Positions 1 through 64,000 of a stretch of 64,000 bases of DNA are shown piece after piece. This DNA comes from Robiginitalea sp. (GTDB lineage Bacteria > Bacteroidota > Bacteroidia > Flavobacteriales > Flavobacteriaceae). The notes under the pieces were generated by a model that saw only the letters and a program-made list of their open reading frames with translations, was not told where the DNA came from and did not search any database. Location of the stretch: positions 1 through 64,000 of the forward strand of contig JAHEJJ010000001.1 of assembly GCA_024638915.1 (NCBI GenBank), in the 5' to 3' direction. Numbering within the stretch: position 1 is the first letter of the stretch; every line of letters begins with the position of its first letter. Made by a program: the position numbers and the translations under genes.

Positions 1-1
1 C

Positions 2-166
2 ATGGGGAGATACAAAGAGGCTGAAGTCCAATATGCGCTGGCCGAAAAAGCGGGTCCAAAACGCCGGTTGATTAATGAAGGAATGGAAAACGTAAGCCAG
101 TCTTTGAACAATGAAAGAAGCGGGGCTTCTCTGGTCCCACCGCCTGAGGTGGATGAACCCAGCTAA
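2..166 (+). CDS. TPR-repeat protein, C-terminal end only
   Basis: The reading frame is already open at the window edge and ends at a TAA at 164-166, so only the last 54 residues are visible and the true start lies outside. The visible part begins GRYKEAEVQYALAEKAGP, which fits the second helix of a tetratricopeptide repeat (Gly, Tyr, Ala, Tyr, Ala, Pro at consensus places). A charged, proline-rich tail follows. TPR proteins are scaffolds for protein contacts; nothing here shows the partner. A strong hairpin terminator follows 12 bases after the stop. The call rests on a single repeat. Confidence 0.6.
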   Translation: MGRYKEAEVQYALAEKAGPKRRLINEGMENVSQSLNNERSGASLVPPPEVDEPS

Positions 167-178
167 GACCAAAAACAA

Positions 179-213
179 AAAACCCGGTCAAAATCTTTTG
201 ACCGGGTTTATTT
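179..213. terminator. Bidirectional rho-independent terminator
   Basis: A perfect inverted repeat (AACCCGGTCAAAA, 2-base loop, TTTTGACCGGGTT) is flanked by A-rich sequence on the left and T-rich sequence on the right, so it can end transcription on both strands. It ends the TPR gene on the plus strand. It is almost identical to the terminator at 1385-1420, which lies just past the intact lipoprotein gene in the same way that this one lies past its decayed copy. Confidence 0.85.
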
Positions 214-221
214 CTATTGGA

Positions 222-344
222 TCAATATGGTGTGCTAGTGGATATCTCCCCTACAATTTCCCAACTGGCGTCCACAGCATCGAATACGCCATTTTTCAAT
301 TCCCATACTCCTGAGGCATTTTCAAACCTTCTCTGCAGCCGCAT
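222..344 (-). pseudogene. Decayed paralogue of the 1439-2080 lipoprotein, C-terminal remnant
   Basis: On the minus strand 40 codons remain open. They read RRFENASGVWELKNGVFD and then WEIVGEIS before a stop. The intact gene at 1439-2080 ends with RFEGATGELYFKDATFV and WELVGEITY, so the two align over the whole C-terminal strand-rich motif. Upstream (about 345-480) the frame is broken by stop codons and similarity fades, and no lipoprotein signal is left. The flanking terminator and the spacing from terminator to stop are also duplicated. This looks like an old tandem duplication in which one copy was lost. The left edge is clear; the right edge of the homology is uncertain. Confidence 0.7.
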
Positions 345-577
345 TAATTCTGAAAGCCTTCATAAAAAACCAGGTTATTCCCGTACAAATAGCTTCTTAC
401 CTACATGAGAACCAAACTGCACCAGAGACCTGTCCAGTAGCCCTACCACAATTTCAACGATTAAATCCGGAGCGTCACCACCATCAGCATATATGATTTA
501 TCTTATATTTATTTGACCATCATATAATTAATAAATAATTTAAAAATGTGTTTGAATCCTATACTTCACATTGGTCT

Positions 578-1048
578 ATGAGGAAAAATATAGACAACTT
601 TAATGGCCTAAAAGCGAAATGGTATATAGTATTGGGGCTCCTCTTTGTAATAGGAACTATCGGCAGCATGAGACTTAGTGCGCAGGTGAATCCATCGATT
701 GATGAATTGTATAACTACTTTAACAACCAGCAGTTACTCCTCACATATCGGGAAGGTGAAGCTTTATACGGCACTTATTATTTTATAGAGGTTCATTATT
801 GTCCCGATGGGTATTATGGCCTATACGGAAATACAGTAAAGCAGACGGTATTGGGAAACGAACAAAGATCTAACTGGCAAGAATTTGGCAGCTGGAAGAT
901 CATCGATCAAAACGATATAAACGGTATATTATATATTCCCACCAATGGCAACCAACAGTTTTATCCCCTCTATAAACTGGCCAATGGAGATCTTTTTATC
1001 AATGAAGGGGTGACCGTTGTGAATCAAGGATTGGCAATTTGTCAATGA
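578..1048 (+). CDS. Hypothetical secreted protein
   Basis: I do not recognise this 156-residue protein. The ATG at 578 is preferred over an in-frame GTG at 548 because it gives a short basic N-terminus followed by a hydrophobic stretch (YIVLGLLFVIGTIG) and a likely signal-peptidase site near LSAQ. The mature part is rich in Tyr, Asn, Gln and Trp with alternating patterns, as in small beta-strand-rich exported proteins. It contains one conspicuous CPDGYYGLYG turn and a second Cys two residues from the C-terminus, so a disulfide is possible. It stands alone between two terminators. AT-rich sequence precedes it, but I found no consensus promoter. Confidence 0.6.
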   Translation: MRKNIDNFNGLKAKWYIVLGLLFVIGTIGSMRLSAQVNPSIDELYNYFNNQQLLLTYREGEALYGTYYFIEVHYCPDGYYGLYGNTVKQTVLGNEQRSNWQEFGSWKIIDQNDINGILYIPTNGNQQFYPLYKLANGDLFINEGVTVVNQGLAICQ

Positions 1049-1064
1049 GCGAACTAACCAACGC

Positions 1065-1095
1065 TATATCAAAGACCCAGAGTTATTTTGATATA
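1065..1095 (+). terminator. Hairpin after the 578-1048 gene
   Basis: TATATCAAA and TTTGATATA form a perfect 9-bp stem around a 13-base loop, 17 bases after the stop codon. There is no strong T-run after it, so it may be a transcript-end stabiliser rather than a true intrinsic terminator. Confidence 0.4.
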
Positions 1096-1134
1096 AAAGA
1101 AACTACAATTTGAGTTATAAGATTTTAACTGTTT

Positions 1135-1160
1135 TTTCTTTTGGCTTGATCCAAAAGAAA
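1135..1160. repeat. Intergenic palindrome within a 330-base non-coding stretch
   Basis: TTTCTTTTGG and CCAAAAGAAA form a perfect 10-bp inverted repeat around CTTGAT. Palindromes of this style (TTTTGGCTTGATCCAAAAG) are common intergenic elements in flavobacterial genomes and usually occur in many copies; only one copy is in this window. The rest of 1049-1384 holds no convincing gene. It does hold a second inverted repeat (CCTGCCTGC with GCAGGCAGG at about 1339-1366). The stretch from about 1195 to 1330 looks like part of the same dispersed element. Confidence 0.55.
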
Positions 1161-1384
1161 GAAAAGATCAAGAAGGATTTAAGGTAATTTTTGGCTTTGC
1201 CAAAACCACAAAGCCAATATTGGCTCCATGCTCTTATTCGCTGTCGCGAAACGCATTTCCGCCCATGTCTTTGCTATTTCTGAAAATCCTTCGGCGCACT
1301 TAATTTTACGAACGGGTAATCTATTTCCGTCTTATACCTGCCTGCAATAAATTTGGCGCAGGCAGGGTGGGACCACAAACAAAA

Positions 1385-1420
1385 AACCCCGGTCAAAATC
1401 TTTTGACCGGGGTTTTTTTA
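1385..1420. terminator. Bidirectional rho-independent terminator
   Basis: A perfect 14-bp inverted repeat (AACCCCGGTCAAAA with TTTTGACCGGGGTT) has A-runs and T-runs on its two sides. It ends the minus-strand lipoprotein gene that stops at 1439. Apart from one extra C:G pair it is the same as the terminator at 179-213. Confidence 0.9.
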
Positions 1421-1438
1421 TTGGATTAACGGAGCGTA

Positions 1439-2080
1439 CTAGTAAGTTATCTCCCCTACAAGTTCCCAATCGCCTATCGTGCCAAGACCATCCGGGGCCG
1501 GAACAAATGTCGCATCTTTAAAATACAACTCTCCCGTAGCACCTTCGAACCTGCCGGTTCCTTCAAGGATCGTTATCGGAATAATATTGCCATCGGCATC
1601 TCTAGCGTTATCAAAACTTCCCGTTAGACCACTGGGGTCTGCCTCTAAATCAACAGTCAGTGCAACGGTTTCTACCGTAGTGATCATATCGCCATGGGCG
1701 CCGATGTAATTGACATAAAAAATGACCACAGCTGTGTTTGGGCCAGTGAGGAAACAGGTCCCTTCCTGAGGCCGTCCAAAACTGCCCGGCTGAATTTTTC
1801 CCAGGTGAGTCATATTCCCGGAGATGATGTTGGTGGTTAAATCGAAACCCACATCCGGAATACAACTAACCAATGGTATAGATGGATCTCCTACATTGGT
1901 GAACTTACCGCGCCATGCCCTTGTAGTCCTTGCGGCATTTTCGGATTTGGCATTCACCGTTTCAAGATTCTCCATAGGATCAGCGGTGGATTCCTGTGTA
2001 CAGGAGATGGCCGATATGAGAAGGATCATCGATCCCAATAATAACGTTGGCCTGAGGAATTTTTGCATACTTTTTTTCAT
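1439..2080 (-). CDS. Secreted beta-rich lipoprotein of unknown function
   Basis: This 213-residue protein has a basic N-terminus, a hydrophobic segment and a lipobox ending LISAISC at about residues 21-27, so it should be exported and lipid-anchored. Downstream come a short linker containing NAKSENA and a domain of alternating strands. The C-terminal motif GTGRFEGATGELYF resembles the turn-rich motif of allene-oxide-cyclase-like or dirigent-like barrels, which is an inference from pattern only. There are two cysteines in the mature domain, C(IPDV) and C(FLTG). The NAKS linker recurs in the beta-propeller lipoprotein at 2743-4575, and both genes carry the same 30-base motif at the same distance upstream, so they are probably co-regulated. 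A broken copy lies at 222-344. Confidence 0.75.
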   Translation of the reverse strand: MKKSMQKFLRPTLLLGSMILLISAISCTQESTADPMENLETVNAKSENAARTTRAWRGKFTNVGDPSIPLVSCIPDVGFDLTTNIISGNMTHLGKIQPGSFGRPQEGTCFLTGPNTAVVIFYVNYIGAHGDMITTVETVALTVDLEADPSGLTGSFDNARDADGNIIPITILEGTGRFEGATGELYFKDATFVPAPDGLGTIGDWELVGEITY

Positions 2081-2210
2081 AATGGTGGTATTTAGATTAT
2101 AGTATAATGGATTGTAAAGTCCTTAATTATAAATACTTCCGGGAGAATTTTATTCGCGAAAAAGGAAGGATATTAAAGAAAGTATATTAAGAGTAAAAAA
2201 CCTGAACATC

Positions 2211-2240
2211 TGGGACGAACCCACCTCAAAACTGTCCTAA
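2211..2240 (-). promoter_or_regulatory. Upstream motif shared with the 2743-4575 gene, copy 1
   Basis: The plus-strand sequence starts TGGGACGAACCCAC and ends TGTCCTAA, 30 bases long, 131-160 bases upstream of the lipoprotein start at 2080. A second copy of the same length, differing mainly in its middle, lies at 4703-4732, 128-157 bases upstream of the other lipoprotein gene. Equal length and nearly equal distance to the start codon argue for a regulator-binding site rather than chance. The regulator is unknown. The rest of 2083-2396 is AT-rich with no gene that I can support. Confidence 0.55.
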
Positions 2241-2396
2241 ATGCCGGTATTATTAATCGAAATAAAGCAAGCGACCCGCTGCTGCTGCGCTATTGGCATT
2301 TAAAAATGGGCAAAAACAGGTTTATCGCTTCACAACAGCGATTATCCAAATGTGTTTTTGATAAATAATATTATCCCCTTAAGGCCATGACCTGCC

Positions 2397-2582
2397 TTAT
2401 TCCTTCTTCTTAAGCGACAGGTTGATCACGATGGCCATCAAAAGCCAGATAATAAAGGTTTCCCCATGGGTCATTTCATAAGTAGACCCTGCTGCTTTGG
2501 CCGAAAACAGTACCATGTATACGATCACAGGGGATAAAAACAGGCTGATCAGAAGATGTAGAATCGATTTTTTATAATCCAT
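2397..2582 (-). CDS. Small two-helix membrane protein
   Basis: A 61-residue protein with two hydrophobic segments, roughly residues 7-25 (ILHLLISLFLSPVIVYMVLF) and 38-53 (FIIWLLMAIVINLSL), and a basic tail KKKE. The ATG at 2582 is chosen over an upstream in-frame start at 2615, which would add a short, less plausible leader. The loop contains a THGE sequence. No family is recognised. It sits alone between the propeller-gene terminator and the lipoprotein promoter region. The good membrane pattern and clean start support it as real, but short length keeps confidence moderate. Confidence 0.55.
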   Translation of the reverse strand: MDYKKSILHLLISLFLSPVIVYMVLFSAKAAGSTYEMTHGETFIIWLLMAIVINLSLKKKE

Positions 2583-2653
2583 AATTGGTTGGTTTAGAGT
2601 TATAATAGTAACCATTTTTTATCAGATGTAAAAACAATTCCGAAACACATACA

Positions 2654-2680
2654 AAAACCCGGCCCAAACGGCCGGGTTTT
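2654..2680 (-). terminator. Rho-independent terminator of the propeller lipoprotein gene
   Basis: AAAACCCGGCC and GGCCGGGTTTT pair perfectly around a 5-base loop, 62 bases past the stop at 2743. A-runs on the plus strand become the T-tract on the minus strand. Confidence 0.9.
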
Positions 2681-2742
2681 CTGATTTCTTACCTGAGCAA
2701 GAGGCTCTAACGCTAAGCGTTCGAACGTCTCCTTCAATGATC

Positions 2743-4575
2743 TTAGCGCACCTTATTTGCCCGGATTTTTAAAATCGAATTCGACGCTCCGCCTGTTATA
2801 TAGATATCGCCAGAGGGGCCTACATCAACGTTGTCAAAAAGCCATTGAGGAGGAAATCCGGGGATACCGCCAGCTTTGGGTTTGAGTCCCTCTACGATGA
2901 TTGTTTTTTCTCCAGTTGACAGGTCTACTCGCGTAAGCTTACCAGCACCTCCGGGTCCTTCAGTTTCATAGACCAGAAGCCTTCCTTCATTATCTACTGC
3001 TATTCCTTCTGGAAAGGAAAGATCAAATACTACGGGTTGGGGCGAAGGAGGGTCGGTATCAAAATTAATTTCAAAAACAATACCTGCACCCCAGTCGGTG
3101 GCCCATACTGTTTCACCATCAGTGGCCAGGCCACTAGCAGCGCCTGGAAATTGAAAGAGTAAGGCATCGTCACTCATACTGTAAATTCCACCCCCAGTCC
3201 CCTGAGGTTTTCCAATGTCAGAAACCACGACTTCACCTGAATTAAGACGGACCGCGTCCAGAGGAGCGACCACCTGACTTTCAAAATCTGCTATTACCCC
3301 GTTCTGCGGATTCCAAACCTGAACATTGGATGAGAAAAAGGATGAAATGATCAGATCCGTTCCGGAAGCAGACACATTCTGCGGCAGGGTAAGGGAGAAC
3401 TCTCCGGGAATGGGAACGATGAAGCCTTTGTATATTCCAGTCTGCTGGCCACTGGTTCCATTGAATTCCCGAATACTGAACAGGTCAGCTTCAAAGACCA
3501 CATCCTGGTTATTGGGACCGGCCATTACACCAAGGCCCTGCGGGGCGATCATCCCTCCCGGGCTGAGGAACCGCGCTTGTCCGCTGGGCAGCAGGATCTC
3601 AGCAACCCATCCTTCGTCATTGTTGGTCATATACAGGCTGCCATCGGCATCAAAAACCATATTGTCTAGCCCTGGTTCAAGCGATGAGGTAATAGTTGTT
3701 AATTGCTTCGTATCTATATCAAGGGTGAAAAGCGACCCAGTCTGGTCCAGGATATACAGCAAGCCGTCAGGGCCAAACTTAGCGGCTGCCGGATTGGCAA
3801 ATTCACCTCCTGTACCGGCCAATATTTCAACAGCCCCATTAAATCCATTTCCAAACAAATCACCTGTGAGGGGTGGATCATTGGGTCCTCCAACATCGAC
3901 AGCAATGACAAGATTAAAGGCAAAGAGAGGGCCGTACAGACGTCCGTCCGGACCAAAATCAAATGAATTAAAAAAGCCGAGACAAGGTGGACCGTTTGGA
4001 AAATCGCATTCGATAATGGGCCTTGGAGGATTAATCAGTTCCGGATCGAATTCATACAGGCCATCCCCCTGGAAATCAAGGGCTACAAATAAACGCCCTT
4101 CATCGTTGAAAGCGATGGGGTTTACCCCGGGCGCAAATGGCTGTTTCGTTATATTACCGTCCGGCTCCAGGCGTCCTACTTCCCCGGTCAAAAGATCGGT
4201 CCAGTAGAGGGAATCGTCCGGCCCGAACACCAAATCGTCAGGGCCTGTAACCTGATCTGAAATCTGGTTGACAATTTTACCGTTATTCTTATTGATCACG
4301 TTAATTGTTTGTTCCACGACGCTTCCGGCATACAAGAGCCCATCTGGTCCGACGTCAATACCGTTAGACATACCGGGAACAGAACCTTTGGCAAGGGTTT
4401 TCAAAACGGCGTTTGCTGATTTTCTATCATTCTTATTCTTGGATTTGGCATTCGCTCCCTCCAGGTTATCAGCCTCCAGGTCCGGCTCCGGGCTGCAGGA
4501 AAAGGCCATCGCAATTAGTGCCAGCATGGCCAGCTTAAACATTGCTTTCAAACGACTATGGATTTTTGTTTTCAT
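2743..4575 (-). CDS. NHL/SMP-30-type beta-propeller lipoprotein
   Basis: This 610-residue protein begins with a basic N-terminus and a hydrophobic run ending in the lipobox MAFSC (Cys about residue 27), so it should be an anchored envelope lipoprotein. A linker with GANAKSKNKND follows, and then repeated blade motifs of the form [FV]xxDGxLY. Clear examples are GPDGLLYAG, GPDDSLYWTD, NDEGRLFVA, GPDGRLYGP, GPDGLLYIL, DADGSLYMT, DNEGRLLVYE and GPSGDIYITGG. At least eight blades are visible, too many for one six-bladed SMP-30 ring, so there are probably two propellers or one large one. Such proteins bind sugars or lactones or act as binding scaffolds; no catalytic metal site could be assigned by eye. 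It stands alone and shares an upstream motif with the 1439-2080 lipoprotein. Confidence 0.8.
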   Translation of the reverse strand: MKTKIHSRLKAMFKLAMLALIAMAFSCSPEPDLEADNLEGANAKSKNKNDRKSANAVLKTLAKGSVPGMSNGIDVGPDGLLYAGSVVEQTINVINKNNGKIVNQISDQVTGPDDLVFGPDDSLYWTDLLTGEVGRLEPDGNITKQPFAPGVNPIAFNDEGRLFVALDFQGDGLYEFDPELINPPRPIIECDFPNGPPCLGFFNSFDFGPDGRLYGPLFAFNLVIAVDVGGPNDPPLTGDLFGNGFNGAVEILAGTGGEFANPAAAKFGPDGLLYILDQTGSLFTLDIDTKQLTTITSSLEPGLDNMVFDADGSLYMTNNDEGWVAEILLPSGQARFLSPGGMIAPQGLGVMAGPNNQDVVFEADLFSIREFNGTSGQQTGIYKGFIVPIPGEFSLTLPQNVSASGTDLIISSFFSSNVQVWNPQNGVIADFESQVVAPLDAVRLNSGEVVVSDIGKPQGTGGGIYSMSDDALLFQFPGAASGLATDGETVWATDWGAGIVFEINFDTDPPSPQPVVFDLSFPEGIAVDNEGRLLVYETEGPGGAGKLTRVDLSTGEKTIIVEGLKPKAGGIPGFPPQWLFDNVDVGPSGDIYITGGASNSILKIRANKVR

Positions 4576-4702
4576 ATTTATAGAGTTTAGATTATACCAT
4601 TACGGAATTATGATCCATTGCTAAGAGCTATTAATTGATGATGTACATGGAACTATGGGGTTATATGTAAGTTAAGGAATTAAGTAGTTTTTAAAGTGAT
4701 AC

Positions 4703-4732
4703 TGGGACGAACACACTTATCTAATGTCCTAA
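4703..4732 (-). promoter_or_regulatory. Upstream motif shared with the 1439-2080 gene, copy 2
   Basis: TGGGACGAACACAC to TGTCCTAA, 30 bases, 128-157 bases upstream of the propeller gene start. The outer ends match the copy at 2211-2240 and the middle differs. No recognisable promoter lies directly beside it. The 4576-4864 gap otherwise holds only AT-rich sequence and a T9 run at 4739-4748. Confidence 0.55.
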
Positions 4733-4864
4733 TGCGCCTTTTTTTTTTGCGAAAGATAAAATGCTATTTAATAAGGTTTCCTGATAATCTAAAGCCCATA
4801 TTAGTTTAAATAGCTGTTTTGCGGTATTCTTTAAGCCGCTTTATTTGAAATGTCTGTTTTTCAG

Positions 4865-5575
4865 TTACAAGTCTGTAACCGCGAAAACCCGGGGATGTCT
4901 CCATATTATACTGGCCGGCAATTTTGGGGTGACGACCTTTTTGCGCCATTCGGCATATACATCTGATTTTCCGGATCCGGTTATGATAAACAGGATTTCT
5001 TTGGCTTCCAGGATCGATTTAATGCCCATGGTTACGCCAAATTTCGGGGGTGTTTTTTCCGGACTGATCATCTCGTGGTTCTGAGTAGATGCTGCCAATG
5101 CAGAAACATAACACTCGCGGGGCGGCCAATGTTCGGCAGGCTCCATAAAACCAAGGTGTCCATTTTGGCCCATGCCTAAGATGAGGAGGTCTAGCAGCCC
5201 TTGCCTATCGAGTTCTTTTTGCATAGAATTTGCCGCCTCCTCGGCCTGAGTTTTACTTTTTAGCAAACTTGTATTAGATGAAAAGTAATGGGTGTTTTTT
5301 TTGGCGATCCCCCACGGGACCCTCACTTCATTTTCAATATAGCTCCTGCAACTATGCTGATATGCCGATAAGCCCACCCATTCATCCAGTTGGAACAAGG
5401 ATAGAGATTTAGTGTTGAGGTTTTTGGATTTCGCGATAGAGCGATACATACCCAGGGGTGAATTTCCGGTGGCAACACCTATGGTGCTCAAAGGGTTTTT
5501 TCGGATCCTCCGGCTTAGCCAGTCGGCAGCCGTTTGGCTTAATTCCCGATAATTTTTACACCGTTCTATGGTCAT
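4865..5575 (-). CDS. NagB-family sugar-phosphate isomerase/deaminase
   Basis: About 236 residues, the usual length for glucosamine-6-phosphate deaminase/6-phosphogluconolactonase-fold enzymes. Family motifs are in order: a phosphate-binding GVATGNSPLGMY near residue 35, LDEWVGL near 65 (the acid that acts as catalytic base in NagB) and GMGQNGHLGFMEP near 138. FMEP instead of FNEP and the divergent C-terminus place it nearer the galactosamine-6-phosphate isomerase (AgaI-like) branch than classical NagB. The ATG at 5575 overlaps the TGA of the upstream gene; the alternative TTG one codon earlier is unlikely. It is the last gene of a four-gene operon with sugar oxidoreductases, so its substrate is probably a product of that pathway. 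Exact substrate unknown. Confidence 0.8.
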   Translation of the reverse strand: MTIERCKNYRELSQTAADWLSRRIRKNPLSTIGVATGNSPLGMYRSIAKSKNLNTKSLSLFQLDEWVGLSAYQHSCRSYIENEVRVPWGIAKKNTHYFSSNTSLLKSKTQAEEAANSMQKELDRQGLLDLLILGMGQNGHLGFMEPAEHWPPRECYVSALAASTQNHEMISPEKTPPKFGVTMGIKSILEAKEILFIITGSGKSDVYAEWRKKVVTPKLPASIIWRHPRVFAVTDL

Positions 5576-6105
5576 CAATACCAGGCAATTTCACCCTTAT
5601 AAGGAATACAGCCTTTGTAAGATCCCGGCAGCGGATTATACCTTAAGCCTTCCGTGATTCCCGGCTTGGAGGAGAAATACCCCCACTGCGTCAGGTTTTT
5701 CAGGTCCCTGAAATAATGAGGTTTTTCGTCGGTAGCGGCCTTGGCTGCCTTGTCAAGCTGCTCGATTGCCTCATATTTTCCCTGATCGGGAAGACCCAAA
5801 AATTCATCACGCAATAATTGGTTTAGTCCAACCATGATGCGATCTTTTCTTTCTATGTCATAACAATCTTCTACAATCAGGGCTATGAATTGATGTACGT
5901 TGGCTTCTTTGGCCCCCGGGGAGGACGCTGTTTCGGGAAGAATTATTTCGACCATGGCCGCCAGAAGCAATTGATACTCTTCCTTGAATAATGAGGGATT
6001 ATGGTTATCTGCGCATCCCTGCACAACCCACGAAAAGGGGATAAAACTGGCAGCAGACCACCTGGCCAGCACTCCCAAAGCGTTTCTGCGATCTATTTTT
6101 TCCAT
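5575..6105 (-). CDS. Gluconate 2-dehydrogenase subunit 3-like protein with Tat-type signal
   Basis: A 176-residue small subunit. The N-terminus DRRNALGVLARWSAASFIPF has the twin arginine followed by a hydrophobic stretch of a Tat signal, and VVQGCAD suggests possible lipidation. The rest matches the subunit 3 family: an LLAAMVEIILPET segment followed by PGAKEANVHQFI, then a helical region and a C-terminal aromatic/Gly-rich tail. In FAD-dependent sugar dehydrogenases of this type (gluconate 2-dehydrogenase, glucoside 3-dehydrogenase) this subunit carries the export signal and brings the folded GMC subunit across by hitch-hiking. Here the GMC protein encoded two genes upstream has no signal of its own, which fits. 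It overlaps the gene before it by 13 bases and the gene after it by 1-3 bases. Confidence 0.85.
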   Translation of the reverse strand: MEKIDRRNALGVLARWSAASFIPFSWVVQGCADNHNPSLFKEEYQLLLAAMVEIILPETASSPGAKEANVHQFIALIVEDCYDIERKDRIMVGLNQLLRDEFLGLPDQGKYEAIEQLDKAAKAATDEKPHYFRDLKNLTQWGYFSSKPGITEGLRYNPLPGSYKGCIPYKGEIAWY

Positions 6106-7184
6106 AATAAATATGGTTTTTTGGCATCGGTCTTAAAAGGCAGTTTGATCTTTTTACCCGTACCTGCCGAAGCATAGGCGGCAAAGATTATTTCTAAAAC
6201 CGCTTTCCCATCCTCTCCGGTCACCAGAGGGGTAAGATCGTTTTTCACACAGTCCACAAAATGTGCCATCTCCTGGGGAAAGCCATAATTCCAAAGCTCT
6301 TCATACATGGTAAAACTCCAGCCTTTTGTGTTTCCTGCTTTTTCCACGGCATATCCTATCCCTTTTTCGCTATAGGTGAGTATGGAACTTCCCTGAAGCA
6401 GATCGGCATAAGCAACCCCCTCGCTGCCGTGTATTTCAGCTTTATCATCCATGCCCCCTTTTTTTGTCCAGCTTTCCTCCGCCACAGCGGTAACCCCATT
6501 GCTGAATTCTAAAATGAGCAGGCTGTTGTCGTCCCCGATGGTTTTATTCTGGTGTACGGAGGTTTGCATTTGGGCATAAACAGAAACAACTTTGGCCTGT
6601 GGGTTTAACCACCTGAAAAATTGTATGGCATGACATCCCATATCCATCATGACCCCACCCCCCGATTTTTCGACATCGTAGAAATGATCCGCATGCGGCC
6701 CATCGTGCTTTTCAGATTGTTTAAACAGTATAGGATAGCCTAAAGCTCCTTCATCCAACAGCGACTTTAAACGCACATATTTTGGTGCAAAACACAATTC
6801 TTCCGCATACATGAGTTTCACCTTATTTGTTTTGCAGGCTTCGATCATCTGGTCTGCTTCCTCCAGGTTTAAACAGAGCGGTTTTTCTACCACGACATGC
6901 TTTTTTGCGCGGGCGATCTTAACAGTCAGTTCGCAATGCAAATAGTTGGGCGCGCCAAGGATAACCATATCGATATCGTCATGGGCCAAAAAGGCGTCTA
7001 TATCCGTAAACCAATTCGGGATCTGCTGTTGTTTGGCAAAGCTTTTTACATGCGCTTCGTTGGGAGACATCACCGCCACGAGATTTGCGTCGGCGATGGT
7101 TTTCAGTGCCTCCGCATGAATGCTGGCAATAAATTGTGACCCTATGATGCCAACTCCTACCTGTGTGCGTGAAATAGATTTCAT
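6093..7184 (-). CDS. Gfo/Idh/MocA-family oxidoreductase
   Basis: 363 residues. An N-terminal Rossmann motif (VGIIGSQFIASIHAEA) binds NAD(P), VEKPLCLNLEEA near residue 100 carries the EKP lysine of the family, and GGGVMMDMGCHAIQFFRW near 175 carries the Asp and His that complete the catalytic set. There is no export signal, so it is cytoplasmic, unlike the homologue at 14123. It overlaps the GMC gene by 4 bases and the subunit 3 gene by 13, so all are translated together. Members oxidise or reduce sugar hydroxyl or keto groups, often at C3. A role in handling a keto-sugar made by the GMC dehydrogenase is inferred from context. Confidence 0.85.
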   Translation of the reverse strand: MKSISRTQVGVGIIGSQFIASIHAEALKTIADANLVAVMSPNEAHVKSFAKQQQIPNWFTDIDAFLAHDDIDMVILGAPNYLHCELTVKIARAKKHVVVEKPLCLNLEEADQMIEACKTNKVKLMYAEELCFAPKYVRLKSLLDEGALGYPILFKQSEKHDGPHADHFYDVEKSGGGVMMDMGCHAIQFFRWLNPQAKVVSVYAQMQTSVHQNKTIGDDNSLLILEFSNGVTAVAEESWTKKGGMDDKAEIHGSEGVAYADLLQGSSILTYSEKGIGYAVEKAGNTKGWSFTMYEELWNYGFPQEMAHFVDCVKNDLTPLVTGEDGKAVLEIIFAAYASAGTGKKIKLPFKTDAKKPYLLWKK

Positions 7185-8872
7185 ATTCTCTGAGCTTTTA
7201 ACTGTTCAGCGGCGTAGGTGGCCGCTCTGGCTGTAAGCGCCATATAGAGCAATGAAGGACTTTGATTTCCCGTGCTTGTCATACACGCCCCGTCGGTTAC
7301 AAATACATTCTGGCATAGGTGTAATTGGTTGAAAGCATTGAGCATGGATGTTTTTGGATCCGCGCCCATTCTGCAGCCCCCCATTTCGTGGATGTCGAGC
7401 CCCGGAGCTTGTTTGGAGTCGTCCTGCTCAATATCCACACACCCCATGGTTTCCATCATGGCTTTACTTTCCTTAAAAAAGTCCTGAAGCATCAATTCGT
7501 CGTTGTCGTCATAATTCACATCCGTTACCAGTTGTGGAATGCCCCAGGGATCTTTTTTTGAATCGGATAAATAAACCCGGTTAGACGATTTTGGAATGGT
7601 TTCACCCTGCATATACATATAGGCCTGCCAGTAGCCCGGATAGCGAAGACTTTCTTTATAGGCCGCTCCAATACCGGGGCCATTTTCTGGCGCCTCCTGA
7701 TTTCTGTTTCGGTAAGCACCGCTGAAAATGGTGTATCCACCAACAAAAGGCATATCGTTCTTATATAGATTTCTATAGTTGGCTAAAATAAGTTCTGAGG
7801 GATTCCTACCATAGACATAGCTGTCTTTAAACCCTTCGAATCTGCCCGAGGCCCAGCCACGATAGTTGTGAAAGCCAATATACCGCCCCAGAATATCATG
7901 ATCATTTCCCAGGCCATTCGGGAATCGATCCGAGGTGGAATTCAACAAAATAAGATTGGTATTAAGGGCCGATGCATTTACAAAAATTACCTCGGCTTTT
8001 AGCTCCTTACGCATGCCCGAAACCGTATCTAAATATTCAATTCCAGAGGCTTTTTTTTCGCGATCGTCATAAATTATTCTCTCCACCACCGCATTTGAAA
8101 TAATGCTGAGGTTTCCGGTTCGTTGTGCCGAAGGCAGAGTGCTCGAATTACTGCTGAAATAGGCGCCAAAAGGGCAGCCCCTCATACAAAGATTGCGCGA
8201 CTGGCATTTGCCTCTGCCCAATTCTAAATGGTGTTCTTTAGGCTCGGTAAGATGTGCCCATCTTCCATGGACCAGGTGCCGGTCCGGGTATTTGTTGCTC
8301 ACGGCCTTACTCATATGGCGTTCCACACAGTTCATTTCGAACGGGGGCAGGAATTCGCCATCGGGCATGGATTCCAGGCCGTCTTTATTGCCGCAGACCC
8401 CTATAAAGTCTTCCACCATGCTATACCATGGCGCGATTTCGGCATAATCTACCGGCCACCGGATGCCATATTTATATTTGGATGGGGATTCAAATTCGGA
8501 CTGGCTCCATCGCTGGCAAGCCCGGCCCCATGTTAAGGATTTACCCCCCACCTGAAAACCGCGGATCCAATCGAAAGGCTTTTTTTGTACGTAGGGCTGA
8601 TCCTTGTCTTTGATGAAAAAGTGGGCGGTATCTTCACCAAAACCTGCCGATTTGGAGATCAGGGGGTTTTCATCCCTGAATGCCTTTGGCATCCAGCCGC
8701 CATGGGGCAGCTCCCAGGGGTGCAAATGCGCCGTAGTATAGTCTTTATTGTGCTCCACATTTCGCCCCCGTTCCACGACACAGGTCTTAAGGCCTTTTTC
8801 ACACAGTACTTTAGCCGCCCATCCCCCGGAAATACCGGACCCAATGACGATGGCGTCGTAGCTTGTATCCAT
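7181..8872 (-). CDS. GMC-family FAD-dependent sugar dehydrogenase, catalytic subunit
   Basis: About 563 residues from the ATG at 8872; an in-frame extension to 8953 would add a hydrophobic leader, but it runs into the preceding terminator and lacks an ATG context. The FAD-binding motif AIVIGSGISGG is at residues 8-18. A Cys-rich stretch CQSRNLCMRGCPFGAY (middle) and the C-terminal HEMGGCRMG and STGNQSPSLL carry the catalytic His and Asn of GMC enzymes. The protein resembles the large subunit of membrane-linked gluconate, fructose and glucoside-3 dehydrogenases and, like them, lacks a signal peptide. It is the first gene of the operon that continues with Gfo/Idh/MocA, subunit 3 and NagB-like genes. 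No cytochrome c partner gene is visible nearby. Confidence 0.88.
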   Translation of the reverse strand: MDTSYDAIVIGSGISGGWAAKVLCEKGLKTCVVERGRNVEHNKDYTTAHLHPWELPHGGWMPKAFRDENPLISKSAGFGEDTAHFFIKDKDQPYVQKKPFDWIRGFQVGGKSLTWGRACQRWSQSEFESPSKYKYGIRWPVDYAEIAPWYSMVEDFIGVCGNKDGLESMPDGEFLPPFEMNCVERHMSKAVSNKYPDRHLVHGRWAHLTEPKEHHLELGRGKCQSRNLCMRGCPFGAYFSSNSSTLPSAQRTGNLSIISNAVVERIIYDDREKKASGIEYLDTVSGMRKELKAEVIFVNASALNTNLILLNSTSDRFPNGLGNDHDILGRYIGFHNYRGWASGRFEGFKDSYVYGRNPSELILANYRNLYKNDMPFVGGYTIFSGAYRNRNQEAPENGPGIGAAYKESLRYPGYWQAYMYMQGETIPKSSNRVYLSDSKKDPWGIPQLVTDVNYDDNDELMLQDFFKESKAMMETMGCVDIEQDDSKQAPGLDIHEMGGCRMGADPKTSMLNAFNQLHLCQNVFVTDGACMTSTGNQSPSLLYMALTARAATYAAEQLKAQRI

Positions 8873-8932
8873 TTTAAAATGATTCAATCTCTTAAATATA
8901 ACCAAAAGCAGATTGCGCAGCGTCTGGCAAAG

Positions 8933-8968
8933 GCAAAAAAAACCGCCCTCCAAAAGGAAGACGGTTCA
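8933..8968 (-). terminator. Rho-independent terminator of the esterase gene
   Basis: On the minus strand AACCGTCTTCC pairs with GGAGGGCGGTT (two G-U pairs) around TTTT and is followed by a run of eight T. It lies just past the stop at 8987 and before the GMC operon start, so that operon needs its own promoter in 8873-8932. TATATTTA at about 8896-8903 on the minus strand is a possible -7 element. Confidence 0.8.
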
Positions 8969-8986
8969 GTATAAAATAATTCTCCA

Positions 8987-10141
8987 CTATGGGTTCATGG
9001 AATCGGAACAAAAAGCAAGGGAAACCGCAAGCCTTTCAAAGGTTTTGGTAAAATGCCCTCCTTGAAAGGTTTCATAGGTATAATCAATCCCATAGGCATC
9101 CATCTTCTGAATAATAAATGGATAAGCATCTCCTAATCCAAGCTCATCGTATAGGCCCAGGTCAAAATAAATACCATTGAGGGATTTAAAATTCCCTACA
9201 TGAGTGTCTATCATACTAAACACATCGTGCTCAAGCCACTTGTTACGTACTTCCTGAATGACATCACCGGAAGGGTATTCAAACGGCAGGTCGACATAAA
9301 ATGGCGGATTATTCAGGTTGGGCGACCAGGCGCTGCTCATGGCATATCCGGCGCTGGTGAGGAACTTCTGTGGGTCGGGACCAACAAAGCCGTCAGGATT
9401 CTCAGCCACGACTACCGGTCCAAGGGTCAACATCGCATCTAAAAGCAATAATCCGCTATGGCTGGCAACGGTGCCAAATATATCAGGATGTAAAAGCCCA
9501 AATTTAAAAGCGGCATATCCTCCCTGAGAATGGCCGACCACGGCACGTCCGGATCGATCTGCAATGGTGTTGTAATGGCTATCCATATATCTCACCAAAT
9601 CCTCTACAATAAAGTCCTCAAAATTCCCATTGAGAGCGGAATTGGTATAAAAACTAAAGCCATAAGCGGCCTCACTGGCCGAATTAGGCATCACTACAAT
9701 CATCGGTTCGATGCTGCCTTCTGCGATCAGGTGGTCCATCCACTCCCTAAATCCTTCAGCCGGAAAATCCGGATACTCCTGGAAAGGCCATAGCTTACCG
9801 GGCCGCACCCAGGGGTCCCAGGTATTTTGATCTATATACGCCTTTTCCGAGAACGGAAGGCCGTGAAGGAGATACACCACCGGATAGGACTGGGCACCAT
9901 TTTTCTTATAGCCGGGAGGCGTATATACCTGCATTTTCCTTACAAAATGGTTCCCGATAAAATTGTCGATCAACGACTCGCTGTTAATCGCCCTGTTCTG
10001 CAGCTTACTTTTATGCAGGGTTGATTTGCCCTCCACAGCGGTCAAGGAAGCGTCGTAAAGGGTATCGGTTTGGTCTTTTTCACAACTCCACGATGCCAGG
10101 AGCACCGCGAGCAACACGGAAATAAATCTGAGTTTTTTCAT
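8987..10141 (-). CDS. Alpha/beta-hydrolase esterase lipoprotein (esterase D family)
   Basis: 384 residues with a lipobox LASWSC (Cys near residue 20), so it should be anchored in the envelope. The hydrolase domain starts near residue 70: VVYLLHG with the oxyanion region, MIVVMPNS, GHSQGGYAAFK near 208 with the nucleophile Ser in GxSxG, and a late GGHFTKTF with the probable catalytic His. This is the order found in the putative-esterase family that includes feruloyl and acetyl-xylan esterases and S-formylglutathione hydrolase. Export and lipidation point to carbohydrate or ester substrates outside the cytoplasm. It is monocistronic, with a terminator directly downstream. Substrate not predictable from sequence. 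Confidence 0.82.
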   Translation of the reverse strand: MKKLRFISVLLAVLLASWSCEKDQTDTLYDASLTAVEGKSTLHKSKLQNRAINSESLIDNFIGNHFVRKMQVYTPPGYKKNGAQSYPVVYLLHGLPFSEKAYIDQNTWDPWVRPGKLWPFQEYPDFPAEGFREWMDHLIAEGSIEPMIVVMPNSASEAAYGFSFYTNSALNGNFEDFIVEDLVRYMDSHYNTIADRSGRAVVGHSQGGYAAFKFGLLHPDIFGTVASHSGLLLLDAMLTLGPVVVAENPDGFVGPDPQKFLTSAGYAMSSAWSPNLNNPPFYVDLPFEYPSGDVIQEVRNKWLEHDVFSMIDTHVGNFKSLNGIYFDLGLYDELGLGDAYPFIIQKMDAYGIDYTYETFQGGHFTKTFERLAVSLAFCSDSMNP

Positions 10142-10340
10142 GGTATTCGATTTAAAAGTTAGACATCTTGATAGGTTTTGGTGCCTTTTTCCATCTCCCG
10201 GGCAAAGGCAATCAAAAACCGTTCACTCAACAAATACCAAGGTATGGGCTATGTTCGACAACTAATTGTCGCTGCGTGCCAAATGCTTAACGCTGTGTCC
10301 CTAACACGAATTGACACTTCCCTTTCTTTCAGGTAAAGGC

Positions 10341-12506
10341 TTATCTGTCCCTCACCTTGCTTGGGGCATATCCGAATCTATCGGAAAAGACCCGACTGAA
10401 GTATGCCGGATTCTTGAAGCCGGTGTCATAGGCCACCTCTGAAACATTAAGACTTGTGGTAGTCAGGAGTTCTCTTGCTTTTTCCAATCGAAGGAAAATA
10501 ATGAACTGGTTTACGGTCATGTCTGTGAGGGCCGCGAATTTTCGGTAGAGCTGAGATCGGCTCATAGCGAGTGCTTCACAAAGTTGTTTGATCCCAAATT
10601 CCTCATCGCTCAGATGAACTTTTAGAATATTTTGAACCTTATTTATAAAAGCATCTTCCCGGCTGTGTTTTCCGTTCAAATCGTTATTGCGAATAACCAT
10701 TTGCTTTGAAGCAGCGCTATATCGCAGCTGTAAGTCCCTGCGCAAGGCGATCAACTTTTTGATCCGTACCAATAGCTCCCTTTCGTTAAAGGGTTTGGAG
10801 AGATAGGCATCAGCACCTGTATTGAGGCCCTCCATACGCGAATCGAAATCGGATCGTGCGGTGAGAAGGACGATGGGAATATGGCTGGTTCTAAGGTCGG
10901 CTTTTAGTTTCCTGCTGAGGGTATATCCATCCATCTCAGGCATCATTACATCGCTAATGATCAGATCGGGAATGATTTTTAGGGCTTTTTGAAATCCTTC
11001 AACCCCATTCAAAGCGGTTTCAATAGCATAGTCCTCTTTCAATACAGATTTCAGGTATGAGATCACATCTTTATTATCTTCTACCAGCAGTAGTCTGAAT
11101 TCAGCAGCTAAATTGTTTTCCTCTCCATGCATTAACTCCCCTGTCGTTTCAAAAGGTTTACGGGCTTCATGAAGGACATTGATCTGAGGCAAGGCAATCG
11201 GAGCAGCCTTGTTGTTAATGGGCAGCTGTACTACAAATACCGATCCTTTTCCCGGAGTACTCCGGACATCGATATTTCCGCTCATCAACCCAACCAGCTC
11301 CCTGGTGAGCGCCAGTCCCAGGCCGGAACCCGGACTTGATGTTTTAAGATGGTTTTTAGCCTGAAAATAACGGTTAAAAACCAGGGCTTGTTCGTTTTGT
11401 GGAATCCCAATACCGGAATCTTCTACACGGAGCCTGACAAATGGTTTTCCTTCTTTTGCTATTCTCTCCAGGCGAACAGAAACCGAGCCGCCTTCCGGAG
11501 TAAATTTCAAGGCATTGGAAAGGAGGTTAGACATAATATCACGGATCTTATCGGGGTCCATATCCATAAAGATCTCTTCTGGTTCCGATGAAAAGGTCAG
11601 GCTGATATTTAAGCCAGCCGCCATAGAATGGAACGATTCAACGAGGTAGCGTGAATAAAGGACCATATCATCGTGTATAAGATTCAATGGCATGGACCGA
11701 TCCTCTAATTTGGATAGATCCAGTAGCTGATTGGTAAGCGAAATAAGATTTTGGCTATTGCGCTTGATCATGGCATGTCCCTGGTCTAGCCATCTGGAAG
11801 GATCAGCCTTCATCTGGTCGGCCATACCGGTGATGATGCTTAGCGGGGTTCTGAATTCATGGGCGATATGGGTATAGAATTTGGTCTTAAGCTCGTCAAG
11901 TTCTTTCAAACGATCCTTTTCGGCCTGTTTGGCACTTTCCCACTGGCTTGTAAAATAATAAAGGGTGATGAATATGGCCGTATTACCGATCAGGAATCCC
12001 ATAAAGAATTTATAGAAGACATACTGCTCAGTACCGGGGGAGTTCAAAAGCGTTGCCCCGATCATGGACAGGATATATAAAAGGAAGATGTTCACGGCTC
12101 GTTTCTTGTTGGGTAGGATCAGGGCATAAACCGGACCGATCAACCCCACATACACCGGCGTGCCTACATGGATCATACCTCCCATCAGATATACTTTTAT
12201 AGCGGTGAGCAATACGATGGAAAGCTGGGAAAACAGAGCATAGCCTGTAATATTCCTGCGGTGGAAATGGAAGATGATCACAGGTACCAGCAGACTCATC
12301 AGGAATAAGATATTGGTATAGAGTACAGCCCTGCCCAGGATTGCTCCCATAAGGATAATACTAGCCGCCAGAACAGGAATAGAACCCAGGCCTAATAGCC
12401 ACCAGATCTTCTTTTGTAAAATAATATCCGGACTGTCACCACGGACCTTCAGATAAGCCTCCATCCAGGTATTGAATCGCTTCCATATATCAGATAGACC
12501 TTGCAT
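10341..12506 (-). CDS. Hybrid two-component regulator: 6-TM sensor, histidine kinase, receiver, AraC domain
   Basis: About 721 residues from ATG 12506 (an in-frame TTG at 12542 is the alternative). Six hydrophobic segments fill residues about 30-205. The kinase follows: H-box HIAHEFRTPLS, N-box MSNLLSNALKFT, G1 EDSGIGIP and G2 GSGLGLAL. Then comes a receiver with LLVEDNKD, the phospho-acceptor in IISDVMMPEMDGY and a conserved LLTAR, and at the end an AraC-type HTH (MSRSQLYRKF and GFKNPAYFSRVF). This is the hybrid plan typical of Bacteroidota, but the usual periplasmic propeller sensor is replaced by a plain membrane domain, so it may sense a membrane or lipid-linked cue. It is transcribed away from the sterol-desaturase-like gene; targets unknown. 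Confidence 0.9.
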   Translation of the reverse strand: MQGLSDIWKRFNTWMEAYLKVRGDSPDIILQKKIWWLLGLGSIPVLAASIILMGAILGRAVLYTNILFLMSLLVPVIIFHFHRRNITGYALFSQLSIVLLTAIKVYLMGGMIHVGTPVYVGLIGPVYALILPNKKRAVNIFLLYILSMIGATLLNSPGTEQYVFYKFFMGFLIGNTAIFITLYYFTSQWESAKQAEKDRLKELDELKTKFYTHIAHEFRTPLSIITGMADQMKADPSRWLDQGHAMIKRNSQNLISLTNQLLDLSKLEDRSMPLNLIHDDMVLYSRYLVESFHSMAAGLNISLTFSSEPEEIFMDMDPDKIRDIMSNLLSNALKFTPEGGSVSVRLERIAKEGKPFVRLRVEDSGIGIPQNEQALVFNRYFQAKNHLKTSSPGSGLGLALTRELVGLMSGNIDVRSTPGKGSVFVVQLPINNKAAPIALPQINVLHEARKPFETTGELMHGEENNLAAEFRLLLVEDNKDVISYLKSVLKEDYAIETALNGVEGFQKALKIIPDLIISDVMMPEMDGYTLSRKLKADLRTSHIPIVLLTARSDFDSRMEGLNTGADAYLSKPFNERELLVRIKKLIALRRDLQLRYSAASKQMVIRNNDLNGKHSREDAFINKVQNILKVHLSDEEFGIKQLCEALAMSRSQLYRKFAALTDMTVNQFIIFLRLEKARELLTTTSLNVSEVAYDTGFKNPAYFSRVFSDRFGYAPSKVRDR

Positions 12507-12977
12507 AGCCAATACTTGTGTGAAGGCCAAGGTAGGAAACAAGCCACAGACAGAATATGATCTGAGTCATTTGGAAAAATAAAGAAATAACCTCCTCGCA
12601 ATTTTTTTAAATTATGGCTTCTGTGGCTTTGACAGACGGCAATATTTATGATCCTTAATACACCGGTAAAAGAATATTTGCTAATTTTTATATTTCAAAT
12701 TGTGCGGATATCCCTTCTGTACAACTAACATGAATAGCAATTATTAGGATGTTTTTTGTTTTGAGCACCTCTCTTGTATTATCTTTAAGGCTTTTAAAAG
12801 CGGCGGCACGCTAAATATGCTCCTGACTAAGGAATAGGACATTTTCAACCACCTAACATTTAGTGCCGCACTTCCTTCTCATATTGGAGCCTTGAAAATT
12901 TTAATAATCCTGGCAAAATTCAATTTGCTAAAGGATTTTAAAATACCTGGTCAGGCTTAAATGTGTTGAAACTATAT
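12507..12977. other. Divergent intergenic region between sensor and desaturase genes
   Basis: These 471 bases hold no supportable gene. They should contain the promoters of both divergent genes. TATCTTTA at about 12779-12786 is one base from a Bacteroidota -7 element for the plus strand, but the best TTG spacings are 16 or 21 instead of 19. Two inverted repeats are present: AAGCCACAG/CTGTGGCTT (12541-12549 and 12621-12629) and the larger one listed at 12803-12869. Confidence 0.5.
12803..12869. repeat. Imperfect inverted repeat with 41-base loop
   Basis: GCGGCAC-GC-TAAAT on the left pairs with ATTTAGTGCCGC on the right: 12 bp with a two-base bulge. The arms are much more GC-rich than the surroundings. 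It could be a miniature-element remnant or a structured leader of the downstream gene. Confidence 0.45.
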
Positions 12978-13895
12978 ATGGAAAAAATTCCCATTACTAC
13001 CGAGATGCTCATCGAGCAGCTTTCAGATCTGAATATCATACAATTTGCCGCCATCCCCATGATCCTCCTCGTTGTACTGGAGTGGATCCTTAGTACGGCA
13101 CTTAAAAAAGATTATTACGACGGCCTGGATACCATCTCCGCCACTGTCATAGGCCTTGTTAATGTAGGCCTTTCCGCCCTTTTGAAAATCGCTATTTTCG
13201 GCTTTATCCTCTTTTTCTACAATATGGTGCCCTGGAGCATACCCAAAACCTGGTGGGCCTACATCCTCTGCCTTGTGAGTATTGATTTCTGCCGCTACTG
13301 GGCACATCGAGTAGCGCATATTAATCGTTTTTGGTGGGCCACCCATGTGACCCATCACAATTCTGAAAAATATAACTGGTCTGTTTCCTTCAGACTCGGA
13401 TGGACACAGTTTATCAAAGTGATCTTTTTTGTCCCCGTGGCATTGATGGGCTTCGATCCCGTACTCTTTTTTATATGCCATCAGATCGAAGTGCTGTATC
13501 AGTTCTGGATCCATACGGAATATATACGCAAGCTTCCTGCGCCCATCGAATACATTTTTACCACCCCTTCCCATCACCGCGTGCATCATTCCCGGAATAA
13601 GAAGTATATAGATAAGAACTTCGGATCTACACTGATCATATGGGACAGGATTTTTGGAACGTTTATGCCAGAGACCGAGCAGGCAGATTATGGTATAACC
13701 AAGCCGGTGAATTCGTATAATCCCATCACATTGAATTTTCATGAATGGAAAGACCTGATCCGGGATGTCTCTAAAAGCAAATCTTTAAAGGAAGCCCGTG
13801 CCATGGCCTTTACAAACCCTTCCAAACTTGATGCGGTAAAAGCAGAGTTTAGTCAGTTAAAAAAGGAAGAGCTGGCGGCTGAAAGCAGTAGCTGA
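12978..13895 (+). CDS. Sterol desaturase/fatty-acid hydroxylase superfamily membrane enzyme
   Basis: About 305 residues from ATG 12978 (a GTG at 12963 is in frame but less likely). Four or more hydrophobic segments surround the histidine clusters that hold the di-iron centre: HRVAH near residue 115, HVTHH near 129 and HHRVHH near 208, with additional His in HQIEV and WIHTEYI. This set defines the superfamily that hydroxylates or desaturates lipids, sterols or carotenoids. The C-terminal 60 residues are soluble, Lys-rich and lack recognised motifs. Substrate is not predictable; bacterial members act on hopanoids, fatty acids or carotenoids. It is monocistronic, with an AT-rich gap before the next gene. 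Confidence 0.87.
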   Translation: MEKIPITTEMLIEQLSDLNIIQFAAIPMILLVVLEWILSTALKKDYYDGLDTISATVIGLVNVGLSALLKIAIFGFILFFYNMVPWSIPKTWWAYILCLVSIDFCRYWAHRVAHINRFWWATHVTHHNSEKYNWSVSFRLGWTQFIKVIFFVPVALMGFDPVLFFICHQIEVLYQFWIHTEYIRKLPAPIEYIFTTPSHHRVHHSRNKKYIDKNFGSTLIIWDRIFGTFMPETEQADYGITKPVNSYNPITLNFHEWKDLIRDVSKSKSLKEARAMAFTNPSKLDAVKAEFSQLKKEELAAESSS

Positions 13896-14122
13896 TTCAG
13901 GTTTTCTACATAACCCCTTAAGTATTCAACACCCGGCATTATATTTTTAATTCATATTCCAAATAGCTTTGGCTTTGGATCAGCCATGCTACATTGTAGT
14001 CTAAAAAACATTCTTTACATATTTCCTATTTTTGAAAGGAACGATATAATCGATTACCAGCTAAGGGGATGATGTTTTGGCGATTCCATAGCATCAGCAA
14101 ACACCAACAAGACACTTTCCAT

Positions 14123-15451
14123 ATGAAAAAAAGAGATTTTATAAAAACCAGTAGCCTTGGCGCCATGGGTCTGATGCTTGTCCCTGCTGTATTAAAGCCA
14201 AACACAATACAAACCAAACTGAGAACAGCCCATATCGGGGTGGGAAATATGGGGGGTGAAGACCTAAAAGCCATTTCCTCCCATCCTCAGGTGGAGGTGG
14301 TGGCGCTCTGTGATGTGGACGCCAATTTTCTAAAAGCAGCACTAAATCTGCACCCTGCCGCGAAAGGGTTTACAGACTACCGCACGATGTTGGAGCAGAT
14401 GAAAGATGGAATCGATGCTGTCATCGTATCAACACCAGACCATACCCATGCTCCGGCTGCCTTGATGGCGATGAAAATGGACAAGGCTGTGTACTGCCAA
14501 AAACCGCTTACCCACTATGTGAGCGAAGCCCGGGAGATGAAAAAAATGGCGGAGGAAAAGAACCTTATCACCCAAATGGGGATACAGGTACATTCATTTT
14601 ATGACTATAAACTGGCGAGCCTGCTTATTCAGTCGGGCATCATCGGCAAGGTCCATACCGTACGGGCATGGTCACCGAAGAACTGGGGTTATGACGGCCC
14701 GGAACCGGAAGGCAAAGACACGGTCCCTGAACATCTCGATTGGAACCTCTGGCTGGGAACAGCCGTGGAAAGGCCCTTTAAAGAAGGGTTCTACCACCCC
14801 GGAAACTGGCGGAAACTCATGGACTATGGCTGTGGCACCTTAGGTGATATGGGCGTGCATATCTTCGATACACCCTATAATGCCCTGGAACTCGATGTGC
14901 CCATGACCATCACTACCGAATGTCGGCCTCCTAACGACTTTGGTTATCCGGAAAACAATGTGGTGACCTACGAATTTCCTGGCACCCGATTTACCGCTGA
15001 GACGCTAAAATGGGTATGGTACGACGGGCCGGCTGCCCCCGATATGCACAAAGATTTTGGTCTGCCGAATATGGAAAGACTACCCGAACAGGGAGCGGTA
15101 TTTGTAGGTGAAAAAGGACGACTACTTTTGCCGCATTTTATGGAACTTCCCAGGTTGATCGTGGACGGGGAATACCGCGAAATGGATGTTGAATCCTTTA
15201 AGCTGGGCCAACCGGTACGCGATTATGAAAGCGAGGGTAAAAAACACTACCACCAGTTTGTGAATGCCTGTCTGGGCAAAGCGGAATGCTCGGCCCCGTT
15301 TTCATATTCAGCCCGACTCACAGAAACCATTTTGCTGGGCACCATCGCCGGGCGTTTTCCAGGTCAAACACTCCATTGGGATGCCGATAAAGCCGCCTTT
15401 GCGGAAGAGGAAGCAAATGCATTCCTCGCCGGTTCCAATCGTGATTTTTAA
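14123..15451 (+). CDS. Exported Gfo/Idh/MocA-family oxidoreductase
   Basis: 442 residues from ATG 14123; an upstream in-frame ATG at 14069 would bury the export signal. The N-terminus MKKRDFIKTSSLGAMGLML is a Tat-type signal with Lys-Arg in place of twin Arg, as often seen in Bacteroidota members. The Rossmann motif HIGVGNMGGEDLKAI follows. YCQKPLTHYVSEA carries the family lysine with Gln before it instead of Glu, and GCGTLGDMGVHIFDTPYNAL carries the catalytic Asp and His. Exported homologues include GH109 alpha-N-acetylgalactosaminidases and many sugar-processing proteins that keep bound NAD(H). Convergent with the 15467 gene, only 15 bases apart. Whether it is a glycosidase or a dehydrogenase cannot be told from sequence. 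Confidence 0.85.
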   Translation: MKKRDFIKTSSLGAMGLMLVPAVLKPNTIQTKLRTAHIGVGNMGGEDLKAISSHPQVEVVALCDVDANFLKAALNLHPAAKGFTDYRTMLEQMKDGIDAVIVSTPDHTHAPAALMAMKMDKAVYCQKPLTHYVSEAREMKKMAEEKNLITQMGIQVHSFYDYKLASLLIQSGIIGKVHTVRAWSPKNWGYDGPEPEGKDTVPEHLDWNLWLGTAVERPFKEGFYHPGNWRKLMDYGCGTLGDMGVHIFDTPYNALELDVPMTITTECRPPNDFGYPENNVVTYEFPGTRFTAETLKWVWYDGPAAPDMHKDFGLPNMERLPEQGAVFVGEKGRLLLPHFMELPRLIVDGEYREMDVESFKLGQPVRDYESEGKKHYHQFVNACLGKAECSAPFSYSARLTETILLGTIAGRFPGQTLHWDADKAAFAEEEANAFLAGSNRDF

Positions 15452-15466
15452 GAAATAACCCGGTCT

Positions 15467-16246
15467 TTATTTGGTAAGAACAACGTTGGCGATTACCGTT
15501 ACCAACACATCCTCCGTGGCCGGATCTTCATCCAGATCTACCAAATAGTCTTCTGAAAGCGTCGCGTACCAGGTGCTTTCTGTGATGGAATTGATGGTGA
15601 TCACGATGGTATCGGGCCCTTCAAAAAGTGTTAAGGTCATTTCATCCGCACTCAATTCCCAGGTACCGCTGTCGGAGCCACTTGTAAATTCTGATTCATA
15701 AGTATTATCCTCATATATCGTGAGTGTTCCTTCCAGCTCATTTGCCAAACTGGATTCAAAAAGCTCCACCTGTGCCGCTGCTTCTTCCGGTGTAAGGCCT
15801 ACCACGTCTATGAGATAATCCGCAAGCGTTTGAGACCCAACATAGGTATTGATTTCTGTTTCCACAGTCGTCCAGATACCCACCAATAGTCCCGCGGTCC
15901 CCGGCGCCTCGTCGCAGCTGCCTTCAATACCAGGGTTGATATTGGGATCATCATCGTTACAATCGGTCTCGCTACAGCTGTTGTCTATATCGAAGTAACC
16001 ATCTCCATCAAGGTCTACCGCATCGCCATGCCCCTGATGGGCACCTACGGCATTGATACTAACATTGATGATGCGACCGTTGTGGCATATATCGACCTTT
16101 GAATTTTTTCTATCCTTATCTTCACCCGAACCGACCAGTTCAAGCTCGTTTTCGAAAGCCGATTTGTCGTTTTCACAGGAAAAAAACGTAAGGAACAGCA
16201 CTGTCAGGAAAAGGGGAACTATCCTAAAAACTCTTGAATTTCTCAT
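15467..16246 (-). CDS. Lipoprotein with Asp-rich calcium-binding-like segment and lipocalin-like domain
   Basis: 259 residues. Lipobox LTFFSC near residue 24. Next is a module VDICHNGRIINVSINAV followed by AHQGHGD, a His/Cys motif that recurs in exported Bacteroidota proteins. Then comes DLDGDGYFDIDNSC followed by DCNDDDPNINPG, which resembles thrombospondin type 3 or MopE-like Ca-binding loops. The C-terminal half (GIWTTVE, then TLTIYEDNTYESEFTSG, then SGTWELSADEMTLTLFEG) has the strand order of lipocalin-like domains. Likely a surface or periplasmic binding protein; ligand unknown. Convergent with the upstream oxidoreductase gene, no shared operon. Confidence 0.75.
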   Translation of the reverse strand: MRNSRVFRIVPLFLTVLFLTFFSCENDKSAFENELELVGSGEDKDRKNSKVDICHNGRIINVSINAVGAHQGHGDAVDLDGDGYFDIDNSCSETDCNDDDPNINPGIEGSCDEAPGTAGLLVGIWTTVETEINTYVGSQTLADYLIDVVGLTPEEAAAQVELFESSLANELEGTLTIYEDNTYESEFTSGSDSGTWELSADEMTLTLFEGPDTIVITINSITESTWYATLSEDYLVDLDEDPATEDVLVTVIANVVLTK

Positions 16247-16398
16247 AATAGTGGGGATTTAACCGCCTCAATATAGTGCTAAATGGGTATACCATAACGT
16301 TTTAGATTGTAAATATCGATGAAATGCACCGTCGCAGGATGGGGATCATGGATTCGGAAAGCTAAGGACCTGAGGGATATGGATTTGAGGGAGGTAAC

Positions 16399-18033
16399 CT
16401 ATTTCTTTTTCTTATTAACGCCCAGGACCAATTGAATTCCTTTACCTGGAACGATATGAACGATTCCATCCATCGCACTGGCCCATATAAAATTAAAGGG
16501 TCCTCGGTATAGATTGCGCTGCGAAGTATAGTTTGCTGTAAGATATTTCTTGTCGCCCGGAAGGTTTTGCGTGCGGATGGCAGTATTGGCAATAGCCGAT
16601 ATGACAACAAGTTTTCTGTCGCTATGATCTTTTTTTTCTTTGACCACTTCTGCCTTGAGGTCGCTATAGTCCATGACTAAAGAATTAGATGAAGAAGCCT
16701 TGGAAGCTTCTACTCTAAGGTCGATCCTGGATAGCTTTCCGGAATGGATCTCCACACCTCCCATGGCCTTTGTTGTCTCGCTGAGGTGGGTCATATCCAT
16801 AGGTCCTATATGGGCACTAAGGGAAAATGCCTCCCGGTCGTACGGAACTTGTAAGTTGATTTGCATATCCGCAGCATCCTGCAGGCGAGCGGTCAGAGCG
16901 GCCTTAAAATGCTGGTTTTCTTCCTGCTGCTCTGGAAACGTGGTCAGTCCGGTAATCATACCGTTGATATCATTGATCATAATCGCTCCAGCTTCGGTCT
17001 TGCCCTCTCCCAGCTCGATATAGCTCACATTAACATCTTTTAATTGAATCGTATCGAGCCTTAGCGATACGGGGATGCCATCGATCATCCCTTTGAACAT
17101 AGGCTTTATGGAATCACGCGGCCGCGGCATGTTCTTATCCCGATGATCCTTGAACTCCAGGCCATCTACCACTAATTTTTGGGCAACAATATCCAGGTCG
17201 CTATAAAATCTACTCGATGATTCCAGTTGCATAATCGCGAGTTCTTTCAGGCTGACCTCCATCAGATCGGTTTGGAATCCAAGCTCCCTGCTGACATTCC
17301 TCCAGTCGGTATTGTATTTCATAGACAGGTCTTTCATGATCAGATTTTGATCTTCAAGACTGTAGTTCAGTTGTCCCAGCCCAACTCGAGTATTGTCGTT
17401 GAGGTCGAACCAGGCGCTATCGATTTCTACGGTTAGTGCGCCGAGTTCGAAGGGAATAAGATGATGCCAATACACAGAATCCGTAACGATCTCGTTGGCA
17501 AATACGCTGAGGCTGTTTAGCTGTCCTACGATTTGCCCGTTTTCTGGTTCTTTCAATACCACCGAGCCATCTTCGATTTTGAAACTTTTTAGTATGGCGC
17601 GCGACAGGATATCGCCAAACAAGGTCTGCATCCCTTTACCGCTCGTCTTTTTTTTGGGTTCTGAACTAAGAGTAACCTCAAAAGAAGGTTGTTCGAAGCT
17701 GATCTCGTCTATATTAAGTTTTTTATTAAGTGCAAGGTCTCCCCATACTACGCCCTTCAAATATGCATTTTTGACCGTTCCATTGATGACCGTCCCTTTT
17801 CCCACATTTAAGGGCACGATGCGAACTTGTTTTAAGGTTACCCCCTTAAAAAAACTCTGAATGTCGAGATCCTCATAAGTAATATCGTATGCCCGGTCGG
17901 GGTTTTGGTTGACCACTCTCTGTATCTTGCTTTCCACCCACCATTCTGCCCCTTTAAAAATAATAAGAATTAGCCCCAGGAATACCAGGAAGCCGATCAG
18001 AAACTTATTCCTTAATACTTGTTGAATACGCAC
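16399..18033 (-). CDS. AsmA/DUF748-like envelope protein
   Basis: 544 residues: one N-terminal membrane anchor (FLIGFLVFLGLILIIF, residues 12-27) and then a long periplasmic region of alternating strands without enzyme motifs. This is the pattern of AsmA-like, repeating beta-groove proteins that are thought to take part in lipid transport or envelope assembly. A basic KKKK tail closes the protein. The only in-frame start with the right distance to the anchor is a GTG at 18031-18033; an in-frame stop lies just upstream, so a non-ATG start seems real. It is divergent from the large MscS gene, with a second, much larger AsmA-like gene on the other side of it. Function by family only. Confidence 0.7.
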   Translation of the reverse strand: MRIQQVLRNKFLIGFLVFLGLILIIFKGAEWWVESKIQRVVNQNPDRAYDITYEDLDIQSFFKGVTLKQVRIVPLNVGKGTVINGTVKNAYLKGVVWGDLALNKKLNIDEISFEQPSFEVTLSSEPKKKTSGKGMQTLFGDILSRAILKSFKIEDGSVVLKEPENGQIVGQLNSLSVFANEIVTDSVYWHHLIPFELGALTVEIDSAWFDLNDNTRVGLGQLNYSLEDQNLIMKDLSMKYNTDWRNVSRELGFQTDLMEVSLKELAIMQLESSSRFYSDLDIVAQKLVVDGLEFKDHRDKNMPRPRDSIKPMFKGMIDGIPVSLRLDTIQLKDVNVSYIELGEGKTEAGAIMINDINGMITGLTTFPEQQEENQHFKAALTARLQDAADMQINLQVPYDREAFSLSAHIGPMDMTHLSETTKAMGGVEIHSGKLSRIDLRVEASKASSSNSLVMDYSDLKAEVVKEKKDHSDRKLVVISAIANTAIRTQNLPGDKKYLTANYTSQRNLYRGPFNFIWASAMDGIVHIVPGKGIQLVLGVNKKKK

Positions 18034-18266
18034 GACTAAAATTACATCATATTTCGTTTATGTAAGCAGGCTTTGTGCGTTTTGTCTTTATTTCTGATCC
18101 TTCCTTGGTTCTCATGATCTCAAAATCAAAAACACCAAATAGCTTCGATTTAGATTTACGGGACAGAATCGTTTCTGCTTTCTTTCTCCTCAATGGGTTT
18201 TTTTAGTTATTTTACCCTTCGAATGGGAATAGTTTATAATTAGCACAACGTTTGAAAAACAGAATT

Positions 18267-20735
18267 ATGAATACTAGTTCAATCTGGCTGCCCTGCAAGA
18301 CTAACCTTCGCATCTTGTTGATAATATCCCTTATTCCATTCATCTTAATTTCCCAGGGAGATCCTACAGAATCGGTCCAGGATACCACGGACCAGGACAG
18401 ACCCCAGGCTATTTCCGTGATCAATGTGGTCTCGCAGATGGAAGGCATCCTTCAGGAAATAGACGACGCGAGAAACCAGATCCGGCCACGGGAAAGCCTG
18501 GTCAGTATCGATTCGCTTTATCCTGACTATGAACAGCTTATAGAAGAACGACGGGTTTTTGCCCGCAATCTTCTCGACGCCAACCCTACCCGACAAGAGG
18601 TAGACAATATGATCCTGAAATGGCGCGGCTACCGCAGCTATCTTCGCAGCTGGCTTACCTCGATCAACACCTACCTTAACAGGAACAGTATCCTCGATGA
18701 GGAGATCGGCGCCCGTGAAATTATCTGGGACCTTACCTATGAGAACGCGGTACAAAAGGAAGCGCCACAACGTATCCTTGACAATATTGAAGAGATCAGA
18801 GGTGAAATCTCCGAAACCCGCTCTGAGATCGGGACCCAAAACACCCGTTTTTTACAACTCGAATCGAAGATCAATGATCAGATCGCTGTGGTGAACGACG
18901 TGATTGGCGAATTGGAAGTCATGCGGGAATCCGACATTTTCAACCTGTTTTATTTAAGAGGCAAACCGCTTTGGAAGGCGCAGGAACCCGGCGAGGCACC
19001 GCAAAAAGAAAGGTCATATGGCGTGGAGACCATTTCGGAAAATGTGGCCGCGATAAAAGAATTACTGCGTTCCTCCGAAAACAAGCTTTATTTATACCTG
19101 CTGCTGGTCCTGATTATGACAGGGATGGTATTGCTGGTCCGCAGAGCCTATATCAGGGTTGAATATCAGGCCACATCAACAAGTATCGGGTTCACCCGCG
19201 ATGTGTTGGTTAAAAAACCATATTTGATTATTTTCTTTGCCTCGGTGCTGGTATTCAAGCTTCTTTTTTCTGGCGCACCAAAACTATTTGAGGATAGTAT
19301 GTTACTATTGCTTTTAGCTTCGGCTTCACTTATAATAGGACCCTTTATCCATAAAAAGTTCAGGTTTGTACCATATTGGATCATGCTGATGGTGTTTATT
19401 CATAGTCTCAGGCCCTATTTAGGAATATCGGTCACGCAGTACCGGTTGTATATACTGTTTGAAGCCTTCTTGCTGATAGGCCTGCTGGTTTATTATGTAT
19501 ATCCTTATCAAATTACCCGTCAAATCTCTTTTGGAAGGATAAGCCGGTTATTGCTCAGGCTAACTCCGGTGCTCTTTGTTATCATTTTGGTGGCGATCCT
19601 CGCCAATCTCCTGGGATATACCAACCTGGCTGTTTTTGCTTTAAAAGTGGCATCGCAGGGCACCGATATGAGCCTTACCTTCTTTGCGCTAGTACTGGTT
19701 GCAGACGGACTTGTTATTGGTCTTATTCACGACCGTTTCAGCAGGAAACCGACGGTGGATCCCAAGCAAAAAATGTTCCTGGAAACCAAGGTAAACCGAA
19801 TTATTCGCCTGGTAACCGGATTGCTCTGGATTTATTATTTCCTGTTGCTGGTAGATCTGTATCGACCTATTTATGAGACCGTAGATCAATTTTTATCGGT
19901 ACCGTATCAGGTAGGGTCGATAACTTTCACGTTGGGAATGCTTGTCACCTTTATAGGCATTCTTGCTATTTCATTTGCTATCACCAGCCTGATCTCATTC
20001 CTGTTCGATGGTAAAGAGGTGCGATTGAATATCATCAGCCTCCCTAAGGGTATTCCAAGCGCTATTTCCCTGGTGGTCCGCTATTTTATACTGGCAGTCG
20101 GTTTTGTGCTCGCGCTTTCCTCTTTGGGGATAGAGCTGAGTAAATTCAACCTCATGGCCGGGGCCCTGGGCCTGGGCATCGGTTTTGGACTGCAGACCGT
20201 GGTATCGAACTTCATCTCGGGGATTATCCTGGTTTTTGAAAGGCCTATTCTACCTGGCGACGTAGTGGAAGTAAATAATTTGCTGGGCACCGTAAATAAA
20301 ATTGGGGTCCGCGCTTCCCGGATCAGTACTTTTGATGGTTCCGAAGTGGTGGTTCCCAACAACAACCTGATTTCGAACGACCTTATCAATTGGACCCTAT
20401 CCAATAATATACGCAGAATAGAAATCCTGGTGGGAACCAGCTATAAATCTGACCCGAATTTGGTATTGCAAGCCATGCAGGAGGTTACCGCCGATCATCC
20501 ATTAGTGCTTAAGTATCCTGCGCCATTGGCCTTGTTCCTTGAATTCGGTGAGAGCTCGCTGAACTTTCGTTTGCTTTTCTGGATCAATGTGCAAAATGTC
20601 CTGAGCGCACGAAGCGAAGTGTCTATCGCTATCTATAACCGTTTTAAAGAGCTGGGGATAAAAATACCTTATCCACAACGGGTCGTGCACTTGCCAGAAG
20701 CAGATCCGGATAATGTGCATTCTCAGGACGAATAG
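18267..20735 (+). CDS. Large MscS-family mechanosensitive channel
   Basis: About 822 residues from ATG 18267 (a TTG at 18252 is in frame but weaker). An export signal or first helix is at residues 11-28. A predicted coiled-coil periplasmic region with many Glu, Arg and Ile follows up to about 270, then about ten membrane segments. The MscS core is at about 590-800: the pore helix AGALGLGIGFGLQTVVSNFI, then ILVFERPILPGDVVEV and the VVVPNNNLISN beta-domain motif. The plan matches the MscK/YbiO-type large channels with an extra periplasmic domain. These channels release solutes on osmotic downshock. Neighbours on both sides are AsmA-like proteins, which suggests an envelope-maintenance locus. 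Confidence 0.9.
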   Translation: MNTSSIWLPCKTNLRILLIISLIPFILISQGDPTESVQDTTDQDRPQAISVINVVSQMEGILQEIDDARNQIRPRESLVSIDSLYPDYEQLIEERRVFARNLLDANPTRQEVDNMILKWRGYRSYLRSWLTSINTYLNRNSILDEEIGAREIIWDLTYENAVQKEAPQRILDNIEEIRGEISETRSEIGTQNTRFLQLESKINDQIAVVNDVIGELEVMRESDIFNLFYLRGKPLWKAQEPGEAPQKERSYGVETISENVAAIKELLRSSENKLYLYLLLVLIMTGMVLLVRRAYIRVEYQATSTSIGFTRDVLVKKPYLIIFFASVLVFKLLFSGAPKLFEDSMLLLLLASASLIIGPFIHKKFRFVPYWIMLMVFIHSLRPYLGISVTQYRLYILFEAFLLIGLLVYYVYPYQITRQISFGRISRLLLRLTPVLFVIILVAILANLLGYTNLAVFALKVASQGTDMSLTFFALVLVADGLVIGLIHDRFSRKPTVDPKQKMFLETKVNRIIRLVTGLLWIYYFLLLVDLYRPIYETVDQFLSVPYQVGSITFTLGMLVTFIGILAISFAITSLISFLFDGKEVRLNIISLPKGIPSAISLVVRYFILAVGFVLALSSLGIELSKFNLMAGALGLGIGFGLQTVVSNFISGIILVFERPILPGDVVEVNNLLGTVNKIGVRASRISTFDGSEVVVPNNNLISNDLINWTLSNNIRRIEILVGTSYKSDPNLVLQAMQEVTADHPLVLKYPAPLALFLEFGESSLNFRLLFWINVQNVLSARSEVSIAIYNRFKELGIKIPYPQRVVHLPEADPDNVHSQDE

Positions 20736-20909
20736 ATTTTTTGTTCGGGACTCTGGCAGACATTAAGTGTGGCTATGGCCAGCTGTGACACCGGTTTGTT
20801 GACCTTTCAATCCCGAAAAATCATTATTTTTACATCATCCAGCGGAGACCTGGTACAGGGAAACTCAAACCATTGCTAGTTGAAGAAAAAAGTATCATTT
20901 CTGGGAAAG

Positions 20910-23900
20910 ATGGCTTTGAGGAAAAGACTCTCTAAAGTTGCAGCTGGTATTTTCCTGTTGCTGTTGTTGTGCTACCTGGGCACCCAGTATTATTTTTCCA
21001 CCCAGAAAAATAAAATAGCCGCCCTGGTGATCAATGTGCTAGACGAACAGTATAGCGGGCATATTGAATTCGATGCTGTTTCCCTTGACGACTGGGTTGG
21101 TTTCAGCGCTCCGTACGTCTCTATAGAAAACCTGGTGGTCACCGACACGGCCACCACCAATCATCTGCGCCTTAGTGTGGCAGAACTCCGATTAAAACTT
21201 TCGATCAAGGACCTGCTCGGGGGTTTGATCCAGGTAAAATCGGCCACCTTGAAGGACGGCGAGATCTTAATGGATAATTATACGCCCCTGACCCGTGAGG
21301 AGACCCTCGAACTGCCCCCTATTCTCGATTCACTTGAGGTGAAAAAGAAACTGGCCAATAGACTCCTTGAGAAGAAGACCCGTCTTGATCTAGTTGATCT
21401 GAATGTTCAAATCCGCCATCATGTAAAAAACAAGCTGTTTGAGTTTTATATCAATGAGATCAGCTCCGAGATTCAATTCGAGAGCGAAACCATCAGGACA
21501 AAGACCTCGCTCGACATAAATATAGAATCCCTCGGCTTCAACCTCGAAAAAGGAAGCTTTATAAATGGCGCACATACTACCGGTACATTCCTTTCTGATT
21601 TTGATCTGGGCGAGCGGCAATTGAGCATAGCCCCGTTCGAGCTGGAAATCGATGAGCAGGATTTTAAAACACAGGCCGAGATCAATTTTAAAGGGACCGG
21701 AACATTCGATATCGTTCTCGAGAATGAACAAACACAGTTTATACCGACCATCGGACTTTTAACGGCCCCAATTCAGGAAAAACTTTCGATCATACAAATA
21801 GATGACCCAATCTATACCCAAACAAAATTGAACGGGACCTTTGTATATAAAGGGAATCCCAAAGTTGAGGTAAATTTTCGCACCGAAGGGAATTCAGCGG
21901 TATTCCATGGTGATAAAAAACTATCGGACTTGTCGTTCTCCGGGAGATTCATCAACCGGATCTATGATGACGAAATAGCCGAAGGGGAGAACAAGAAAAA
22001 CATAAGGATAACATTACCAGAACTCAATGGGAAATACAAAGACATCGGGTTTGCTATCTCCGATGTACTGATGTTGAACAGCCCGGATGCTGAAAATGTC
22101 TTGAAGGCTAAAATCCTCGCTAAGGGATCGCCTGAAGACCTTAATAATTTTCGCGAAAATCAACATTGGAGTTTTGAGGGTGGCAGCTTTGATCTCGATA
22201 CGGAGATCAGCGGAGAGGGAACAGATATGGCCAGTCTGGTATCGGCCTCCAATGGACGCTTCGCGCTTCGCAATACGCGGATTATAAACAATGACAATCA
22301 GGTGGCTCTACCGGTCACCACCCTCTTGTTATCCCTGAAAAAGAACCTAGCCAAACTGGAGGAATTAGATGTTCCCCTGAATAAACGAGACCGCTTTATG
22401 CTGAGCGCAGATTTTGAGAACTTTTCTGCATTGTTTAACACAGAGGCCAAACAAAAGCTGCATTCCAAATTCCGTATCCACTCAGAAAACCTGGTCTGGG
22501 ACGACTTTATCCGCCTTTTCGATATTGCCCAATCGGGTCATAAGACCAAAAAGCCCGAACTGGTGCTTCAAGACGTTCTGAAAGACGTATATGGTAAATA
22601 TGATCCTTCAATCGATATTTCGTTAGCCACTGTACAATTCGGGCCTTTTGCACTGAACAATTTTAATACTGGTATACATTTCGATAATGAAAATTCTCTT
22701 CGTTTGGATAGGACCTCCTTTGGTCTCAAGGGTGGGAAAATGAACCTCAAAGGAAACCTAAACCTCAAAGATCAGGACCAAATAATTCTAAACGCAGAGC
22801 TAAAAGGCCGGGCAGACGTGGAAATACTCAATGATGTCTTTGATGAAGACCAGTTAATCCTTAAAGGCGGCAAGTTTTCAGTAGAGGCCAGTATAAATGG
22901 AGACCTTTTACAGATGGATCGCATTTTGAGGACCTCTTACAGTGCGCTAAAAGTGAATGATACCAGGATCACCTACATACCCGAGGATATAAAATTTCCG
23001 GTTAAAACGCTCGATCTGGTGCTCAACAGGGATCATGCGGAGCTCAATGCCCTTACCCTGAGGTTGGGCAGGGAGGATGAAGTGACCTTTTCAGGGGAGA
23101 TAAAAAATCTTTCTGCCCTTTTATTCAGAAGTATAAATCTGCCGGTCAGCTCGGAATTGAATATCAGTTCAGAGAAACTCATATGGGAAAATTATATCGA
23201 TATTTTTGGTGAAGGGCCGGCTGAGTCTACAACAACGACCAGGGATCTGGAAGAAATAATTGAAGCCGAGCGCAAGTTCAAATCTAGCCTCAGAGAAATC
23301 TACGGCTCCCTCAATCCCCGAATCACGGCCGATATAGGAGAATTCAGATATAAGGACATGGACGGCTTCCATCAGTTTCATACCGGGATCTCGTTTAAGG
23401 ACAAAAATACAATGAGACTGGAAGAGACCAGTTTTCTTTATGATAAGGAGACGACGGTGAGTATGACGGCCGAAATAGATATCGCTGATAAGCGGGATAC
23501 TTATGTGGAGTTATCACTGCAGGCTTCCGGAAACCCAGAGGAGCTGAACGATGTGTTCAACAACGACACCTTTTTCTTTACCGAAGGAGAATTTGAAGTT
23601 GAAGCTGAGGTAGCTGGTAATATCGGGGTACTTGATTCATTGGTGGCACGTTCGAGTACGGATTTAAGAGTGAGAAACACCTTTATACTTCATCAGCCGA
23701 GCCAGGTCCGTATTCCCCTAACCGAACTGGAGGTGGCAATGCATGATAATACGGCAGAATTAAAATCGTTTGTTCTTGAATTGCATTCCGGGGACCGGAT
23801 TAGCTTGACGGGGGAAGTCGGACATATTTCAGATCTTATATTCGACCTGCCACCGGATGAATCGAAAGCTTATTCTGAGGTCAGTATATATTCCGAAAAA

Positions 23901-24923
23901 ATTATTTTCGAGGAATTCCAGGACTTGTTTTCGATCGCCCAGCAGGATACCACTGTGGTGACTGAGGTGGAGGAGAAGCCAGAAACGGCGATTAAACCCA
24001 CCATAAGGGATGTATATAATAAATTCAGGCCCAGTATGACAGCGACCATCGAAGAGTTCGAACTCAACGGCCTAATTGTGAGTGACCTAAAAACAGGCTT
24101 TTATTTCGAGGACCAGAACAAGCTTTACCTCGAGGAAAGCGGTTTTGATTTTTACGATGGCAGCGTAAGCCTCGACGCACATCTCGATATCTCCGAGCCC
24201 GGAAAAACGTTCTTTTCTTTCGGTTTTGACACCGAGAAGATCGATTTGGAGAAATTGCTCAAGGCCTTTGATTATTTCGATATGGCATCACTTCGCTCCG
24301 CAAAAAGGATCGGGGGGATCATAAGTCTCAATACCGCAATAGAAGGCGAGGTTGACGATGAAGGTGAAATAATTTCAGGGAGCCTGAAAGGCAGTATAAA
24401 ATTTGATCTTGAGGAAGCCCAGGTATCAGGATTTGAACCCATGATCAATGCGGGGAGTAAAATCTTTAAAAAAGAGCGGGTGGAGGATATCCGATTCAAA
24501 CCGATTAGAAACACCCTGGTCATTTCAGATAATACCCTCGAGATCCCGCTGATGGAAATCCAGTCCTCGGCCTTTGGATTGTTTATAATCGGTCACCTTG
24601 GGTTTGCTGATGTACCGACCAATATTTGGGTAGGTTTCCCGCTGGACAACCTTAAGACCCGAGATGTGAGGAACATACCCAAAAAAAAGGGCTATATCGC
24701 CTCGGGAAAGAAGGTTTATGTTGAGGCCAAGAGCGATGAAAAAAAGGGGATGAAGTATGTGCTTCACCTTACCCCTAAAAAGTACTACAAGGAGCGAGAC
24801 ATGCTCGATGTGTACCGAAGCGAGATCAGGGAGGATCGAATAAATATCCGGAAATATAAAAGAGACGCCAAAAAAGCCGTGCGCGATGCCAAAAAGGAAG
24901 AAGACGCTCAAGACAAGTCCTAG
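20910..24923 (+). CDS. Giant AsmA/TamB-like periplasmic protein with internal repeats
   Basis: 1337 residues from ATG 20910 (a TTG at 20880 is also in frame). A single N-terminal anchor (GIFLLLLLCYLGTQYYF) is followed by one very long periplasmic beta-rich rod ending in a highly charged Lys/Glu tail. Three successive units of roughly 230-240 residues each begin with a short S-E-K/N-[LI]-[IV]-[WF]-[DE] motif (SENLVWDDF, SSEKLIWENY, YSEKIIFEEF) and continue with a [DE][IV]Y segment. In the three units this runs DVYGKYDPSIDI, EIYGSLNPRITADI and DVYNKFRPSMTATI, and each is closed by a TGxxFxxxNxxxLxxxxF signature. AsmA/TamB relatives form hydrophobic grooves that carry phospholipids between membranes; that role is inferred. 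Translated 175 bases after the MscS gene on the same strand, possibly the same transcript. Confidence 0.78.
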   Translation: MALRKRLSKVAAGIFLLLLLCYLGTQYYFSTQKNKIAALVINVLDEQYSGHIEFDAVSLDDWVGFSAPYVSIENLVVTDTATTNHLRLSVAELRLKLSIKDLLGGLIQVKSATLKDGEILMDNYTPLTREETLELPPILDSLEVKKKLANRLLEKKTRLDLVDLNVQIRHHVKNKLFEFYINEISSEIQFESETIRTKTSLDINIESLGFNLEKGSFINGAHTTGTFLSDFDLGERQLSIAPFELEIDEQDFKTQAEINFKGTGTFDIVLENEQTQFIPTIGLLTAPIQEKLSIIQIDDPIYTQTKLNGTFVYKGNPKVEVNFRTEGNSAVFHGDKKLSDLSFSGRFINRIYDDEIAEGENKKNIRITLPELNGKYKDIGFAISDVLMLNSPDAENVLKAKILAKGSPEDLNNFRENQHWSFEGGSFDLDTEISGEGTDMASLVSASNGRFALRNTRIINNDNQVALPVTTLLLSLKKNLAKLEELDVPLNKRDRFMLSADFENFSALFNTEAKQKLHSKFRIHSENLVWDDFIRLFDIAQSGHKTKKPELVLQDVLKDVYGKYDPSIDISLATVQFGPFALNNFNTGIHFDNENSLRLDRTSFGLKGGKMNLKGNLNLKDQDQIILNAELKGRADVEILNDVFDEDQLILKGGKFSVEASINGDLLQMDRILRTSYSALKVNDTRITYIPEDIKFPVKTLDLVLNRDHAELNALTLRLGREDEVTFSGEIKNLSALLFRSINLPVSSELNISSEKLIWENYIDIFGEGPAESTTTTRDLEEIIEAERKFKSSLREIYGSLNPRITADIGEFRYKDMDGFHQFHTGISFKDKNTMRLEETSFLYDKETTVSMTAEIDIADKRDTYVELSLQASGNPEELNDVFNNDTFFFTEGEFEVEAEVAGNIGVLDSLVARSSTDLRVRNTFILHQPSQVRIPLTELEVAMHDNTAELKSFVLELHSGDRISLTGEVGHISDLIFDLPPDESKAYSEVSIYSEKIIFEEFQDLFSIAQQDTTVVTEVEEKPETAIKPTIRDVYNKFRPSMTATIEEFELNGLIVSDLKTGFYFEDQNKLYLEESGFDFYDGSVSLDAHLDISEPGKTFFSFGFDTEKIDLEKLLKAFDYFDMASLRSAKRIGGIISLNTAIEGEVDDEGEIISGSLKGSIKFDLEEAQVSGFEPMINAGSKIFKKERVEDIRFKPIRNTLVISDNTLEIPLMEIQSSAFGLFIIGHLGFADVPTNIWVGFPLDNLKTRDVRNIPKKKGYIASGKKVYVEAKSDEKKGMKYVLHLTPKKYYKERDMLDVYRSEIREDRINIRKYKRDAKKAVRDAKKEEDAQDKS

Positions 24924-25053
24924 CATAATTCTTTCCTGCCTGGACCTTTCAGGAAAGGGCAGTCAGGATAAATCCAATTTAAAATAGGCCTGAATTATAT
25001 TGATATCTGAAGAGGCTTATTTTGCACTTTAAACCATTGATAAATTATTGATC

Positions 25054-25593
25054 ATGAGAAATAACTCCCTCGCTGTATTTGCTTTTCTACTGATGACGTT
25101 TTCGTTGTTTGGACAAACCGAAAAAGTCCCTAAAACAGCTTTTACCCAAATGTATTTGTCGGTTTGGCAAACCGCCGCTGAACATTGCCTGGAAGTGGCC
25201 CGGGCGATGCCGGACTCCTTGTATGGATACCAGCCTACCGAAGTCAGCAAGACCTTCGGGGAGCAGATGGTCCATATCGGCTATACGGCAGAGTTGCTCA
25301 CCAAACGCTATGTGCAGGGCATGGAGGTAAAACCAAATACACCGGATGCTGCTAAGATGACCAAGGCAGAAATTATAGAATTATTGGAAGAGGGCTTTGC
25401 CTATGTAACTGAAGTGATCTACAGCATTGACCAGGCAAAATTGGATGAGACCTGCGTGATGTACCACAGCGGGAACAGGGTGAGCAGGGCTTTTGCATTT
25501 TTCTATGTGCAGGACCATATGAATAACCATAGGGCTAAAGCCAACTTGTATATACGCATGAATAATATCGAACCGCCTGAATATACCTGGTAG
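25054..25593 (+). CDS. Exported DinB-like superfamily protein
   Basis: 179 residues from ATG 25054; the frame is open one TTG earlier. A signal peptide (FAFLLMTFSLFGQ) leads into a four-helix DinB/YfiT-like domain. The three metal-ligand positions expected of the family are seen as GEQMVHIGYT near residue 72 and DHMNNHRAKANLYIR near the C-terminus (two His), followed by the usual NNIEPPEY ending. Most family members are cytosolic thiol transferases or of unknown function; an exported form is common in Bacteroidota. Its substrate cannot be inferred. Convergent with the 25617 gene. Confidence 0.82.
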   Translation: MRNNSLAVFAFLLMTFSLFGQTEKVPKTAFTQMYLSVWQTAAEHCLEVARAMPDSLYGYQPTEVSKTFGEQMVHIGYTAELLTKRYVQGMEVKPNTPDAAKMTKAEIIELLEEGFAYVTEVIYSIDQAKLDETCVMYHSGNRVSRAFAFFYVQDHMNNHRAKANLYIRMNNIEPPEYTW

Positions 25594-25616
25594 GTTTTAA
25601 TCCGGAGTGCGTTGCC

Positions 25617-26123
25617 CTAATTTTTTATGGGCATTTCGATTAAGGCGTCCTTAAAAGCTGCCAGTTTTTCTGAATCCCCGTTTATTCTATAGTGTTCGGA
25701 TTTCTTACCGAGGGCTGTTAACCCTCCTACCACAGATCCAAGCATTAATCCAACGGTTCCATAGATTAAGGCATCGTCACCTCGTGAATCAGACCCGAAT
25801 GTAGAACCACCTTGTTCCTGAAGGAGCCCAAAGATGCCGCCTGCCGCGGCTCCTGCCACGGCGCCCATGCCGATGTTGTGGCCAACGGATCTCCGGGTTC
25901 TTATACGATCGATTTGTGAGAGATCAATAATAAATTCCTCTTTCTTTCGTAAGACAACTACACTACTGTCGGTAACAGAGTAGAGCTGGCCTTTAGCGAA
26001 TTTGACATTTTCAAAATCGAAGACACGAACAAATATGTTTCGGGAAGCCAAGTCGGTCTGGGCCTGGAGGGGTGTAAACATCATTAAAAAAGAAATCGTG
26101 ATGATAATTTTTTTTGGCGACAT
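25617..26123 (-). CDS. Exported glycine-zipper protein of unknown function
   Basis: 168 residues. An N-terminal signal (IIITISFLMMFTPLQAQ) is followed by a small strand-rich domain (VRVFDFENVKFAKGQLYSV, then DSSVVVLRKKEEFIIDLSQI). Two hydrophobic Gly/Ala-rich segments come next, GMGAVAGAAAGGIFGLL and GTVGLMLGSVVGGLTAL, which are glycine-zipper-like membrane helices, and a short polar tail ends the protein. No enzyme motif is seen. The helices suggest membrane association of an otherwise periplasmic protein. It lies 36 bases upstream of the cyclase-family stop and could be read from the same transcript. Confidence 0.65.
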   Translation of the reverse strand: MSPKKIIITISFLMMFTPLQAQTDLASRNIFVRVFDFENVKFAKGQLYSVTDSSVVVLRKKEEFIIDLSQIDRIRTRRSVGHNIGMGAVAGAAAGGIFGLLQEQGGSTFGSDSRGDDALIYGTVGLMLGSVVGGLTALGKKSEHYRINGDSEKLAAFKDALIEMPIKN

Positions 26124-26159
26124 AATTTTTGAAGTAAATTAATCTTTATCCAAACATAC

Positions 26160-27158
26160 TCATCTGATGGCAACAGGCCTTACAGGCGATCCTGTGGCTC
26201 CTTTGAACCGAATCGTGGTCACTATAAATAAAAATTGATGGATTTCTTCCTCCATCAGCGCATCGAAGGTCATATTCTCCAGATTAAAAATACCGTTTCT
26301 CATCATCAGCTCCTGGTGTACCGGGAATGCTTGTCCCGCAACAGGGTTTGGGATGACCTCGGTGCACCAGGAATCACTGCCTATCATACTCGCTTTTTTT
26401 TCTGCCACCCACCGGGCCACATCCAAGCCGATACCCGGAGGATTATGGTTATATTCTTCTGCCGTCTCCCATAAGGCAGACCACCCATATCGAAAAAGTA
26501 AGGCATCTCCAGGAGTGATATCGGACTCTGATATACCCTGTCTCTGCAGCGCTCCCTTTACATCTTCTATGGTAACCTCATAACTGTTGGGCAAACGGTC
26601 TACATTTTTGTAACCCGCGATATCAATCAGAATACCTTTGGTAATTATGGGCTTAATATGTTCTATCCCAAGCTTGCGGAGTCCGTTATAAGAATCCATT
26701 TCACTGGCGGTATAGCCGTTGTAAAAAACGTATTCTGCCTCACCGTTTTCCATGACCACCTCCTGGCCTATATGTCCCAGGCCGTCGAATTGGGTACCTA
26801 CCTGTCCTATCTGGGTTGAGAGGAATTCATCATTCCCCATAAGTTTGTTCTCCCCCCATGGTTCTCCCTTTGAAGGGAGGATCATCGAATAACTCCGGTT
26901 GCCAAATAAAGGCATTCCCTCTTCGTATACCTGCCCCAGTTCATAGACTTTACCACTTGTTGCAAGCGTGAGCGCATCCAAAACTTTTTGCGGTGTTATC
27001 CTGTTCGAAGCACCGGCCTGGTCCTGGCTCCCCCATTCCGCATTGGGCCAGAAAGGGCCCTTTTCTCTGGTCTGGGCTAAAGAGACTGAGCAAATCAGGA
27101 TGATGATAAAATGGCACCTAAGTAGGACAAAGCCAAAGTTTTTTACATGTTGGATCAT
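26160..27158 (-). CDS. Exported cyclase-family hydrolase (kynurenine-formamidase-like fold)
   Basis: 332 residues from ATG 27158, chosen over a TTG at 27194 because it gives a compact signal peptide (CHFIIILICSVSLAQ). The domain motif GTQFDGLGHIG near residue 120 corresponds to the HxGTHxDxPxH metal-binding site of the cyclase/formamidase family in its variant form with Gln for the first His. WGSQDQAGASNRITP near residue 43 and a late GIGLDVARWVA segment are typical of the longer branch that hydrolyses cyclic or amide substrates. Zinc or manganese binding is family knowledge. Physiological substrate unknown. Divergent from the three-gene paralogue cluster. Confidence 0.8.
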   Translation of the reverse strand: MIQHVKNFGFVLLRCHFIIILICSVSLAQTREKGPFWPNAEWGSQDQAGASNRITPQKVLDALTLATSGKVYELGQVYEEGMPLFGNRSYSMILPSKGEPWGENKLMGNDEFLSTQIGQVGTQFDGLGHIGQEVVMENGEAEYVFYNGYTASEMDSYNGLRKLGIEHIKPIITKGILIDIAGYKNVDRLPNSYEVTIEDVKGALQRQGISESDITPGDALLFRYGWSALWETAEEYNHNPPGIGLDVARWVAEKKASMIGSDSWCTEVIPNPVAGQAFPVHQELMMRNGIFNLENMTFDALMEEEIHQFLFIVTTIRFKGATGSPVRPVAIR

Positions 27159-27318
27159 ATCTTTGAGGAATCTTAATATGTTAGTCAGGAACAATTCACG
27201 CTAAGATACATAGATTTTAGTATGTGATCCGTATCCAAATTCACTTGCTTTTTTGAACAGTGGAAGAACAAATAACTTTGTTTTTTTGATTGGTATTTCC
27301 TGGCAACCAGAAACAATA

Positions 27319-27348
27319 TTGGTTTGTTAAGGAAATGACTTACATTTG
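27319..27348 (+). promoter_or_regulatory. Consensus Bacteroidota sigma-A promoter for the paralogue cluster
   Basis: TTG at 27319-27321, 19-base spacer and TACATTTG at 27341-27348 match the Bacteroidota housekeeping consensus (TTG, 19, TAnnTTTG) exactly. Transcription would start about 30 bases before the ATG at 27384. It implies that the three-gene operon is driven by the vegetative sigma factor. Confidence 0.75.
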
Positions 27349-27383
27349 AGCTTCCCCTCCTTGAATTTAAAGCTCTGATCGAC

Positions 27384-28559
27384 ATGAAAAATTCATTTTT
27401 TAAGGCCTGGCCGTATTGTTGCCCGACGTTCTGTGTCTTATTCTTGATTTTTATTGGAAGCCCAGGGGTTGTACAAGCCCAGGATGATGCGTATCTCTGG
27501 ACGAATCCTAATTCTTTTCATGATCGCGAAGCGTCTTTTACAGACCTTTCTTTTGATATAGGTGAAACCTTATTGGTGAAATCGTCCGATCCCGATAGTT
27601 TCAGCCCCTTAATCATAGCTACCTTTGAAGGCCGCCCCCGCCTTGGAATGCTCGACACATATAAGGTGGATATTCCACAATTGAGAATGGAATTAAATGA
27701 TAGTCGGCAACAACGCCAGGCGGTGACCGAAGAGCTCACACACAATATGGGCTGCTACCTCAGTCTGTTATGCCTTCAAATGATCCCCGATGAATTCACG
27801 GCCGACAAGTTGATGGTCTACAAGAGTGAAGGATCTAATTTTACGGGAAAATACTACACCCTAAACGAACAAGTAGACGGAAAGCTCAATTATTTTATTG
27901 TACCCCGTTTCCATATTGAAGGAATGGCGGCCGGTATGCTGACCAAAGAACGCTATAAGGAATATTATTGTCCCGCGGGTGAGAATTGCAGCGAAGGTTA
28001 TCGACGGCGCCAGGGAAGGATATGGGCAGGACCGCAAGCCAATGAGTTCAAAAAACGGGCAGCGTACAAGAAATTTGTAGATAATGAGGTGCCCAAACTG
28101 CTGGCATGGTCATCGGGTCTAAGCCGGGAAGTTGCCCTTATCAATAGGGTGGTTCTCCCCACCTATGATTTTCAGAAACAAGGTTTTGATGTGGTAATTG
28201 CCCCTGTTAAGGGCAGCGCAGCTTTCGCCTCGCAGGACCTCCAATTTTGGCCAAGGGATCCCGAAGGATCAGGATTTGAATTAAATTCCGGTTTTGTAAA
28301 AACCGTGTTCCTGAAAATTCCGCCAGATAAAGCCGAGAGCATTAAAAACCGCTTGAAAACAGAATTCCATCAGCGTAACAATCAAATGCTTTATTCGGTG
28401 ATGGTGGCGGAGATCTATAGTATGGGACCTAAAAGACGAGGCGGGACGCATACGGCTTTTGGAGGGAATATCGGATTTCTGTACGATTACAAGGATACAA
28501 CCATCCGATTCTATTTGGACCCTCAACTAAAAGAATTGGTATACGAAACCAAACTCTGA
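27384..28559 (+). CDS. Secreted paralogue cluster, member 1 (unknown function)
   Basis: 391 residues with an N-terminal signal peptide ending near VVQAQ. The mature protein shares an ordered set of motifs with the next two genes: F-x-[IP]-GE followed by V-x-S in the N-terminal part (FDIGETLLVKS), FEGRPRLG for the FRxLLRLG element, a Cys pair CPAGENC (C-x5-C), WAGPQANEF (W-[AG]-G-x-EF), YDFQKQGF (YDF-x3-GF), a PPDKAESIKNRL helix and an FYLDPQLKELVYE end. It differs by an extra Cys-containing stretch (MGCYLSLLCLQ). The YDF-x3-GF pattern recalls DUF4852 proteins, but I cannot confirm that. No catalytic motif stands out; binding or structural roles are possible. Five bases separate it from the next gene. 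Confidence 0.75.
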   Translation: MKNSFFKAWPYCCPTFCVLFLIFIGSPGVVQAQDDAYLWTNPNSFHDREASFTDLSFDIGETLLVKSSDPDSFSPLIIATFEGRPRLGMLDTYKVDIPQLRMELNDSRQQRQAVTEELTHNMGCYLSLLCLQMIPDEFTADKLMVYKSEGSNFTGKYYTLNEQVDGKLNYFIVPRFHIEGMAAGMLTKERYKEYYCPAGENCSEGYRRRQGRIWAGPQANEFKKRAAYKKFVDNEVPKLLAWSSGLSREVALINRVVLPTYDFQKQGFDVVIAPVKGSAAFASQDLQFWPRDPEGSGFELNSGFVKTVFLKIPPDKAESIKNRLKTEFHQRNNQMLYSVMVAEIYSMGPKRRGGTHTAFGGNIGFLYDYKDTTIRFYLDPQLKELVYETKL

Positions 28560-28564
28560 TCGCT

Positions 28565-29662
28565 ATGAAAAGAATATATACTATTGTTTTGATCTTCGGC
28601 TGTGGCATACTGTTTCAGCTACAAGCTCAGGAATATACCAAAGCTTCCCTTGGTTTTGACCCTGGCGAATTTGAGTTAGTCGAATCGCCCTTTCCCGACG
28701 ACCTGAGACCGCTATTCATCCCTCGTTTCCGTGGGCTTCTTCGCCTGGGCACACCAAATTCCTATGGCATGTCTGCGAATCCCATTCCACAGGAGGTTTT
28801 CCGATCTCAAAAAGAAAGGGGTGATCTCACGGCCAAAAAAAAGCAAAGTATACTAAGGCTATTTGAACTGATGGAGATCCAATATCGCAGCGCTGAAATA
28901 AAAACAGATGAATTGGCACGTGAGTTCAGACCTACCATTGTGGCCAAGACCCCGCCCGATGATGCTCTGCGTACTACCTTGTACTGGTCTGTTAAATTCA
29001 AAGAGCTTGCCCCCAGGTTCCTAACACCCAAAGCACTTTCAAAGTACTGGTGCGAGGATGGAACAAAATGTATTCCGGAAACCAATGGTGCATATGTCTC
29101 CCCCAAAAGAAACCGGCCTACATGGGGTGGCTTCAGGAGCGACGAATTTGCACGGCTCCGTGCGTGGCAGTCCTATGTGAAGTCCGAGATCCCGAAAATA
29201 AAAACATGGGCTAATCAGATCGACGAGCAAGAGGCCTATGTAGTGGGCACCACCTATATTCAGGACTACGATTTCAACCATGAAGGTTTTGTACTTCGCG
29301 TAGACGCCGTGGAAGTAAAGACATCAAAAGGGTCATTGCTTAGGTACCCCCCAATACGAGACCAGCAAAGTTTTTTTGCAAGAACTAAAATTGATGAAAG
29401 GTTCTTAGCAGGTAAGCTCATAAAAATGAGTCCGGAAAAAGCAGAGAAACTGGTGGAGACCATGGAGGCTTATGACTCCAGAAATAGACAATTGTACTAT
29501 GTATATAAGGCCAGTATCGGTGTTGGAGAAGCTGAGGCCCCCCAGGGTATCTATGGTACCGCACCAACACAGCTTGTTCAGAATCCCATTTCGAATATTA
29601 TTGAGTTCTTTTTAGATGAGGAGTTGAAACTCAAACTTTTTGAGGCCGACTTTACAAAATAG
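28565..29662 (+). CDS. Secreted paralogue cluster, member 2 (unknown function)
   Basis: 365 residues. Signal peptide ends near LQAQ. Motifs in the same order as in member 1: FDPGEFELVESP, FRGLLRLG, the C-x5-C pair CEDGTKC, WGGFRSDEF, YVKSEIPKIKTWA, YDFNHEGF, MSPEKAEKLVETM, QLYYVYKASI and an FFLDEELKLKLFE end. It is closer to member 3 than to member 1. The paired cysteines and export suggest a disulfide-closed loop in the periplasm or outside. The start overlaps nothing and lies 5 bases after the previous stop, so it is almost certainly co-transcribed. Function unknown. Confidence 0.75.
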   Translation: MKRIYTIVLIFGCGILFQLQAQEYTKASLGFDPGEFELVESPFPDDLRPLFIPRFRGLLRLGTPNSYGMSANPIPQEVFRSQKERGDLTAKKKQSILRLFELMEIQYRSAEIKTDELAREFRPTIVAKTPPDDALRTTLYWSVKFKELAPRFLTPKALSKYWCEDGTKCIPETNGAYVSPKRNRPTWGGFRSDEFARLRAWQSYVKSEIPKIKTWANQIDEQEAYVVGTTYIQDYDFNHEGFVLRVDAVEVKTSKGSLLRYPPIRDQQSFFARTKIDERFLAGKLIKMSPEKAEKLVETMEAYDSRNRQLYYVYKASIGVGEAEAPQGIYGTAPTQLVQNPISNIIEFFLDEELKLKLFEADFTK

Positions 29663-29666
29663 CCCT

Positions 29667-30767
29667 ATGCATCATACTTTCAAATTATTATTGCCAATTT
29701 GTGTTTTAGGCCACTTTCTGTCTTTCGGCCAAACATCTGGTTTTACCGAACAGGAACTTGGTTTCTCCCCGGGGGAGATCCGGGTTGTTGAATCGCCTGA
29801 CAAGCAAAACATTGAACCTTTTGTAGTGCCCACCTTCAGAAATTTATTGCGCCTCGGACAACAACGGGCCTATTATACGAAGAAAATGGATCGCACCGAG
29901 TATGCCAACACGGGTTTAGCCCGTAAAGACCTTGAATTCAAACTTCGTGAGGGACTAAAACAGTACTTCAGCTTGGTTTGTATGGAGGCTGCAAAAAACA
30001 CCATTGATCCCGATAAGATCAGAAAGGCTTTTAGACCCGGAACCGCATTGGAAGACAATAACGCTCAGTACGCAAAATCGGTAGATTCATATTGGGCGAT
30101 CGTATTGAAAAAAATGGGGGCTTATTCTTTTAAACCAGAAACCTTCTCAAAGTTTTTTTGCGCAGAACAGCAGCCCTGCCTTCCTCTGCATATGCCCAAA
30201 TCTTCTGGTTCTTACCAGCAGAAACTGCGTCAGGCGGTATGGGGAGGTCGTTCGGGCGAATTTGCCGAAATGAGGGCCTTTAATGATTTTATGGACACCT
30301 ATGCTGAGAAATTTTTCGGATGGTCTACAGACAAGGACATGCAGGAGGTTTATCTGGTGGGAAAAACTTTGCTGGCAGAATACGACTTTAAAGCAGGAGG
30401 CTTTGTATTGAAAGGTGTAAATGCACAGTCGGGAGGCCCGGTGCATATGGAATATAATTCTTCAGCGGACGATTCGTTGTTCAAACCAAACTATACGCCT
30501 GAAGGAAATTCTTATGGAACAGGTATTCTTGTGGCGATGAGCGCGGAAAAAGCCGAGGCGCTGCTCAACCGGTTAAAATCTGAAGGCCGTTCCCGCCAGC
30601 TTTTTTATGTATATAAGGCGCGGATAATACCACAATTATCAGAGACCGATAGGACCAATTATAAATTTCACATGATGGTTCGTTTTACACAAGAGCCCGT
30701 TTCGAGGACGATAGAGTTCTTTAGTGACGATGCCCTCACTGATAAGGTTTTTGAGATCAGCAATTGA
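29667..30767 (+). CDS. Secreted paralogue cluster, member 3 (unknown function)
   Basis: 366 residues from ATG 29667, 4 bases past the preceding stop; an earlier in-frame start inside the previous gene lacks a signal. Signal peptide ends near SFGQ. Shared motifs: FSPGEIRVVESP, FRNLLRLG, C-x5-C pair CAEQQPC, VWGGRSGEF, YDFKAGGF, MSAEKAEALLNRL, QLFYVYKARI and the FFSDDALTDKVFE end. The three copies are diverged, which suggests an old duplication with distinct roles rather than recent amplification. Convergent with the cupin gene, 49 bases between stops. Confidence 0.75.
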   Translation: MHHTFKLLLPICVLGHFLSFGQTSGFTEQELGFSPGEIRVVESPDKQNIEPFVVPTFRNLLRLGQQRAYYTKKMDRTEYANTGLARKDLEFKLREGLKQYFSLVCMEAAKNTIDPDKIRKAFRPGTALEDNNAQYAKSVDSYWAIVLKKMGAYSFKPETFSKFFCAEQQPCLPLHMPKSSGSYQQKLRQAVWGGRSGEFAEMRAFNDFMDTYAEKFFGWSTDKDMQEVYLVGKTLLAEYDFKAGGFVLKGVNAQSGGPVHMEYNSSADDSLFKPNYTPEGNSYGTGILVAMSAEKAEALLNRLKSEGRSRQLFYVYKARIIPQLSETDRTNYKFHMMVRFTQEPVSRTIEFFSDDALTDKVFEISN

Positions 30768-30816
30768 TGATTTTTGATCATGAGCATTACCTATTTATGT
30801 GTTGCCAGAATAGAAA

Positions 30817-31767
30817 CTATTGGCCACTTTCCGCTGGCACCTCTCTTTCAACAGATTTTTGATTGGCCTCGAGGAATTCATATTCCTTTTCCAAAAATTC
30901 CAGGTAAGACTGCCCCCTGGCAAAATCAATATTATCCCCAAACAATACAAGGATGCCTTCGAGTGGTTCGTCATAGGGATTGTAGATAATGTGTTTAACA
31001 TATGGGCCGATAAACACACTCATTCCTGGTTCAATATCGAACTCCTCTTCGCCAAATTGACCTTTCCCACGGCCTTTGGTAAATATCATTAAGTTAGGAA
31101 CCTGGCCCTTGTCGAGATTTCTGTCTGCATTGGCAGCCTCATCGGCACCCAGGCTAAACCAGCCGATCCTTTTATCTTTCATTGTGTATAGCGCAACCAG
31201 AGCAGCCCCATGACTGGGCAGGGCATTATCCCGTGCAAAACGGGTAATCTCTATATCGTCTTTTTTCCAAAAATGTTCCAGCACCTGATAGGATATGCCA
31301 TCGTCTTTTAGCGTAAAGTTGTAATCATCCATAACCAGGATGTCGAGCGCAACTTTATCATCAGGAGTAGACCGGGCGGCGGCGGTACTCGCGGTCCATT
31401 CTTTGGAATTGATCTTTTCCAGGACACTGCTATCGGCAAATTTAAAATACCAGGTAGGCTTGCCGGGTTTTCCCTGATAGAGACTTACTTCATGGCCACC
31501 AAAATTATGGAAGGTATATTGTTTCTTCGTCCCTACTTTATAAGCCTCCTCTTTCCTTTTTGATATTACATGCCACCATCGTTCGCCAATATTGATACCA
31601 AAATTGGCCGTAAGGGCCATGGGATCTTTTTTATAACTATCGACGAATGTCTGGAGTATTTCATTGTTGTTTTGTTGTGCATAGAGGAGCAGTCCGGAAA
31701 AGAAACAAAAGATAGTAAGCAGAACAGCTTTTAGACCGTAAATTCCAGGGGTAGTAATTGTTTTCAT
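30817..31767 (-). CDS. Exported protein with C-terminal cupin domain
   Basis: 316 residues with a signal peptide (VLLTIFCFFSGLLLYAQ). The N-terminal half (YTFHNFGGHEVSLYQG, then WYFKFADSSVLEKINS) resembles an SCP2-like or ligand-binding fold, which is a weak inference. The C-terminal part (FDIEPGMSVFIGPYVKHIIYN) is a cupin strand pair with a PG-x5-P-x2-H-type motif but only one of the usual metal His residues visible. It may bind a small ligand without catalysis. It follows the LytTR gene by 113 bases; that gap contains 20-bp-spaced direct repeats fitting a LytTR-type site, so LytTR control is likely. Confidence 0.65.
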   Translation of the reverse strand: MKTITTPGIYGLKAVLLTIFCFFSGLLLYAQQNNNEILQTFVDSYKKDPMALTANFGINIGERWWHVISKRKEEAYKVGTKKQYTFHNFGGHEVSLYQGKPGKPTWYFKFADSSVLEKINSKEWTASTAAARSTPDDKVALDILVMDDYNFTLKDDGISYQVLEHFWKKDDIEITRFARDNALPSHGAALVALYTMKDKRIGWFSLGADEAANADRNLDKGQVPNLMIFTKGRGKGQFGEEEFDIEPGMSVFIGPYVKHIIYNPYDEPLEGILVLFGDNIDFARGQSYLEFLEKEYEFLEANQKSVEREVPAESGQ

Positions 31768-31842
31768 GATAATATAATTTTATTGATTGATTTCAGATCG
31801 AAAGTATAGGGTTTATGCCTCAAGACCTGAAGATTGATGGGC

Positions 31843-31874
31843 TTTGGGGTAAAATCCTGTCATTCGTGGTAAAA
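31843..31874 (-). promoter_or_regulatory. Direct repeats spaced 20 bp, candidate LytTR-binding site
   Basis: TTTGGGGTAAAA (31843-31854) and TTCGTGGTAAAA (31863-31874) match at 10 of 12 bases and lie 20 bp apart on the same face of the helix. LytTR regulators typically bind pairs of direct repeats about two turns apart. The site lies between the LytTR gene and the cupin gene, about 75-105 bases upstream of the cupin start. Confidence 0.5.
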
Positions 31875-31880
31875 AACCGA

Positions 31881-32726
31881 TTATTGAAATCCCTTGTAAT
31901 AGCGAAGTTGTTCCAGGGTAGACTCGGAATATGTCTTCGAAACCGGTATTTCAAGATCGATATGACTCAGGATGATCTTTAGATCTTTTAGGGATCCCTT
32001 AATCGAATGCACATTGTACAGGTTTACCAGATAAGAACGATGACAGCGGACAAGAAAACCGTGATCTTTTGTGGCATCTAACCGGGCCAAAGAAGAACGG
32101 ATAAGAAACTTTGTGAGATGGCTGTGCTTTAGGAAGTGCAATTCGATATAATTATCCTGTGCCCTGGCATAGATAAAGTCGGAAACAGAAATGGATATGC
32201 GATCTTTAGTCCCTTCGCCTGTAAAATGGAGCATATCCTTCGGGTCTATTCGCTGATCGGGGTTGGTTAGTATGGCATCATAATTCTTGCGCAGGCCGAG
32301 AAATCTGAAATAAAAAAAACAACCCACTGCAGGAAAGATCAGAACCATGGCCACATTGAAAAGAAATCCGGGAAGGCTGTTAAGTTGCCAATCGTGCCAG
32401 TCTCCAAGAAAATTATAAACTGTAAAAATGATCAGTCCTATAAAAATCAGGCTCCAGGTAGTCCATCCAATAATGTAAAGCGAATCGGACCGTCTTTTTA
32501 ACAAGGGCCGTATACCAAATTCATTGGTCAGGGAAGCAAGGATAGTTACCGGCAAGAAGATGCCCATTTCGAGTAGAAAATCGAGCGTATATTCGTGCTG
32601 AGGGTTGTAATTGCTAACCCCGAATGGGAGGAAAGCCATCAGGAAAAGAAAAAGAAATACCCCGTAAGCAAAACTTAATACCAATCGGTATTTTATTGTA
32701 TTATAAAACGGATATTGCCCTGACAT
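31881..32726 (-). CDS. Membrane-bound LytTR-family transcription regulator
   Basis: 281 residues. Four hydrophobic segments in residues 12-145 (first FAYGVFLFLFLMAFLPFGV; last FNVAMVLIFPAVGCFFYF) anchor it, and a LytTR DNA-binding domain fills the C-terminus. Typical LytTR elements are IYARAQDNYIELHF, FLVRCHRSYLVNL with the RCHRS[YF]LVN signature, and a late VSKTYSE. There is no receiver domain, so it is a one-component membrane regulator or the partner of a kinase elsewhere. It is probably autonomous, with the cupin gene downstream as a likely target. No kinase is next to it. Confidence 0.88.
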   Translation of the reverse strand: MSGQYPFYNTIKYRLVLSFAYGVFLFLFLMAFLPFGVSNYNPQHEYTLDFLLEMGIFLPVTILASLTNEFGIRPLLKRRSDSLYIIGWTTWSLIFIGLIIFTVYNFLGDWHDWQLNSLPGFLFNVAMVLIFPAVGCFFYFRFLGLRKNYDAILTNPDQRIDPKDMLHFTGEGTKDRISISVSDFIYARAQDNYIELHFLKHSHLTKFLIRSSLARLDATKDHGFLVRCHRSYLVNLYNVHSIKGSLKDLKIILSHIDLEIPVSKTYSESTLEQLRYYKGFQ

Positions 32727-33077
32727 AATCCTACAAATATAGATGTTTCACCATTTTTTAATCTATGATGGACATTGATAAACGGATATTATGATTGTGA
32801 AAATCGACTTCTAAAAGCAAGGGCTGGAAACAGATTCAATTAGATTTAGTGAACGGATGAGGTGACCTACCTTGAGTTGTGTAACTGACCAATATCATTT
32901 ACGGATCAGCTTTTCACGTCTAATTTCAACAGATAAAAATATGCTTACATGACGATAAATTCAATAGGATTTACCACCTTGATTACTGGTTTTCTGAAGC
33001 GATCAGACAGATAGAAAGTATATATCGTATTAATTCAAAGCACTAGGAAGCACCCCATTATATTTAAATAGATAATT
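32727..33077. other. Divergent intergenic region, no gene seen
   Basis: These 351 AT-rich bases lie between the LytTR gene and the MscS gene and must hold both promoters. I found no frame longer than about 21 codons, no exact TTG/TAnnTTTG pair and no clear repeat. Confidence 0.5.
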
Positions 33078-33992
33078 ATGAACTCTCTAGAATGGATCCG
33101 GGAATGGATGGAGGCCCATCCACTTTCCATAACACTTTTCAAATATTTTATCTGGGCAATTTTTATCATTCTGGTGGTGCAATTCCTGAGACGATTTCTC
33201 CGGAAGAATATGCCCGACAGCAATGCGCGCTACAAAACACAGAAAGGCGTTGAGGTTTTGGGATATATCCTGCTGCTCATCCTTACCATATCCTATTTTA
33301 CGGGGAACATCCGCGATTTTACACTCGCCATTGGCCTGTTGACTGCCGGGATCACCATCACCCTCCAGGAGCTTATTCTCAGCCTGGCCGGATCGCTTTA
33401 TATTTTCTTTATAAAGGTCTATAAGCCTGGCGACCGAATAGAGATTCATGGGATCAAGGGAGACGTTATTGACATCGATAGTATCTACACCACCATGATG
33501 GAGATCGGGGAGTGGGTGAGTAGCGACAATTACTCTGGCCGGATCGTAAAACTCAGTAATGCTTTTGTATTCAAAGGGCCTATCTATAATTATTCGCAGG
33601 ATTTTCCTTTTATCTGGGATGAATTTAACCTACCGGTACGTTACGGGTCGGATCTGGATCTGGCCAAGGATATAATTATCAAAATCGCACAGGAACATCT
33701 ATCGGCTTATGTAACCGCTTCGATTGACCGGTGGAAGATGGTGGTGGACCGATATTATATAGAAGATGCCGTAGTTGAACCTACCCTGGCCCTGACCATG
33801 ACCGATAACTGGGTCCAGTTTAACCTAAGATACATTGTAGATTATAAAAAGCGCCGATTCACCAAACACCTGTTGAATGATCTGATCGGCAAGGCTTTTA
33901 TGGCAACATCAGGAAAAGTGCAACTCGCCTCAGCCACTATCGAAGTGGTAAGGATCCCTGCCCTATCAATGGAGGAAGGAAGTGAGAAGTGA
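33078..33992 (+). CDS. Small MscS-family mechanosensitive channel
   Basis: 304 residues. Three to four membrane helices in the first 125 residues; the pore helix region is AIGLLTAGITITLQELILSL followed by GSLYIFFIKVYKPGDRIEI, the order seen at the MscS pore and the start of its beta domain. The IVKLSNAFVFKGPIYNYS stretch is the equivalent of the VPNN motif with Leu-Ser-Asn. The AGAxGxxxG glycine pattern of classical MscS is weak, as in many Bacteroidota paralogues. The C-terminal alpha/beta domain is complete. It stands alone and is convergent with the small membrane gene at 34052. Confidence 0.85.
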   Translation: MNSLEWIREWMEAHPLSITLFKYFIWAIFIILVVQFLRRFLRKNMPDSNARYKTQKGVEVLGYILLLILTISYFTGNIRDFTLAIGLLTAGITITLQELILSLAGSLYIFFIKVYKPGDRIEIHGIKGDVIDIDSIYTTMMEIGEWVSSDNYSGRIVKLSNAFVFKGPIYNYSQDFPFIWDEFNLPVRYGSDLDLAKDIIIKIAQEHLSAYVTASIDRWKMVVDRYYIEDAVVEPTLALTMTDNWVQFNLRYIVDYKKRRFTKHLLNDLIGKAFMATSGKVQLASATIEVVRIPALSMEEGSEK

Positions 33993-34051
33993 ACCTGATA
34001 AGGATTGAAAATTCAAGGCAACAAAACAGCCAAAAAGGCTTGTAATATTGA

Positions 34052-34180
34052 TTATTTTAAGAACTCCCAGATCCCGATCACAAAACCCAGCGCGATCATC
34101 ACCAAGATGATCTCCAGGCCCACGTTAAGTATTAAAAGAAGGGTGTTTATGACAGGATGTTTGTTAGAATCTAGTTTCAT
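34052..34180 (-). CDS. 42-residue single-pass membrane protein
   Basis: ATG at 34180 and stop at 34052-34054 enclose MKLDSNKHPVINTLLLILNV and one continuous hydrophobic segment up to GFVIGIWEFLK. The composition (polar start, long Leu/Ile/Val helix, charged end) is hard to obtain by chance. It lies between two channel genes and could modulate either or be independent. A weak hairpin (AGCC/GGCT with T-run) follows the stop. No known family. Confidence 0.5.
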   Translation of the reverse strand: MKLDSNKHPVINTLLLILNVGLEIILVMIALGFVIGIWEFLK

Positions 34181-34418
34181 AGCTAGTAGATTAAATGAGA
34201 CATTGGGGTAGCTTTAAATTACAAAAAAGCGTTGTGTAGGTATTGAAAATTGTTGTGAAACCCCTAATTTTTGTGGTTTGGCCGATCTATTTGTGTAGTT
34301 CAACGACGAAAATCGATAAACGGCTAAATCTAAGGTCCAATATCATCATAATAAAAGACCTGGCATATACATAATACAGACTCCTCGACTTTCTTTTGGA
34401 GCGCCCGTCAATTCAAAG

Positions 34419-35237
34419 TTACTGGACCTCGATCCGGCTTTCTACGACTTGCCTGATAGGAAGCACCAATTTTCCTGATTTGGTATTCAGTGTCACAAAA
34501 ATCCCATCGATTGCCTCTACAGTTCCTTCAACTTTTTTTGTCTTGATAACATCGCCAATGGCAAAGGTTTTTCTGGCGTAGAATGTGCGCAATAAATCGG
34601 CTACCACCTCCCGCGATCCCAGTCCCAGTCCTATAGCAAAGGCCAAAAGGAATGCGCCGATAATCATGGTAAAGTTACTGGTGATAATGGTGGTATCGAT
34701 TCCCGCCTGGTTGAGTGAGGTCACCAGAACAAAAATGATAATGATATAGTAAACGATCGTACCCACGATCTTGGAACCGCCAATTCCCATAGAATCAAAG
34801 ACACTAACCAGGGCTTTTTTGATAAATTTTGCGGCAAACATCCCGATCATAAATATCACCAGAGCACTTAACAGAACCGGCAGATACCTGAGCAGGTTGG
34901 CGATCTCTTCTGAAATTACGGTAAGTCCCATGACATCGGCCGCCACAATGATGAAAGTGAGCCAGAGGACACCTTTTACAAAGCCAAGTATAACTTTGAT
35001 GATATCCACTTTGATCTTGCTGTCTTCACCAAATAATTGCGCATCGTTTACCCGATCAGAGAGTTTGTCTACCCGGGCGAGTTTCATCAGTTTTCTAAGT
35101 ACCGTGGTGGTGATCTTGATGATCAGCCAGGCGAGGATTAAAACTATAATGGCACCGATGATCCCAGGCAGGGCCGAGGCGATGTCGAGGATGATCGTTC
35201 TAAGCGAATCCGTTGCTATTTTTCCAATTGTTTCCAT
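34419..35237 (-). CDS. MscS-like channel with conserved-TM-helix repeats
   Basis: 272 residues with about five membrane helices. The first (LPGIIGAIIVLILAWLIIKI) and third (VLLSALVIFMIGMFAAKFIK) are copies of the conserved TM-helix repeat found in CmpX-like proteins. The C-terminal part holds the MscS pore-like element IIGAFLLAFAIGLGLGSREV followed by a short beta domain ending near VVESRIEVQ. The family is linked to membrane and cell-wall stress in other bacteria. It lies 24 bases after the 62-residue gene and is last in an operon with an ECF sigma factor, which implies stress-dependent expression. Confidence 0.85.
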   Translation of the reverse strand: METIGKIATDSLRTIILDIASALPGIIGAIIVLILAWLIIKITTTVLRKLMKLARVDKLSDRVNDAQLFGEDSKIKVDIIKVILGFVKGVLWLTFIIVAADVMGLTVISEEIANLLRYLPVLLSALVIFMIGMFAAKFIKKALVSVFDSMGIGGSKIVGTIVYYIIIIFVLVTSLNQAGIDTTIITSNFTMIIGAFLLAFAIGLGLGSREVVADLLRTFYARKTFAIGDVIKTKKVEGTVEAIDGIFVTLNTKSGKLVLPIRQVVESRIEVQ

Positions 35238-35261
35238 AATGTTTTGGGATTATGATTAGGT

Positions 35262-35450
35262 TTAATTTTTTGATTGAGTTTTGAACAACCCACCGATAAT
35301 CGATGGGTAATTCGCACCAAAAAGCGTTGCCAGATCCATCAGTAATTTGGCGGCGGCCACGTCGTTCATCACCTTTTTTCTTAATTCAGGTGGAACTTCC
35401 TTGATGCTTCTTTCCAGTTGTTTAAAAGGGTTTTGTTCTTTTTGGGCCAT
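35262..35450 (-). CDS. Small conserved-looking protein in the sigma factor operon
   Basis: 62 residues, soluble, amphipathic helical. KQLERSIKEVPPELRKKVMN is followed by an Ala/Leu-rich helix (AAAKLLMDLATLFGANY). No motif for anti-sigma function (no membrane segment, no zinc-binding Cys/His) is seen. It lies 2 bases after the sigma factor stop and 24 bases before the MscS-like gene, so it is clearly part of the operon. A small helical protein here could be a regulator of the sigma factor or of the channel; that is speculation. Confidence 0.7.
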   Translation of the reverse strand: MAQKEQNPFKQLERSIKEVPPELRKKVMNDVAAAKLLMDLATLFGANYPSIIGGLFKTQSKN

Positions 35451-35452
35451 GA

Positions 35453-36079
35453 TTAAAGGGAATTATAGGTTTCCAGAATACGGGCTTTTGCCCTTTTTAA
35501 TCTCATTTTAACCGCACTTTCGCCGAGCTCGAGTAAAGTTGATAATTCCTTCACAGGAACATCGTCCTGATATTTTAGAAGGAGTAGTGTTCTATCCTGA
35601 GGATCGATGAGGTTAAGCGCTTTTTTTAGTTTTAGCGAGCGCATTTCAAATAACTCTTTATCATCGATATCATTGGCTATTTTAAATTCTTGCTCTTCAA
35701 TTGGACTGGATTGGTCCTTTATTTTTCTTCCTTTATTTCGGGTAACATAATTCACACAGAAATTATAAGTCAGGGCATAGACCCAACTCGAAAATTTCGA
35801 TTTTCCTTTAAAATTTCCAAGCTTTACAAAGAGGGTTAGAAAAACATCTTGCGTAAGATCGAGCGCCTCCTCTTCAGACTTAGCAAAACCATTGCATTTA
35901 CTAAAAATTCTATTGGCATAACGGTCATAGATCAACCCGAACAAAAGCGTATTCTCTTTTTCTACAATGTGCCTTACAAGATCCTCATCCGATAATTTCC
36001 GATACTCGTTATCTGCCCCTAAATGCGATTTAAATCGATCACCAACCAGTATGAGGATGATTTTTTTGAGAAAATTCAT
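35453..36079 (-). CDS. ECF-type RNA polymerase sigma factor
   Basis: About 208 residues from ATG 36079 (a TTG at 36088 is possible). Region 2 is visible as LLFGLIYDRYANRIFSKCN with DLTQDVFLTLFVKL, and the DNA-melting part as FSSWVYALTYNFCVNYV. Region 4 shows the helix-turn-helix VKELSTLLELGESAVKMRLK followed by RAKARILE. The order and length match ECF sigma factors. No anti-sigma gene of the usual FecR or zinc type lies nearby; downstream come only a 62-residue protein and an MscS-like channel. A structured sequence at 36141-36282 lies 60-200 bases upstream of the start and may belong to its leader. Confidence 0.9.
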   Translation of the reverse strand: MNFLKKIILILVGDRFKSHLGADNEYRKLSDEDLVRHIVEKENTLLFGLIYDRYANRIFSKCNGFAKSEEEALDLTQDVFLTLFVKLGNFKGKSKFSSWVYALTYNFCVNYVTRNKGRKIKDQSSPIEEQEFKIANDIDDKELFEMRSLKLKKALNLIDPQDRTLLLLKYQDDVPVKELSTLLELGESAVKMRLKRAKARILETYNSL

Positions 36080-36140
36080 ATAGATCAAAGAAGTCAGATA
36101 ATATTTTCCTAGGTAACAACAATTTATAAAATCTAAGGTA

Positions 36141-36282
36141 AAAGGGCCTCTTCAGATATTTAATATCTTTTAGAGACCCTTTACAACAACCTAATGGGAG
36201 GAACTCAACTAAATTTCTAACTACGTTGCCTAACCTCAGCGAAACCTCCTGTCTTGCATCATCATCTATCAGACTTAGGTTG
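36141..36282 (-). ncRNA. Nested inverted repeats: candidate structured RNA or leader
   Basis: AAAGGGCCTCT (36141-36151) pairs with AGAGACCCTTT (36172-36182, one G-U), enclosing a second perfect palindrome AGATATT-T-AATATCT (36154-36168). Next to it, CAACCTAA (36187-36194) pairs with TTAGGTTG (36275-36282), and GGAGG (36197-36201) can pair with CCTCC (36245-36249) inside it. On the minus strand the first hairpin is followed by TTTT. It is either the 5' leader of the sigma factor operon or a small RNA ending at that hairpin. There is no open reading frame in it. Confidence 0.35.
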
Positions 36283-36331
36283 CTTCCATAGATTTCAGTT
36301 CATGTTTGGTATTTTTTCAAGTTTTTTAAAT

Positions 36332-36355
36332 AAGGCCCTGAATAATCAGGGCCTT
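36332..36355 (-). terminator. Hairpin terminator of the small membrane gene
   Basis: AAGGCCCTGA and TCAGGGCCTT form a perfect 10-bp stem with a 4-base loop. On the minus strand the next bases are AT-rich (ATTTAAAAAAC). It lies about 190 bases past the stop at 36548. The remaining part of 36356-36547 holds no gene. Confidence 0.65.
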
Positions 36356-36547
36356 AACATCAACCAACCAATCAAAAAACGAGATCGATCTCGAATTTTA
36401 CACTCTTAGGCTATAGACTACCTGAGAGTATTTCATTCGGACAGTAACGCAGCTATGGAATAATATCGTTACCGTCTTTTTGGCGGTTGAAAACGGATCA
36501 AATAATGGTTAGTGCTTGCATAGCTTAATCCGCATTTCAATCAATCC

Positions 36548-36712
36548 TTATTCGTTTATATGCATCTTGTGCACTTCATTTTTTTCAATGTAGGTCTCGC
36601 AAACGTTCTTTGTGACTATATTTTCCTTCAGAAAGGAAAGCAGGAGTATTATTGAAATCACAAAAGCCCCGATACTGATTCCCAGAAAAACCTCAACATA
36701 ATATTCACTCAT
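36548..36712 (-). CDS. Small single-pass membrane protein
   Basis: 54 residues from ATG 36712 (an in-frame ATG at 36736 would add 8). One hydrophobic helix (EVFLGISIGAFVISIILLLS) is followed by a charged tail with one Cys and a HKMHINE end. No family recognised. The long polar tail after a clean helix and the terminator downstream support expression. It could belong to the same membrane-stress neighbourhood as the sigma factor and channel genes but is transcribed separately. Confidence 0.45.
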   Translation of the reverse strand: MSEYYVEVFLGISIGAFVISIILLLSFLKENIVTKNVCETYIEKNEVHKMHINE

Positions 36713-36909
36713 CGCATTGTATATTCCGAACCACATTAAGCGTTCTTTATCTATTAAGACACAGAAAATTTATACAGGTCACATTTTTGTGGAAAAAAGT
36801 AAGCAGGGATAGATATAAAACGATGAAAGTAGTATGGTATACAGGTAAAAGAAGCGATCCAGATAAGTCTTGCAACAGCTATTGAATGATCCTTATATCG
36901 ATCATCTGT

Positions 36910-38313
36910 TTAAAGATTTTCGGGATTGATCGCAAGGGTTCTGAACAATTTGGCCTTGGCGGTGAAGAACTTGTTCTCCACTTCATTCTGTTTCAGTTCT
37001 GCGTCGATCAGTCGGCTTTCCCTGGTATTGATCAAAAAGAGTGAACTTTCGCCAAAACTGAATTTGCGTTCTTCACCTGCGAGCAAGGTGCGGTAATCCG
37101 AAACGATATTACCGATCATTCCGGTCTGGTCTTCAAAAGACTCGAGTTCCCTGTAAACTGCCGATATCTTGTTTCGTAATTCGAGGGCGGCATTGTCGTA
37201 TTCGTATTCCGCATTTTGCAGCTTATATTTAGCCAGTTTCAGCGCGCCTCTTTCCTTGCGCAGGAAAAGCGGCAATTCGAAATTGATACCTCCTTTAAAC
37301 TGTTGCGTGTCGAAGGAATTCAAAAGCTCAGGTGTTTCAGTCAAAAAATTATACTCCAGATCTATTCTTGGCAGCAACTGGTTAACTTTAAGCCTCTTTT
37401 CCACCTGTAATCCGTCGATCTTGTACCCCAGGGCCATTAATTTTGGATGTTCATCCAGTACGACACTATCCATAGGGCGACCAAGCAGGTCTAGTGTAAT
37501 ATCAATTTCACCACCAGGAGCACTGTCCGGGACTACGTTGGGCTGGAGCTCAACGGGGATATTATTATCCAACCACAGGAAATTAGATAGTTCCAGAGAT
37601 TTCTTAGTAAAATTCAATGCTGCCTGTTCCAGACCGAGCACCCTGCTTTCAACGGCGATCTTTGCTTCGACGGTATCTATAGCAGCAATATCACCGGCCA
37701 GGGCACTGCTGCGTATCCCTTCGAAACGGTCTACTGCGTTCTGGAGGAAATTTCTGAAAATCTGCTGCTCGTTGTACGCTTTTAACCAATCGAAATAGGC
37801 AATGGCCGCGCGAAATAAAATTTCATTGACCTGCAGGTCTCTTTCGGCTAAGCTTTGCTCTCTAAAAAACTTGGCTTGCTTTAGCGTCGCCATCCTTTCG
37901 TTGATCCACAAGCCATCACCAAGAGACAGGGTTACACCCGCGCTGAAAAGACCATCATCGGGAAGGAACTCATCTGGATTGAGGAAGTCTCCGCTGTTTT
38001 GTTGAAAATTTCCCTTTAGTTCGATCCCGTACCAGGTAGGAACCTTGAAAGTGGTATTGAGTCGGTCCCAGTATTCCGTGCCACTGAACTTTTTGCGATC
38101 ATAATCTACTTCGATCTTAGGATCGAAAGCGCCACGAGCACGTAAGAGTTCGGCCTGGCCGATATCGAGGGTCAGGCGGGCCTGTTTGGCCACAGGATGG
38201 AAGGATTTAACAAGACCCAGATATTCTCTGAAATTCAGTATCTGATTAATATCCTGTTGTGCCACACCTCCAAATAAGGAAAGCAAGCATAATATGAGTA
38301 TTATTATTCTCAT
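36910..38313 (-). CDS. TolC-family outer-membrane efflux protein
   Basis: 467 residues with a short signal peptide (ILILCLLSLFGGVAQ). The long alpha-helical, coiled-coil-rich body with two structural repeats (around LRARGAFDPKIEVDYDRKK and again around LPRIDLEYNFLTETPE) and the SVTLSLGDGLW-type strand region match TolC-like tunnel proteins. It is last in a four-gene operon (TetR, ABC, HlyD, TolC) and overlaps the HlyD gene by 4 bases. With those partners it should form a tripartite type I-like exporter across both membranes. The cargo is unknown; no obvious exported substrate gene lies in the operon. Confidence 0.88.
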   Translation of the reverse strand: MRIIILILCLLSLFGGVAQQDINQILNFREYLGLVKSFHPVAKQARLTLDIGQAELLRARGAFDPKIEVDYDRKKFSGTEYWDRLNTTFKVPTWYGIELKGNFQQNSGDFLNPDEFLPDDGLFSAGVTLSLGDGLWINERMATLKQAKFFREQSLAERDLQVNEILFRAAIAYFDWLKAYNEQQIFRNFLQNAVDRFEGIRSSALAGDIAAIDTVEAKIAVESRVLGLEQAALNFTKKSLELSNFLWLDNNIPVELQPNVVPDSAPGGEIDITLDLLGRPMDSVVLDEHPKLMALGYKIDGLQVEKRLKVNQLLPRIDLEYNFLTETPELLNSFDTQQFKGGINFELPLFLRKERGALKLAKYKLQNAEYEYDNAALELRNKISAVYRELESFEDQTGMIGNIVSDYRTLLAGEERKFSFGESSLFLINTRESRLIDAELKQNEVENKFFTAKAKLFRTLAINPENL

Positions 38314-39662
38314 TTTTTTTCGGCTTTGGCCGTCGTGGTTTCTGGTTGATAATAATTCGGAGGGAAGCCGTTAAGCTGTCGCCATATCTCGAACCAAATT
38401 GGTACATCATCGAGCAGTGCAATAGTATACGCTCCTGAGCCCACCCGGATACCTGTTGGCCACTCATGATCCTCTGCATCAGGCGCGAGCAGTACACGGT
38501 ACTTTCCATTATCGCTGATAAAGGTTTCGATGGCCACTACTTCACCCCCGAATGTACCATAAGAAAGGTTTGGCCAGCCGCTGAACACAATGGAAGGCCA
38601 ACCATCGAACTGTATCCTCACTTTTTCACCAAGCTGCACCAGCGGTAGGTCTATAGGTTCCACATAAGTTTCAACGGCCTGCTGATAATCCGATGGCATA
38701 ATGCCCACCAAACGATCTCCCTCCTTAAACGTTTCGCCTATTCCGGCTTGTATGGCGCGGTTGATGAAACCGTTTTGAGGGGCGCGGATGTAGTAAAGCT
38801 CTGAACGTATCTCGTAATTCGCGACTTCGTTTTCCAGTTTGGTGACTTGCGCTTCTGAATCGAACTGATTCGACTGAGCTGTGAATTTATCGCTTTCGGC
38901 CTTGGAGATCTTGTCGGCGTATTCGGCCCTGATCCTATTGAGCTCTACCCTCGCATTGATTACCTCGTTGCGGGCCGCAAGCAGTTTGTTCTCCTGTGAG
39001 ATCAATTTGGCTTGTGTCTCCTGTAGCTTTAACCTTTTTTCTTCTACATCAGTCACGGCTTTTAAGCCTTCTTCCTGTAACTGAACCACCCGATCATACT
39101 GCCTTTGAGCGATGGTAATATTGGTTTTGGCTGCCTCCAGATCTATGCTGTCGCTTTTCACCTTCAGCCCGCTTTGAAGCAATTTGTTCCGTGCCTGCTG
39201 CAATTTCAAATTTTCCTCTCGGCCCAGGGCATCGACCTGATTGTTGAGCGCTTTAACCTTTTCTGTGTAGGAGTTAACACTCATATTCTTAGCCTTGATC
39301 TGTTGTTCGGTACGGGCGATAAGCTTAGGATCAAAATATTCATTTTTGACATCTGAAATATGGAGAATCGTATCGCCTTTCTTTACATAATCACCTTCGC
39401 GAACATACCATTTTTCGATCCTGCCGGGAATGGGAGACTGAATAGTCTGTGGCCGCTGGTCTGGGGTCAGGGTCGTAACAAAACCTTCACCACTTACATT
39501 TTGTGTCCAGGGTAGAAATAACATGATCAGAGCCATGACGGAAAAGGCCTTTAAAAACCGATTCAGGTGTTTGTAATGCCGTCGATGAAATACTTTCTTC
39601 CCGGAAGCATAGCGCTCAAGACCTACCTTCTGATTTAATTTGTTATGGGATATATTCAGCAT
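38310..39662 (-). CDS. HlyD-family membrane fusion protein
   Basis: 450 residues. A basic N-terminus and one membrane helix (FSVMALIMLFLPWTQNVSG, residues 40-57) are followed by a biotinyl-lipoyl-like half motif SPIPGRIEKWYVREGDYVKK. A long coiled coil of about 180 residues (ARTEQQIKAKNMSVNSYTEK onward, rich in Gln, Lys and Leu) comes next, then the second lipoyl half with APQNGFINRAI and a beta-barrel domain. This is the periplasmic adaptor that bridges the ABC transporter and the TolC tunnel. It overlaps the ABC gene by 20 bases, so translation is coupled. Confidence 0.9.
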   Translation of the reverse strand: MLNISHNKLNQKVGLERYASGKKVFHRRHYKHLNRFLKAFSVMALIMLFLPWTQNVSGEGFVTTLTPDQRPQTIQSPIPGRIEKWYVREGDYVKKGDTILHISDVKNEYFDPKLIARTEQQIKAKNMSVNSYTEKVKALNNQVDALGREENLKLQQARNKLLQSGLKVKSDSIDLEAAKTNITIAQRQYDRVVQLQEEGLKAVTDVEEKRLKLQETQAKLISQENKLLAARNEVINARVELNRIRAEYADKISKAESDKFTAQSNQFDSEAQVTKLENEVANYEIRSELYYIRAPQNGFINRAIQAGIGETFKEGDRLVGIMPSDYQQAVETYVEPIDLPLVQLGEKVRIQFDGWPSIVFSGWPNLSYGTFGGEVVAIETFISDNGKYRVLLAPDAEDHEWPTGIRVGSGAYTIALLDDVPIWFEIWRQLNGFPPNYYQPETTTAKAEKK

Positions 39663-41328
39663 GTCTTTCTTCTTTTATTTTACCGTTTTCAATGGTAATA
39701 ATCCGCCCGCATTTACCTTTCCAGCCTGTATTTTGACTGACTACTACCAAGGCCCAAGGACGGTCTGGTGCGGTGAGGAAATTCATGATCTTTTGTGCAT
39801 CACCGGTTTCGAAATGGTCTAAAGGATCCTTTAGTATTAAGAGTTTGGGCTTACGAACAATACTTCTGGCCAGGACGATCTTTTTTGAGATCGTGGCAGG
39901 AATCTGTTTTCCTTCCGGATAGAGCATCGTCTTCAGGCCCTGAGGCTGCTCTTTTACAAACTGGGTCAATCCTGTTTTTTCAAGGGCCCAGTAAACATCT
40001 TCCTGGGGTATTGAGGCATCTCCAAATGTAATATTGTCGAGGATGGTACCCTCAAAAGGAGACTCTTCTAATAATGACTGACCGATATGAGCCCGATAAT
40101 AATTAAGGTTGATCCCTTTTAAAGAGACATTGTTAACAAAGATATCGCCACGGTCTGGCTCGATGATCCCGGCTATCATCCTAAGAAGGGTAGTCTTACC
40201 GGAGCCATTCGGCCCCTGGAGTAATATGGTACAGCTACTGCTTATCATCAATGAAACATCATCGAGGATCTTTTTATCCCGCTCGGGCACCTCGTAAGAC
40301 ACCCTGTTGAGTTCCACGGTAAAACCATCACCTTCTTTAAAGGGTTTTTCGCCATCCTGAGGCTCGAGTTCTTTATCGACTACCTGCCCCAACTTCTCCA
40401 GCGAGGTAAGCAGGTCATAGAACGTTTCTAACCCGGTGATGAGTTTTTCAACCGAACTGATGACCAATAGTATGATGATCTCTGCGGCGACAAACTGACC
40501 GATGTTCATTTCCTGATTGAGGACGAGTATTCCACCGATGACCAACAGGCCTGCCGTAACCAGCACCTTAAAGCCGATCATCTGGATAAATTGGAGCACC
40601 AGGACACGAAAATGTCCCTCGCGCGCTGTCAGGTACTGCTCAACCAGCACATCGTTCTTGTCCATGGCGTGGGAGGTCTTTCCAGAGAGTTTAAAACTGA
40701 TGATCGATCTGGCCACTTCCTGTATCCAATGGGCCACCCGATACTTGTACATGGACTCCTCCAGGCTGGTATCGAGCCCTTTCTGTGCGGTGAACTTGAA
40801 AACCACATATATCAGCATCAAAAGCAGGATACCATATACTATAAAGAAGGGATGGTATAATGACAAGAGCAATAGTCCAAAAATTATTTGCAAGAGCGCT
40901 GCGGGGAAATCGACCAATATTTTAGAAAGCCCTTTCTGAACGGTCAATGTATCGAAAAAGCGGTTGGCCAACTCAGGGGGATAGTAGTTGCGCAACTCAC
41001 TCAATTTAATTTTCGGAAACCGATAGGCAAACTCAAATGAGGATCGGGTAAAGATCTTTTGCTGTACATTTTCAATGATACGTATTTGAGTAAGTTGCAG
41101 CAAGCCAACGAAGGCAACCCCGAGGGTCACAAGAATGACCAGGATGATCCAGGAGGTGCTTACCTGCGCTCCTTGTATGAGGTTGATGATCGCCTGTATA
41201 CCCAAAGGCAGGGATAGGTTTACAATTCCCGCAAAAATCGCATAGTAGAAAATCTGAAAAATATCTTTCTTGTCTAGGGCGAGCAAGCCCAAAAGGCGCT
41301 GCCACGAGGTTAGGATGGTTTTAGACAT
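39643..41328 (-). CDS. ABC exporter (fused permease-ATPase) with non-consensus ATPase motifs
   Basis: 561 residues. About six membrane helices lie in the first 310 residues, then a nucleotide-binding domain. Walker A is intact (LLQGPNGSGKTTLLRM), and the Q-loop is present (HIGQSLLEESPFEG). The signature motif reads PATISKKIVLARS instead of LSGGQ, Walker B reads LLILKDPLDHF with Lys in place of the Asp and Asp in place of the catalytic Glu, and the H-loop reads VVVSQNTGW without the His. The frame is otherwise complete and the operon is intact, so this looks like a diverged, not broken, ATPase. It may hydrolyse ATP slowly or act mainly by binding. The 8-base overlap with the TetR gene and 20-base overlap with HlyD show strict co-expression. 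Confidence 0.88.
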   Translation of the reverse strand: MSKTILTSWQRLLGLLALDKKDIFQIFYYAIFAGIVNLSLPLGIQAIINLIQGAQVSTSWIILVILVTLGVAFVGLLQLTQIRIIENVQQKIFTRSSFEFAYRFPKIKLSELRNYYPPELANRFFDTLTVQKGLSKILVDFPAALLQIIFGLLLLSLYHPFFIVYGILLLMLIYVVFKFTAQKGLDTSLEESMYKYRVAHWIQEVARSIISFKLSGKTSHAMDKNDVLVEQYLTAREGHFRVLVLQFIQMIGFKVLVTAGLLVIGGILVLNQEMNIGQFVAAEIIILLVISSVEKLITGLETFYDLLTSLEKLGQVVDKELEPQDGEKPFKEGDGFTVELNRVSYEVPERDKKILDDVSLMISSSCTILLQGPNGSGKTTLLRMIAGIIEPDRGDIFVNNVSLKGINLNYYRAHIGQSLLEESPFEGTILDNITFGDASIPQEDVYWALEKTGLTQFVKEQPQGLKTMLYPEGKQIPATISKKIVLARSIVRKPKLLILKDPLDHFETGDAQKIMNFLTAPDRPWALVVVSQNTGWKGKCGRIITIENGKIKEERHAEYIP

Positions 41329-42007
41329 GATTTGGTTTATTTAAGCAATTGAATACCAGGTTTTTGAAATAATCGGTGGGATCTGTGTGTTCCTGACAAT
41401 CTGTTAGAGAGGAGAAATGGTCGAGCAGAAAATGCTGATGAAGCGAACCTTCCAATACCGTACTCGCCAGACTGGATGGGTATGAATATTTGCGATTCAC
41501 AGCCGCAATCATTTCAGAAAGACGGCCGACCAGTCTCTTGTATATTTCAAAATAACCCTCTTTGTTCTCCTGATCCACCTCTTTGGTCAGATAGGATTTG
41601 GAATATTCATGGATGACAATCTTATTGAGCATTACTTCATTGATATGGGAGAAGGAGGAATCTTCTTCGGTGGTTTGAGTGACGATTTCTATAGCCCGGC
41701 CTAATTTATCTCCTGCATTGGCAATACTGTTAGTGGCAAATACCAGCTGGTATTCCAACCATCCCCAATACCATGAGGCCAGATATAGCAACAATTTATG
41801 TTTGCTCTCAAAATAGCGGTAGATTGAACTTTCATTAGATCCAATGCGATCTCCCAGTTTCCTAAAAGTAAACTTGTCGAATCCCATATCATGAATCATG
41901 ATAATACTATCTTCGATGATTCTTTTCCCTAAAGAGGAAGATTCCGGATCTTTCACATAGATTTTATCGTTGACTCCTATTTTAATAGATTGAAGAAGGC
42001 GATCCAT
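41321..42007 (-). CDS. TetR-family repressor of the export operon
   Basis: 228 residues. The N-terminal HTH is MGFDKFTFRKLGDRIGSNES followed by SIYRYFESKHKLLLYLASW, a standard TetR signature near residues 40-80. The ligand-binding C-terminal domain is helical, with aromatic and Ser/Thr-rich stretches and no recognised ligand. First gene of the export operon, it overlaps the ABC gene by 8 bases. A palindrome sits in the spacer of its own promoter, so autorepression and induction by an exported compound are likely. Confidence 0.9.
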   Translation of the reverse strand: MDRLLQSIKIGVNDKIYVKDPESSSLGKRIIEDSIIMIHDMGFDKFTFRKLGDRIGSNESSIYRYFESKHKLLLYLASWYWGWLEYQLVFATNSIANAGDKLGRAIEIVTQTTEEDSSFSHINEVMLNKIVIHEYSKSYLTKEVDQENKEGYFEIYKRLVGRLSEMIAAVNRKYSYPSSLASTVLEGSLHQHFLLDHFSSLTDCQEHTDPTDYFKNLVFNCLNKPNHV

Positions 42008-42028
42008 AATTTATTTTTTATACGACCG

Positions 42029-42058
42029 CAAATATAATAGTAATACTATCATAACATA
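42029..42058 (-). promoter_or_regulatory. Promoter and TetR operator of the export operon
   Basis: On the minus strand TATATTTG (plus 42029-42036) matches the TAnnTTTG -7 element. A perfect palindrome ATAGTA-A-TACTAT (42037-42049) lies directly upstream of it, in the spacer between -7 and the expected -33 region, where a bound TetR dimer would block RNA polymerase. The -33 TTG is only partly matched. The sequence lies about 22 bases upstream of the start codon. Confidence 0.65.
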
Positions 42059-42090
42059 ATAGTTTAACTAATTTTTAACAAAAGTATTGC

Positions 42091-42119
42091 TTGCTAAAAT
42101 TGAAAGATTACTATTTTTG
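42091..42119 (+). promoter_or_regulatory. Bacteroidota promoter for the small secreted gene pair
   Basis: TTG at 42091-42093, an 18-base spacer and TATTTTTG at 42112-42119 fit the consensus. It drives the gene at 42148 and probably the one at 42570. It lies back to back with the TetR operon promoter. Confidence 0.6.
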
Positions 42120-42147
42120 AATATAAAATGTTCAAGTCCACAGCCTT

Positions 42148-42528
42148 ATGAAGTTACTTTTTGCTTTATGCGCCTTCTCATTAACGGCTTTGACCGCAGA
42201 GGCTCAACAGCTTTTTCAAATGAAAATCGATTCCCATCAACAGATGGAGACTCTCCATGGTGCACCTGGATTGCAGATCGATGTTCCTGTTAAAGAAGGC
42301 ACCGTTATGCTTGGAAATCAGTACGATACAGAAGGATTGGGACAACACCTGGTCTACAATGGCGGCAGATTGCTTGTTGATAATATGGTAATAATGCCCG
42401 GTGGGCAGCGCCATGTTACCCTCAGGAGAGAAGATGGAAGGGACTTCTACAATATGTTTCCGCTTTTAAAGGCCACGCTGATCCCGTTGGTCGATCTGCC
42501 GGCCGAGGTTGAAGCATCGGAACAATGA
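42148..42528 (+). CDS. Small secreted protein, member 1 of a pair
   Basis: 126 residues with a signal peptide (LLFALCAFSLTALTAEAQQ). The mature part is beta-rich and ends with the segment LRREDGRDFYNMFPLLKATL, which aligns with LERTDGRPFLKVIPSVTTSF in the next gene. No enzyme motif or cysteine pair. It is read from the promoter at 42091-42119, divergent from the TetR export operon, so it might be linked to that exporter. I do not recognise the family. Confidence 0.6.
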   Translation: MKLLFALCAFSLTALTAEAQQLFQMKIDSHQQMETLHGAPGLQIDVPVKEGTVMLGNQYDTEGLGQHLVYNGGRLLVDNMVIMPGGQRHVTLRREDGRDFYNMFPLLKATLIPLVDLPAEVEASEQ

Positions 42529-42569
42529 TATTGATGGATAAGATATCAAGAAACAATTAAACCACTGAT

Positions 42570-42926
42570 ATGAGATCGTTTTTAATGATTCTTTTAGTAC
42601 TGCTCTCCTTTCAATGGGCTCGGGGACAGCAAAGCGCGGAGGAACCTAAAGTCGGGGAAATCCTTGTAATGGGTCCTTATTATGGGATGGAATACGAACA
42701 CGTTCATTTTCCAAAACTCAATTTAATTCTGAAAAGAGGAGGTATTGGAAACTGGACGAGCCTTAGGGGAACCAAAGTATTTGTAAAAGAGAAGTACCAA
42801 AACAGTGATGGTGAATTTTTTGCAGTGTTGGAGCGCACAGATGGGCGGCCGTTTTTAAAAGTTATACCGTCTGTTACAACTTCCTTTAAGCAAGCCCTGG
42901 AATCGGGAGAATTAAGGAGTTTATAA
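42570..42926 (+). CDS. Small secreted protein, member 2 of a pair
   Basis: 118 residues with a signal peptide (FLMILLVLLSFQWARGQ). Contains EILVMGPYYGMEYEHVHFP and later LERTDGRPFLKVIPSV. It shares the L-x-R-x-DGR-x-F element with the gene 41 bases upstream and is probably a diverged duplicate. Same strand and likely same transcript. Convergent with the LysR gene. Function unknown. Confidence 0.6.
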   Translation: MRSFLMILLVLLSFQWARGQQSAEEPKVGEILVMGPYYGMEYEHVHFPKLNLILKRGGIGNWTSLRGTKVFVKEKYQNSDGEFFAVLERTDGRPFLKVIPSVTTSFKQALESGELRSL

Positions 42927-42966
42927 AAAGTAATATTTGAATTTGCAGGTTTTTATTGCCTAATTC

Positions 42967-43122
42967 TCATTCACCAACCATAATGGTGAAGCCTATGCCA
43001 GAAATAAAGCCAGAAGGCATGAATCCGCCACCAGCCGATAGGTTACCTTCATAAACGTTATCGGTCTGCCCCAGGTATGGCTGTACGGAATAAGCCTTTA
43101 GTAATCCGAGATCCAGTCGAAA
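42967..43122 (-). pseudogene. Possible remnant of an outer-membrane-type protein C-terminus
   Basis: On the minus strand, in a frame different from the LysR gene, about 50 codons end at a TGA and read in part LLKAYSVQPYLGQTDNVYEG and then GGGFMPSGFISGIGFTIMVG. The alternating Gly/aromatic/hydrophobic pattern is like the last strands of an exported beta-barrel, and the codon use is protein-like. The 5' part overlaps the end of the LysR gene and no start or signal is visible. It is either a relic cut off by insertion of the neighbouring gene or a chance frame. No family was identified. Confidence 0.3.
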
Positions 43123-44021
43123 TTCTTTCGGATTATCTCCTCCTTTTTCTCTGCGATGAATTCCAAAAAAGCATTCGCTGCAGGGGATTGCTTTTTGGCT
43201 TTCAGCCAGACCAGATTCCAGCGCGTGCTTATGGGCAGGCCTTTCATCGGCACGATCCATAATTCCTTGTTCCTGAGCTCATTCTTGATTCCGATCAGCG
43301 GCATGATGGAACATCCCAGTCCGGCAACGACCGCCTGTTTAACCGCCTCATTGGAGGTCAGTTCCAGCTTCCGCTGTGCCGGGATTTTTCTTGCTGCAAT
43401 ATAGGTTTCCATAGCATTGCGCGTGGCCGACCCATTTTCCCGGTAGATGAGCGGAAATTTCGAAATTATTTTTTTTTCGTCCTTCTGCGCTGTGAAATCG
43501 AAAAGAGAACTAGCCACAAAATAAAGCTTGTTTTCCATCAACGGAACGGTATCGATCTCCAGGTTTTTGGGCAGTACAGAGACCATGGCAAAGTCCACTT
43601 CATTCTGTCCAAGATTTTCCACTACATATGTCTTGTTGGTCACATCCATTGCCAATTCGATACCGGGATGAGCTCTCATAAAATCGGATAAAAAATATGG
43701 CATTACATATTTTCCGGTAGACACTACTGAAATATTTAACTTCCCGGACAACAGTCCCCGGTACGACAGGGATTTGTGGTTTATGGCATTCACCTCATCG
43801 AGAATCTTACGGGCAGCCAGTTCAATCTCCCGGCCGAATTCAGTAATGTATAGTTGCCTGCCCACTACTTCGGTAAGTGGGATGGCGATCTGATCCTGCA
43901 GGTTTTTAAGCTGAATTGAAACCGCAGGTTGTGTTAAATGCAATGCCTCAGCGGCCCTGGTTATACTTTGGTGCTGAGCGATGGTCAGGAATACCTTTAG
44001 CTGATGTAATGTATAATACAT
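43098..44021 (-). CDS. LysR-family regulator, probably controlling the bicarbonate transporter cluster
   Basis: 307 residues with the LysR HTH (LKVFLTIAQHQSITRAAEAL then HLTQPAVSIQLKNLQ) at residues 8-45 and a two-lobed effector-binding domain. It resembles the CbbR/CmpR branch in organisation. It is divergent from the genes leading to an SbtA transporter, and an inverted repeat lies eight bases from its start, so it most likely senses carbon status and controls the divergent cluster and itself. The CmpR/CbbR link is inferred from genomic context only. Confidence 0.88.
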   Translation of the reverse strand: MYYTLHQLKVFLTIAQHQSITRAAEALHLTQPAVSIQLKNLQDQIAIPLTEVVGRQLYITEFGREIELAARKILDEVNAINHKSLSYRGLLSGKLNISVVSTGKYVMPYFLSDFMRAHPGIELAMDVTNKTYVVENLGQNEVDFAMVSVLPKNLEIDTVPLMENKLYFVASSLFDFTAQKDEKKIISKFPLIYRENGSATRNAMETYIAARKIPAQRKLELTSNEAVKQAVVAGLGCSIMPLIGIKNELRNKELWIVPMKGLPISTRWNLVWLKAKKQSPAANAFLEFIAEKKEEIIRKNFDWISDY

Positions 44022-44028
44022 AAAAATG

Positions 44029-44050
44029 ATTTATATATAGTATAATAAAT
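44029..44050. promoter_or_regulatory. Inverted repeat, candidate LysR operator
   Basis: ATTTAT (44029-44034) and ATAAAT (44045-44050), with further partly matched inner bases (ATAT and ATA), form an AT-rich palindrome of 22 bases. It lies 8 bases before the LysR start and about 117 bases before the divergent gene. This arrangement is typical of LysR autoregulation sites of the T-N11-A kind. Confidence 0.5.
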
Positions 44051-44166
44051 ATAAATAAAATTATATGGATATTTCGTTAGACCTTTGCATTAATAAAAGG
44101 TTATTTCCCTAAATGAGTATACTGCGGGAGATTTAAGCAAAAGTTCAACTAAACAATAAAAATTAC

Positions 44167-44475
44167 ATGGAACCTAAAAAAATTACTAGAGAGGTCGCAA
44201 GAGAACAAAAGATCAGATTGGTTGATGGTGAATTCACTCCGTCTGAAGCCTGTGATATTGTAAATGCCCTATTCGATCAAAAAATCAACTTTCACAAAAT
44301 ACAACGCCTTTCCCTGTGGGAAGGGGATGTTAACGCCAATGCTTCTTTTCCGAACAGCAGGATTGAAGAACTGGAAGCAGAGAAGATCAAGTTCAAAGAG
44401 TACATGAAGACTGCCAGAGAAGGAGGTTCTATGGTTAAGATCAAAGGGAACCTCGATATTTCCTTTATACGTTAA
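44167..44475 (+). CDS. Small cytosolic protein, paralogue 1, in the bicarbonate transporter cluster
   Basis: 102 residues, soluble, no signal. The core IRLVDGEFTPSEACDIVNAL, then FDQKINFHKIQRL, then RIEELEAEKIKFKEYMKTAR, ending in a beta-strand MVKIKGNLDISFI, aligns with the next gene at L-V-[DE]-G-x-F, A-x-D-[IV], L-x3-K-I, R-I-E-x-L and A-R-x-x-G. It is not a PII-like protein (no T-loop or PII fold pattern), so it is not SbtB. First gene divergent from LysR. A regulatory or assembly role for the transporter is inferred from location. Confidence 0.65.
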   Translation: MEPKKITREVAREQKIRLVDGEFTPSEACDIVNALFDQKINFHKIQRLSLWEGDVNANASFPNSRIEELEAEKIKFKEYMKTAREGGSMVKIKGNLDISFIR

Positions 44476-44598
44476 AAAGGGTAATCCAGAGAGCTTAATA
44501 CCAATTTGAGCATCTGTGGACATTATCTGTCCGCATAGAAGTGCGATTTTCCTGATCGCCCTGCTCTCTTATGCCCATTCTGACCGGACATATAAAAT

Positions 44599-44994
44599 TT
44601 GGAATTCTGGGATCTTAAAAAAATCAGAAATAAAGACCAGCATAACTTTGCAGATTTGACTCTTGAAACAGAAAATATACAATTGGTGGAAGGGCAATTT
44701 AATGCCATCGATGCTGCCGACGTTTTGATTTCTCTCCTCAATGATAAAATACGCTATCATACTATTAAGTCGATGAATATGAGTGTGGAAAACGCTTCGC
44801 GTAACCACTCGCTCATGCGCATAGAGGCACTGCAACAATCAAAAAACAGAATCCTGGAGCTGGTGGTAAAAGCCAGAAAAACGGGCAAATGGGTTGAAAT
44901 AGACAGCGCTATTCAAATAAAACTTATCGAACGTCCTTCCGCTAAAAGCGAGGGATCTAAACAGGATTATGGATTTACATCTGTTGGTGGATAA
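44599..44994 (+). CDS. Small cytosolic protein, paralogue 2, overlapping sbtA
   Basis: 131 residues from a TTG at 44599, with an in-frame stop directly upstream and no earlier ATG; a second TTG at 44656 gives a start matching paralogue 1 better. The core IQLVEGQFNAIDAADVLISL, then LNDKIRYHTIKSM, then RIEALQQSKNRILELVVKAR, ending WVEIDSAIQIKLI, repeats paralogue 1. The C-terminal 26 bases overlap the sbtA start, so translation is coupled. The lack of an ATG may reflect translational control or a lost start. Function unknown. Confidence 0.65.
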   Translation: MEFWDLKKIRNKDQHNFADLTLETENIQLVEGQFNAIDAADVLISLLNDKIRYHTIKSMNMSVENASRNHSLMRIEALQQSKNRILELVVKARKTGKWVEIDSAIQIKLIERPSAKSEGSKQDYGFTSVGG

Positions 44995-45931
44995 TCTCAC
45001 CAATCCCGCATTGCTATTTTTCTTTTTGGGGATTTTGGCAGTGCGGTTAAAGAGCGATCTGGAAATACCTCAGAATTCATCCAAGTTTATATCGCTCTAC
45101 CTTTTGTTTTCCATTGGATTTAAAGGCGGACAAGAACTGGCGCATAGCGAACTGAATCTGGATATCCTATGGGCATTGCTCTTCGGGATCTTTCTGGCAC
45201 TCATCGTACCTTTCTACACCTTCTTTATTCTAAGAAAGAAATTCAGTGTTGAAAACTCCGGAGCCATAGCGGCAGCATACGGCTCGGTCAGTGCGGTAAC
45301 CTTTGTTACAGCCGTGGCCTATTTAGAGATCGAACAGATTCCTTTTGGAGGGCATATGGTTGCGGTCATGGCCCTCATGGAAGCCCCTTCGATTATTGTT
45401 GGTGTTTTAATGATGGCGGTTTTTTCTAAAGAAAAGGTGAGTTTTAAGATCAATGGTGTCTGTAAACATGCCTTAACCAATGGGAGCGTGCTACTGATCC
45501 TGGGAAGCCTTTTGATCGGTTTCCTCGCCAGTGAACATCAGGCACGTGGCATTGAACCATTTACAACAGATATTTTTAAAGGATTTTTAGCGGTTTTTTT
45601 GCTCGATATGGGAATTACCAGTGGCAAGAAGCTTAAAGACTTCCTCAGTCAGGGACGTTTTGCTTTTTTGTTCGCCATTGTAATACCTCTGGTCAACGGA
45701 TGCCTTGTGGCGCTGGCCAGCAGTAGTTTTGTGCCTGGGATCGGAAACCGATTTCTCTTTGCTATACTGGCGGCCAGCGCTTCATATATCGCCGTTCCCG
45801 CTGCTATGAGACTGGCAGCACCGAAAGCTAATCCCAGCCTGTATTTGCCTATGGCGCTCGCTATCACCTTTCCGTTTAATATTACATTGGGCATGCCCCT
45901 TTATTTATTCATCATCGAAGCGATTCAGTAG
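44969..45931 (+). CDS. sbtA: SbtA-type sodium-dependent bicarbonate transporter
   Basis: 320 residues, about ten membrane helices. The N-terminal half has FFFLGILAVRLKSDLEIP, the signature of the family, then LYLLFSIGFKGGQELA with the conserved GFKGG; the second half repeats the fold with FLAVFLLDMGITSGKKL and AAPKANPSLYLPMALAITFPF. SbtA imports HCO3- with Na+ in cyanobacteria; homologues occur in marine flavobacteria, where imported carbon may feed anaplerotic fixation. The cytosolic loop that binds SbtB is short here. It overlaps the small paralogue gene by 26 bases and is the last gene of the cluster. No carbonic anhydrase is in the window. Confidence 0.9.
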   Translation: MDLHLLVDNLTNPALLFFFLGILAVRLKSDLEIPQNSSKFISLYLLFSIGFKGGQELAHSELNLDILWALLFGIFLALIVPFYTFFILRKKFSVENSGAIAAAYGSVSAVTFVTAVAYLEIEQIPFGGHMVAVMALMEAPSIIVGVLMMAVFSKEKVSFKINGVCKHALTNGSVLLILGSLLIGFLASEHQARGIEPFTTDIFKGFLAVFLLDMGITSGKKLKDFLSQGRFAFLFAIVIPLVNGCLVALASSSFVPGIGNRFLFAILAASASYIAVPAAMRLAAPKANPSLYLPMALAITFPFNITLGMPLYLFIIEAIQ

Positions 45932-45994
45932 GCTGAAATGAGCCGTTTCGTCCCCAGACAGCTTAAATTGACGAAATAATCTTAGGATCATACC

Positions 45995-46417
45995 TTATTT
46001 CTGCATTTTCAAATAATAGTCTGTAGAATGTTTTCCAGAGCCATAGAACAGAAAGAATATACACACCAGGAATACAACCGAACTCAGAATAAGGTTGGTG
46101 CTGTTCATCTCACCCAAAAAGTTGGTCAGAATGGCCCCTGTCAAAAGCGGAAACTGGACTAACACCGCCCACCGGGTCAAAAGGCCAATGATAATAAAGA
46201 AGCCCCCTGCAAAGTGGGCGAAAGGTATGTAATGTAAAATAAACCAGCTAGCAGGCCAATCTTTAAAGGGCTCCATGACCACGGCCATCACCACCGGTTC
46301 GGACATGAATTCTATACCTTTTACGATCAGAAATACTCCTAAGGCCACCCGCAGTAAATCAAGCGGAACATAGGTGTGGGAATTCGCCCATTTGTTCAAA
46401 GTCTTGATTCTTCCCAT
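45995..46417 (-). CDS. DoxX-family membrane protein
   Basis: 140 residues with four hydrophobic segments (LLRVALGVFLIVKGIEFM; FAGGFFIIIGLLTRWAVLV; LLTGAILTNFLG; LILSSVVFLVCIFFLFYGSG), the standard layout of DoxX/YphA-like proteins. No catalytic motif is visible; members may interact with respiratory or redox partners. It is single, on the minus strand, convergent with sbtA. Function by family only. Confidence 0.8.
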   Translation of the reverse strand: MGRIKTLNKWANSHTYVPLDLLRVALGVFLIVKGIEFMSEPVVMAVVMEPFKDWPASWFILHYIPFAHFAGGFFIIIGLLTRWAVLVQFPLLTGAILTNFLGEMNSTNLILSSVVFLVCIFFLFYGSGKHSTDYYLKMQK

Positions 46418-46652
46418 TATTCGACAATTTGAGTTACTATTCTATCTTCAAAATACTCATTATTAAGGATATAATAATTTACTGCTTTTTTAGATCAACC
46501 TGAGATCAACCGGTAACTTATCGTTATCGTTCGGACAGAAAATACATTATTTCATCCTTTGAGATTATGATTTAAAGCATTTATGGAATATTATCGCCCG
46601 GTTCTTCGCTTTTCTGGAGGACGAAAAATTTATATTAATCAACGCTATAATT

Positions 46653-47177
46653 ATGAAGAATTTTATCCTATTTTTTGCAGGCTTAACGCTTTTAGCGGGT
46701 TGTCAGGAGAAAGCTGCTCCAGTTCAACAAGCCGAGGTAATGGAAGTGGACCCTAATCTCGAAAAATTTAACCAGAATGTTGAAACCGCAAAAGCTTATC
46801 TCCAGGCGTTTTGTGAAAAGGATTCTACCAAACTGTTTTCCTATGTAAGTGATGACTTTCTCTGGTCACCACCCAGTGTAGGCCGCGATAGTCTGCCAAG
46901 GGAAACCTGGGAAGAAGCCATGAAAGGATTTATGGCCGCCTATAATGATATAGAATTCACCGAAGGCCAATACTTTGCTGGTCTCGATGAAAATCAGAAA
47001 CCCAACGGAGATGTACGTGTCTATGGGTTGTGGAAATCTAAGATGGCCGACTCAGGTGCGGAGCAACGTCTTAAGTGGTATGGCGTATTGTTTTTTAACG
47101 ATGAAGGAAAGGTGATTCATTCGGCAGAATGGTACGACACCGCGGATCTCACCAGAGCCTATGAGGGAGCTGAATAG
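46653..47177 (+). CDS. Lipoprotein with SnoaL/NTF2-like domain
   Basis: 174 residues. A lipobox LLAGC at about residues 13-17 ends a short signal. The domain after residue 40 (AKAYLQAFCEKDSTKLFSYV, then WSPPSVGRDSLPRETWEEAM, then WKSKMADSGAEQRLKWYGVL) has the order of helices and strands of SnoaL-like/NTF2-like folds: a helix, a region with a conserved aromatic, and the curved sheet. Such domains bind small ligands or isomerise ketones. Followed by a terminator. Substrate unknown. Confidence 0.75.
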   Translation: MKNFILFFAGLTLLAGCQEKAAPVQQAEVMEVDPNLEKFNQNVETAKAYLQAFCEKDSTKLFSYVSDDFLWSPPSVGRDSLPRETWEEAMKGFMAAYNDIEFTEGQYFAGLDENQKPNGDVRVYGLWKSKMADSGAEQRLKWYGVLFFNDEGKVIHSAEWYDTADLTRAYEGAE

Positions 47178-47191
47178 GTCAGAGAATTATA

Positions 47192-47215
47192 AAACCCCGG
47201 AAAAACCGGGGTTTT
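47192..47215 (+). terminator. Rho-independent terminator
   Basis: AAACCCCGG and CCGGGGTTT pair perfectly around AAAAA and run into TTAAAT, 17 bases past the stop of the SnoaL-like gene. A-rich sequence on the left side allows use by the small minus-strand gene that stops at 47249 as well. Confidence 0.85.
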
Positions 47216-47248
47216 TAAATAATAGAAAATGATATCCGATAGGCCAAA

Positions 47249-47425
47249 TTATCTGCCCGCCAAGGTGTTGTCTAATCCGCCGAACGATTGGGCAAGCTCA
47301 TAATGAAACTCGTTAAACAAATCTGGCGAATAGTTATGGTGTATGGCAAACAGAAGAAAGAAAATGGCTAATATTAGTATATACAATGAACTTCGCTGGA
47401 CAAAAAGGATTTTAGAATCAGGCAT
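47249..47425 (-). CDS. 58-residue single-pass membrane protein
   Basis: ATG at 47425, stop at 47249-47251. One hydrophobic helix (LYILILAIFFLLFAIHH) is followed by a polar region NYSPDLFNEFHYELAQSFGG and an end LDNTLAGR. The terminator at 47192-47215 follows its stop. The frame is short, but its composition and flanking terminator support a real gene. No family recognised. Confidence 0.5.
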   Translation of the reverse strand: MPDSKILFVQRSSLYILILAIFFLLFAIHHNYSPDLFNEFHYELAQSFGGLDNTLAGR

Positions 47426-47541
47426 GGTATTAGGCTATCACAATATCCTAAAACTATAAAATTAATTTTTAATTAACAAATCCTTAACATTTATAAAAAG
47501 ACATAATACACTATATGTAAGTCTTTTAGAAGACTTGCAGT

Positions 47542-47877
47542 CTAGTTGTCGAGAGAATCCATATCGATCCCAGCTTCGAGCAAAATATTGAAAATGAGCC
47601 TGTATTCATCCTTACTGAACTCCCCGTCGGCATTTGCCATTTCATTTAACAGGACGGCGAGCGCCTGTTTTTTCTTACTGCTCATGCCTTTGAGAATCAT
47701 CATACATTCCTTGGCAGTAATGGCTCTGGCCTCTTCTACCAAGGCACGGTCGAACTTAAGAATGGTCATAAGCTGGGAGAGGAATTCCACTTCCTCCTGT
47801 TTGACGCGTCCATCGACCAAAATCACCTCATCCACAGCCTTGACGATCGCAAGTTTTTCTGCTAGATTAAAATCCAT
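47542..47877 (-). CDS. TerB-like domain protein
   Basis: 111 residues, all-alpha. The pattern EVILVDGRVKQEEVEFLSQL and later NEMANADGEFSKDEYRLIF gives two DG(R/E)-x-x-x-E[EV] acidic metal-binding-like segments, as in the TerB/tellurite-resistance domain. No membrane or signal segment, so cytosolic. TerB-like proteins act in stress responses whose mechanism is unsettled. Monocistronic, divergent from the DUF418 gene. Confidence 0.75.
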   Translation of the reverse strand: MDFNLAEKLAIVKAVDEVILVDGRVKQEEVEFLSQLMTILKFDRALVEEARAITAKECMMILKGMSSKKKQALAVLLNEMANADGEFSKDEYRLIFNILLEAGIDMDSLDN

Positions 47878-48058
47878 ATATCCAATTTTTAAGAGGTATA
47901 CAAGGTAAAGAAAATTCTTCAGGCCTCCTTATGAATATGATAAGCATTCAAGGTGGATTTATAATCAGCTCGAATCGTATGAATTACAGTGTTTTTTTAA
48001 CAGATATTATCTTTTAAAAGACAAAAAATATTAGAAAACAACCTTAAACTGAATCAAG

Positions 48059-49363
48059 ATGACAAACAATGGTGGGCTGTTAGGTCCTGTTACTACTTCA
48101 GAACGTATCCGATCCCTGGATGTATTGAGAGGGGTTGCACTCCTGGGAATTTTATTGATGAATATCACGGGGTTTGGGCTGGTATTTATGGCCTATGTAG
48201 ATCCAACCGTACAGGGAGGGGCAGATGGTTATAATCTCTTGGCCTGGCTAATAAATAATATGTTTTTTGAGGGTACAATGAGAGCCTTATTTTCGATGCT
48301 TTTTGGCGTTGGTATGGTGCTGATGACTTCGCGGATGATCAATCGCGGTGGGGGTATTGAGGTGGCCGACATATACTACAGGCGGACAATTTGGTTACTT
48401 ATATTCGGGTTGATCCACGGTTATTTAATCTTATGGACAGGCGACATTCTTTTTGCATACGGACTATGGGGATTGTTTCTTTTCCCATTCCGAAACACAA
48501 ACCCCAAAAAACTGATCACTGCGGTGGTGGTATTAACCCTTATTGGGGTAGGCTTGCAATATGGCAAGTATAGTAAACTTGGGGAATACAAAATGCAATA
48601 TGAAGCCGCCCAGTCTTATAGTGAAGGCCAGGAGCTGCCAAAGGAGGTAAGGGAAGGTAAAGAAGCCTGGGAAGGAATAGTTGCCGAACTGAAACCAGAT
48701 AAAGAGAAGATTGTGGAAGATACCGAGAGTATGCATAAGGGATACCTCGATCTGGTCTTGTTCCTTGCCCCGGTAAACCGGATGATGCAGACTACCTTTA
48801 ACTACGATTATAATCCCTGGGATGTTTTGGCCATGATGCTCCTTGGTATAGCGCTGTTCAAAATGGGTGTGATCACAGCTCAGTTAAAGATGAAATCCTA
48901 TCTCCTAATGGTGCTGATCGGTTATGGGATCGGGATACCGATCAATTACTACGAATCCAATATATTGCTGGAAAACGAATTTTCTATACTTTCCTTTTAC
49001 GAATCGGGGCTCACCTATCCCTTTGGGCGTATAGCGATGTCCTTTGGCCACATCGGGCTTGTGATGATCTTTTGTAAACTCAATATTCTCGGATTTCTGA
49101 GGAATGCTCTTTCGGCAGTCGGGAGAATGGCGCTTACTAACTATATCATGCATTCGGTGATTTGTGCATTTGTATTTACAGGCATAGGATTTTCACTCTT
49201 TGGAAAACTACAGCGGTATGAACTTTACTACGTGGTATTTGCCATTTGGCTTTTTCAACTTATCGCCAGTCCGATTTGGTTAAAATATTACCGCTTTGGG
49301 CCTTTAGAGTGGTTGTGGAGAACGCTTACCTATAAGAAATTACAACCTTTTAGAAGGAAATAA
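48059..49363 (+). CDS. DUF418-family membrane protein (YeiB-like)
   Basis: 434 residues with about nine hydrophobic segments. The N-terminal RIRSLDVLRGVALLGILLMN is the signature of the DUF418/acyltransferase-3-like superfamily, and the C-terminal third contains FGRIAMSFGHIGLVMI followed by GRMALTNYIMHSVI and the GPLEWLWRTLTY ending typical of DUF418. The charged loop around residues 180-235 is variable. The superfamily includes membrane acyltransferases; no substrate can be given. It is convergent with the TauE/SafE gene. Confidence 0.88.
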   Translation: MTNNGGLLGPVTTSERIRSLDVLRGVALLGILLMNITGFGLVFMAYVDPTVQGGADGYNLLAWLINNMFFEGTMRALFSMLFGVGMVLMTSRMINRGGGIEVADIYYRRTIWLLIFGLIHGYLILWTGDILFAYGLWGLFLFPFRNTNPKKLITAVVVLTLIGVGLQYGKYSKLGEYKMQYEAAQSYSEGQELPKEVREGKEAWEGIVAELKPDKEKIVEDTESMHKGYLDLVLFLAPVNRMMQTTFNYDYNPWDVLAMMLLGIALFKMGVITAQLKMKSYLLMVLIGYGIGIPINYYESNILLENEFSILSFYESGLTYPFGRIAMSFGHIGLVMIFCKLNILGFLRNALSAVGRMALTNYIMHSVICAFVFTGIGFSLFGKLQRYELYYVVFAIWLFQLIASPIWLKYYRFGPLEWLWRTLTYKKLQPFRRK

Positions 49364-49381
49364 TGCCGGGTAACGATCCGA

Positions 49382-50119
49382 TCATCTGAAGAGGATCAGG
49401 ATCGCCCCCAGTCCGGTGAGAATCAGGATGAGTTTCCTGTAAAACTTCTCCCGGATCACTTTTACGAGCCGAACACCGGTAAAAAGGCCCAGAAATAGCA
49501 CGGGGAGCAGTTTTAAATTAACCAAAAGAGTCTCAGGCCGTACCGTTTGCCAGACAAAGAAATGAAAAGGCATTTTTACCATATTCGTTATAAAAAAAAG
49601 CCAGGCTGCTGTCCCGATAAATTCTTTTTTGGGCAGGCGCATAGCTAAGAAATAGATGTTGGAGAAGGCACCGGCCAGATTCCCTAACATGGTGGCAATT
49701 CCAGCAGTAATCCCCATAAACCCGGCAAAAGCCCAATGACGCGGAACGAGCTTTGATTTCCTTAGATCCCACCAGTACATCACCACCACGCTGATCAGGA
49801 TGATGGTTACCATCCAGAATTTGAAACGGGCTTCCGGAAGGTCTTTTCCCAGAATTACTCCGATCAGAATTCCGGCTATCATCCAGGGAGCGAATTTTAG
49901 AATATACTGCCAGCGGGCATGTCTGTTGTAGTACAACACCGCAAAAATATCACCTACAATGAGCATCGGCACGATCAATCCGGTAGACTCACGAGCGCCG
50001 AATGCCAGGGCCATCAAAGTTACCGTTACTAAAGCGATACCCTTTATCCCCGCTTTTGAAACTCCTAAAACAAAGGATGCAGCGTAGGCGAAAATCCAGG
50101 AGGTAAGCGATATTTCCAA
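49382..50119 (-). CDS. TauE/SafE-family anion permease
   Basis: 245 residues, about eight membrane helices. The family repeat appears as ASFVLGVSKAGIKGIALVTV at the N-terminus (the short loop with Gly, Lys and Gly) and again in AGITAGIATMLGNLAGAF. The start is a TTG at 50117-50119: an in-frame stop precedes it and the next ATG would remove the first helix, so a non-ATG start is required. Family members export sulfite, sulfonates or other anions. It is divergent from the SSS symporter gene. Substrate unknown. Confidence 0.85.
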   Translation of the reverse strand: MEISLTSWIFAYAASFVLGVSKAGIKGIALVTVTLMALAFGARESTGLIVPMLIVGDIFAVLYYNRHARWQYILKFAPWMIAGILIGVILGKDLPEARFKFWMVTIILISVVVMYWWDLRKSKLVPRHWAFAGFMGITAGIATMLGNLAGAFSNIYFLAMRLPKKEFIGTAAWLFFITNMVKMPFHFFVWQTVRPETLLVNLKLLPVLFLGLFTGVRLVKVIREKFYRKLILILTGLGAILILFR

Positions 50120-50207
50120 TTCCTATTGTTTGCCCGGTGGTTATTGACCCGGCCCATCAAAGGTATCTTAAAAAAATATATCTTTACGACACAACCAAAA
50201 CCAAGCT

Positions 50208-52013
50208 ATGGAACTCACCACCCTGGATTATTCCCTAATTATTGGGTTCTTCACTATCGTATTGATCATCGGGATCGTAGTATCAAAAAGGGCGGGTAAG
50301 AATACCACGGAGTTCTTTCTTTCCGGCAGGAATATGCCCTGGTGGTTATTGGGATTCTCCATGGTAGCCACTACTTTTTCAACCGACACTCCTAATCTGG
50401 TTACCGATATTGTACGTACCAATGGAGTTTCTGGGAACTGGGTATGGTGGGCGTTTTTGCTCACGGGCTTGCTCACGGTTTTTGTGTATGCCAAACTTTG
50501 GCGACGTTCTAATGTTGCAACGGATATGGAGTTCTACGACCTGCGTTATGGAGGGAAACCCGCTCATTTTCTGAGAGGTTTCAGGTCCGTATACCTGGGA
50601 ATCATTTTTAATGTGATGGCGATGGCTGCGGTTACACTGGCCGCCATCAAGATCGGACAGGTAATGCTAGGACTAAGCCCCATCGAAACGGTTCTGATCG
50701 GAGGAGTTATTACAGTTATATTTAGCGCCGTTGGCGGATTCCGTGGTGTAGTTTATACCGATTTTGTGTTGTTCTTTGTGGCCATAATCGGAGCGGTAGG
50801 GGCCGCTTACTATCTTGTAAATATGCCGGAAGTCGGTGGAATAAAAGCATTGATCAGTCATGAAAACGTCATGGGCAAGCTTTCCATATTGCCCGATTTT
50901 TCAGATAAAGAAGCGCTGATCGGTATACTGATCATTCCTTTGGCCGTACAATGGTGGAGTGCCTGGTATCCCGGGGGCGAACCCGGAGGGGGCGGATATA
51001 TTGCACAAAGGATGCTAGCCGCCAAAGATGAGAACCATGCCATAGGGGCTACCTTTTTCTTTAACATCATGCATTACGCTTTGAGGCCCTGGCCCTGGAT
51101 TCTTGTGGCATTGGCCTCATTGGTGGTTTACCCGGACGTGGCCAGCATACAGGAAGCTTTTCCCAATGTTGAAGAGGGAAAACTAGGTCACGATCTGGCC
51201 TATTCCGCCATGCTTACAAAATTGCCTAGCGGTTTGCTGGGTATCGTACTGGCCTCATTGGGAGCGGCCTATATGTCTACCATCTCCACACATTTGAACT
51301 GGGGATCTTCATATGTGGTAAATGACTTTTACCGCCAGCTGATTCATAAAAAAGCCGACGAGAAGGAACTGGTACTCGTAGGCCGGATTACCACGGTGGT
51401 TCTGATGATCGCCAGCGCCATTTTTGCCTTGTATTTAACCAATGCAAAACAATTATTCGATATCATAATAATGTTTGGCGCCGGAACGGGCCTTATATTC
51501 ATACTGCGTTGGTTCTGGTGGCGCATCAATGCCTGGAGTGAGATAGTAGCCATGTTTTCATCGGGGATCATTTCACTGCTTTTCTGGAGATATGAACAGC
51601 TGCTTTTCCTGGACGAGAATGCCATTTTTCCACTGTGGAGCCGCTTTCCACTGGTAGTGCTCATAACATCTGTACTCTGGATCACCGTAACTTTTCTCAC
51701 TCCTGCCGAAAAGACATCAACGCTTATTCGGTTCTATAACAAAACCCAACCCGGCGGGCCCGGCTGGAAAAAGATTATCAACGAGGCTTCCAGCCAGGGG
51801 ATCAATCTTACTAAGGGTGAAGGTAAGTGGACCGTTCCTTCAGGGATATTGGCCATGTTACTTGGATGTGTCTTTGTTTATAGTTGCATGTTTGCGATGG
51901 GTAACTGGATCTATGGAAATTACGGGCTCGCCTCAGGGCTTACCCTCGCTGTTGTTGTATCGGCTATTCTTTTAAAACGCGTATGGGATGGAATCAAAGG
52001 TGATGTACTCTAA
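50208..52013 (+). CDS. Sodium:solute symporter (SSS family)
   Basis: 601 residues with about 14 membrane helices. GKNTTEFFLSGRNMPWWLLG at residues 30-49 is the family signature, followed by ATTFSTDTPNLV, GGFRGVVYTDF with the sodium-site region, and GAAYMSTISTHLNWGSSYVV. Likely imports a sugar or other organic solute with Na+. Eleven bases separate it from the NagX-like gene, so the two form an operon, which favours an amino sugar or uronate-like substrate. A -7-like TATCTTTA lies at 50179-50186. Confidence 0.88.
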   Translation: MELTTLDYSLIIGFFTIVLIIGIVVSKRAGKNTTEFFLSGRNMPWWLLGFSMVATTFSTDTPNLVTDIVRTNGVSGNWVWWAFLLTGLLTVFVYAKLWRRSNVATDMEFYDLRYGGKPAHFLRGFRSVYLGIIFNVMAMAAVTLAAIKIGQVMLGLSPIETVLIGGVITVIFSAVGGFRGVVYTDFVLFFVAIIGAVGAAYYLVNMPEVGGIKALISHENVMGKLSILPDFSDKEALIGILIIPLAVQWWSAWYPGGEPGGGGYIAQRMLAAKDENHAIGATFFFNIMHYALRPWPWILVALASLVVYPDVASIQEAFPNVEEGKLGHDLAYSAMLTKLPSGLLGIVLASLGAAYMSTISTHLNWGSSYVVNDFYRQLIHKKADEKELVLVGRITTVVLMIASAIFALYLTNAKQLFDIIIMFGAGTGLIFILRWFWWRINAWSEIVAMFSSGIISLLFWRYEQLLFLDENAIFPLWSRFPLVVLITSVLWITVTFLTPAEKTSTLIRFYNKTQPGGPGWKKIINEASSQGINLTKGEGKWTVPSGILAMLLGCVFVYSCMFAMGNWIYGNYGLASGLTLAVVVSAILLKRVWDGIKGDVL

Positions 52014-52024
52014 CTATATATGAT

Positions 52025-53113
52025 ATGAAGGAAAGGATCATCTCGGTTGATATTTTCCGAGGACTGACCATCGTATTGATGATCCTGGTCAATACCCCGG
52101 GCACCTGGGAGCATGTTTATGCCCCTTTGTTGCATTCCACCTGGCATGGGTACACCCCAACAGACCTGGTTTTTCCTTTTTTCCTTTTTATTGTCGGCAC
52201 CTCAATCGTTTTTGCCTATCGGAACAAGCAACCCGATAAAGCAACCTACAAAAAAATTACTGTACGCACATTAAAGCTTTTAGGGCTGGGGTTGTTTTTG
52301 GGAGCGTTTACAATTCATTTTCCCTTTTTTGAGGATTTTGAAAATATCAGATTCCCGGGTGTACTTCAACGTATAGGCCTGGTCTTCTTTTTTGCTGCAA
52401 TATTGTTCCTGAATTTGAATTGGCGGGTATTGTTGGGAATTTGCCTGGCGCTTCTTCTGGGCTATTGGATATGGTTAGGATTTATTCCTATCCAGGGCGA
52501 GGCACCGACCTTTGACCGGGCTCCTAACAATTGGGCAAATTTTGTAGATCTGAAACTTCTCGGAACACATATGTATAAGGAGGACTATGATCCTGAGGGT
52601 ATTCTTAGCACACTGCCCTCCATAGCGACTAGCCTATTGGGGATCTTTACCGGCCTGATACTGGTTTCAGCCAGGACCGGCAAAGAAAAGATTCTTATCG
52701 GACTGGGAATCATCATGGTAGTTTTGGGATATTTGTGGGACATAGCATTCCCGATAAATAAGCCGATCTGGACAAGTAGTTATGTATTGGTGACCGCGGG
52801 TTGGGCGAATATTTGCCTGGCGGTGATCTACTATCTCACCGATGTTAAAGGAATTAAATTTGGCAGCATATTCCGGTATGCAGGGGCCAATGCGATCACG
52901 GTATATTTTCTGTCGAGCTGGATCAGCAAGATATTCGACGAGCTAAAGGTATCCTCGGATGTTTCGTTCCATCAATGGTTGTTCGAAAACATCTTTGTTA
53001 TGGAGGTATTGCCGATCAAATTTTCGTCGTTGTTGTACGGACTTTGTGTTATTGCCTTTTACCTGCTACTGGCCTATGTGATGTACAGGAAAAAGATCTT
53101 TATTAAAATATAA
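52025..53113 (+). CDS. NagX/heparan-alpha-glucosaminide acetyltransferase-like membrane protein
   Basis: 362 residues, about ten membrane helices. The N-terminus ERIISVDIFRGLTIVLMILV is followed by a His/Trp-rich loop (HSTWHGYTPTDLVFPFFLF) in which TDLVFPFFLFIVG is the family hallmark; VLQRIGLVFFFAAILF follows. In proteobacteria NagX genes sit in chitin/N-acetylglucosamine loci, and the human homologue acetylates glucosamine ends across a membrane. The operon with an SSS symporter supports a role in amino-sugar uptake or modification; that remains inference. Convergent with the riboflavin synthase gene. Confidence 0.85.
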   Translation: MKERIISVDIFRGLTIVLMILVNTPGTWEHVYAPLLHSTWHGYTPTDLVFPFFLFIVGTSIVFAYRNKQPDKATYKKITVRTLKLLGLGLFLGAFTIHFPFFEDFENIRFPGVLQRIGLVFFFAAILFLNLNWRVLLGICLALLLGYWIWLGFIPIQGEAPTFDRAPNNWANFVDLKLLGTHMYKEDYDPEGILSTLPSIATSLLGIFTGLILVSARTGKEKILIGLGIIMVVLGYLWDIAFPINKPIWTSSYVLVTAGWANICLAVIYYLTDVKGIKFGSIFRYAGANAITVYFLSSWISKIFDELKVSSDVSFHQWLFENIFVMEVLPIKFSSLLYGLCVIAFYLLLAYVMYRKKIFIKI

Positions 53114-53132
53114 CCGTTTTTCTTGCGGCACA

Positions 53133-53723
53133 TCAGTCCCTTAATTCCAATAATCGCGCAACATATTTACCGATCACATCGAATTCCAGGTTCACTATCG
53201 TGCCTAAATTGTACTGCTTAAACCTTGTGTGTTCGTAGGTATAAGGAATAATGGCCACACTGAAAGAATCCGGGGCAGAATCTACCACTGTAAGGCTCAC
53301 GCCATCAACAGTGATCGATCCTTTTTCAACGGTAACCCCTCCTGGAAGGGGCTGATATTGAAAATGGAAGTACCAACTGCCGTCCTCTTCATCGATTTGG
53401 GTACAGCTCGCCGTACTGTCTACATGCCCCTGAACCAGATGACCATCTAATCGTGAGCCGAGCACCATAGCCCTTTCGAGATTAACCACATCACCAGTTT
53501 TTAGTCCGCCCAGGTTGCTTTTTTGAAGGGTTTCGTCGACAGCCGTAACGGTGTACGACATGCCATCTATATCAACTACGGTAAGACAAACCCCGTTATG
53601 GGCCACGCTTTGATCTATATTTAATTCAGGGGCGATATCCGATTGAATTTTAATATGCAGATTTCCACCTTCTTTTGCCAACCCCTGAACAATACCTAAA
53701 GTTTCAATAATTCCCGTAAACAT
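53133..53723 (-). CDS. ribE: Riboflavin synthase, alpha subunit
   Basis: 196 residues from ATG 53723; earlier in-frame starts would add a non-homologous leader overlapping pdxA. The N-terminus MFTGIIETLGIVQ is diagnostic. The two lumazine-binding barrels are seen as NLERAMVLGSRLDGHLVQGH followed by VDSTA and, in the second half, GSITVDGVSLTVVD with the NLEFDVIGKY end. It dismutates 6,7-dimethyl-8-ribityllumazine to riboflavin. Divergent from pdxA with 58 bases between the start codons, so the two promoters must overlap. Other rib genes are not in the window. Confidence 0.95.
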   Translation of the reverse strand: MFTGIIETLGIVQGLAKEGGNLHIKIQSDIAPELNIDQSVAHNGVCLTVVDIDGMSYTVTAVDETLQKSNLGGLKTGDVVNLERAMVLGSRLDGHLVQGHVDSTASCTQIDEEDGSWYFHFQYQPLPGGVTVEKGSITVDGVSLTVVDSAPDSFSVAIIPYTYEHTRFKQYNLGTIVNLEFDVIGKYVARLLELRD

Positions 53724-53740
53724 GGTTTGTCTAAAATAAG

Positions 53741-53748
53741 TAGTTTTG
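53741..53748 (+). promoter_or_regulatory. Possible -7 element for pdxA
   Basis: TAGTTTTG matches TAnnTTTG, 33 bases before the pdxA ATG. No TTG lies at the expected distance (a TTG at 53727-53729 is too close), so this is a weak promoter call. It overlaps the 5' leader of the divergent riboflavin synthase gene. Confidence 0.3.
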
Positions 53749-53781
53749 CCGTGTAAATGTAGAAATAAAGACGCGTTCGAC

Positions 53782-54828
53782 ATGGAAGAGGAGAAAAAAA
53801 TAAAGTTGGGCATTTCCATAGGAGATATCAACGGGATAGGATGCGAAGTGGTCTTAAAAACATTTGAGGATCAAAGGATGCTCGAGTTTTGCACTCCAAT
53901 CCTGTTTGCCTCCAATAAAATTATCTCACAGCAAAAGCAAGACCTGGGGATCGGTTTAAATTATCACGGGATTCAATCGGCAGGACAGGCCAGGGATAAT
54001 AAGGTAAATGTGGTAAGTGTCTGGAAAGAATCGGTGGATATCCATTATGGACAGGCAACTGATCAGGCCGGCTCACTGGCGATAAAATCATTGAAAGCAG
54101 CTGTGAAAGCTTTAAAACAAGGGGAGATCGATGTGCTTGTGACCGCACCTATAAATAAGGCCAATATACAATCTGACGAATTCAATTTTCCCGGGCATAC
54201 AGACTATCTGGCAAAGGAACTCGGGGGAGATAGCCTGATGTTTATGGTAACCCCTGAATTGAAAATCGGACTTCTGACCGATCATCTGGCGGTAAAGGAT
54301 GTACCCGCTTCTATAGATGGCGAACTTGTTGCCAGGAAAGTAGGCATAATCGACAAATCATTGAGGATGGATTTTGGAATACGACGCCCGAAAATCGCAT
54401 TGTTGGGCATCAATCCGCATAGCGGAGACAATGGGGTAATTGGTAAAGAAGATGATGAAGTACTGAGACCTTCCATCGAGGCGTTGTCCCAAAAAGGACT
54501 TTTGGTATTCGGGCCCTATGCTGCGGATAGCTTCTTTGGGTCTGGCACTCATCTCCAGTTCGATGCCGTGCTGGCAGCCTACCACGATCAGGGACTTATT
54601 CCATTTAAAACTTTATCATTTGGTAAGGGCGTAAATTTCACAGCAGGCCTGAGCCATGTCCGAACTTCTCCGGATCACGGCACGGCCTATGAAATTGCCG
54701 GCCAGGGAACGGCCGATGAGAGTTCCTTTAAAGAAGCTGTTTTTACAGCGATCGATATTTTTAGAAATAGAGAGCAGTTCAAAGAACTGACCCGGCAACC
54801 GTTAAAGGCACAGAAACTTAAAAAATAG
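53782..54828 (+). CDS. pdxA: 4-hydroxythreonine-4-phosphate dehydrogenase
   Basis: 348 residues from ATG 53782. GISIGDINGIGCEVVLK is the N-terminal signature, TAPINKANI and FPGHTDYLAKELGG are substrate-binding, and AYHDQGLIPFKTLSFGKGVN followed by TSPDHGTAYEIAGQGTADES holds the metal-binding His/Asp set. It oxidises 4-phosphohydroxy-L-threonine in pyridoxal 5'-phosphate synthesis. A gap of about 100 bases with a strong promoter separates it from yceD, so it is not in that operon. pdxJ and other partners are not in the window. Confidence 0.95.
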   Translation: MEEEKKIKLGISIGDINGIGCEVVLKTFEDQRMLEFCTPILFASNKIISQQKQDLGIGLNYHGIQSAGQARDNKVNVVSVWKESVDIHYGQATDQAGSLAIKSLKAAVKALKQGEIDVLVTAPINKANIQSDEFNFPGHTDYLAKELGGDSLMFMVTPELKIGLLTDHLAVKDVPASIDGELVARKVGIIDKSLRMDFGIRRPKIALLGINPHSGDNGVIGKEDDEVLRPSIEALSQKGLLVFGPYAADSFFGSGTHLQFDAVLAAYHDQGLIPFKTLSFGKGVNFTAGLSHVRTSPDHGTAYEIAGQGTADESSFKEAVFTAIDIFRNREQFKELTRQPLKAQKLKK

Positions 54829-54886
54829 GCGCTTTATTTCCTGGTATTTAACTACCCGGACTTGTCCTAATTATTTGAGAATATAA

Positions 54887-54916
54887 TTGAGTATTTCTAA
54901 AAAAAAAGTATCTTTG
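54887..54916 (+). promoter_or_regulatory. Consensus promoter of the yceD-rpmF-fabH-acc operon
   Basis: TTG at 54887-54889, 19-base spacer and TATCTTTG at 54909-54916 match the Bacteroidota housekeeping consensus exactly. The start of transcription would fall about 15-20 bases before the yceD start. Confidence 0.8.
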
Positions 54917-54939
54917 CACGCCTTAAACTCGTGTACCGG

Positions 54940-55473
54940 ATGATGAAGAAACAGGAATTTACTATTCCTTTTGCAGGGTTGAAACCGGGGAAGCATGAAT
55001 TTGGTTTTAATATTGACAATACGTTCTTCGAGGCTTTTGAATACGCTGAATTTAATGATGCATCAATAGATCTGACAGTGTTGCTGGATCGGTTGCCTAC
55101 CATGCTGGAGATTGAAATGGCAGCTACAGGAACCGTGAATATCGATTGCGACCTGACCAGTGAACCCTTTGATCAGGAAATTGAAGCCTTTCTAAAGCTG
55201 GTTGTTAAGTTCGGAGAATTCTATAACGATGAGGATGACGAGATCCTAATCATTCCTCATGGAGAGCATCAGGTCAATATTGCTCAATATGTATATGAAA
55301 TGCTGGTGTTGGCAGTTCCCCTAAAAAGGGTGCACCCGGGAGTCTTAGACGGTTCTCTGCAATCGGATGTTTTGGAGAAACTCGAAGAACTAAGACCTCA
55401 AACGGCAAAAAGAAATACAGAAGAAACCGATCCCAGATGGGACGCTTTAAAAGATTTAAAAACGGATAAATAA
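54940..55473 (+). CDS. yceD: YceD/DUF177 family protein
   Basis: 177 residues from ATG 54940 (a second ATG at 54943 is equally possible; a GTG at 54931 less so). The pattern [18 protein letters not shown], then [20 protein letters not shown], then an acidic stretch ([12 protein letters not shown]) followed by [18 protein letters not shown] matches DUF177. The usual Cys pair of the family is reduced to one Cys. In other bacteria yceD precedes rpmF and is linked to ribosome/23S rRNA and fatty-acid synthesis. It is 5 bases from rpmF here. Confidence 0.88.
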
Positions 55474-55478
55474 ATATC

Positions 55479-55676
55479 ATGGCACATCCTAAGCGAAAGA
55501 TATCCAAATCGAGACGTGACAAGAGAAGAACTCATTATAAAGCAGCGACTCCAACACTTTCCAAAGATCCTTCGACTGGAGAATTACATCTCTATCACAG
55601 GGCTCATTGGCATGAAGGCAAATTATATTATCGGGGCCAGGTTCTGATCGATTCTTCAGAAGATGTAACCGACTAA
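55479..55676 (+). CDS. rpmF: Ribosomal protein bL32, zinc-free flavobacterial form
   Basis: 65 residues. [20 protein letters not shown] is diagnostic of bL32. The zinc-binding cysteines of many bL32 proteins are replaced ([19 protein letters not shown]), and the C-terminus [16 protein letters not shown] is extended, which is the usual flavobacterial version. It directly follows yceD, and a terminator after it may attenuate read-through into fabH. Confidence 0.95.
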
Positions 55677-55697
55677 TGGCAATTTTAAAAAAATAAA

Positions 55698-55730
55698 GAC
55701 TCCCGCTTTTACAGAGCGGGAGTTTTTTTA
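55698..55730 (+). terminator. Intrinsic terminator between rpmF and fabH
   Basis: ACTCCCGCT and AGCGGGAGT pair perfectly around a 7-base loop and end in seven T. It should separate ribosomal from fatty-acid gene expression, either fully or as an attenuator. No consensus promoter was seen in the 116 bases before fabH. Confidence 0.88.
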
Positions 55731-55846
55731 TGGTTATTCCCTTAGTCCTAAAAAAACGTTTTGAAAGCAATTATTGACGAAAATTCACTATTTTTCACCA
55801 CTTTTTGGAAGTTTTTTAGGTTTCTGGACCAAAAATCGGCAAAAAT

Positions 55847-56842
55847 ATGAGCAAACTAACAGCAGCTATAACAGCTGTGGGTGCCTATGTTCCGGACTAC
55901 CGGTTGACCAATGAAATATTGGAAAACATGGTGGACACCACTGATGAGTGGATTACTACAAGAACCGGTATCAAGGAAAGAAGAATTCTTAGAGATAAAG
56001 ACAAGGGAACTTCATTTTTGGCAATAAAAGCTGCCGAAGACCTCATCAAAAAGAAAAACCTCGATCCTAAAGAAATAGAATTAGTACTGGTCGGTACGGC
56101 TACCCCAGATATGCCGGTGGCTGCTACGGCGGTTTATGTTGCTTCCAAGATAGGCGCCACTAACGCCTTTGCCTATGATCTGCAGGCAGCGTGTTCTAAC
56201 TTTCTTTTTGGAATGTCTGCCGCAGCACGGTATATCGAATCGGGCAGATATAAAAAGGTTCTGCTAATCGGAGCCGATAAGATGTCTTCCATTTTGGATT
56301 ATGAAGACCGAACCACCTGTATTATTTTTGGTGATGGCGCCGGAGCTGTTCTTTTTGAACCCAACACCGAAGGCTTGGGCCTGATCGATGAATATCTCCG
56401 CTCCGATGGCAATGGGCGTGAGTTTCTTAAGATCGAAGCCGGAGGATCTTTGTTGCCGCCATCTGAGGAAACGGTGCGAAAAAAGCAGCACTTTGTATTT
56501 CAGGATGGTAAATCGGTATTTAAATTTGCAGTATCTAATATGGCCGATGGGGCCGCTAAGATTATGGAGCGTAACGGGCTGAACCACGATGATGTCAACT
56601 GGTTGGTGCCTCACCAGGCCAACAAAAGGATTATCGATGCCACAGCCAACAGGATGGGCTTGGATTCAGACAAGGTCATGATGAATATACATCGATATGG
56701 CAATACCACTTCTGCTACTTTACCCTTGCTCCTGGCCGATTATGAAGAACAATTAAAGAAAGGAGATAACCTGATATTTGCAGCCTTTGGGGGTGGATTT
56801 ACCTGGGGTTCTATATATTTGAAATGGGCTTATAACCCTTAA
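55847..56842 (+). CDS. fabH: Beta-ketoacyl-ACP synthase III
   Basis: 331 residues. DTTDEWITTRTGIKERRI near residue 32, the nucleophile Cys in LQAACSNFLFG near 114, NWLVPHQANKRII with the catalytic His and YGNTTSATLPLLLADY with the catalytic Asn are all in place. It starts fatty-acid synthesis by condensing acyl-CoA with malonyl-ACP. Followed by accB at 27 bases. plsX, often found between rpmF and fabH, is absent. Confidence 0.97.
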   Translation: MSKLTAAITAVGAYVPDYRLTNEILENMVDTTDEWITTRTGIKERRILRDKDKGTSFLAIKAAEDLIKKKNLDPKEIELVLVGTATPDMPVAATAVYVASKIGATNAFAYDLQAACSNFLFGMSAAARYIESGRYKKVLLIGADKMSSILDYEDRTTCIIFGDGAGAVLFEPNTEGLGLIDEYLRSDGNGREFLKIEAGGSLLPPSEETVRKKQHFVFQDGKSVFKFAVSNMADGAAKIMERNGLNHDDVNWLVPHQANKRIIDATANRMGLDSDKVMMNIHRYGNTTSATLPLLLADYEEQLKKGDNLIFAAFGGGFTWGSIYLKWAYNP

Positions 56843-56869
56843 AAAGTCAACCAAACAAAAACATACATT

Positions 56870-57361
56870 ATGGATATTAAGGAGATTCAAAGCTTGATAA
56901 AATTTGTAGCCAAATCTGGGGCGACTGAAGTTAAACTGGAAACCCCGGATGTGAAGATCACTATAAGGACCGGGCCTCCCGAGGGTTTTTCCGAGACTAC
57001 ACTGGTACAGCAGATCCCCGTTGCGGCAGCACCAGCATCGATGCCGGCATCCACACCTGCAACACAGGAGGCGGCAGCACCGGCAACAACTGCTGACGGA
57101 TCTAGTGAAGAGGAATCAAAATACATCACTATTAAATCTCCCATAATAGGCACATTCTACAGAAAACCCTCTCCAGATAAACCGCCTTTCGTGGAAGTAG
57201 GCGATGTAATCGCACAGGGAGACGTGCTCTGTGTTATTGAAGCGATGAAACTCTTTAACGATATAGAGTCTGAGGTATCCGGAAAAATAGTTAAGATCCT
57301 TGTAGAGGATTCGTCGCCGGTAGAATTCGATCAACCACTTTATCTGATCGACCCCTCTTAA
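56870..57361 (+). CDS. accB: Biotin carboxyl carrier protein of acetyl-CoA carboxylase
   Basis: 163 residues. An N-terminal structured part ([20 protein letters not shown]) leads to an Ala/Pro/Thr-rich linker of about 45 residues and a C-terminal biotinyl domain with [20 protein letters not shown] and the biotin site [10 protein letters not shown] (Lys modified). Usual length and layout. It carries carboxybiotin between AccC and the transferase. AccA and AccD are elsewhere. Confidence 0.97.
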
Positions 57362-57432
57362 GTCAGGACTTAGCTATCATTGAGCCTTGCCATTTTTTTA
57401 CAACGGTAAAGGCCTCTTAAATGTAAAAAGAT

Positions 57433-58782
57433 ATGTTTAAAAAAATACTTATTGCGAACAGGGGCGAAATCGCTTTGCGTATTATCAGGACGTGTAAGGA
57501 GATGGGGATCAAGACCGTAGCGGTCTATTCAAAAGCCGACGAGGAGAGCCTTCATGTTAGATTTGCCGATGAAGCGGTTTGTATCGGACCTGCACCTAGC
57601 TCTCAATCATACCTAAAAATCCCTAATATCATAGCGGCTGCAGAGATCACCAATGCAGATGCCATACATCCCGGATACGGATTTCTCTCGGAAAATTCCA
57701 AGTTTTCCAGAATTTGTGCCGAACACGAAATAAAATTCATCGGTGCTTCAGGCGAGAATATCGATAAGATGGGTGATAAAGCGACTGCTAAAGCGACGAT
57801 GAAGAAGGCAGGAGTGCCTACAATCCCTGGATCTGAAGGTATTTTGAAAGATGTAGCCGAGGCCAAGAAAGTGGCTAAAAAGCTGGGATACCCGGTTATG
57901 ATTAAAGCAACAGCCGGCGGCGGAGGAAAAGGGATGCGGGCGGTATGGAAAGAGGAAAACCTCGAAAAAGCCTTTGATAGTGCCGTAGTTGAGGCTGTCG
58001 CAGCCTTCGGGAACGGAGGAATGTATATGGAAAAACTACTCGAGGAACCCCGTCATATCGAAATACAGATCATAGGGGATCAATACGGGGATGCCTGTCA
58101 TCTTTCAGAACGCGATTGTTCTATTCAAAGAAGACATCAGAAACTTACCGAGGAAACGCCTTCGCCTTTTATGACGGATAAGTTGCGCGAAGCCATGGGG
58201 AATGCGGCCATAAAAGCCGCAGAGTATATTAAGTACGAAGGCGCTGGTACAGTCGAGTTTCTGGTAGATAAACACCGGGAATTCTACTTTATGGAAATGA
58301 ACACGCGGATACAGGTAGAACATCCGATCACCGAGCAGGTAGTCGATTATGACCTGATCAGGGAGCAGATCCTGGTAGCTCAGGGTGTCCCGATTTCCGG
58401 GAAGAATTATGTGCCTAAACTACATTCGATCGAATGCCGTATCAATGCAGAAGATCCTTACCATGAATTCAGACCCTCACCCGGCAGGATCACTACTCTC
58501 CATACCCCGGGAGGTCATGGGATCAGGTTAGATACCCATGTTTATAGCGGTTATGTGATTCCGCCAAATTACGATTCCATGATCGCCAAGCTGATCACCT
58601 CTGCGCAAACCAGGGAGGAGGCGATAAATAAGATGAAACGAGCTCTTGATGAATTCGTGATCGAGGGGATTCATACCACTATACCCTTTCACAGACAATT
58701 GATGGACCACCCGGATTATCTCGCCGGGAATTATACAACCAAATTCATGGAGGATTTTGAGATGAAACCTCTTGAAGAATAA
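57433..58782 (+). CDS. accC: Biotin carboxylase of acetyl-CoA carboxylase
   Basis: 449 residues. [17 protein letters not shown] starts the biotin-carboxylase N domain; the ATP-grasp domain contains [16 protein letters not shown] and the metal-binding [16 protein letters not shown]; the C-terminal domain ends near [11 protein letters not shown]. All conserved catalytic positions that I can recognise are present. It uses ATP and bicarbonate to carboxylate biotin on AccB. It is the end of the operon, marked by a strong terminator. Confidence 0.97.
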
Positions 58783-58787
58783 ACCTT

Positions 58788-58814
58788 TAACTCCGATTTT
58801 TTCGGAGTTTTTTG
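58788..58814 (+). terminator. Intrinsic terminator of the acc operon
   Basis: AACTCCGA and TCGGAGTT form an 8-bp stem around TTTTT, followed by a T-run, 6 bases after the accC stop. The next gene starts only a few bases on, so it needs a promoter inside accC or partial read-through. Confidence 0.82.
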
Positions 58815-58820
58815 TACCCT

Positions 58821-59939
58821 ATGAATCTCAGTTATTGGGAATATAAGACATGGCTCTCCAATGTGGACTTTACAGTGGTGGGCAGCGGCATAGTAGGGTT
58901 GAATTGTGCTCTTGCCCTCAGAGAGAAGTACCCACACGCCAGGATACTTATACTGGAAAAAGGGATATTACCCCAGGGGGCCAGTACGAAGAATGCGGGT
59001 TTTGCATGTTATGGCAGTGTTTCTGAAATAGTATCGGACCTTAGAAGTCATACGGATCAAGAAGTATTTGAACTCGTTAAGATGAGGTGGGAGGGGATCG
59101 CCCTTCTCAGAGGTATGCTCGGTGATGAGGCTTTGGGTTATCAACAGCACGGCGGAAATGAAATCTTTGCAAAATCCAATACAGAACAGTATGAAAATTG
59201 TTTAAAGAGGAGAGCCGAGGTGAATAAGCTACTTCACCCGATTTTCGGACAGTCGGTCTTCGAAGAACAAAAGAATGTATTCGCTTTTAGCAATATCAAA
59301 AAGCATTATATAACGAACCGCCTTGAAGGTCAGATCGATACCGGTAGAATGATGCGAGCGCTGCTGGAAAAGGCAAGTCGAATGGGGATCGTAATCCTGA
59401 ATTCGGTATCCCTGAAAAAGTATGAGGCATTATCCGATGAAGTGGATTTGCATACGGACCAGTTCGATTTTAAAACCAATAAACTCTTTATTGCCACCAA
59501 TGGATTTGCTCCTCAGATCCTGAAGGAAGATATCAGGCCTGCGCGAGCCCAGGTACTGATTACCAAACCCTTGCCGGATCTTCATATAAAGGGAACGTTC
59601 CATATGGAAGAAGGTTTTTATTACTTTAGGAATATCGATAATCGTATTTTAATTGGAGGAGGGCGGAACCTGGACTTTGAAGGCGAAACAACATCGGAAT
59701 TCGGGCTTACTGATATTATCCAAAACAAACTGGAATCATTATTGAAAGACGTAATTCTTCCGGGCGGGAATGTTGTGATCGAAAGAAGATGGAGCGGCAT
59801 AATGGGAGTAGGGCCTCAAAAACGACCCATTTTGAAACGCTTGAATGATCATGTTTTTTGTGGGATAAGACTCGGCGGAATGGGTATTGCCATTGGTAGT
59901 TTCGTTGGAAAATCGCTGGCGGAGTTTGAAGACCAATAA
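58821..59939 (+). CDS. FAD-dependent D-amino-acid-oxidase-family oxidoreductase
   Basis: 372 residues from ATG 58821 (a TTG at 58812 is in frame). FTVVGSGIVGLNCALALREK near residue 17 binds FAD. QGASTKNAGFACYGSVSEIV near 54 is the characteristic substrate-side loop, and the C-terminal RRWSGIMGVGPQKRPILKRL followed by RLGGMGIAIGSFVGKSLA closes the FAD fold. Substrate could be an amino acid or another amine/hydroxy acid; the branch with STKNAGFACYG is common in Bacteroidota but without assigned function. No signal peptide. It precedes a GntP permease on the same strand. Confidence 0.85.
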   Translation: MNLSYWEYKTWLSNVDFTVVGSGIVGLNCALALREKYPHARILILEKGILPQGASTKNAGFACYGSVSEIVSDLRSHTDQEVFELVKMRWEGIALLRGMLGDEALGYQQHGGNEIFAKSNTEQYENCLKRRAEVNKLLHPIFGQSVFEEQKNVFAFSNIKKHYITNRLEGQIDTGRMMRALLEKASRMGIVILNSVSLKKYEALSDEVDLHTDQFDFKTNKLFIATNGFAPQILKEDIRPARAQVLITKPLPDLHIKGTFHMEEGFYYFRNIDNRILIGGGRNLDFEGETTSEFGLTDIIQNKLESLLKDVILPGGNVVIERRWSGIMGVGPQKRPILKRLNDHVFCGIRLGGMGIAIGSFVGKSLAEFEDQ

Positions 59940-60083
59940 GACCGGTCGGCAAGCTTTAAAACCCGGTACTGAGGATTGGTTTAATTATCGAAAGAATAGT
60001 TGTTTCTTGTTATCGCAGAAATTGAAACAGCCCAGGAAGGCAATGACCCAATCTGCATATGATACGCCAATAAATAATAATGC

Positions 60084-61418
60084 ATGGAAATTATATTTTT
60101 GATTCTGGCAGTTGTGTTGATCATTGTCCTGACCACACATCTTAAAATACATCCCTTTCTGGCATTGTTGATCGTTTCTATCCTATATGGTCTTGCTGTG
60201 GGGATGCCCTTTCAGGAGATCATTCATTCTATCAATAACGGTTTTGGAGATACACTGGGCAAGATAGGATTGATCATTTTCCTTGGGGTGATTATCGGTG
60301 CATTTCTCGAAAATACCGGAGGCGCCTATAGCATTGCGGAAAAGGTCCTCAAATTGATTGGGAGCAAACGGGTTCCTTCGGCTATGGGGATCATCGGTTA
60401 TATCGTTTCTATTCCTGTTTTTGCAGATAGTGGATTTTTACTCTTGCACCCGCTTAATAAAAGCCTATCGAAAAAGGCAAAGATCTCTTTGGCCGGATCG
60501 GCAGTGGCTCTTGGCCTTGGCTTGCTGGCTTCTCATACGCTTGTGCCGCCCACTCCCGGGCCGATTGCTGCAGCCGGAATTCTCGACGCAGACCTGGGCC
60601 TGGTGATCGCCCTTGGGATACCCATAAGTTTGGTGGCACTTATGGCAGGGATTATTTATGCCCGGAAATACGCCGCCCGGACCTATATCAGCGCCGATCT
60701 CAGTGGGACATTAAAAGAACAGCAGATAAGGAATTCCGAAGACAGGCCAGGTACACTGAGTTCTTCCATACCTATCCTGGCCCCTATTTTGCTTATCGTG
60801 CTTAAATCTGTTCTGAACCCTTCACGTATGGGATGGGAGCATCCTGTGCTGGAAATCATTCAATTTCTGGGGGAACCGGTAATTGCTTTACTGATAGGTG
60901 TTTTTCTTTGTCTGCTACTTCCGAATAGACTCGATAAAGAGATGTTGTCTGCCACCGGTTGGGTGGGTAAGGCCGTCAAGGATGCTGCTTCAATTGTACT
61001 GATCACGGGATCTGGCGGAATTTTTGGGGCGATTCTCCAAAATTCTGGTATTGCCGAAGTCCTGGGCACAACGCTTACCGATTATAATTTGGGCATATTC
61101 CTTCCCTTTTTACTGGCCGCTGCCTTAAAAACGGCACAGGGATCCTCTACAGTTGCGCTGATAACAGCCGCTTCGATCATTCTTCCCATGATGCCATCTT
61201 TGGGCTTTGAAACCGACCTGGATAAGGCGCTGGTGGTGGTTGCTCTGGGTGCCGGATCTTCGGTAGTATCACACGCCAATGACAGCTTCTTCTGGGTCGT
61301 GACTCAGATGAGCGGGATGGATGTAAAGACAGGCTATCGCCTCTTTAGCATGGGAACACTGGTACTGGGATTCACGGCAGCCATATCTGTATTTTTGGTC
61401 AGCTTGATTTGGTCTTAG
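60084..61418 (+). CDS. GntP-family gluconate/organic acid permease
   Basis: 444 residues with about 12 membrane helices. LTTHLKIHPFLALLIVSILY and GKIGLIIFLGVIIGAFLENT are the N-terminal GntP features, with FADSGFLLLHPLNKSLSKKA and SHTLVPPTPGPIAAAGIL the pore-side signatures, and SSVVSHANDSFFWVVTQMSG near the C-terminus. Imports gluconate or related hydroxy acids by H+ symport. Gap of about 145 bases after the FAD oxidoreductase gene; linkage is possible but not proven. Convergent with arfB. Confidence 0.9.
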   Translation: MEIIFLILAVVLIIVLTTHLKIHPFLALLIVSILYGLAVGMPFQEIIHSINNGFGDTLGKIGLIIFLGVIIGAFLENTGGAYSIAEKVLKLIGSKRVPSAMGIIGYIVSIPVFADSGFLLLHPLNKSLSKKAKISLAGSAVALGLGLLASHTLVPPTPGPIAAAGILDADLGLVIALGIPISLVALMAGIIYARKYAARTYISADLSGTLKEQQIRNSEDRPGTLSSSIPILAPILLIVLKSVLNPSRMGWEHPVLEIIQFLGEPVIALLIGVFLCLLLPNRLDKEMLSATGWVGKAVKDAASIVLITGSGGIFGAILQNSGIAEVLGTTLTDYNLGIFLPFLLAAALKTAQGSSTVALITAASIILPMMPSLGFETDLDKALVVVALGAGSSVVSHANDSFFWVVTQMSGMDVKTGYRLFSMGTLVLGFTAAISVFLVSLIWS

Positions 61419-61421
61419 ACC

Positions 61422-61826
61422 TTAATCCAGACCAGGTTTTTTTCTGCGGATCTTCTTCTCTGCCTGACGATGCTTCCATTTTAACCTGTTTTCCTTCGAC
61501 TTTTTAGGCGGCCTGGATTTTTTGCGTACAAGGGGTATTTCGAGTTTTCGTTGCAGTAGCTCAAGGAGTCTGTTTTGAGCAATCTCCCTGTTTTTAGTTT
61601 GGCTGCGCGTATCTGCAGCCTGCACGATCAAGGTTTTGTCTTTGGTGAGTCGGGATCCGAGTCTTTGAATTAATCGTTCCTTTTCTTCTTCAGAAATTGC
61701 CCTGCTCGCCAAGACATCATATATCAGGATCACCTTGGTTGAAACTTTATTGACATGCTGCCCGCCTGCCCCGCTGCTGCGTACCGCTTTAAATAAAACT
61801 TCATTGAGGATTTGTTCGGTATTCAA
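61422..61826 (-). CDS. arfB: Peptidyl-tRNA hydrolase ArfB (ribosome rescue)
   Basis: 134 residues. The GGQ catalytic motif is in AVRSSGAGGQHVNKVSTKV at residues 14-32, directly after a short N-terminal strand as in ArfB/YaeJ. The C-terminal tail is strongly basic (KKSRPPKKSKENRLKWKHRQ), as needed to enter the empty mRNA channel. The start is a TTG at 61824-61826; no ATG lies in frame and the length fits the family. It releases stalled peptides on ribosomes without a stop codon. Its start lies 11 bases past the ABC gene stop. Confidence 0.92.
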   Translation of the reverse strand: MNTEQILNEVLFKAVRSSGAGGQHVNKVSTKVILIYDVLASRAISEEEKERLIQRLGSRLTKDKTLIVQAADTRSQTKNREIAQNRLLELLQRKLEIPLVRKKSRPPKKSKENRLKWKHRQAEKKIRRKKPGLD

Positions 61827-61837
61827 GGCGAGTTGAT

Positions 61838-62812
61838 TTAATGGGTCATACGTTGATTGATCGTTTCAATGGCAATATTTAAAAAAACACTTTTGCCCAG
61901 TTCGAAGGGCCGGGTCGATTGGAAATATATCACATTGTTGCCCGCCAGCGACTTGATTAAATAATGACTACCCATATAGTACGAGGTCTGTACTACGGCA
62001 GGCAGACCTGAGGTTTCAGAAATCCGGAATTCGTGGGCATAGACAATGATCCTTCGTGTAGTGTCTGCATAGGATTTCAGCACATTGATGGGAATGAGAT
62101 TAGCTTCACCAAAGAGCGAGGCAATATACAGTTCCTTTGGGTTTTTATAGAGTGAAAGGATAGGTTCATCGGCGATAAGCTGCCTGTTTTTTAAAACGAT
62201 AACCCTGTCGGCAAACGGCAAAACATCGTGGTGGTCGTGAGTAGCGGTTAACCAGGTGATCCCCTCGTTCTTAAGATAGTCGAATAGATTTCTGCGTAAA
62301 CTGTTCTTCCTAAAATTATCGATATGACTAAATGGCTCGTCCAGCAAGAGCAATTCGGGTTTTTGCGCAAGGACCCTGCACAGGGCTACACGTTGTTGCT
62401 GTCCTCCACTGAGGTGTTTGACCTTAACATCGGCAAATGCATTCATTTCGGTCATATCTAACAATTCTTTCGTCCTTTTTTTCTGTTCGGCAGGATAAAA
62501 AACCGATAGATATTGGGCCATATTCTCCTTTACGGTGGTGAAGGGCATCAGATCAAAGTCTTGTGACAGATACTTCATAAATGGTTCTCCGGGAACCAGA
62601 TTGTAGAGAGGACCTTTGGCTTCATTCCCCTTCCAGAAGATCTTTCCGGATTTGAGCGGTAGAAGGCCATAGATGATTTTCAGCAGGGTACTCTTTCCGC
62701 ATCCGCTTTCACCCATAATGGCCACATGTTCTCCGGGGCGGATCTCAAAATCGATAGAATCCAGAACATTAGCTTCATCGTATGAAAATGAAATATTCTT
62801 GACTTGTAACAT
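61838..62812 (-). CDS. ABC transporter ATP-binding protein with TOBE-like C-terminus
   Basis: 324 residues. Walker A GESGCGKSTLLKIIYG, signature HLSGGQQQRVALCRVL, Walker B ELLLLDEPFSHID and the H-loop TATHDHHD are all intact. After residue about 230 comes a strand-rich extension (EANLIPINVLKSY onward) like the regulatory TOBE domain of PotA/FbpC-type importers. No permease or binding-protein gene lies next to it, so its partner must be elsewhere. It is co-directional with arfB, 11 bases apart. Confidence 0.88.
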   Translation of the reverse strand: MLQVKNISFSYDEANVLDSIDFEIRPGEHVAIMGESGCGKSTLLKIIYGLLPLKSGKIFWKGNEAKGPLYNLVPGEPFMKYLSQDFDLMPFTTVKENMAQYLSVFYPAEQKKRTKELLDMTEMNAFADVKVKHLSGGQQQRVALCRVLAQKPELLLLDEPFSHIDNFRKNSLRRNLFDYLKNEGITWLTATHDHHDVLPFADRVIVLKNRQLIADEPILSLYKNPKELYIASLFGEANLIPINVLKSYADTTRRIIVYAHEFRISETSGLPAVVQTSYYMGSHYLIKSLAGNNVIYFQSTRPFELGKSVFLNIAIETINQRMTH

Positions 62813-62917
62813 GGATTGCCTTCTTAGAAAGCGCTTTTAGCATTATCAAACGGAAAGATATACAAATTATTGGAGCACGATCTTTGGTGAATACCGATTG
62901 AAAAAATGACAAAGGCT

Positions 62918-63907
62918 CTAGATCAGTCGTTCTGCCAATAGGTATTCGGCGATCTGCACGGCGTTGGTGGCAGCTCCTTTGCGAAGATTATCAGCAACAA
63001 TCCATAAATTCAGGCTATTGGGTTGGGTCTCATCGCGTCGTATACGGCCTACGAATACCTCGTCTTTTTCATGCGCAAAGACCGGCATCGGGTACGTGTT
63101 GGTATCCGGATTATCCTGAACAACAACGCCAGGGGAATTGTGCAATAACTTTCGCAACTCATTAAGGTCAAAATCGTTTTCAAACTCAATATTAACCGAT
63201 TCTGAATGCCCTCCAGAAGTTGGAATTCTAACCGCAGTTGCCGTTATTGAAAATGTTCTGTCATCCAGGATCTTCTGGGGTTCCCGGGCAAGCTTCATTT
63301 CTTCTTTGGTGTATCCGTTCTCCATAAATACATCGCAATGAGGCAGTGCATTTCTGTTGATCGGATAAGGATATGCCATCTCACCTTCTATGCCGGCCAT
63401 TTCATTTTCCAGCTGTTTCACCGCTTTGACCCCAGTACCCGAAACAGATTGATAGGTAGAAATAACCACCCTTTTCATCTTGTATTTATGGTGGAGTGGC
63501 GCCAGGACCATAACTAGCTGGATGGTCGAACAGTTCGGATTGGCAATGATCTTGTCTGCTTTAGTCAGTACCCGGGCATTGATCTCAGGTACCACCAACT
63601 TTTTCGACGGGTCCATTCGCCATGCTGAACTGTTGTCGATTACAGTGGTGCCCACCGCTGCAAATTCAGGAGCCCATTTGAGAGAAGTATCACCGCCGGC
63701 AGAAAATATAGCCAGATCCGGACGCTGCTTAACCGCCTGCTCCATACCTATAACCATATGTTCCCTACCGCCAACTTGTATATTTCGGCCTATTGACCGC
63801 TCTGATGCCACCAATAGTAGTTCGTCTATTGGGAAGTTTCGCTCCAAAAGAATACGTAACATCACCTCACCAACCATGCCGGTGGCTCCAACCACAGCTA
63901 CTTTCAT
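62918..63907 (-). CDS. asd: Aspartate-semialdehyde dehydrogenase
   Basis: 329 residues from ATG 63907. KVAVVGATGMVGEVMLRIL binds NADP; SAGGDTSLKWAPEFAA and DNSSAWRM follow. The catalytic Cys is in IANPNCSTIQLVM, and the late RIPTSGGHSESVNIEF carries the substrate-binding Arg and the catalytic His. It makes aspartate semialdehyde for lysine, threonine, methionine and diaminopimelate synthesis. It stands alone; a consensus promoter lies just upstream. Confidence 0.95.
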   Translation of the reverse strand: MKVAVVGATGMVGEVMLRILLERNFPIDELLLVASERSIGRNIQVGGREHMVIGMEQAVKQRPDLAIFSAGGDTSLKWAPEFAAVGTTVIDNSSAWRMDPSKKLVVPEINARVLTKADKIIANPNCSTIQLVMVLAPLHHKYKMKRVVISTYQSVSGTGVKAVKQLENEMAGIEGEMAYPYPINRNALPHCDVFMENGYTKEEMKLAREPQKILDDRTFSITATAVRIPTSGGHSESVNIEFENDFDLNELRKLLHNSPGVVVQDNPDTNTYPMPVFAHEKDEVFVGRIRRDETQPNSLNLWIVADNLRKGAATNAVQIAEYLLAERLI

Positions 63908-63925
63908 AATCCAGAATTGATTTAG

Positions 63926-63956
63926 CAAAGGTACCCCCTAACCCACTACGGGACAA
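63926..63956 (-). promoter_or_regulatory. Consensus promoter of asd
   Basis: On the minus strand TACCTTTG (plus CAAAGGTA at 63926-63933) matches TAnnTTTG, and a TTG (plus CAA at 63954-63956) lies 20 bases upstream, which fits the Bacteroidota spacing. It gives a very short leader of about 13 bases. The remaining 44 bases of the window are AT-rich with no gene. Confidence 0.7.
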
Positions 63957-64000
63957 GCATTTTCTAGAATTAAAAATTAATATAACAAATTGTTATATAT

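Follow-up and report, generated by a model that had tools for sequence, protein, structure and literature searches.

Gene cluster and upstream region

Three adjacent genes, here called A, B and C, lie on the forward strand of the window, i.e. the whole stretch of 64,000 nucleotides that was analysed. They encode paralogues of 391, 365 and 366 residues, each with a signal sequence, and are separated by gaps of 5 and 4 bp. The features of the locus are:

27319–27348, + strand: Bacteroidota-type promoter TTG-N19-TACATTTG, assigned from the generally known consensus; only partly kept in L010
27384–28559, + strand: gene A, signal-sequence paralogue, 391 aa; 71% identical to L010 6001–7176
about 27384–27482, + strand: signal sequence of A, by eye
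28565–29662, + strand: gene B, signal-sequence paralogue, 365 aa; 72% identical to L010 7182–8285
about 28565–28627, + strand: signal sequence of B, by eye
29667–30767, + strand: gene C, signal-sequence paralogue, 366 aa from its ATG; 80% identical to L010 8290–9390
about 29667–29735, + strand: signal sequence of C, by eye
30312–30764, + strand: C-terminal domain of C, modelled as strands plus a single helix; mean pLDDT 67.0, pTM 0.61

A, B and C are mutually 22–31% identical. Since a search of their own genome with B returned only B, C (4.7e-48) and A (4.1e-21), with no further family copy up to E 10, the three are true paralogues. The same trio, with the same order and gaps, is present in a second Eudoraea genome (L010). 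Relative to this sister species the pN/pS values of A, B and C are 0.24, 0.24 and 0.19, indicating purifying selection; two neighbouring genes gave 0.19 and 0.20. A sequence-only reading of the locus had placed the genes behind a perfect promoter. Compared with the Bacteroidota consensus, this is correct for the window but not for the sister species, which has a spacing of 20 and TATATTTA as its -7 box.

The Sec-type signal sequences recognized by eye at the start of all three proteins suggest that they are exported. Cysteines occur in the signal regions (residues 12, 13 and 17 in A, 13 in B, 12 in C), but the L010 orthologues lack them and contain no cysteine before residue 124. A lipoprotein assignment was rejected, since no Cys is conserved at the signal cleavage site. 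Models of T9SS tails are available in Pfam and NCBIfam, and no T9SS C-terminal sorting domain family is among the matches from these two libraries.

The ordered motif set ascribed to the three proteins proved partly correct. FxxGE, VxS, C-x5-C, YDF-x3-GF, Q[LM][FLY]Y and the C-terminal motif are present in A, B and C, but FRxLLRLG is confined to B and C (A reads FEGRPRLG), EKAE is DKAE in A, and the spacing from W[AG]G to EF is three or four residues rather than one. Besides the start, 23 family members (the 34 family sequences minus the L010, L069 and L071 rows) have in common only R60, G62, F195, W215, Y235, F237, G241, A293 and L354 (B numbering). Because so few residues are kept, most of these motifs do not extend to the whole family.

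Distribution and relation to known families

Homologues were found in nine genomes of Flavobacteriaceae, with 397 genomes of the family sampled per profile search. They form trios in two Eudoraea genomes and quartets in seven genomes of four genera. No partial quartet was seen, all four positions being present in fixed order in 7/7 quartet genomes. In none of the nine genomes was a homologue seen alone, although lone weak members could be missed, since no more than five candidates per genome were scored. Outside the nine genomes, short weak matches were noted in G551 (E 0.009) and G754 (E 0.002). A match in G283 (E 0.005) was judged to be due to chance, because the genes around it, named by eye, are unrelated. 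Relatives were absent from viral contigs (query: six-sequence alignment), from plasmids (queries: B from the window and position 2 of L033) and from phages (query: position 2 of L035).

Neither Pfam nor NCBIfam contains a match to A, B or C at E≤1. The earlier proposal of an undescribed cluster of secreted paralogues is upheld in its core, though only in part overall: neither outcome named there as refuting it was observed, as the profile searches gave no characterised family and the clusters come in threes or fours, with no lone homologue seen in the nine genomes. Weak matches of single members were judged to be chance (best values: Pfam 0.0028, PHROGs 0.0021, NCBIfam 0.082, PADLOC 0.00058). 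No description of the trio or quartet system was found in the accessible parts of the open-licence literature on Eudoraea, LytTR, TPR kinases and tandem secreted paralogues.

A distant link to DUF4852 (PF16144), also suspected from the sequence, is not supported by the Pfam model, and DUF4852 was not adopted as the family. At E≤5, 8 families were listed for 22 family members and DUF4852 was none of them; the trio's own genome has a single match to the model, below the cut-off (22.8 bits) and at another place. Aligning the family profile with two DUF4852 proteins by hhalign gave probabilities of 2.1 for L073 (score 22.4) and 0.1 for L072; the scores were 24.0 and 14.9 in a rerun. Among 108 unrelated background ORFs, chosen mechanically from the window and nine loci (180 to 800 residues, antisense frames included), two score at least 22.4 and one lies above 24.0 (best 26.5). 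This puts L073 within the top few of the background and leaves L072 unremarkable. One stretch of the family loosely and locally resembles the borderline member L073, whereas the stronger member L072 shows no resemblance. No paper on DUF4852 was found in the open-licence literature.

No solved structure convincingly matches A, B or C. Structure prediction of the single proteins, one of the checks proposed earlier, succeeded only in part: the full-length model of B is poor (pLDDT 41.6), probably because only six sequences were usable, but the model of the C-terminal domain of C reached 67.0 and is alone in having fair confidence. With this domain, Foldseek found nothing in PDB or BFVD at E≤0.001, and the best VIA Z was 2.8; such negative searches do not in themselves point to a new fold.

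An adjacent kinase/regulator pair

In 7/7 quartet loci a TPR-domain kinase and a LytTR regulator are oriented divergently from the quartet. This pair of the relatives, which the earlier reader could not see, is the strongest clue. Pfam assignment, done for the L033 pair only, placed TPR and His_kinase over the cut-offs and HATPase_c under, and Response_reg and LytTR over. Judged by eye from a signal sequence and a transmembrane segment, the TPR domain of the kinase is periplasmic. Within 13 chosen genomes, a subset of the quartet-free ones included, the kinase is present in 7/7 with a quartet vs 0/6 others. A search with the L033 kinase gave a 52–57% identical protein at the locus in each of the six other quartet genomes (594–736 bits); the best match in the six non-quartet genomes (4 congeners, 2 Eudoraea) is a 32–39% identical paralogue with at most 242 bits. 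The pair is absent from the Eudoraea trio. A membrane LytTR gene at 31881–32726 was considered as a regulator of the trio and is not favoured, since the sister genome lacks it at the corresponding position.

The co-occurrence of kinase and quartet in the genomes tested, together with the location of the TPR domain on the same side of the membrane as the exported set (by eye), would also suit accessory sensory proteins. The set would then be the input of the kinase rather than its output and present a signal to the periplasmic TPR domain. This is rather improbable, since the Eudoraea trio is kept under purifying selection without the kinase and four paralogues are many for an input.

For LytTR regulators, the literature describes binding sites made of 9-bp repeats with 12 bp between them (PMC2766830, as far as available). 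The resulting 21-bp period matches repeats between the pair and the quartet in two genera out of four: in 3/5 non-redundant intergenic regions, ACG recurs at a distance of exactly 21 bp. The signal was reached in 0/2000 dinucleotide shuffles and ranked first by z among 64 words × 16 distances, the word ACG having been noticed before it was tested. All three regions belong to two genera whose proteins cluster with each other in the tree; the repeats are absent from the L033 and L034 regions. No 9-mer is common to all five regions, and short shared words are not in excess (19 8-mers vs a shuffle mean of 11, maximum 24). Upstream of the Eudoraea trio no phased repeat was seen by eye in the window. 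Because the kinase pair is missing there as well, the control model does not extend to the window trio.

The quartets resemble known LytTR two-component systems in which a TPR sensor of the His_kinase type (PF06580) adjoins its target operon, since they too lie next to a divergent kinase and LytTR regulator. What differs is that the adjacent genes encode members of an unclassified family, in fours, and that the window trio lacks the pair. A two-component pair adjoining exported target genes is a known kind of circuit; the output proteins are new. Bacteriocin genes of Streptococcus mutans are controlled by LytTR regulators (PMC6193735, in the part available), and this precedent and the patchy distribution of the family would fit secreted bacteriocin-like effectors used in antagonism. 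Such a role is very improbable: beyond the kinase pair no immunity-like gene is common to the clusters (by eye), the library matches, the best being the one from PADLOC, are weak and confined to single members, and no invariant residue looks catalytic in our judgement.

Paralogue lineages and proposed function

In the tree each quartet position forms its own clade with conserved order. Support is 99/90 for position 2, 98/99 for position 3 and 99/97 for position 4; the clade of position 1 is weak (83/87). Within one genome the paralogues are 22–34% identical (four loci tabulated). Descent of the trio from the quartet is not apparent in the tree. With topology groups named after seeing the data, the AU test rejected a grouping of C with position 2 (p 0.0001) and was borderline (p 0.049) when A was placed with position 3 or when B and C were both placed with position 2. 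None of these orthologies was adopted. The Eudoraea trio is best read as a diverged branch, with three members and without the TPR kinase, in a new family of soluble proteins that are probably exported.

We tend, by a small degree, towards a sensor-controlled cassette of non-interchangeable exported proteins that act jointly at the envelope, with the Eudoraea trio as its diverged kinase-less branch. In the quartet genomes the periplasmic-TPR kinase and the LytTR regulator would most likely switch on the four genes, in part of the set via the repeats with the 21-bp period. The four proteins, which keep separate lineages and places in the operon, would not replace one another and most likely cooperate at the cell envelope, whether by forming a single complex or because all of them are required together. 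Since Eudoraea has three members and no such kinase, control there would have to come from elsewhere. The analysis establishes the family, its clustering and gene order, the joint occurrence with the kinase within the genomes tested and the phased repeats of two genera; export (from the signal sequences), regulation, joint action and complex formation are what we infer for the set. Plain tandem duplication also yields clusters of paralogues, which speaks against the cassette.

Two further readings are each doubtful. In one, four (in Eudoraea three) ancient exported paralogues with a new fold would form a hetero-oligomeric, sensor-controlled surface or periplasmic machine inherited with its own TPR kinase and LytTR regulator. 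The heteromeric assembly suggested by the sequence-only reading is compatible with the position-specific conservation of the quartets. In the other, the paralogues are a radiation of independent binding or carrier proteins in the periplasm or outside, each with its own ligand and sharing the operon for common regulation only. Their deep divergence points in this direction, as do the variable Cys pairs and N-terminal inserts and the few, structural-looking invariant residues (our judgement). One would expect independent binders to be gained and lost, yet 7/7 quartet genomes keep all four positions in order, the Eudoraea set being the only exception in number.

Marine Flavobacteriaceae are important for algal carbon turnover, and the cassette would be a new envelope function of this group. 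It concerns a family unmatched in Pfam and NCBIfam and linked, across seven genomes, with a sensor-regulator pair of its own. The pair offers a handle on the timing of protein production, and from the constancy of the four-member set joint action would be expected. Minor pilins and fimbrillins are examples of operons whose subunits are paralogous but cannot replace one another. No pilin or fimbrillin family is among the Pfam and NCBIfam matches of quartets and trio, but the quartets likewise comprise several paralogues whose order is fixed and whose lineages are separate.

Three putatively exported paralogues and their relatives

The window belongs to a 3.04-Mb assembly and contains three genes (A, B and C) that form a trio:

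from 27319: promoter TTG-N19-TACATTTG, upstream of the trio
27384-28559 (+): gene A, 391 aa
28565-29662 (+): gene B, 365 aa
29667-30767 (+): gene C, 366 aa

The sequence-only reading described three adjacent secreted paralogues, and this description holds. The genes follow one another in the same direction, 5 and 4 bp apart, and a search of the own genome with B returned B, C (4.7e-48) and A (4.1e-21), with no other matches. Each N-terminus reads by eye as a Sec-type signal sequence, suggesting that all three proteins are exported. The promoter was assigned by comparison with the Bacteroidota consensus. In the sister species, the other of two Eudoraea genomes, the same trio is found with identical order and gaps (identity 71% for A, 72% for B and 80% for C). 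Since A, B and C share 22–31% pairwise identity versus 71–80% between species, the paralogues are much older than the species split. Their pN/pS values (0.24, 0.24 and 0.19) are near those of two neighbouring genes (0.19 and 0.20); hence, all three are maintained.

None of the three proteins matched a Pfam or NCBIfam family at E≤1, in agreement with an undescribed system. When 22 family members were compared with Pfam, PHROGs, NCBIfam and PADLOC, every match was confined to one member, and these matches (best PADLOC 0.00058) were judged to be chance. Against solved structures, C alone gave four weak matches (E 0.55–0.81), a trio profile gave nothing at E≤1, and a 22-sequence profile gave two weak matches, the better with E 0.047 over 65 positions. 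As far as these libraries go, the protein family is new. A distant link to DUF4852 (PF16144) had also been suspected, but found no support: the model matches neither the trio nor any of the 22 members. Two DUF4852 proteins for comparison came from a search of 257 Bacteroidota genomes. The stronger one showed no resemblance to the family profile. The borderline one aligned weakly over 60 columns, with a first score reached by 2 of 108 unrelated ORFs and a rerun score exceeded by 1 of 108. On these scores a remote link is possible but not supported.

A six-protein Eudoraea profile detected 7 of 397 Flavobacteriaceae genomes: both Eudoraea genomes, four further genomes with clear homologues (best E 2.2e-28, 1.3e-26, 1.6e-24 and 7.4e-23) and one weak match judged to be chance. 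The 22-sequence profile found 6 of the 397 (5 of 237 genera) and 2 of 390 genomes across the phylum, both previously found. Within-genus searches, which covered the genera of the quartet-carrying genomes G273 and G383, found the family in 4/12 and 1/4 genomes, respectively. In total nine genomes carry the family, two with three genes and seven with four. Sets of one or two, or lone orthologues, were not seen; the profile searches across the family and phylum scored at most five candidates per genome, so that a lone weak member could be missed.

Quartet loci with a kinase and a LytTR regulator

In all seven quartet loci (L033–L036 and L069–L071) the four genes point in the same direction, with gaps ranging from −17 to 43 bp, and a kinase and a response regulator adjoin them in divergent orientation. 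Among the kinase-regulator pairs of six loci the kinases are 49–92% and the regulators 42–89% identical; those of L071 were recognised from the start of the proteins. In L033, Pfam assigns TPR repeats and His_kinase to the kinase above cut-off, with HATPase_c below it, and Response_reg and LytTR to the regulator. On visual inspection, the kinase carries a signal sequence, and its TPR and kinase parts are separated by a transmembrane segment; consequently, the TPR part would be periplasmic. The circuit type is already known. In 6/7 loci (not in L036) the operon starts with a small additional gene. Its product is a putative lipoprotein in the four genomes of one genus, whereas the L033 and L034 products are charged proteins (37% identical to each other). 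The constant core is thus kinase, regulator and quartet. At L036, a 335-residue gene (6783-7790, −) for which Pfam gave nothing at E≤0.01 shares 4 bp with the end of position 4 and is possibly a fifth operon member there.

The L033 kinase, from G135, was used as query against 13 chosen genomes: the seven with quartets, both Eudoraea genomes, two of eight quartet-free congeners of G273 and two of three of G383. The kinase is present at the locus in every quartet genome; apart from the query itself, the six are 52–57% identical to it (594–736 bits). In the six genomes without a quartet, the best paralogues reach 32–39% identity and at most 242 bits. In this sample, kinase and quartet are either both present or both absent, and this is the strongest indication that the two make up a single functional unit. 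The Eudoraea trio works without the TPR kinase.

A maximum likelihood tree of 34 proteins sorts the quartet members by position: those of all seven genomes group together with support for position 2 (99/90), position 3 (98/99) and position 4 (99/97), and weakly for position 1 (83/87). Therefore, the four lineages existed before the cassette split, or spread, across its four genera, with order kept. The Eudoraea trio is separate (99/100), its placement being unsure because of long branches. Grouping C alone with position 2 was rejected (p 0.0001); placing both B and C in the position 2 group, or A in the position 3 group, was borderline (p 0.049). Positions 3 and 4 of L035, L069, L070 and L071, all from one genus, have N-terminal inserts of type FFKKLKKNVEDRVVE, which are perhaps amphipathic.

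Phased repeats and proposed mechanism

In the region separating kinase and quartet, three of five non-redundant loci (L035, L036 and L070) have ACG pairs with a spacing of exactly 21 bp, versus 0.06 expected; none of 2000 dinucleotide shuffles scored as high. When 64 words and 16 distances were compared, this combination had the highest z. The count overstates the independent evidence, since the word was spotted before being tested and the loci represent two genera that group together in the tree. The pair is also carried by L069 and L071, which nearly duplicate L035; L033 and L034 have none in this region, and visual inspection of the sequence upstream of the trio showed no phased repeat. LytTR regulators are reported to bind 9-bp repeats with 12 bp between them, which gives a period of 21 bp (PMC2766830); spacers of 11–13 bp are also described (PMC6193735).

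Gene content, order and co-occurrence were observed, as were the repeats in two genera. Most likely, an envelope signal would be read by the TPR part of the kinase, and the LytTR regulator would then act on the shared kinase-quartet region. The four proteins would most likely be made together, exported and function jointly beyond the inner membrane; export, control by the regulator and this joint function are inferred. The retention of four non-interchangeable paralogues as a full set is most simply explained by a heteromer, but they may instead be independent binders that share their control.

Structure and flanks of the trio

The model of B, built from six sequences, was unusable (pLDDT 41.6). 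The last 151 residues of C gave a fair model (pLDDT 67, pTM 0.61) showing strands and, at the EKAE motif, one main helix. Foldseek found no match for it at E≤0.001 among PDB and viral models, and the best VIA Z was 2.8, without a significant structural match. Invariant in 23 members (B numbering) are R60, G62, F195, W215, Y235, F237, G241, A293 and L354, which in our judgement look structural rather than catalytic.

The flanks in the window contain:

20880-24923 (+): 1347-residue AsmA-like protein (named by eye), adjoining a DinB-family gene (Pfam)
26160-27194 (−): putative cyclase (Pfam Cyclase), left of the trio
31881-32726 (−): membrane-anchored LytTR regulator near the trio (LytTR by Pfam, no receiver domain match; membrane segments by eye)
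36910-42007 (−): row of genes for a regulator, an ABC transporter and HlyD-like and TolC-like proteins (named by eye)

A counterpart of the LytTR gene is absent from the matching place in the sister genome, and 36901-41988 is 81% identical to that genome. Both Eudoraea genomes have AsmA-like and DinB-family genes to the left of the trio. The putative cyclase gene of the sister species (L011, 8515-9516) is on the opposite side of the trio; hence, this flank was rearranged.
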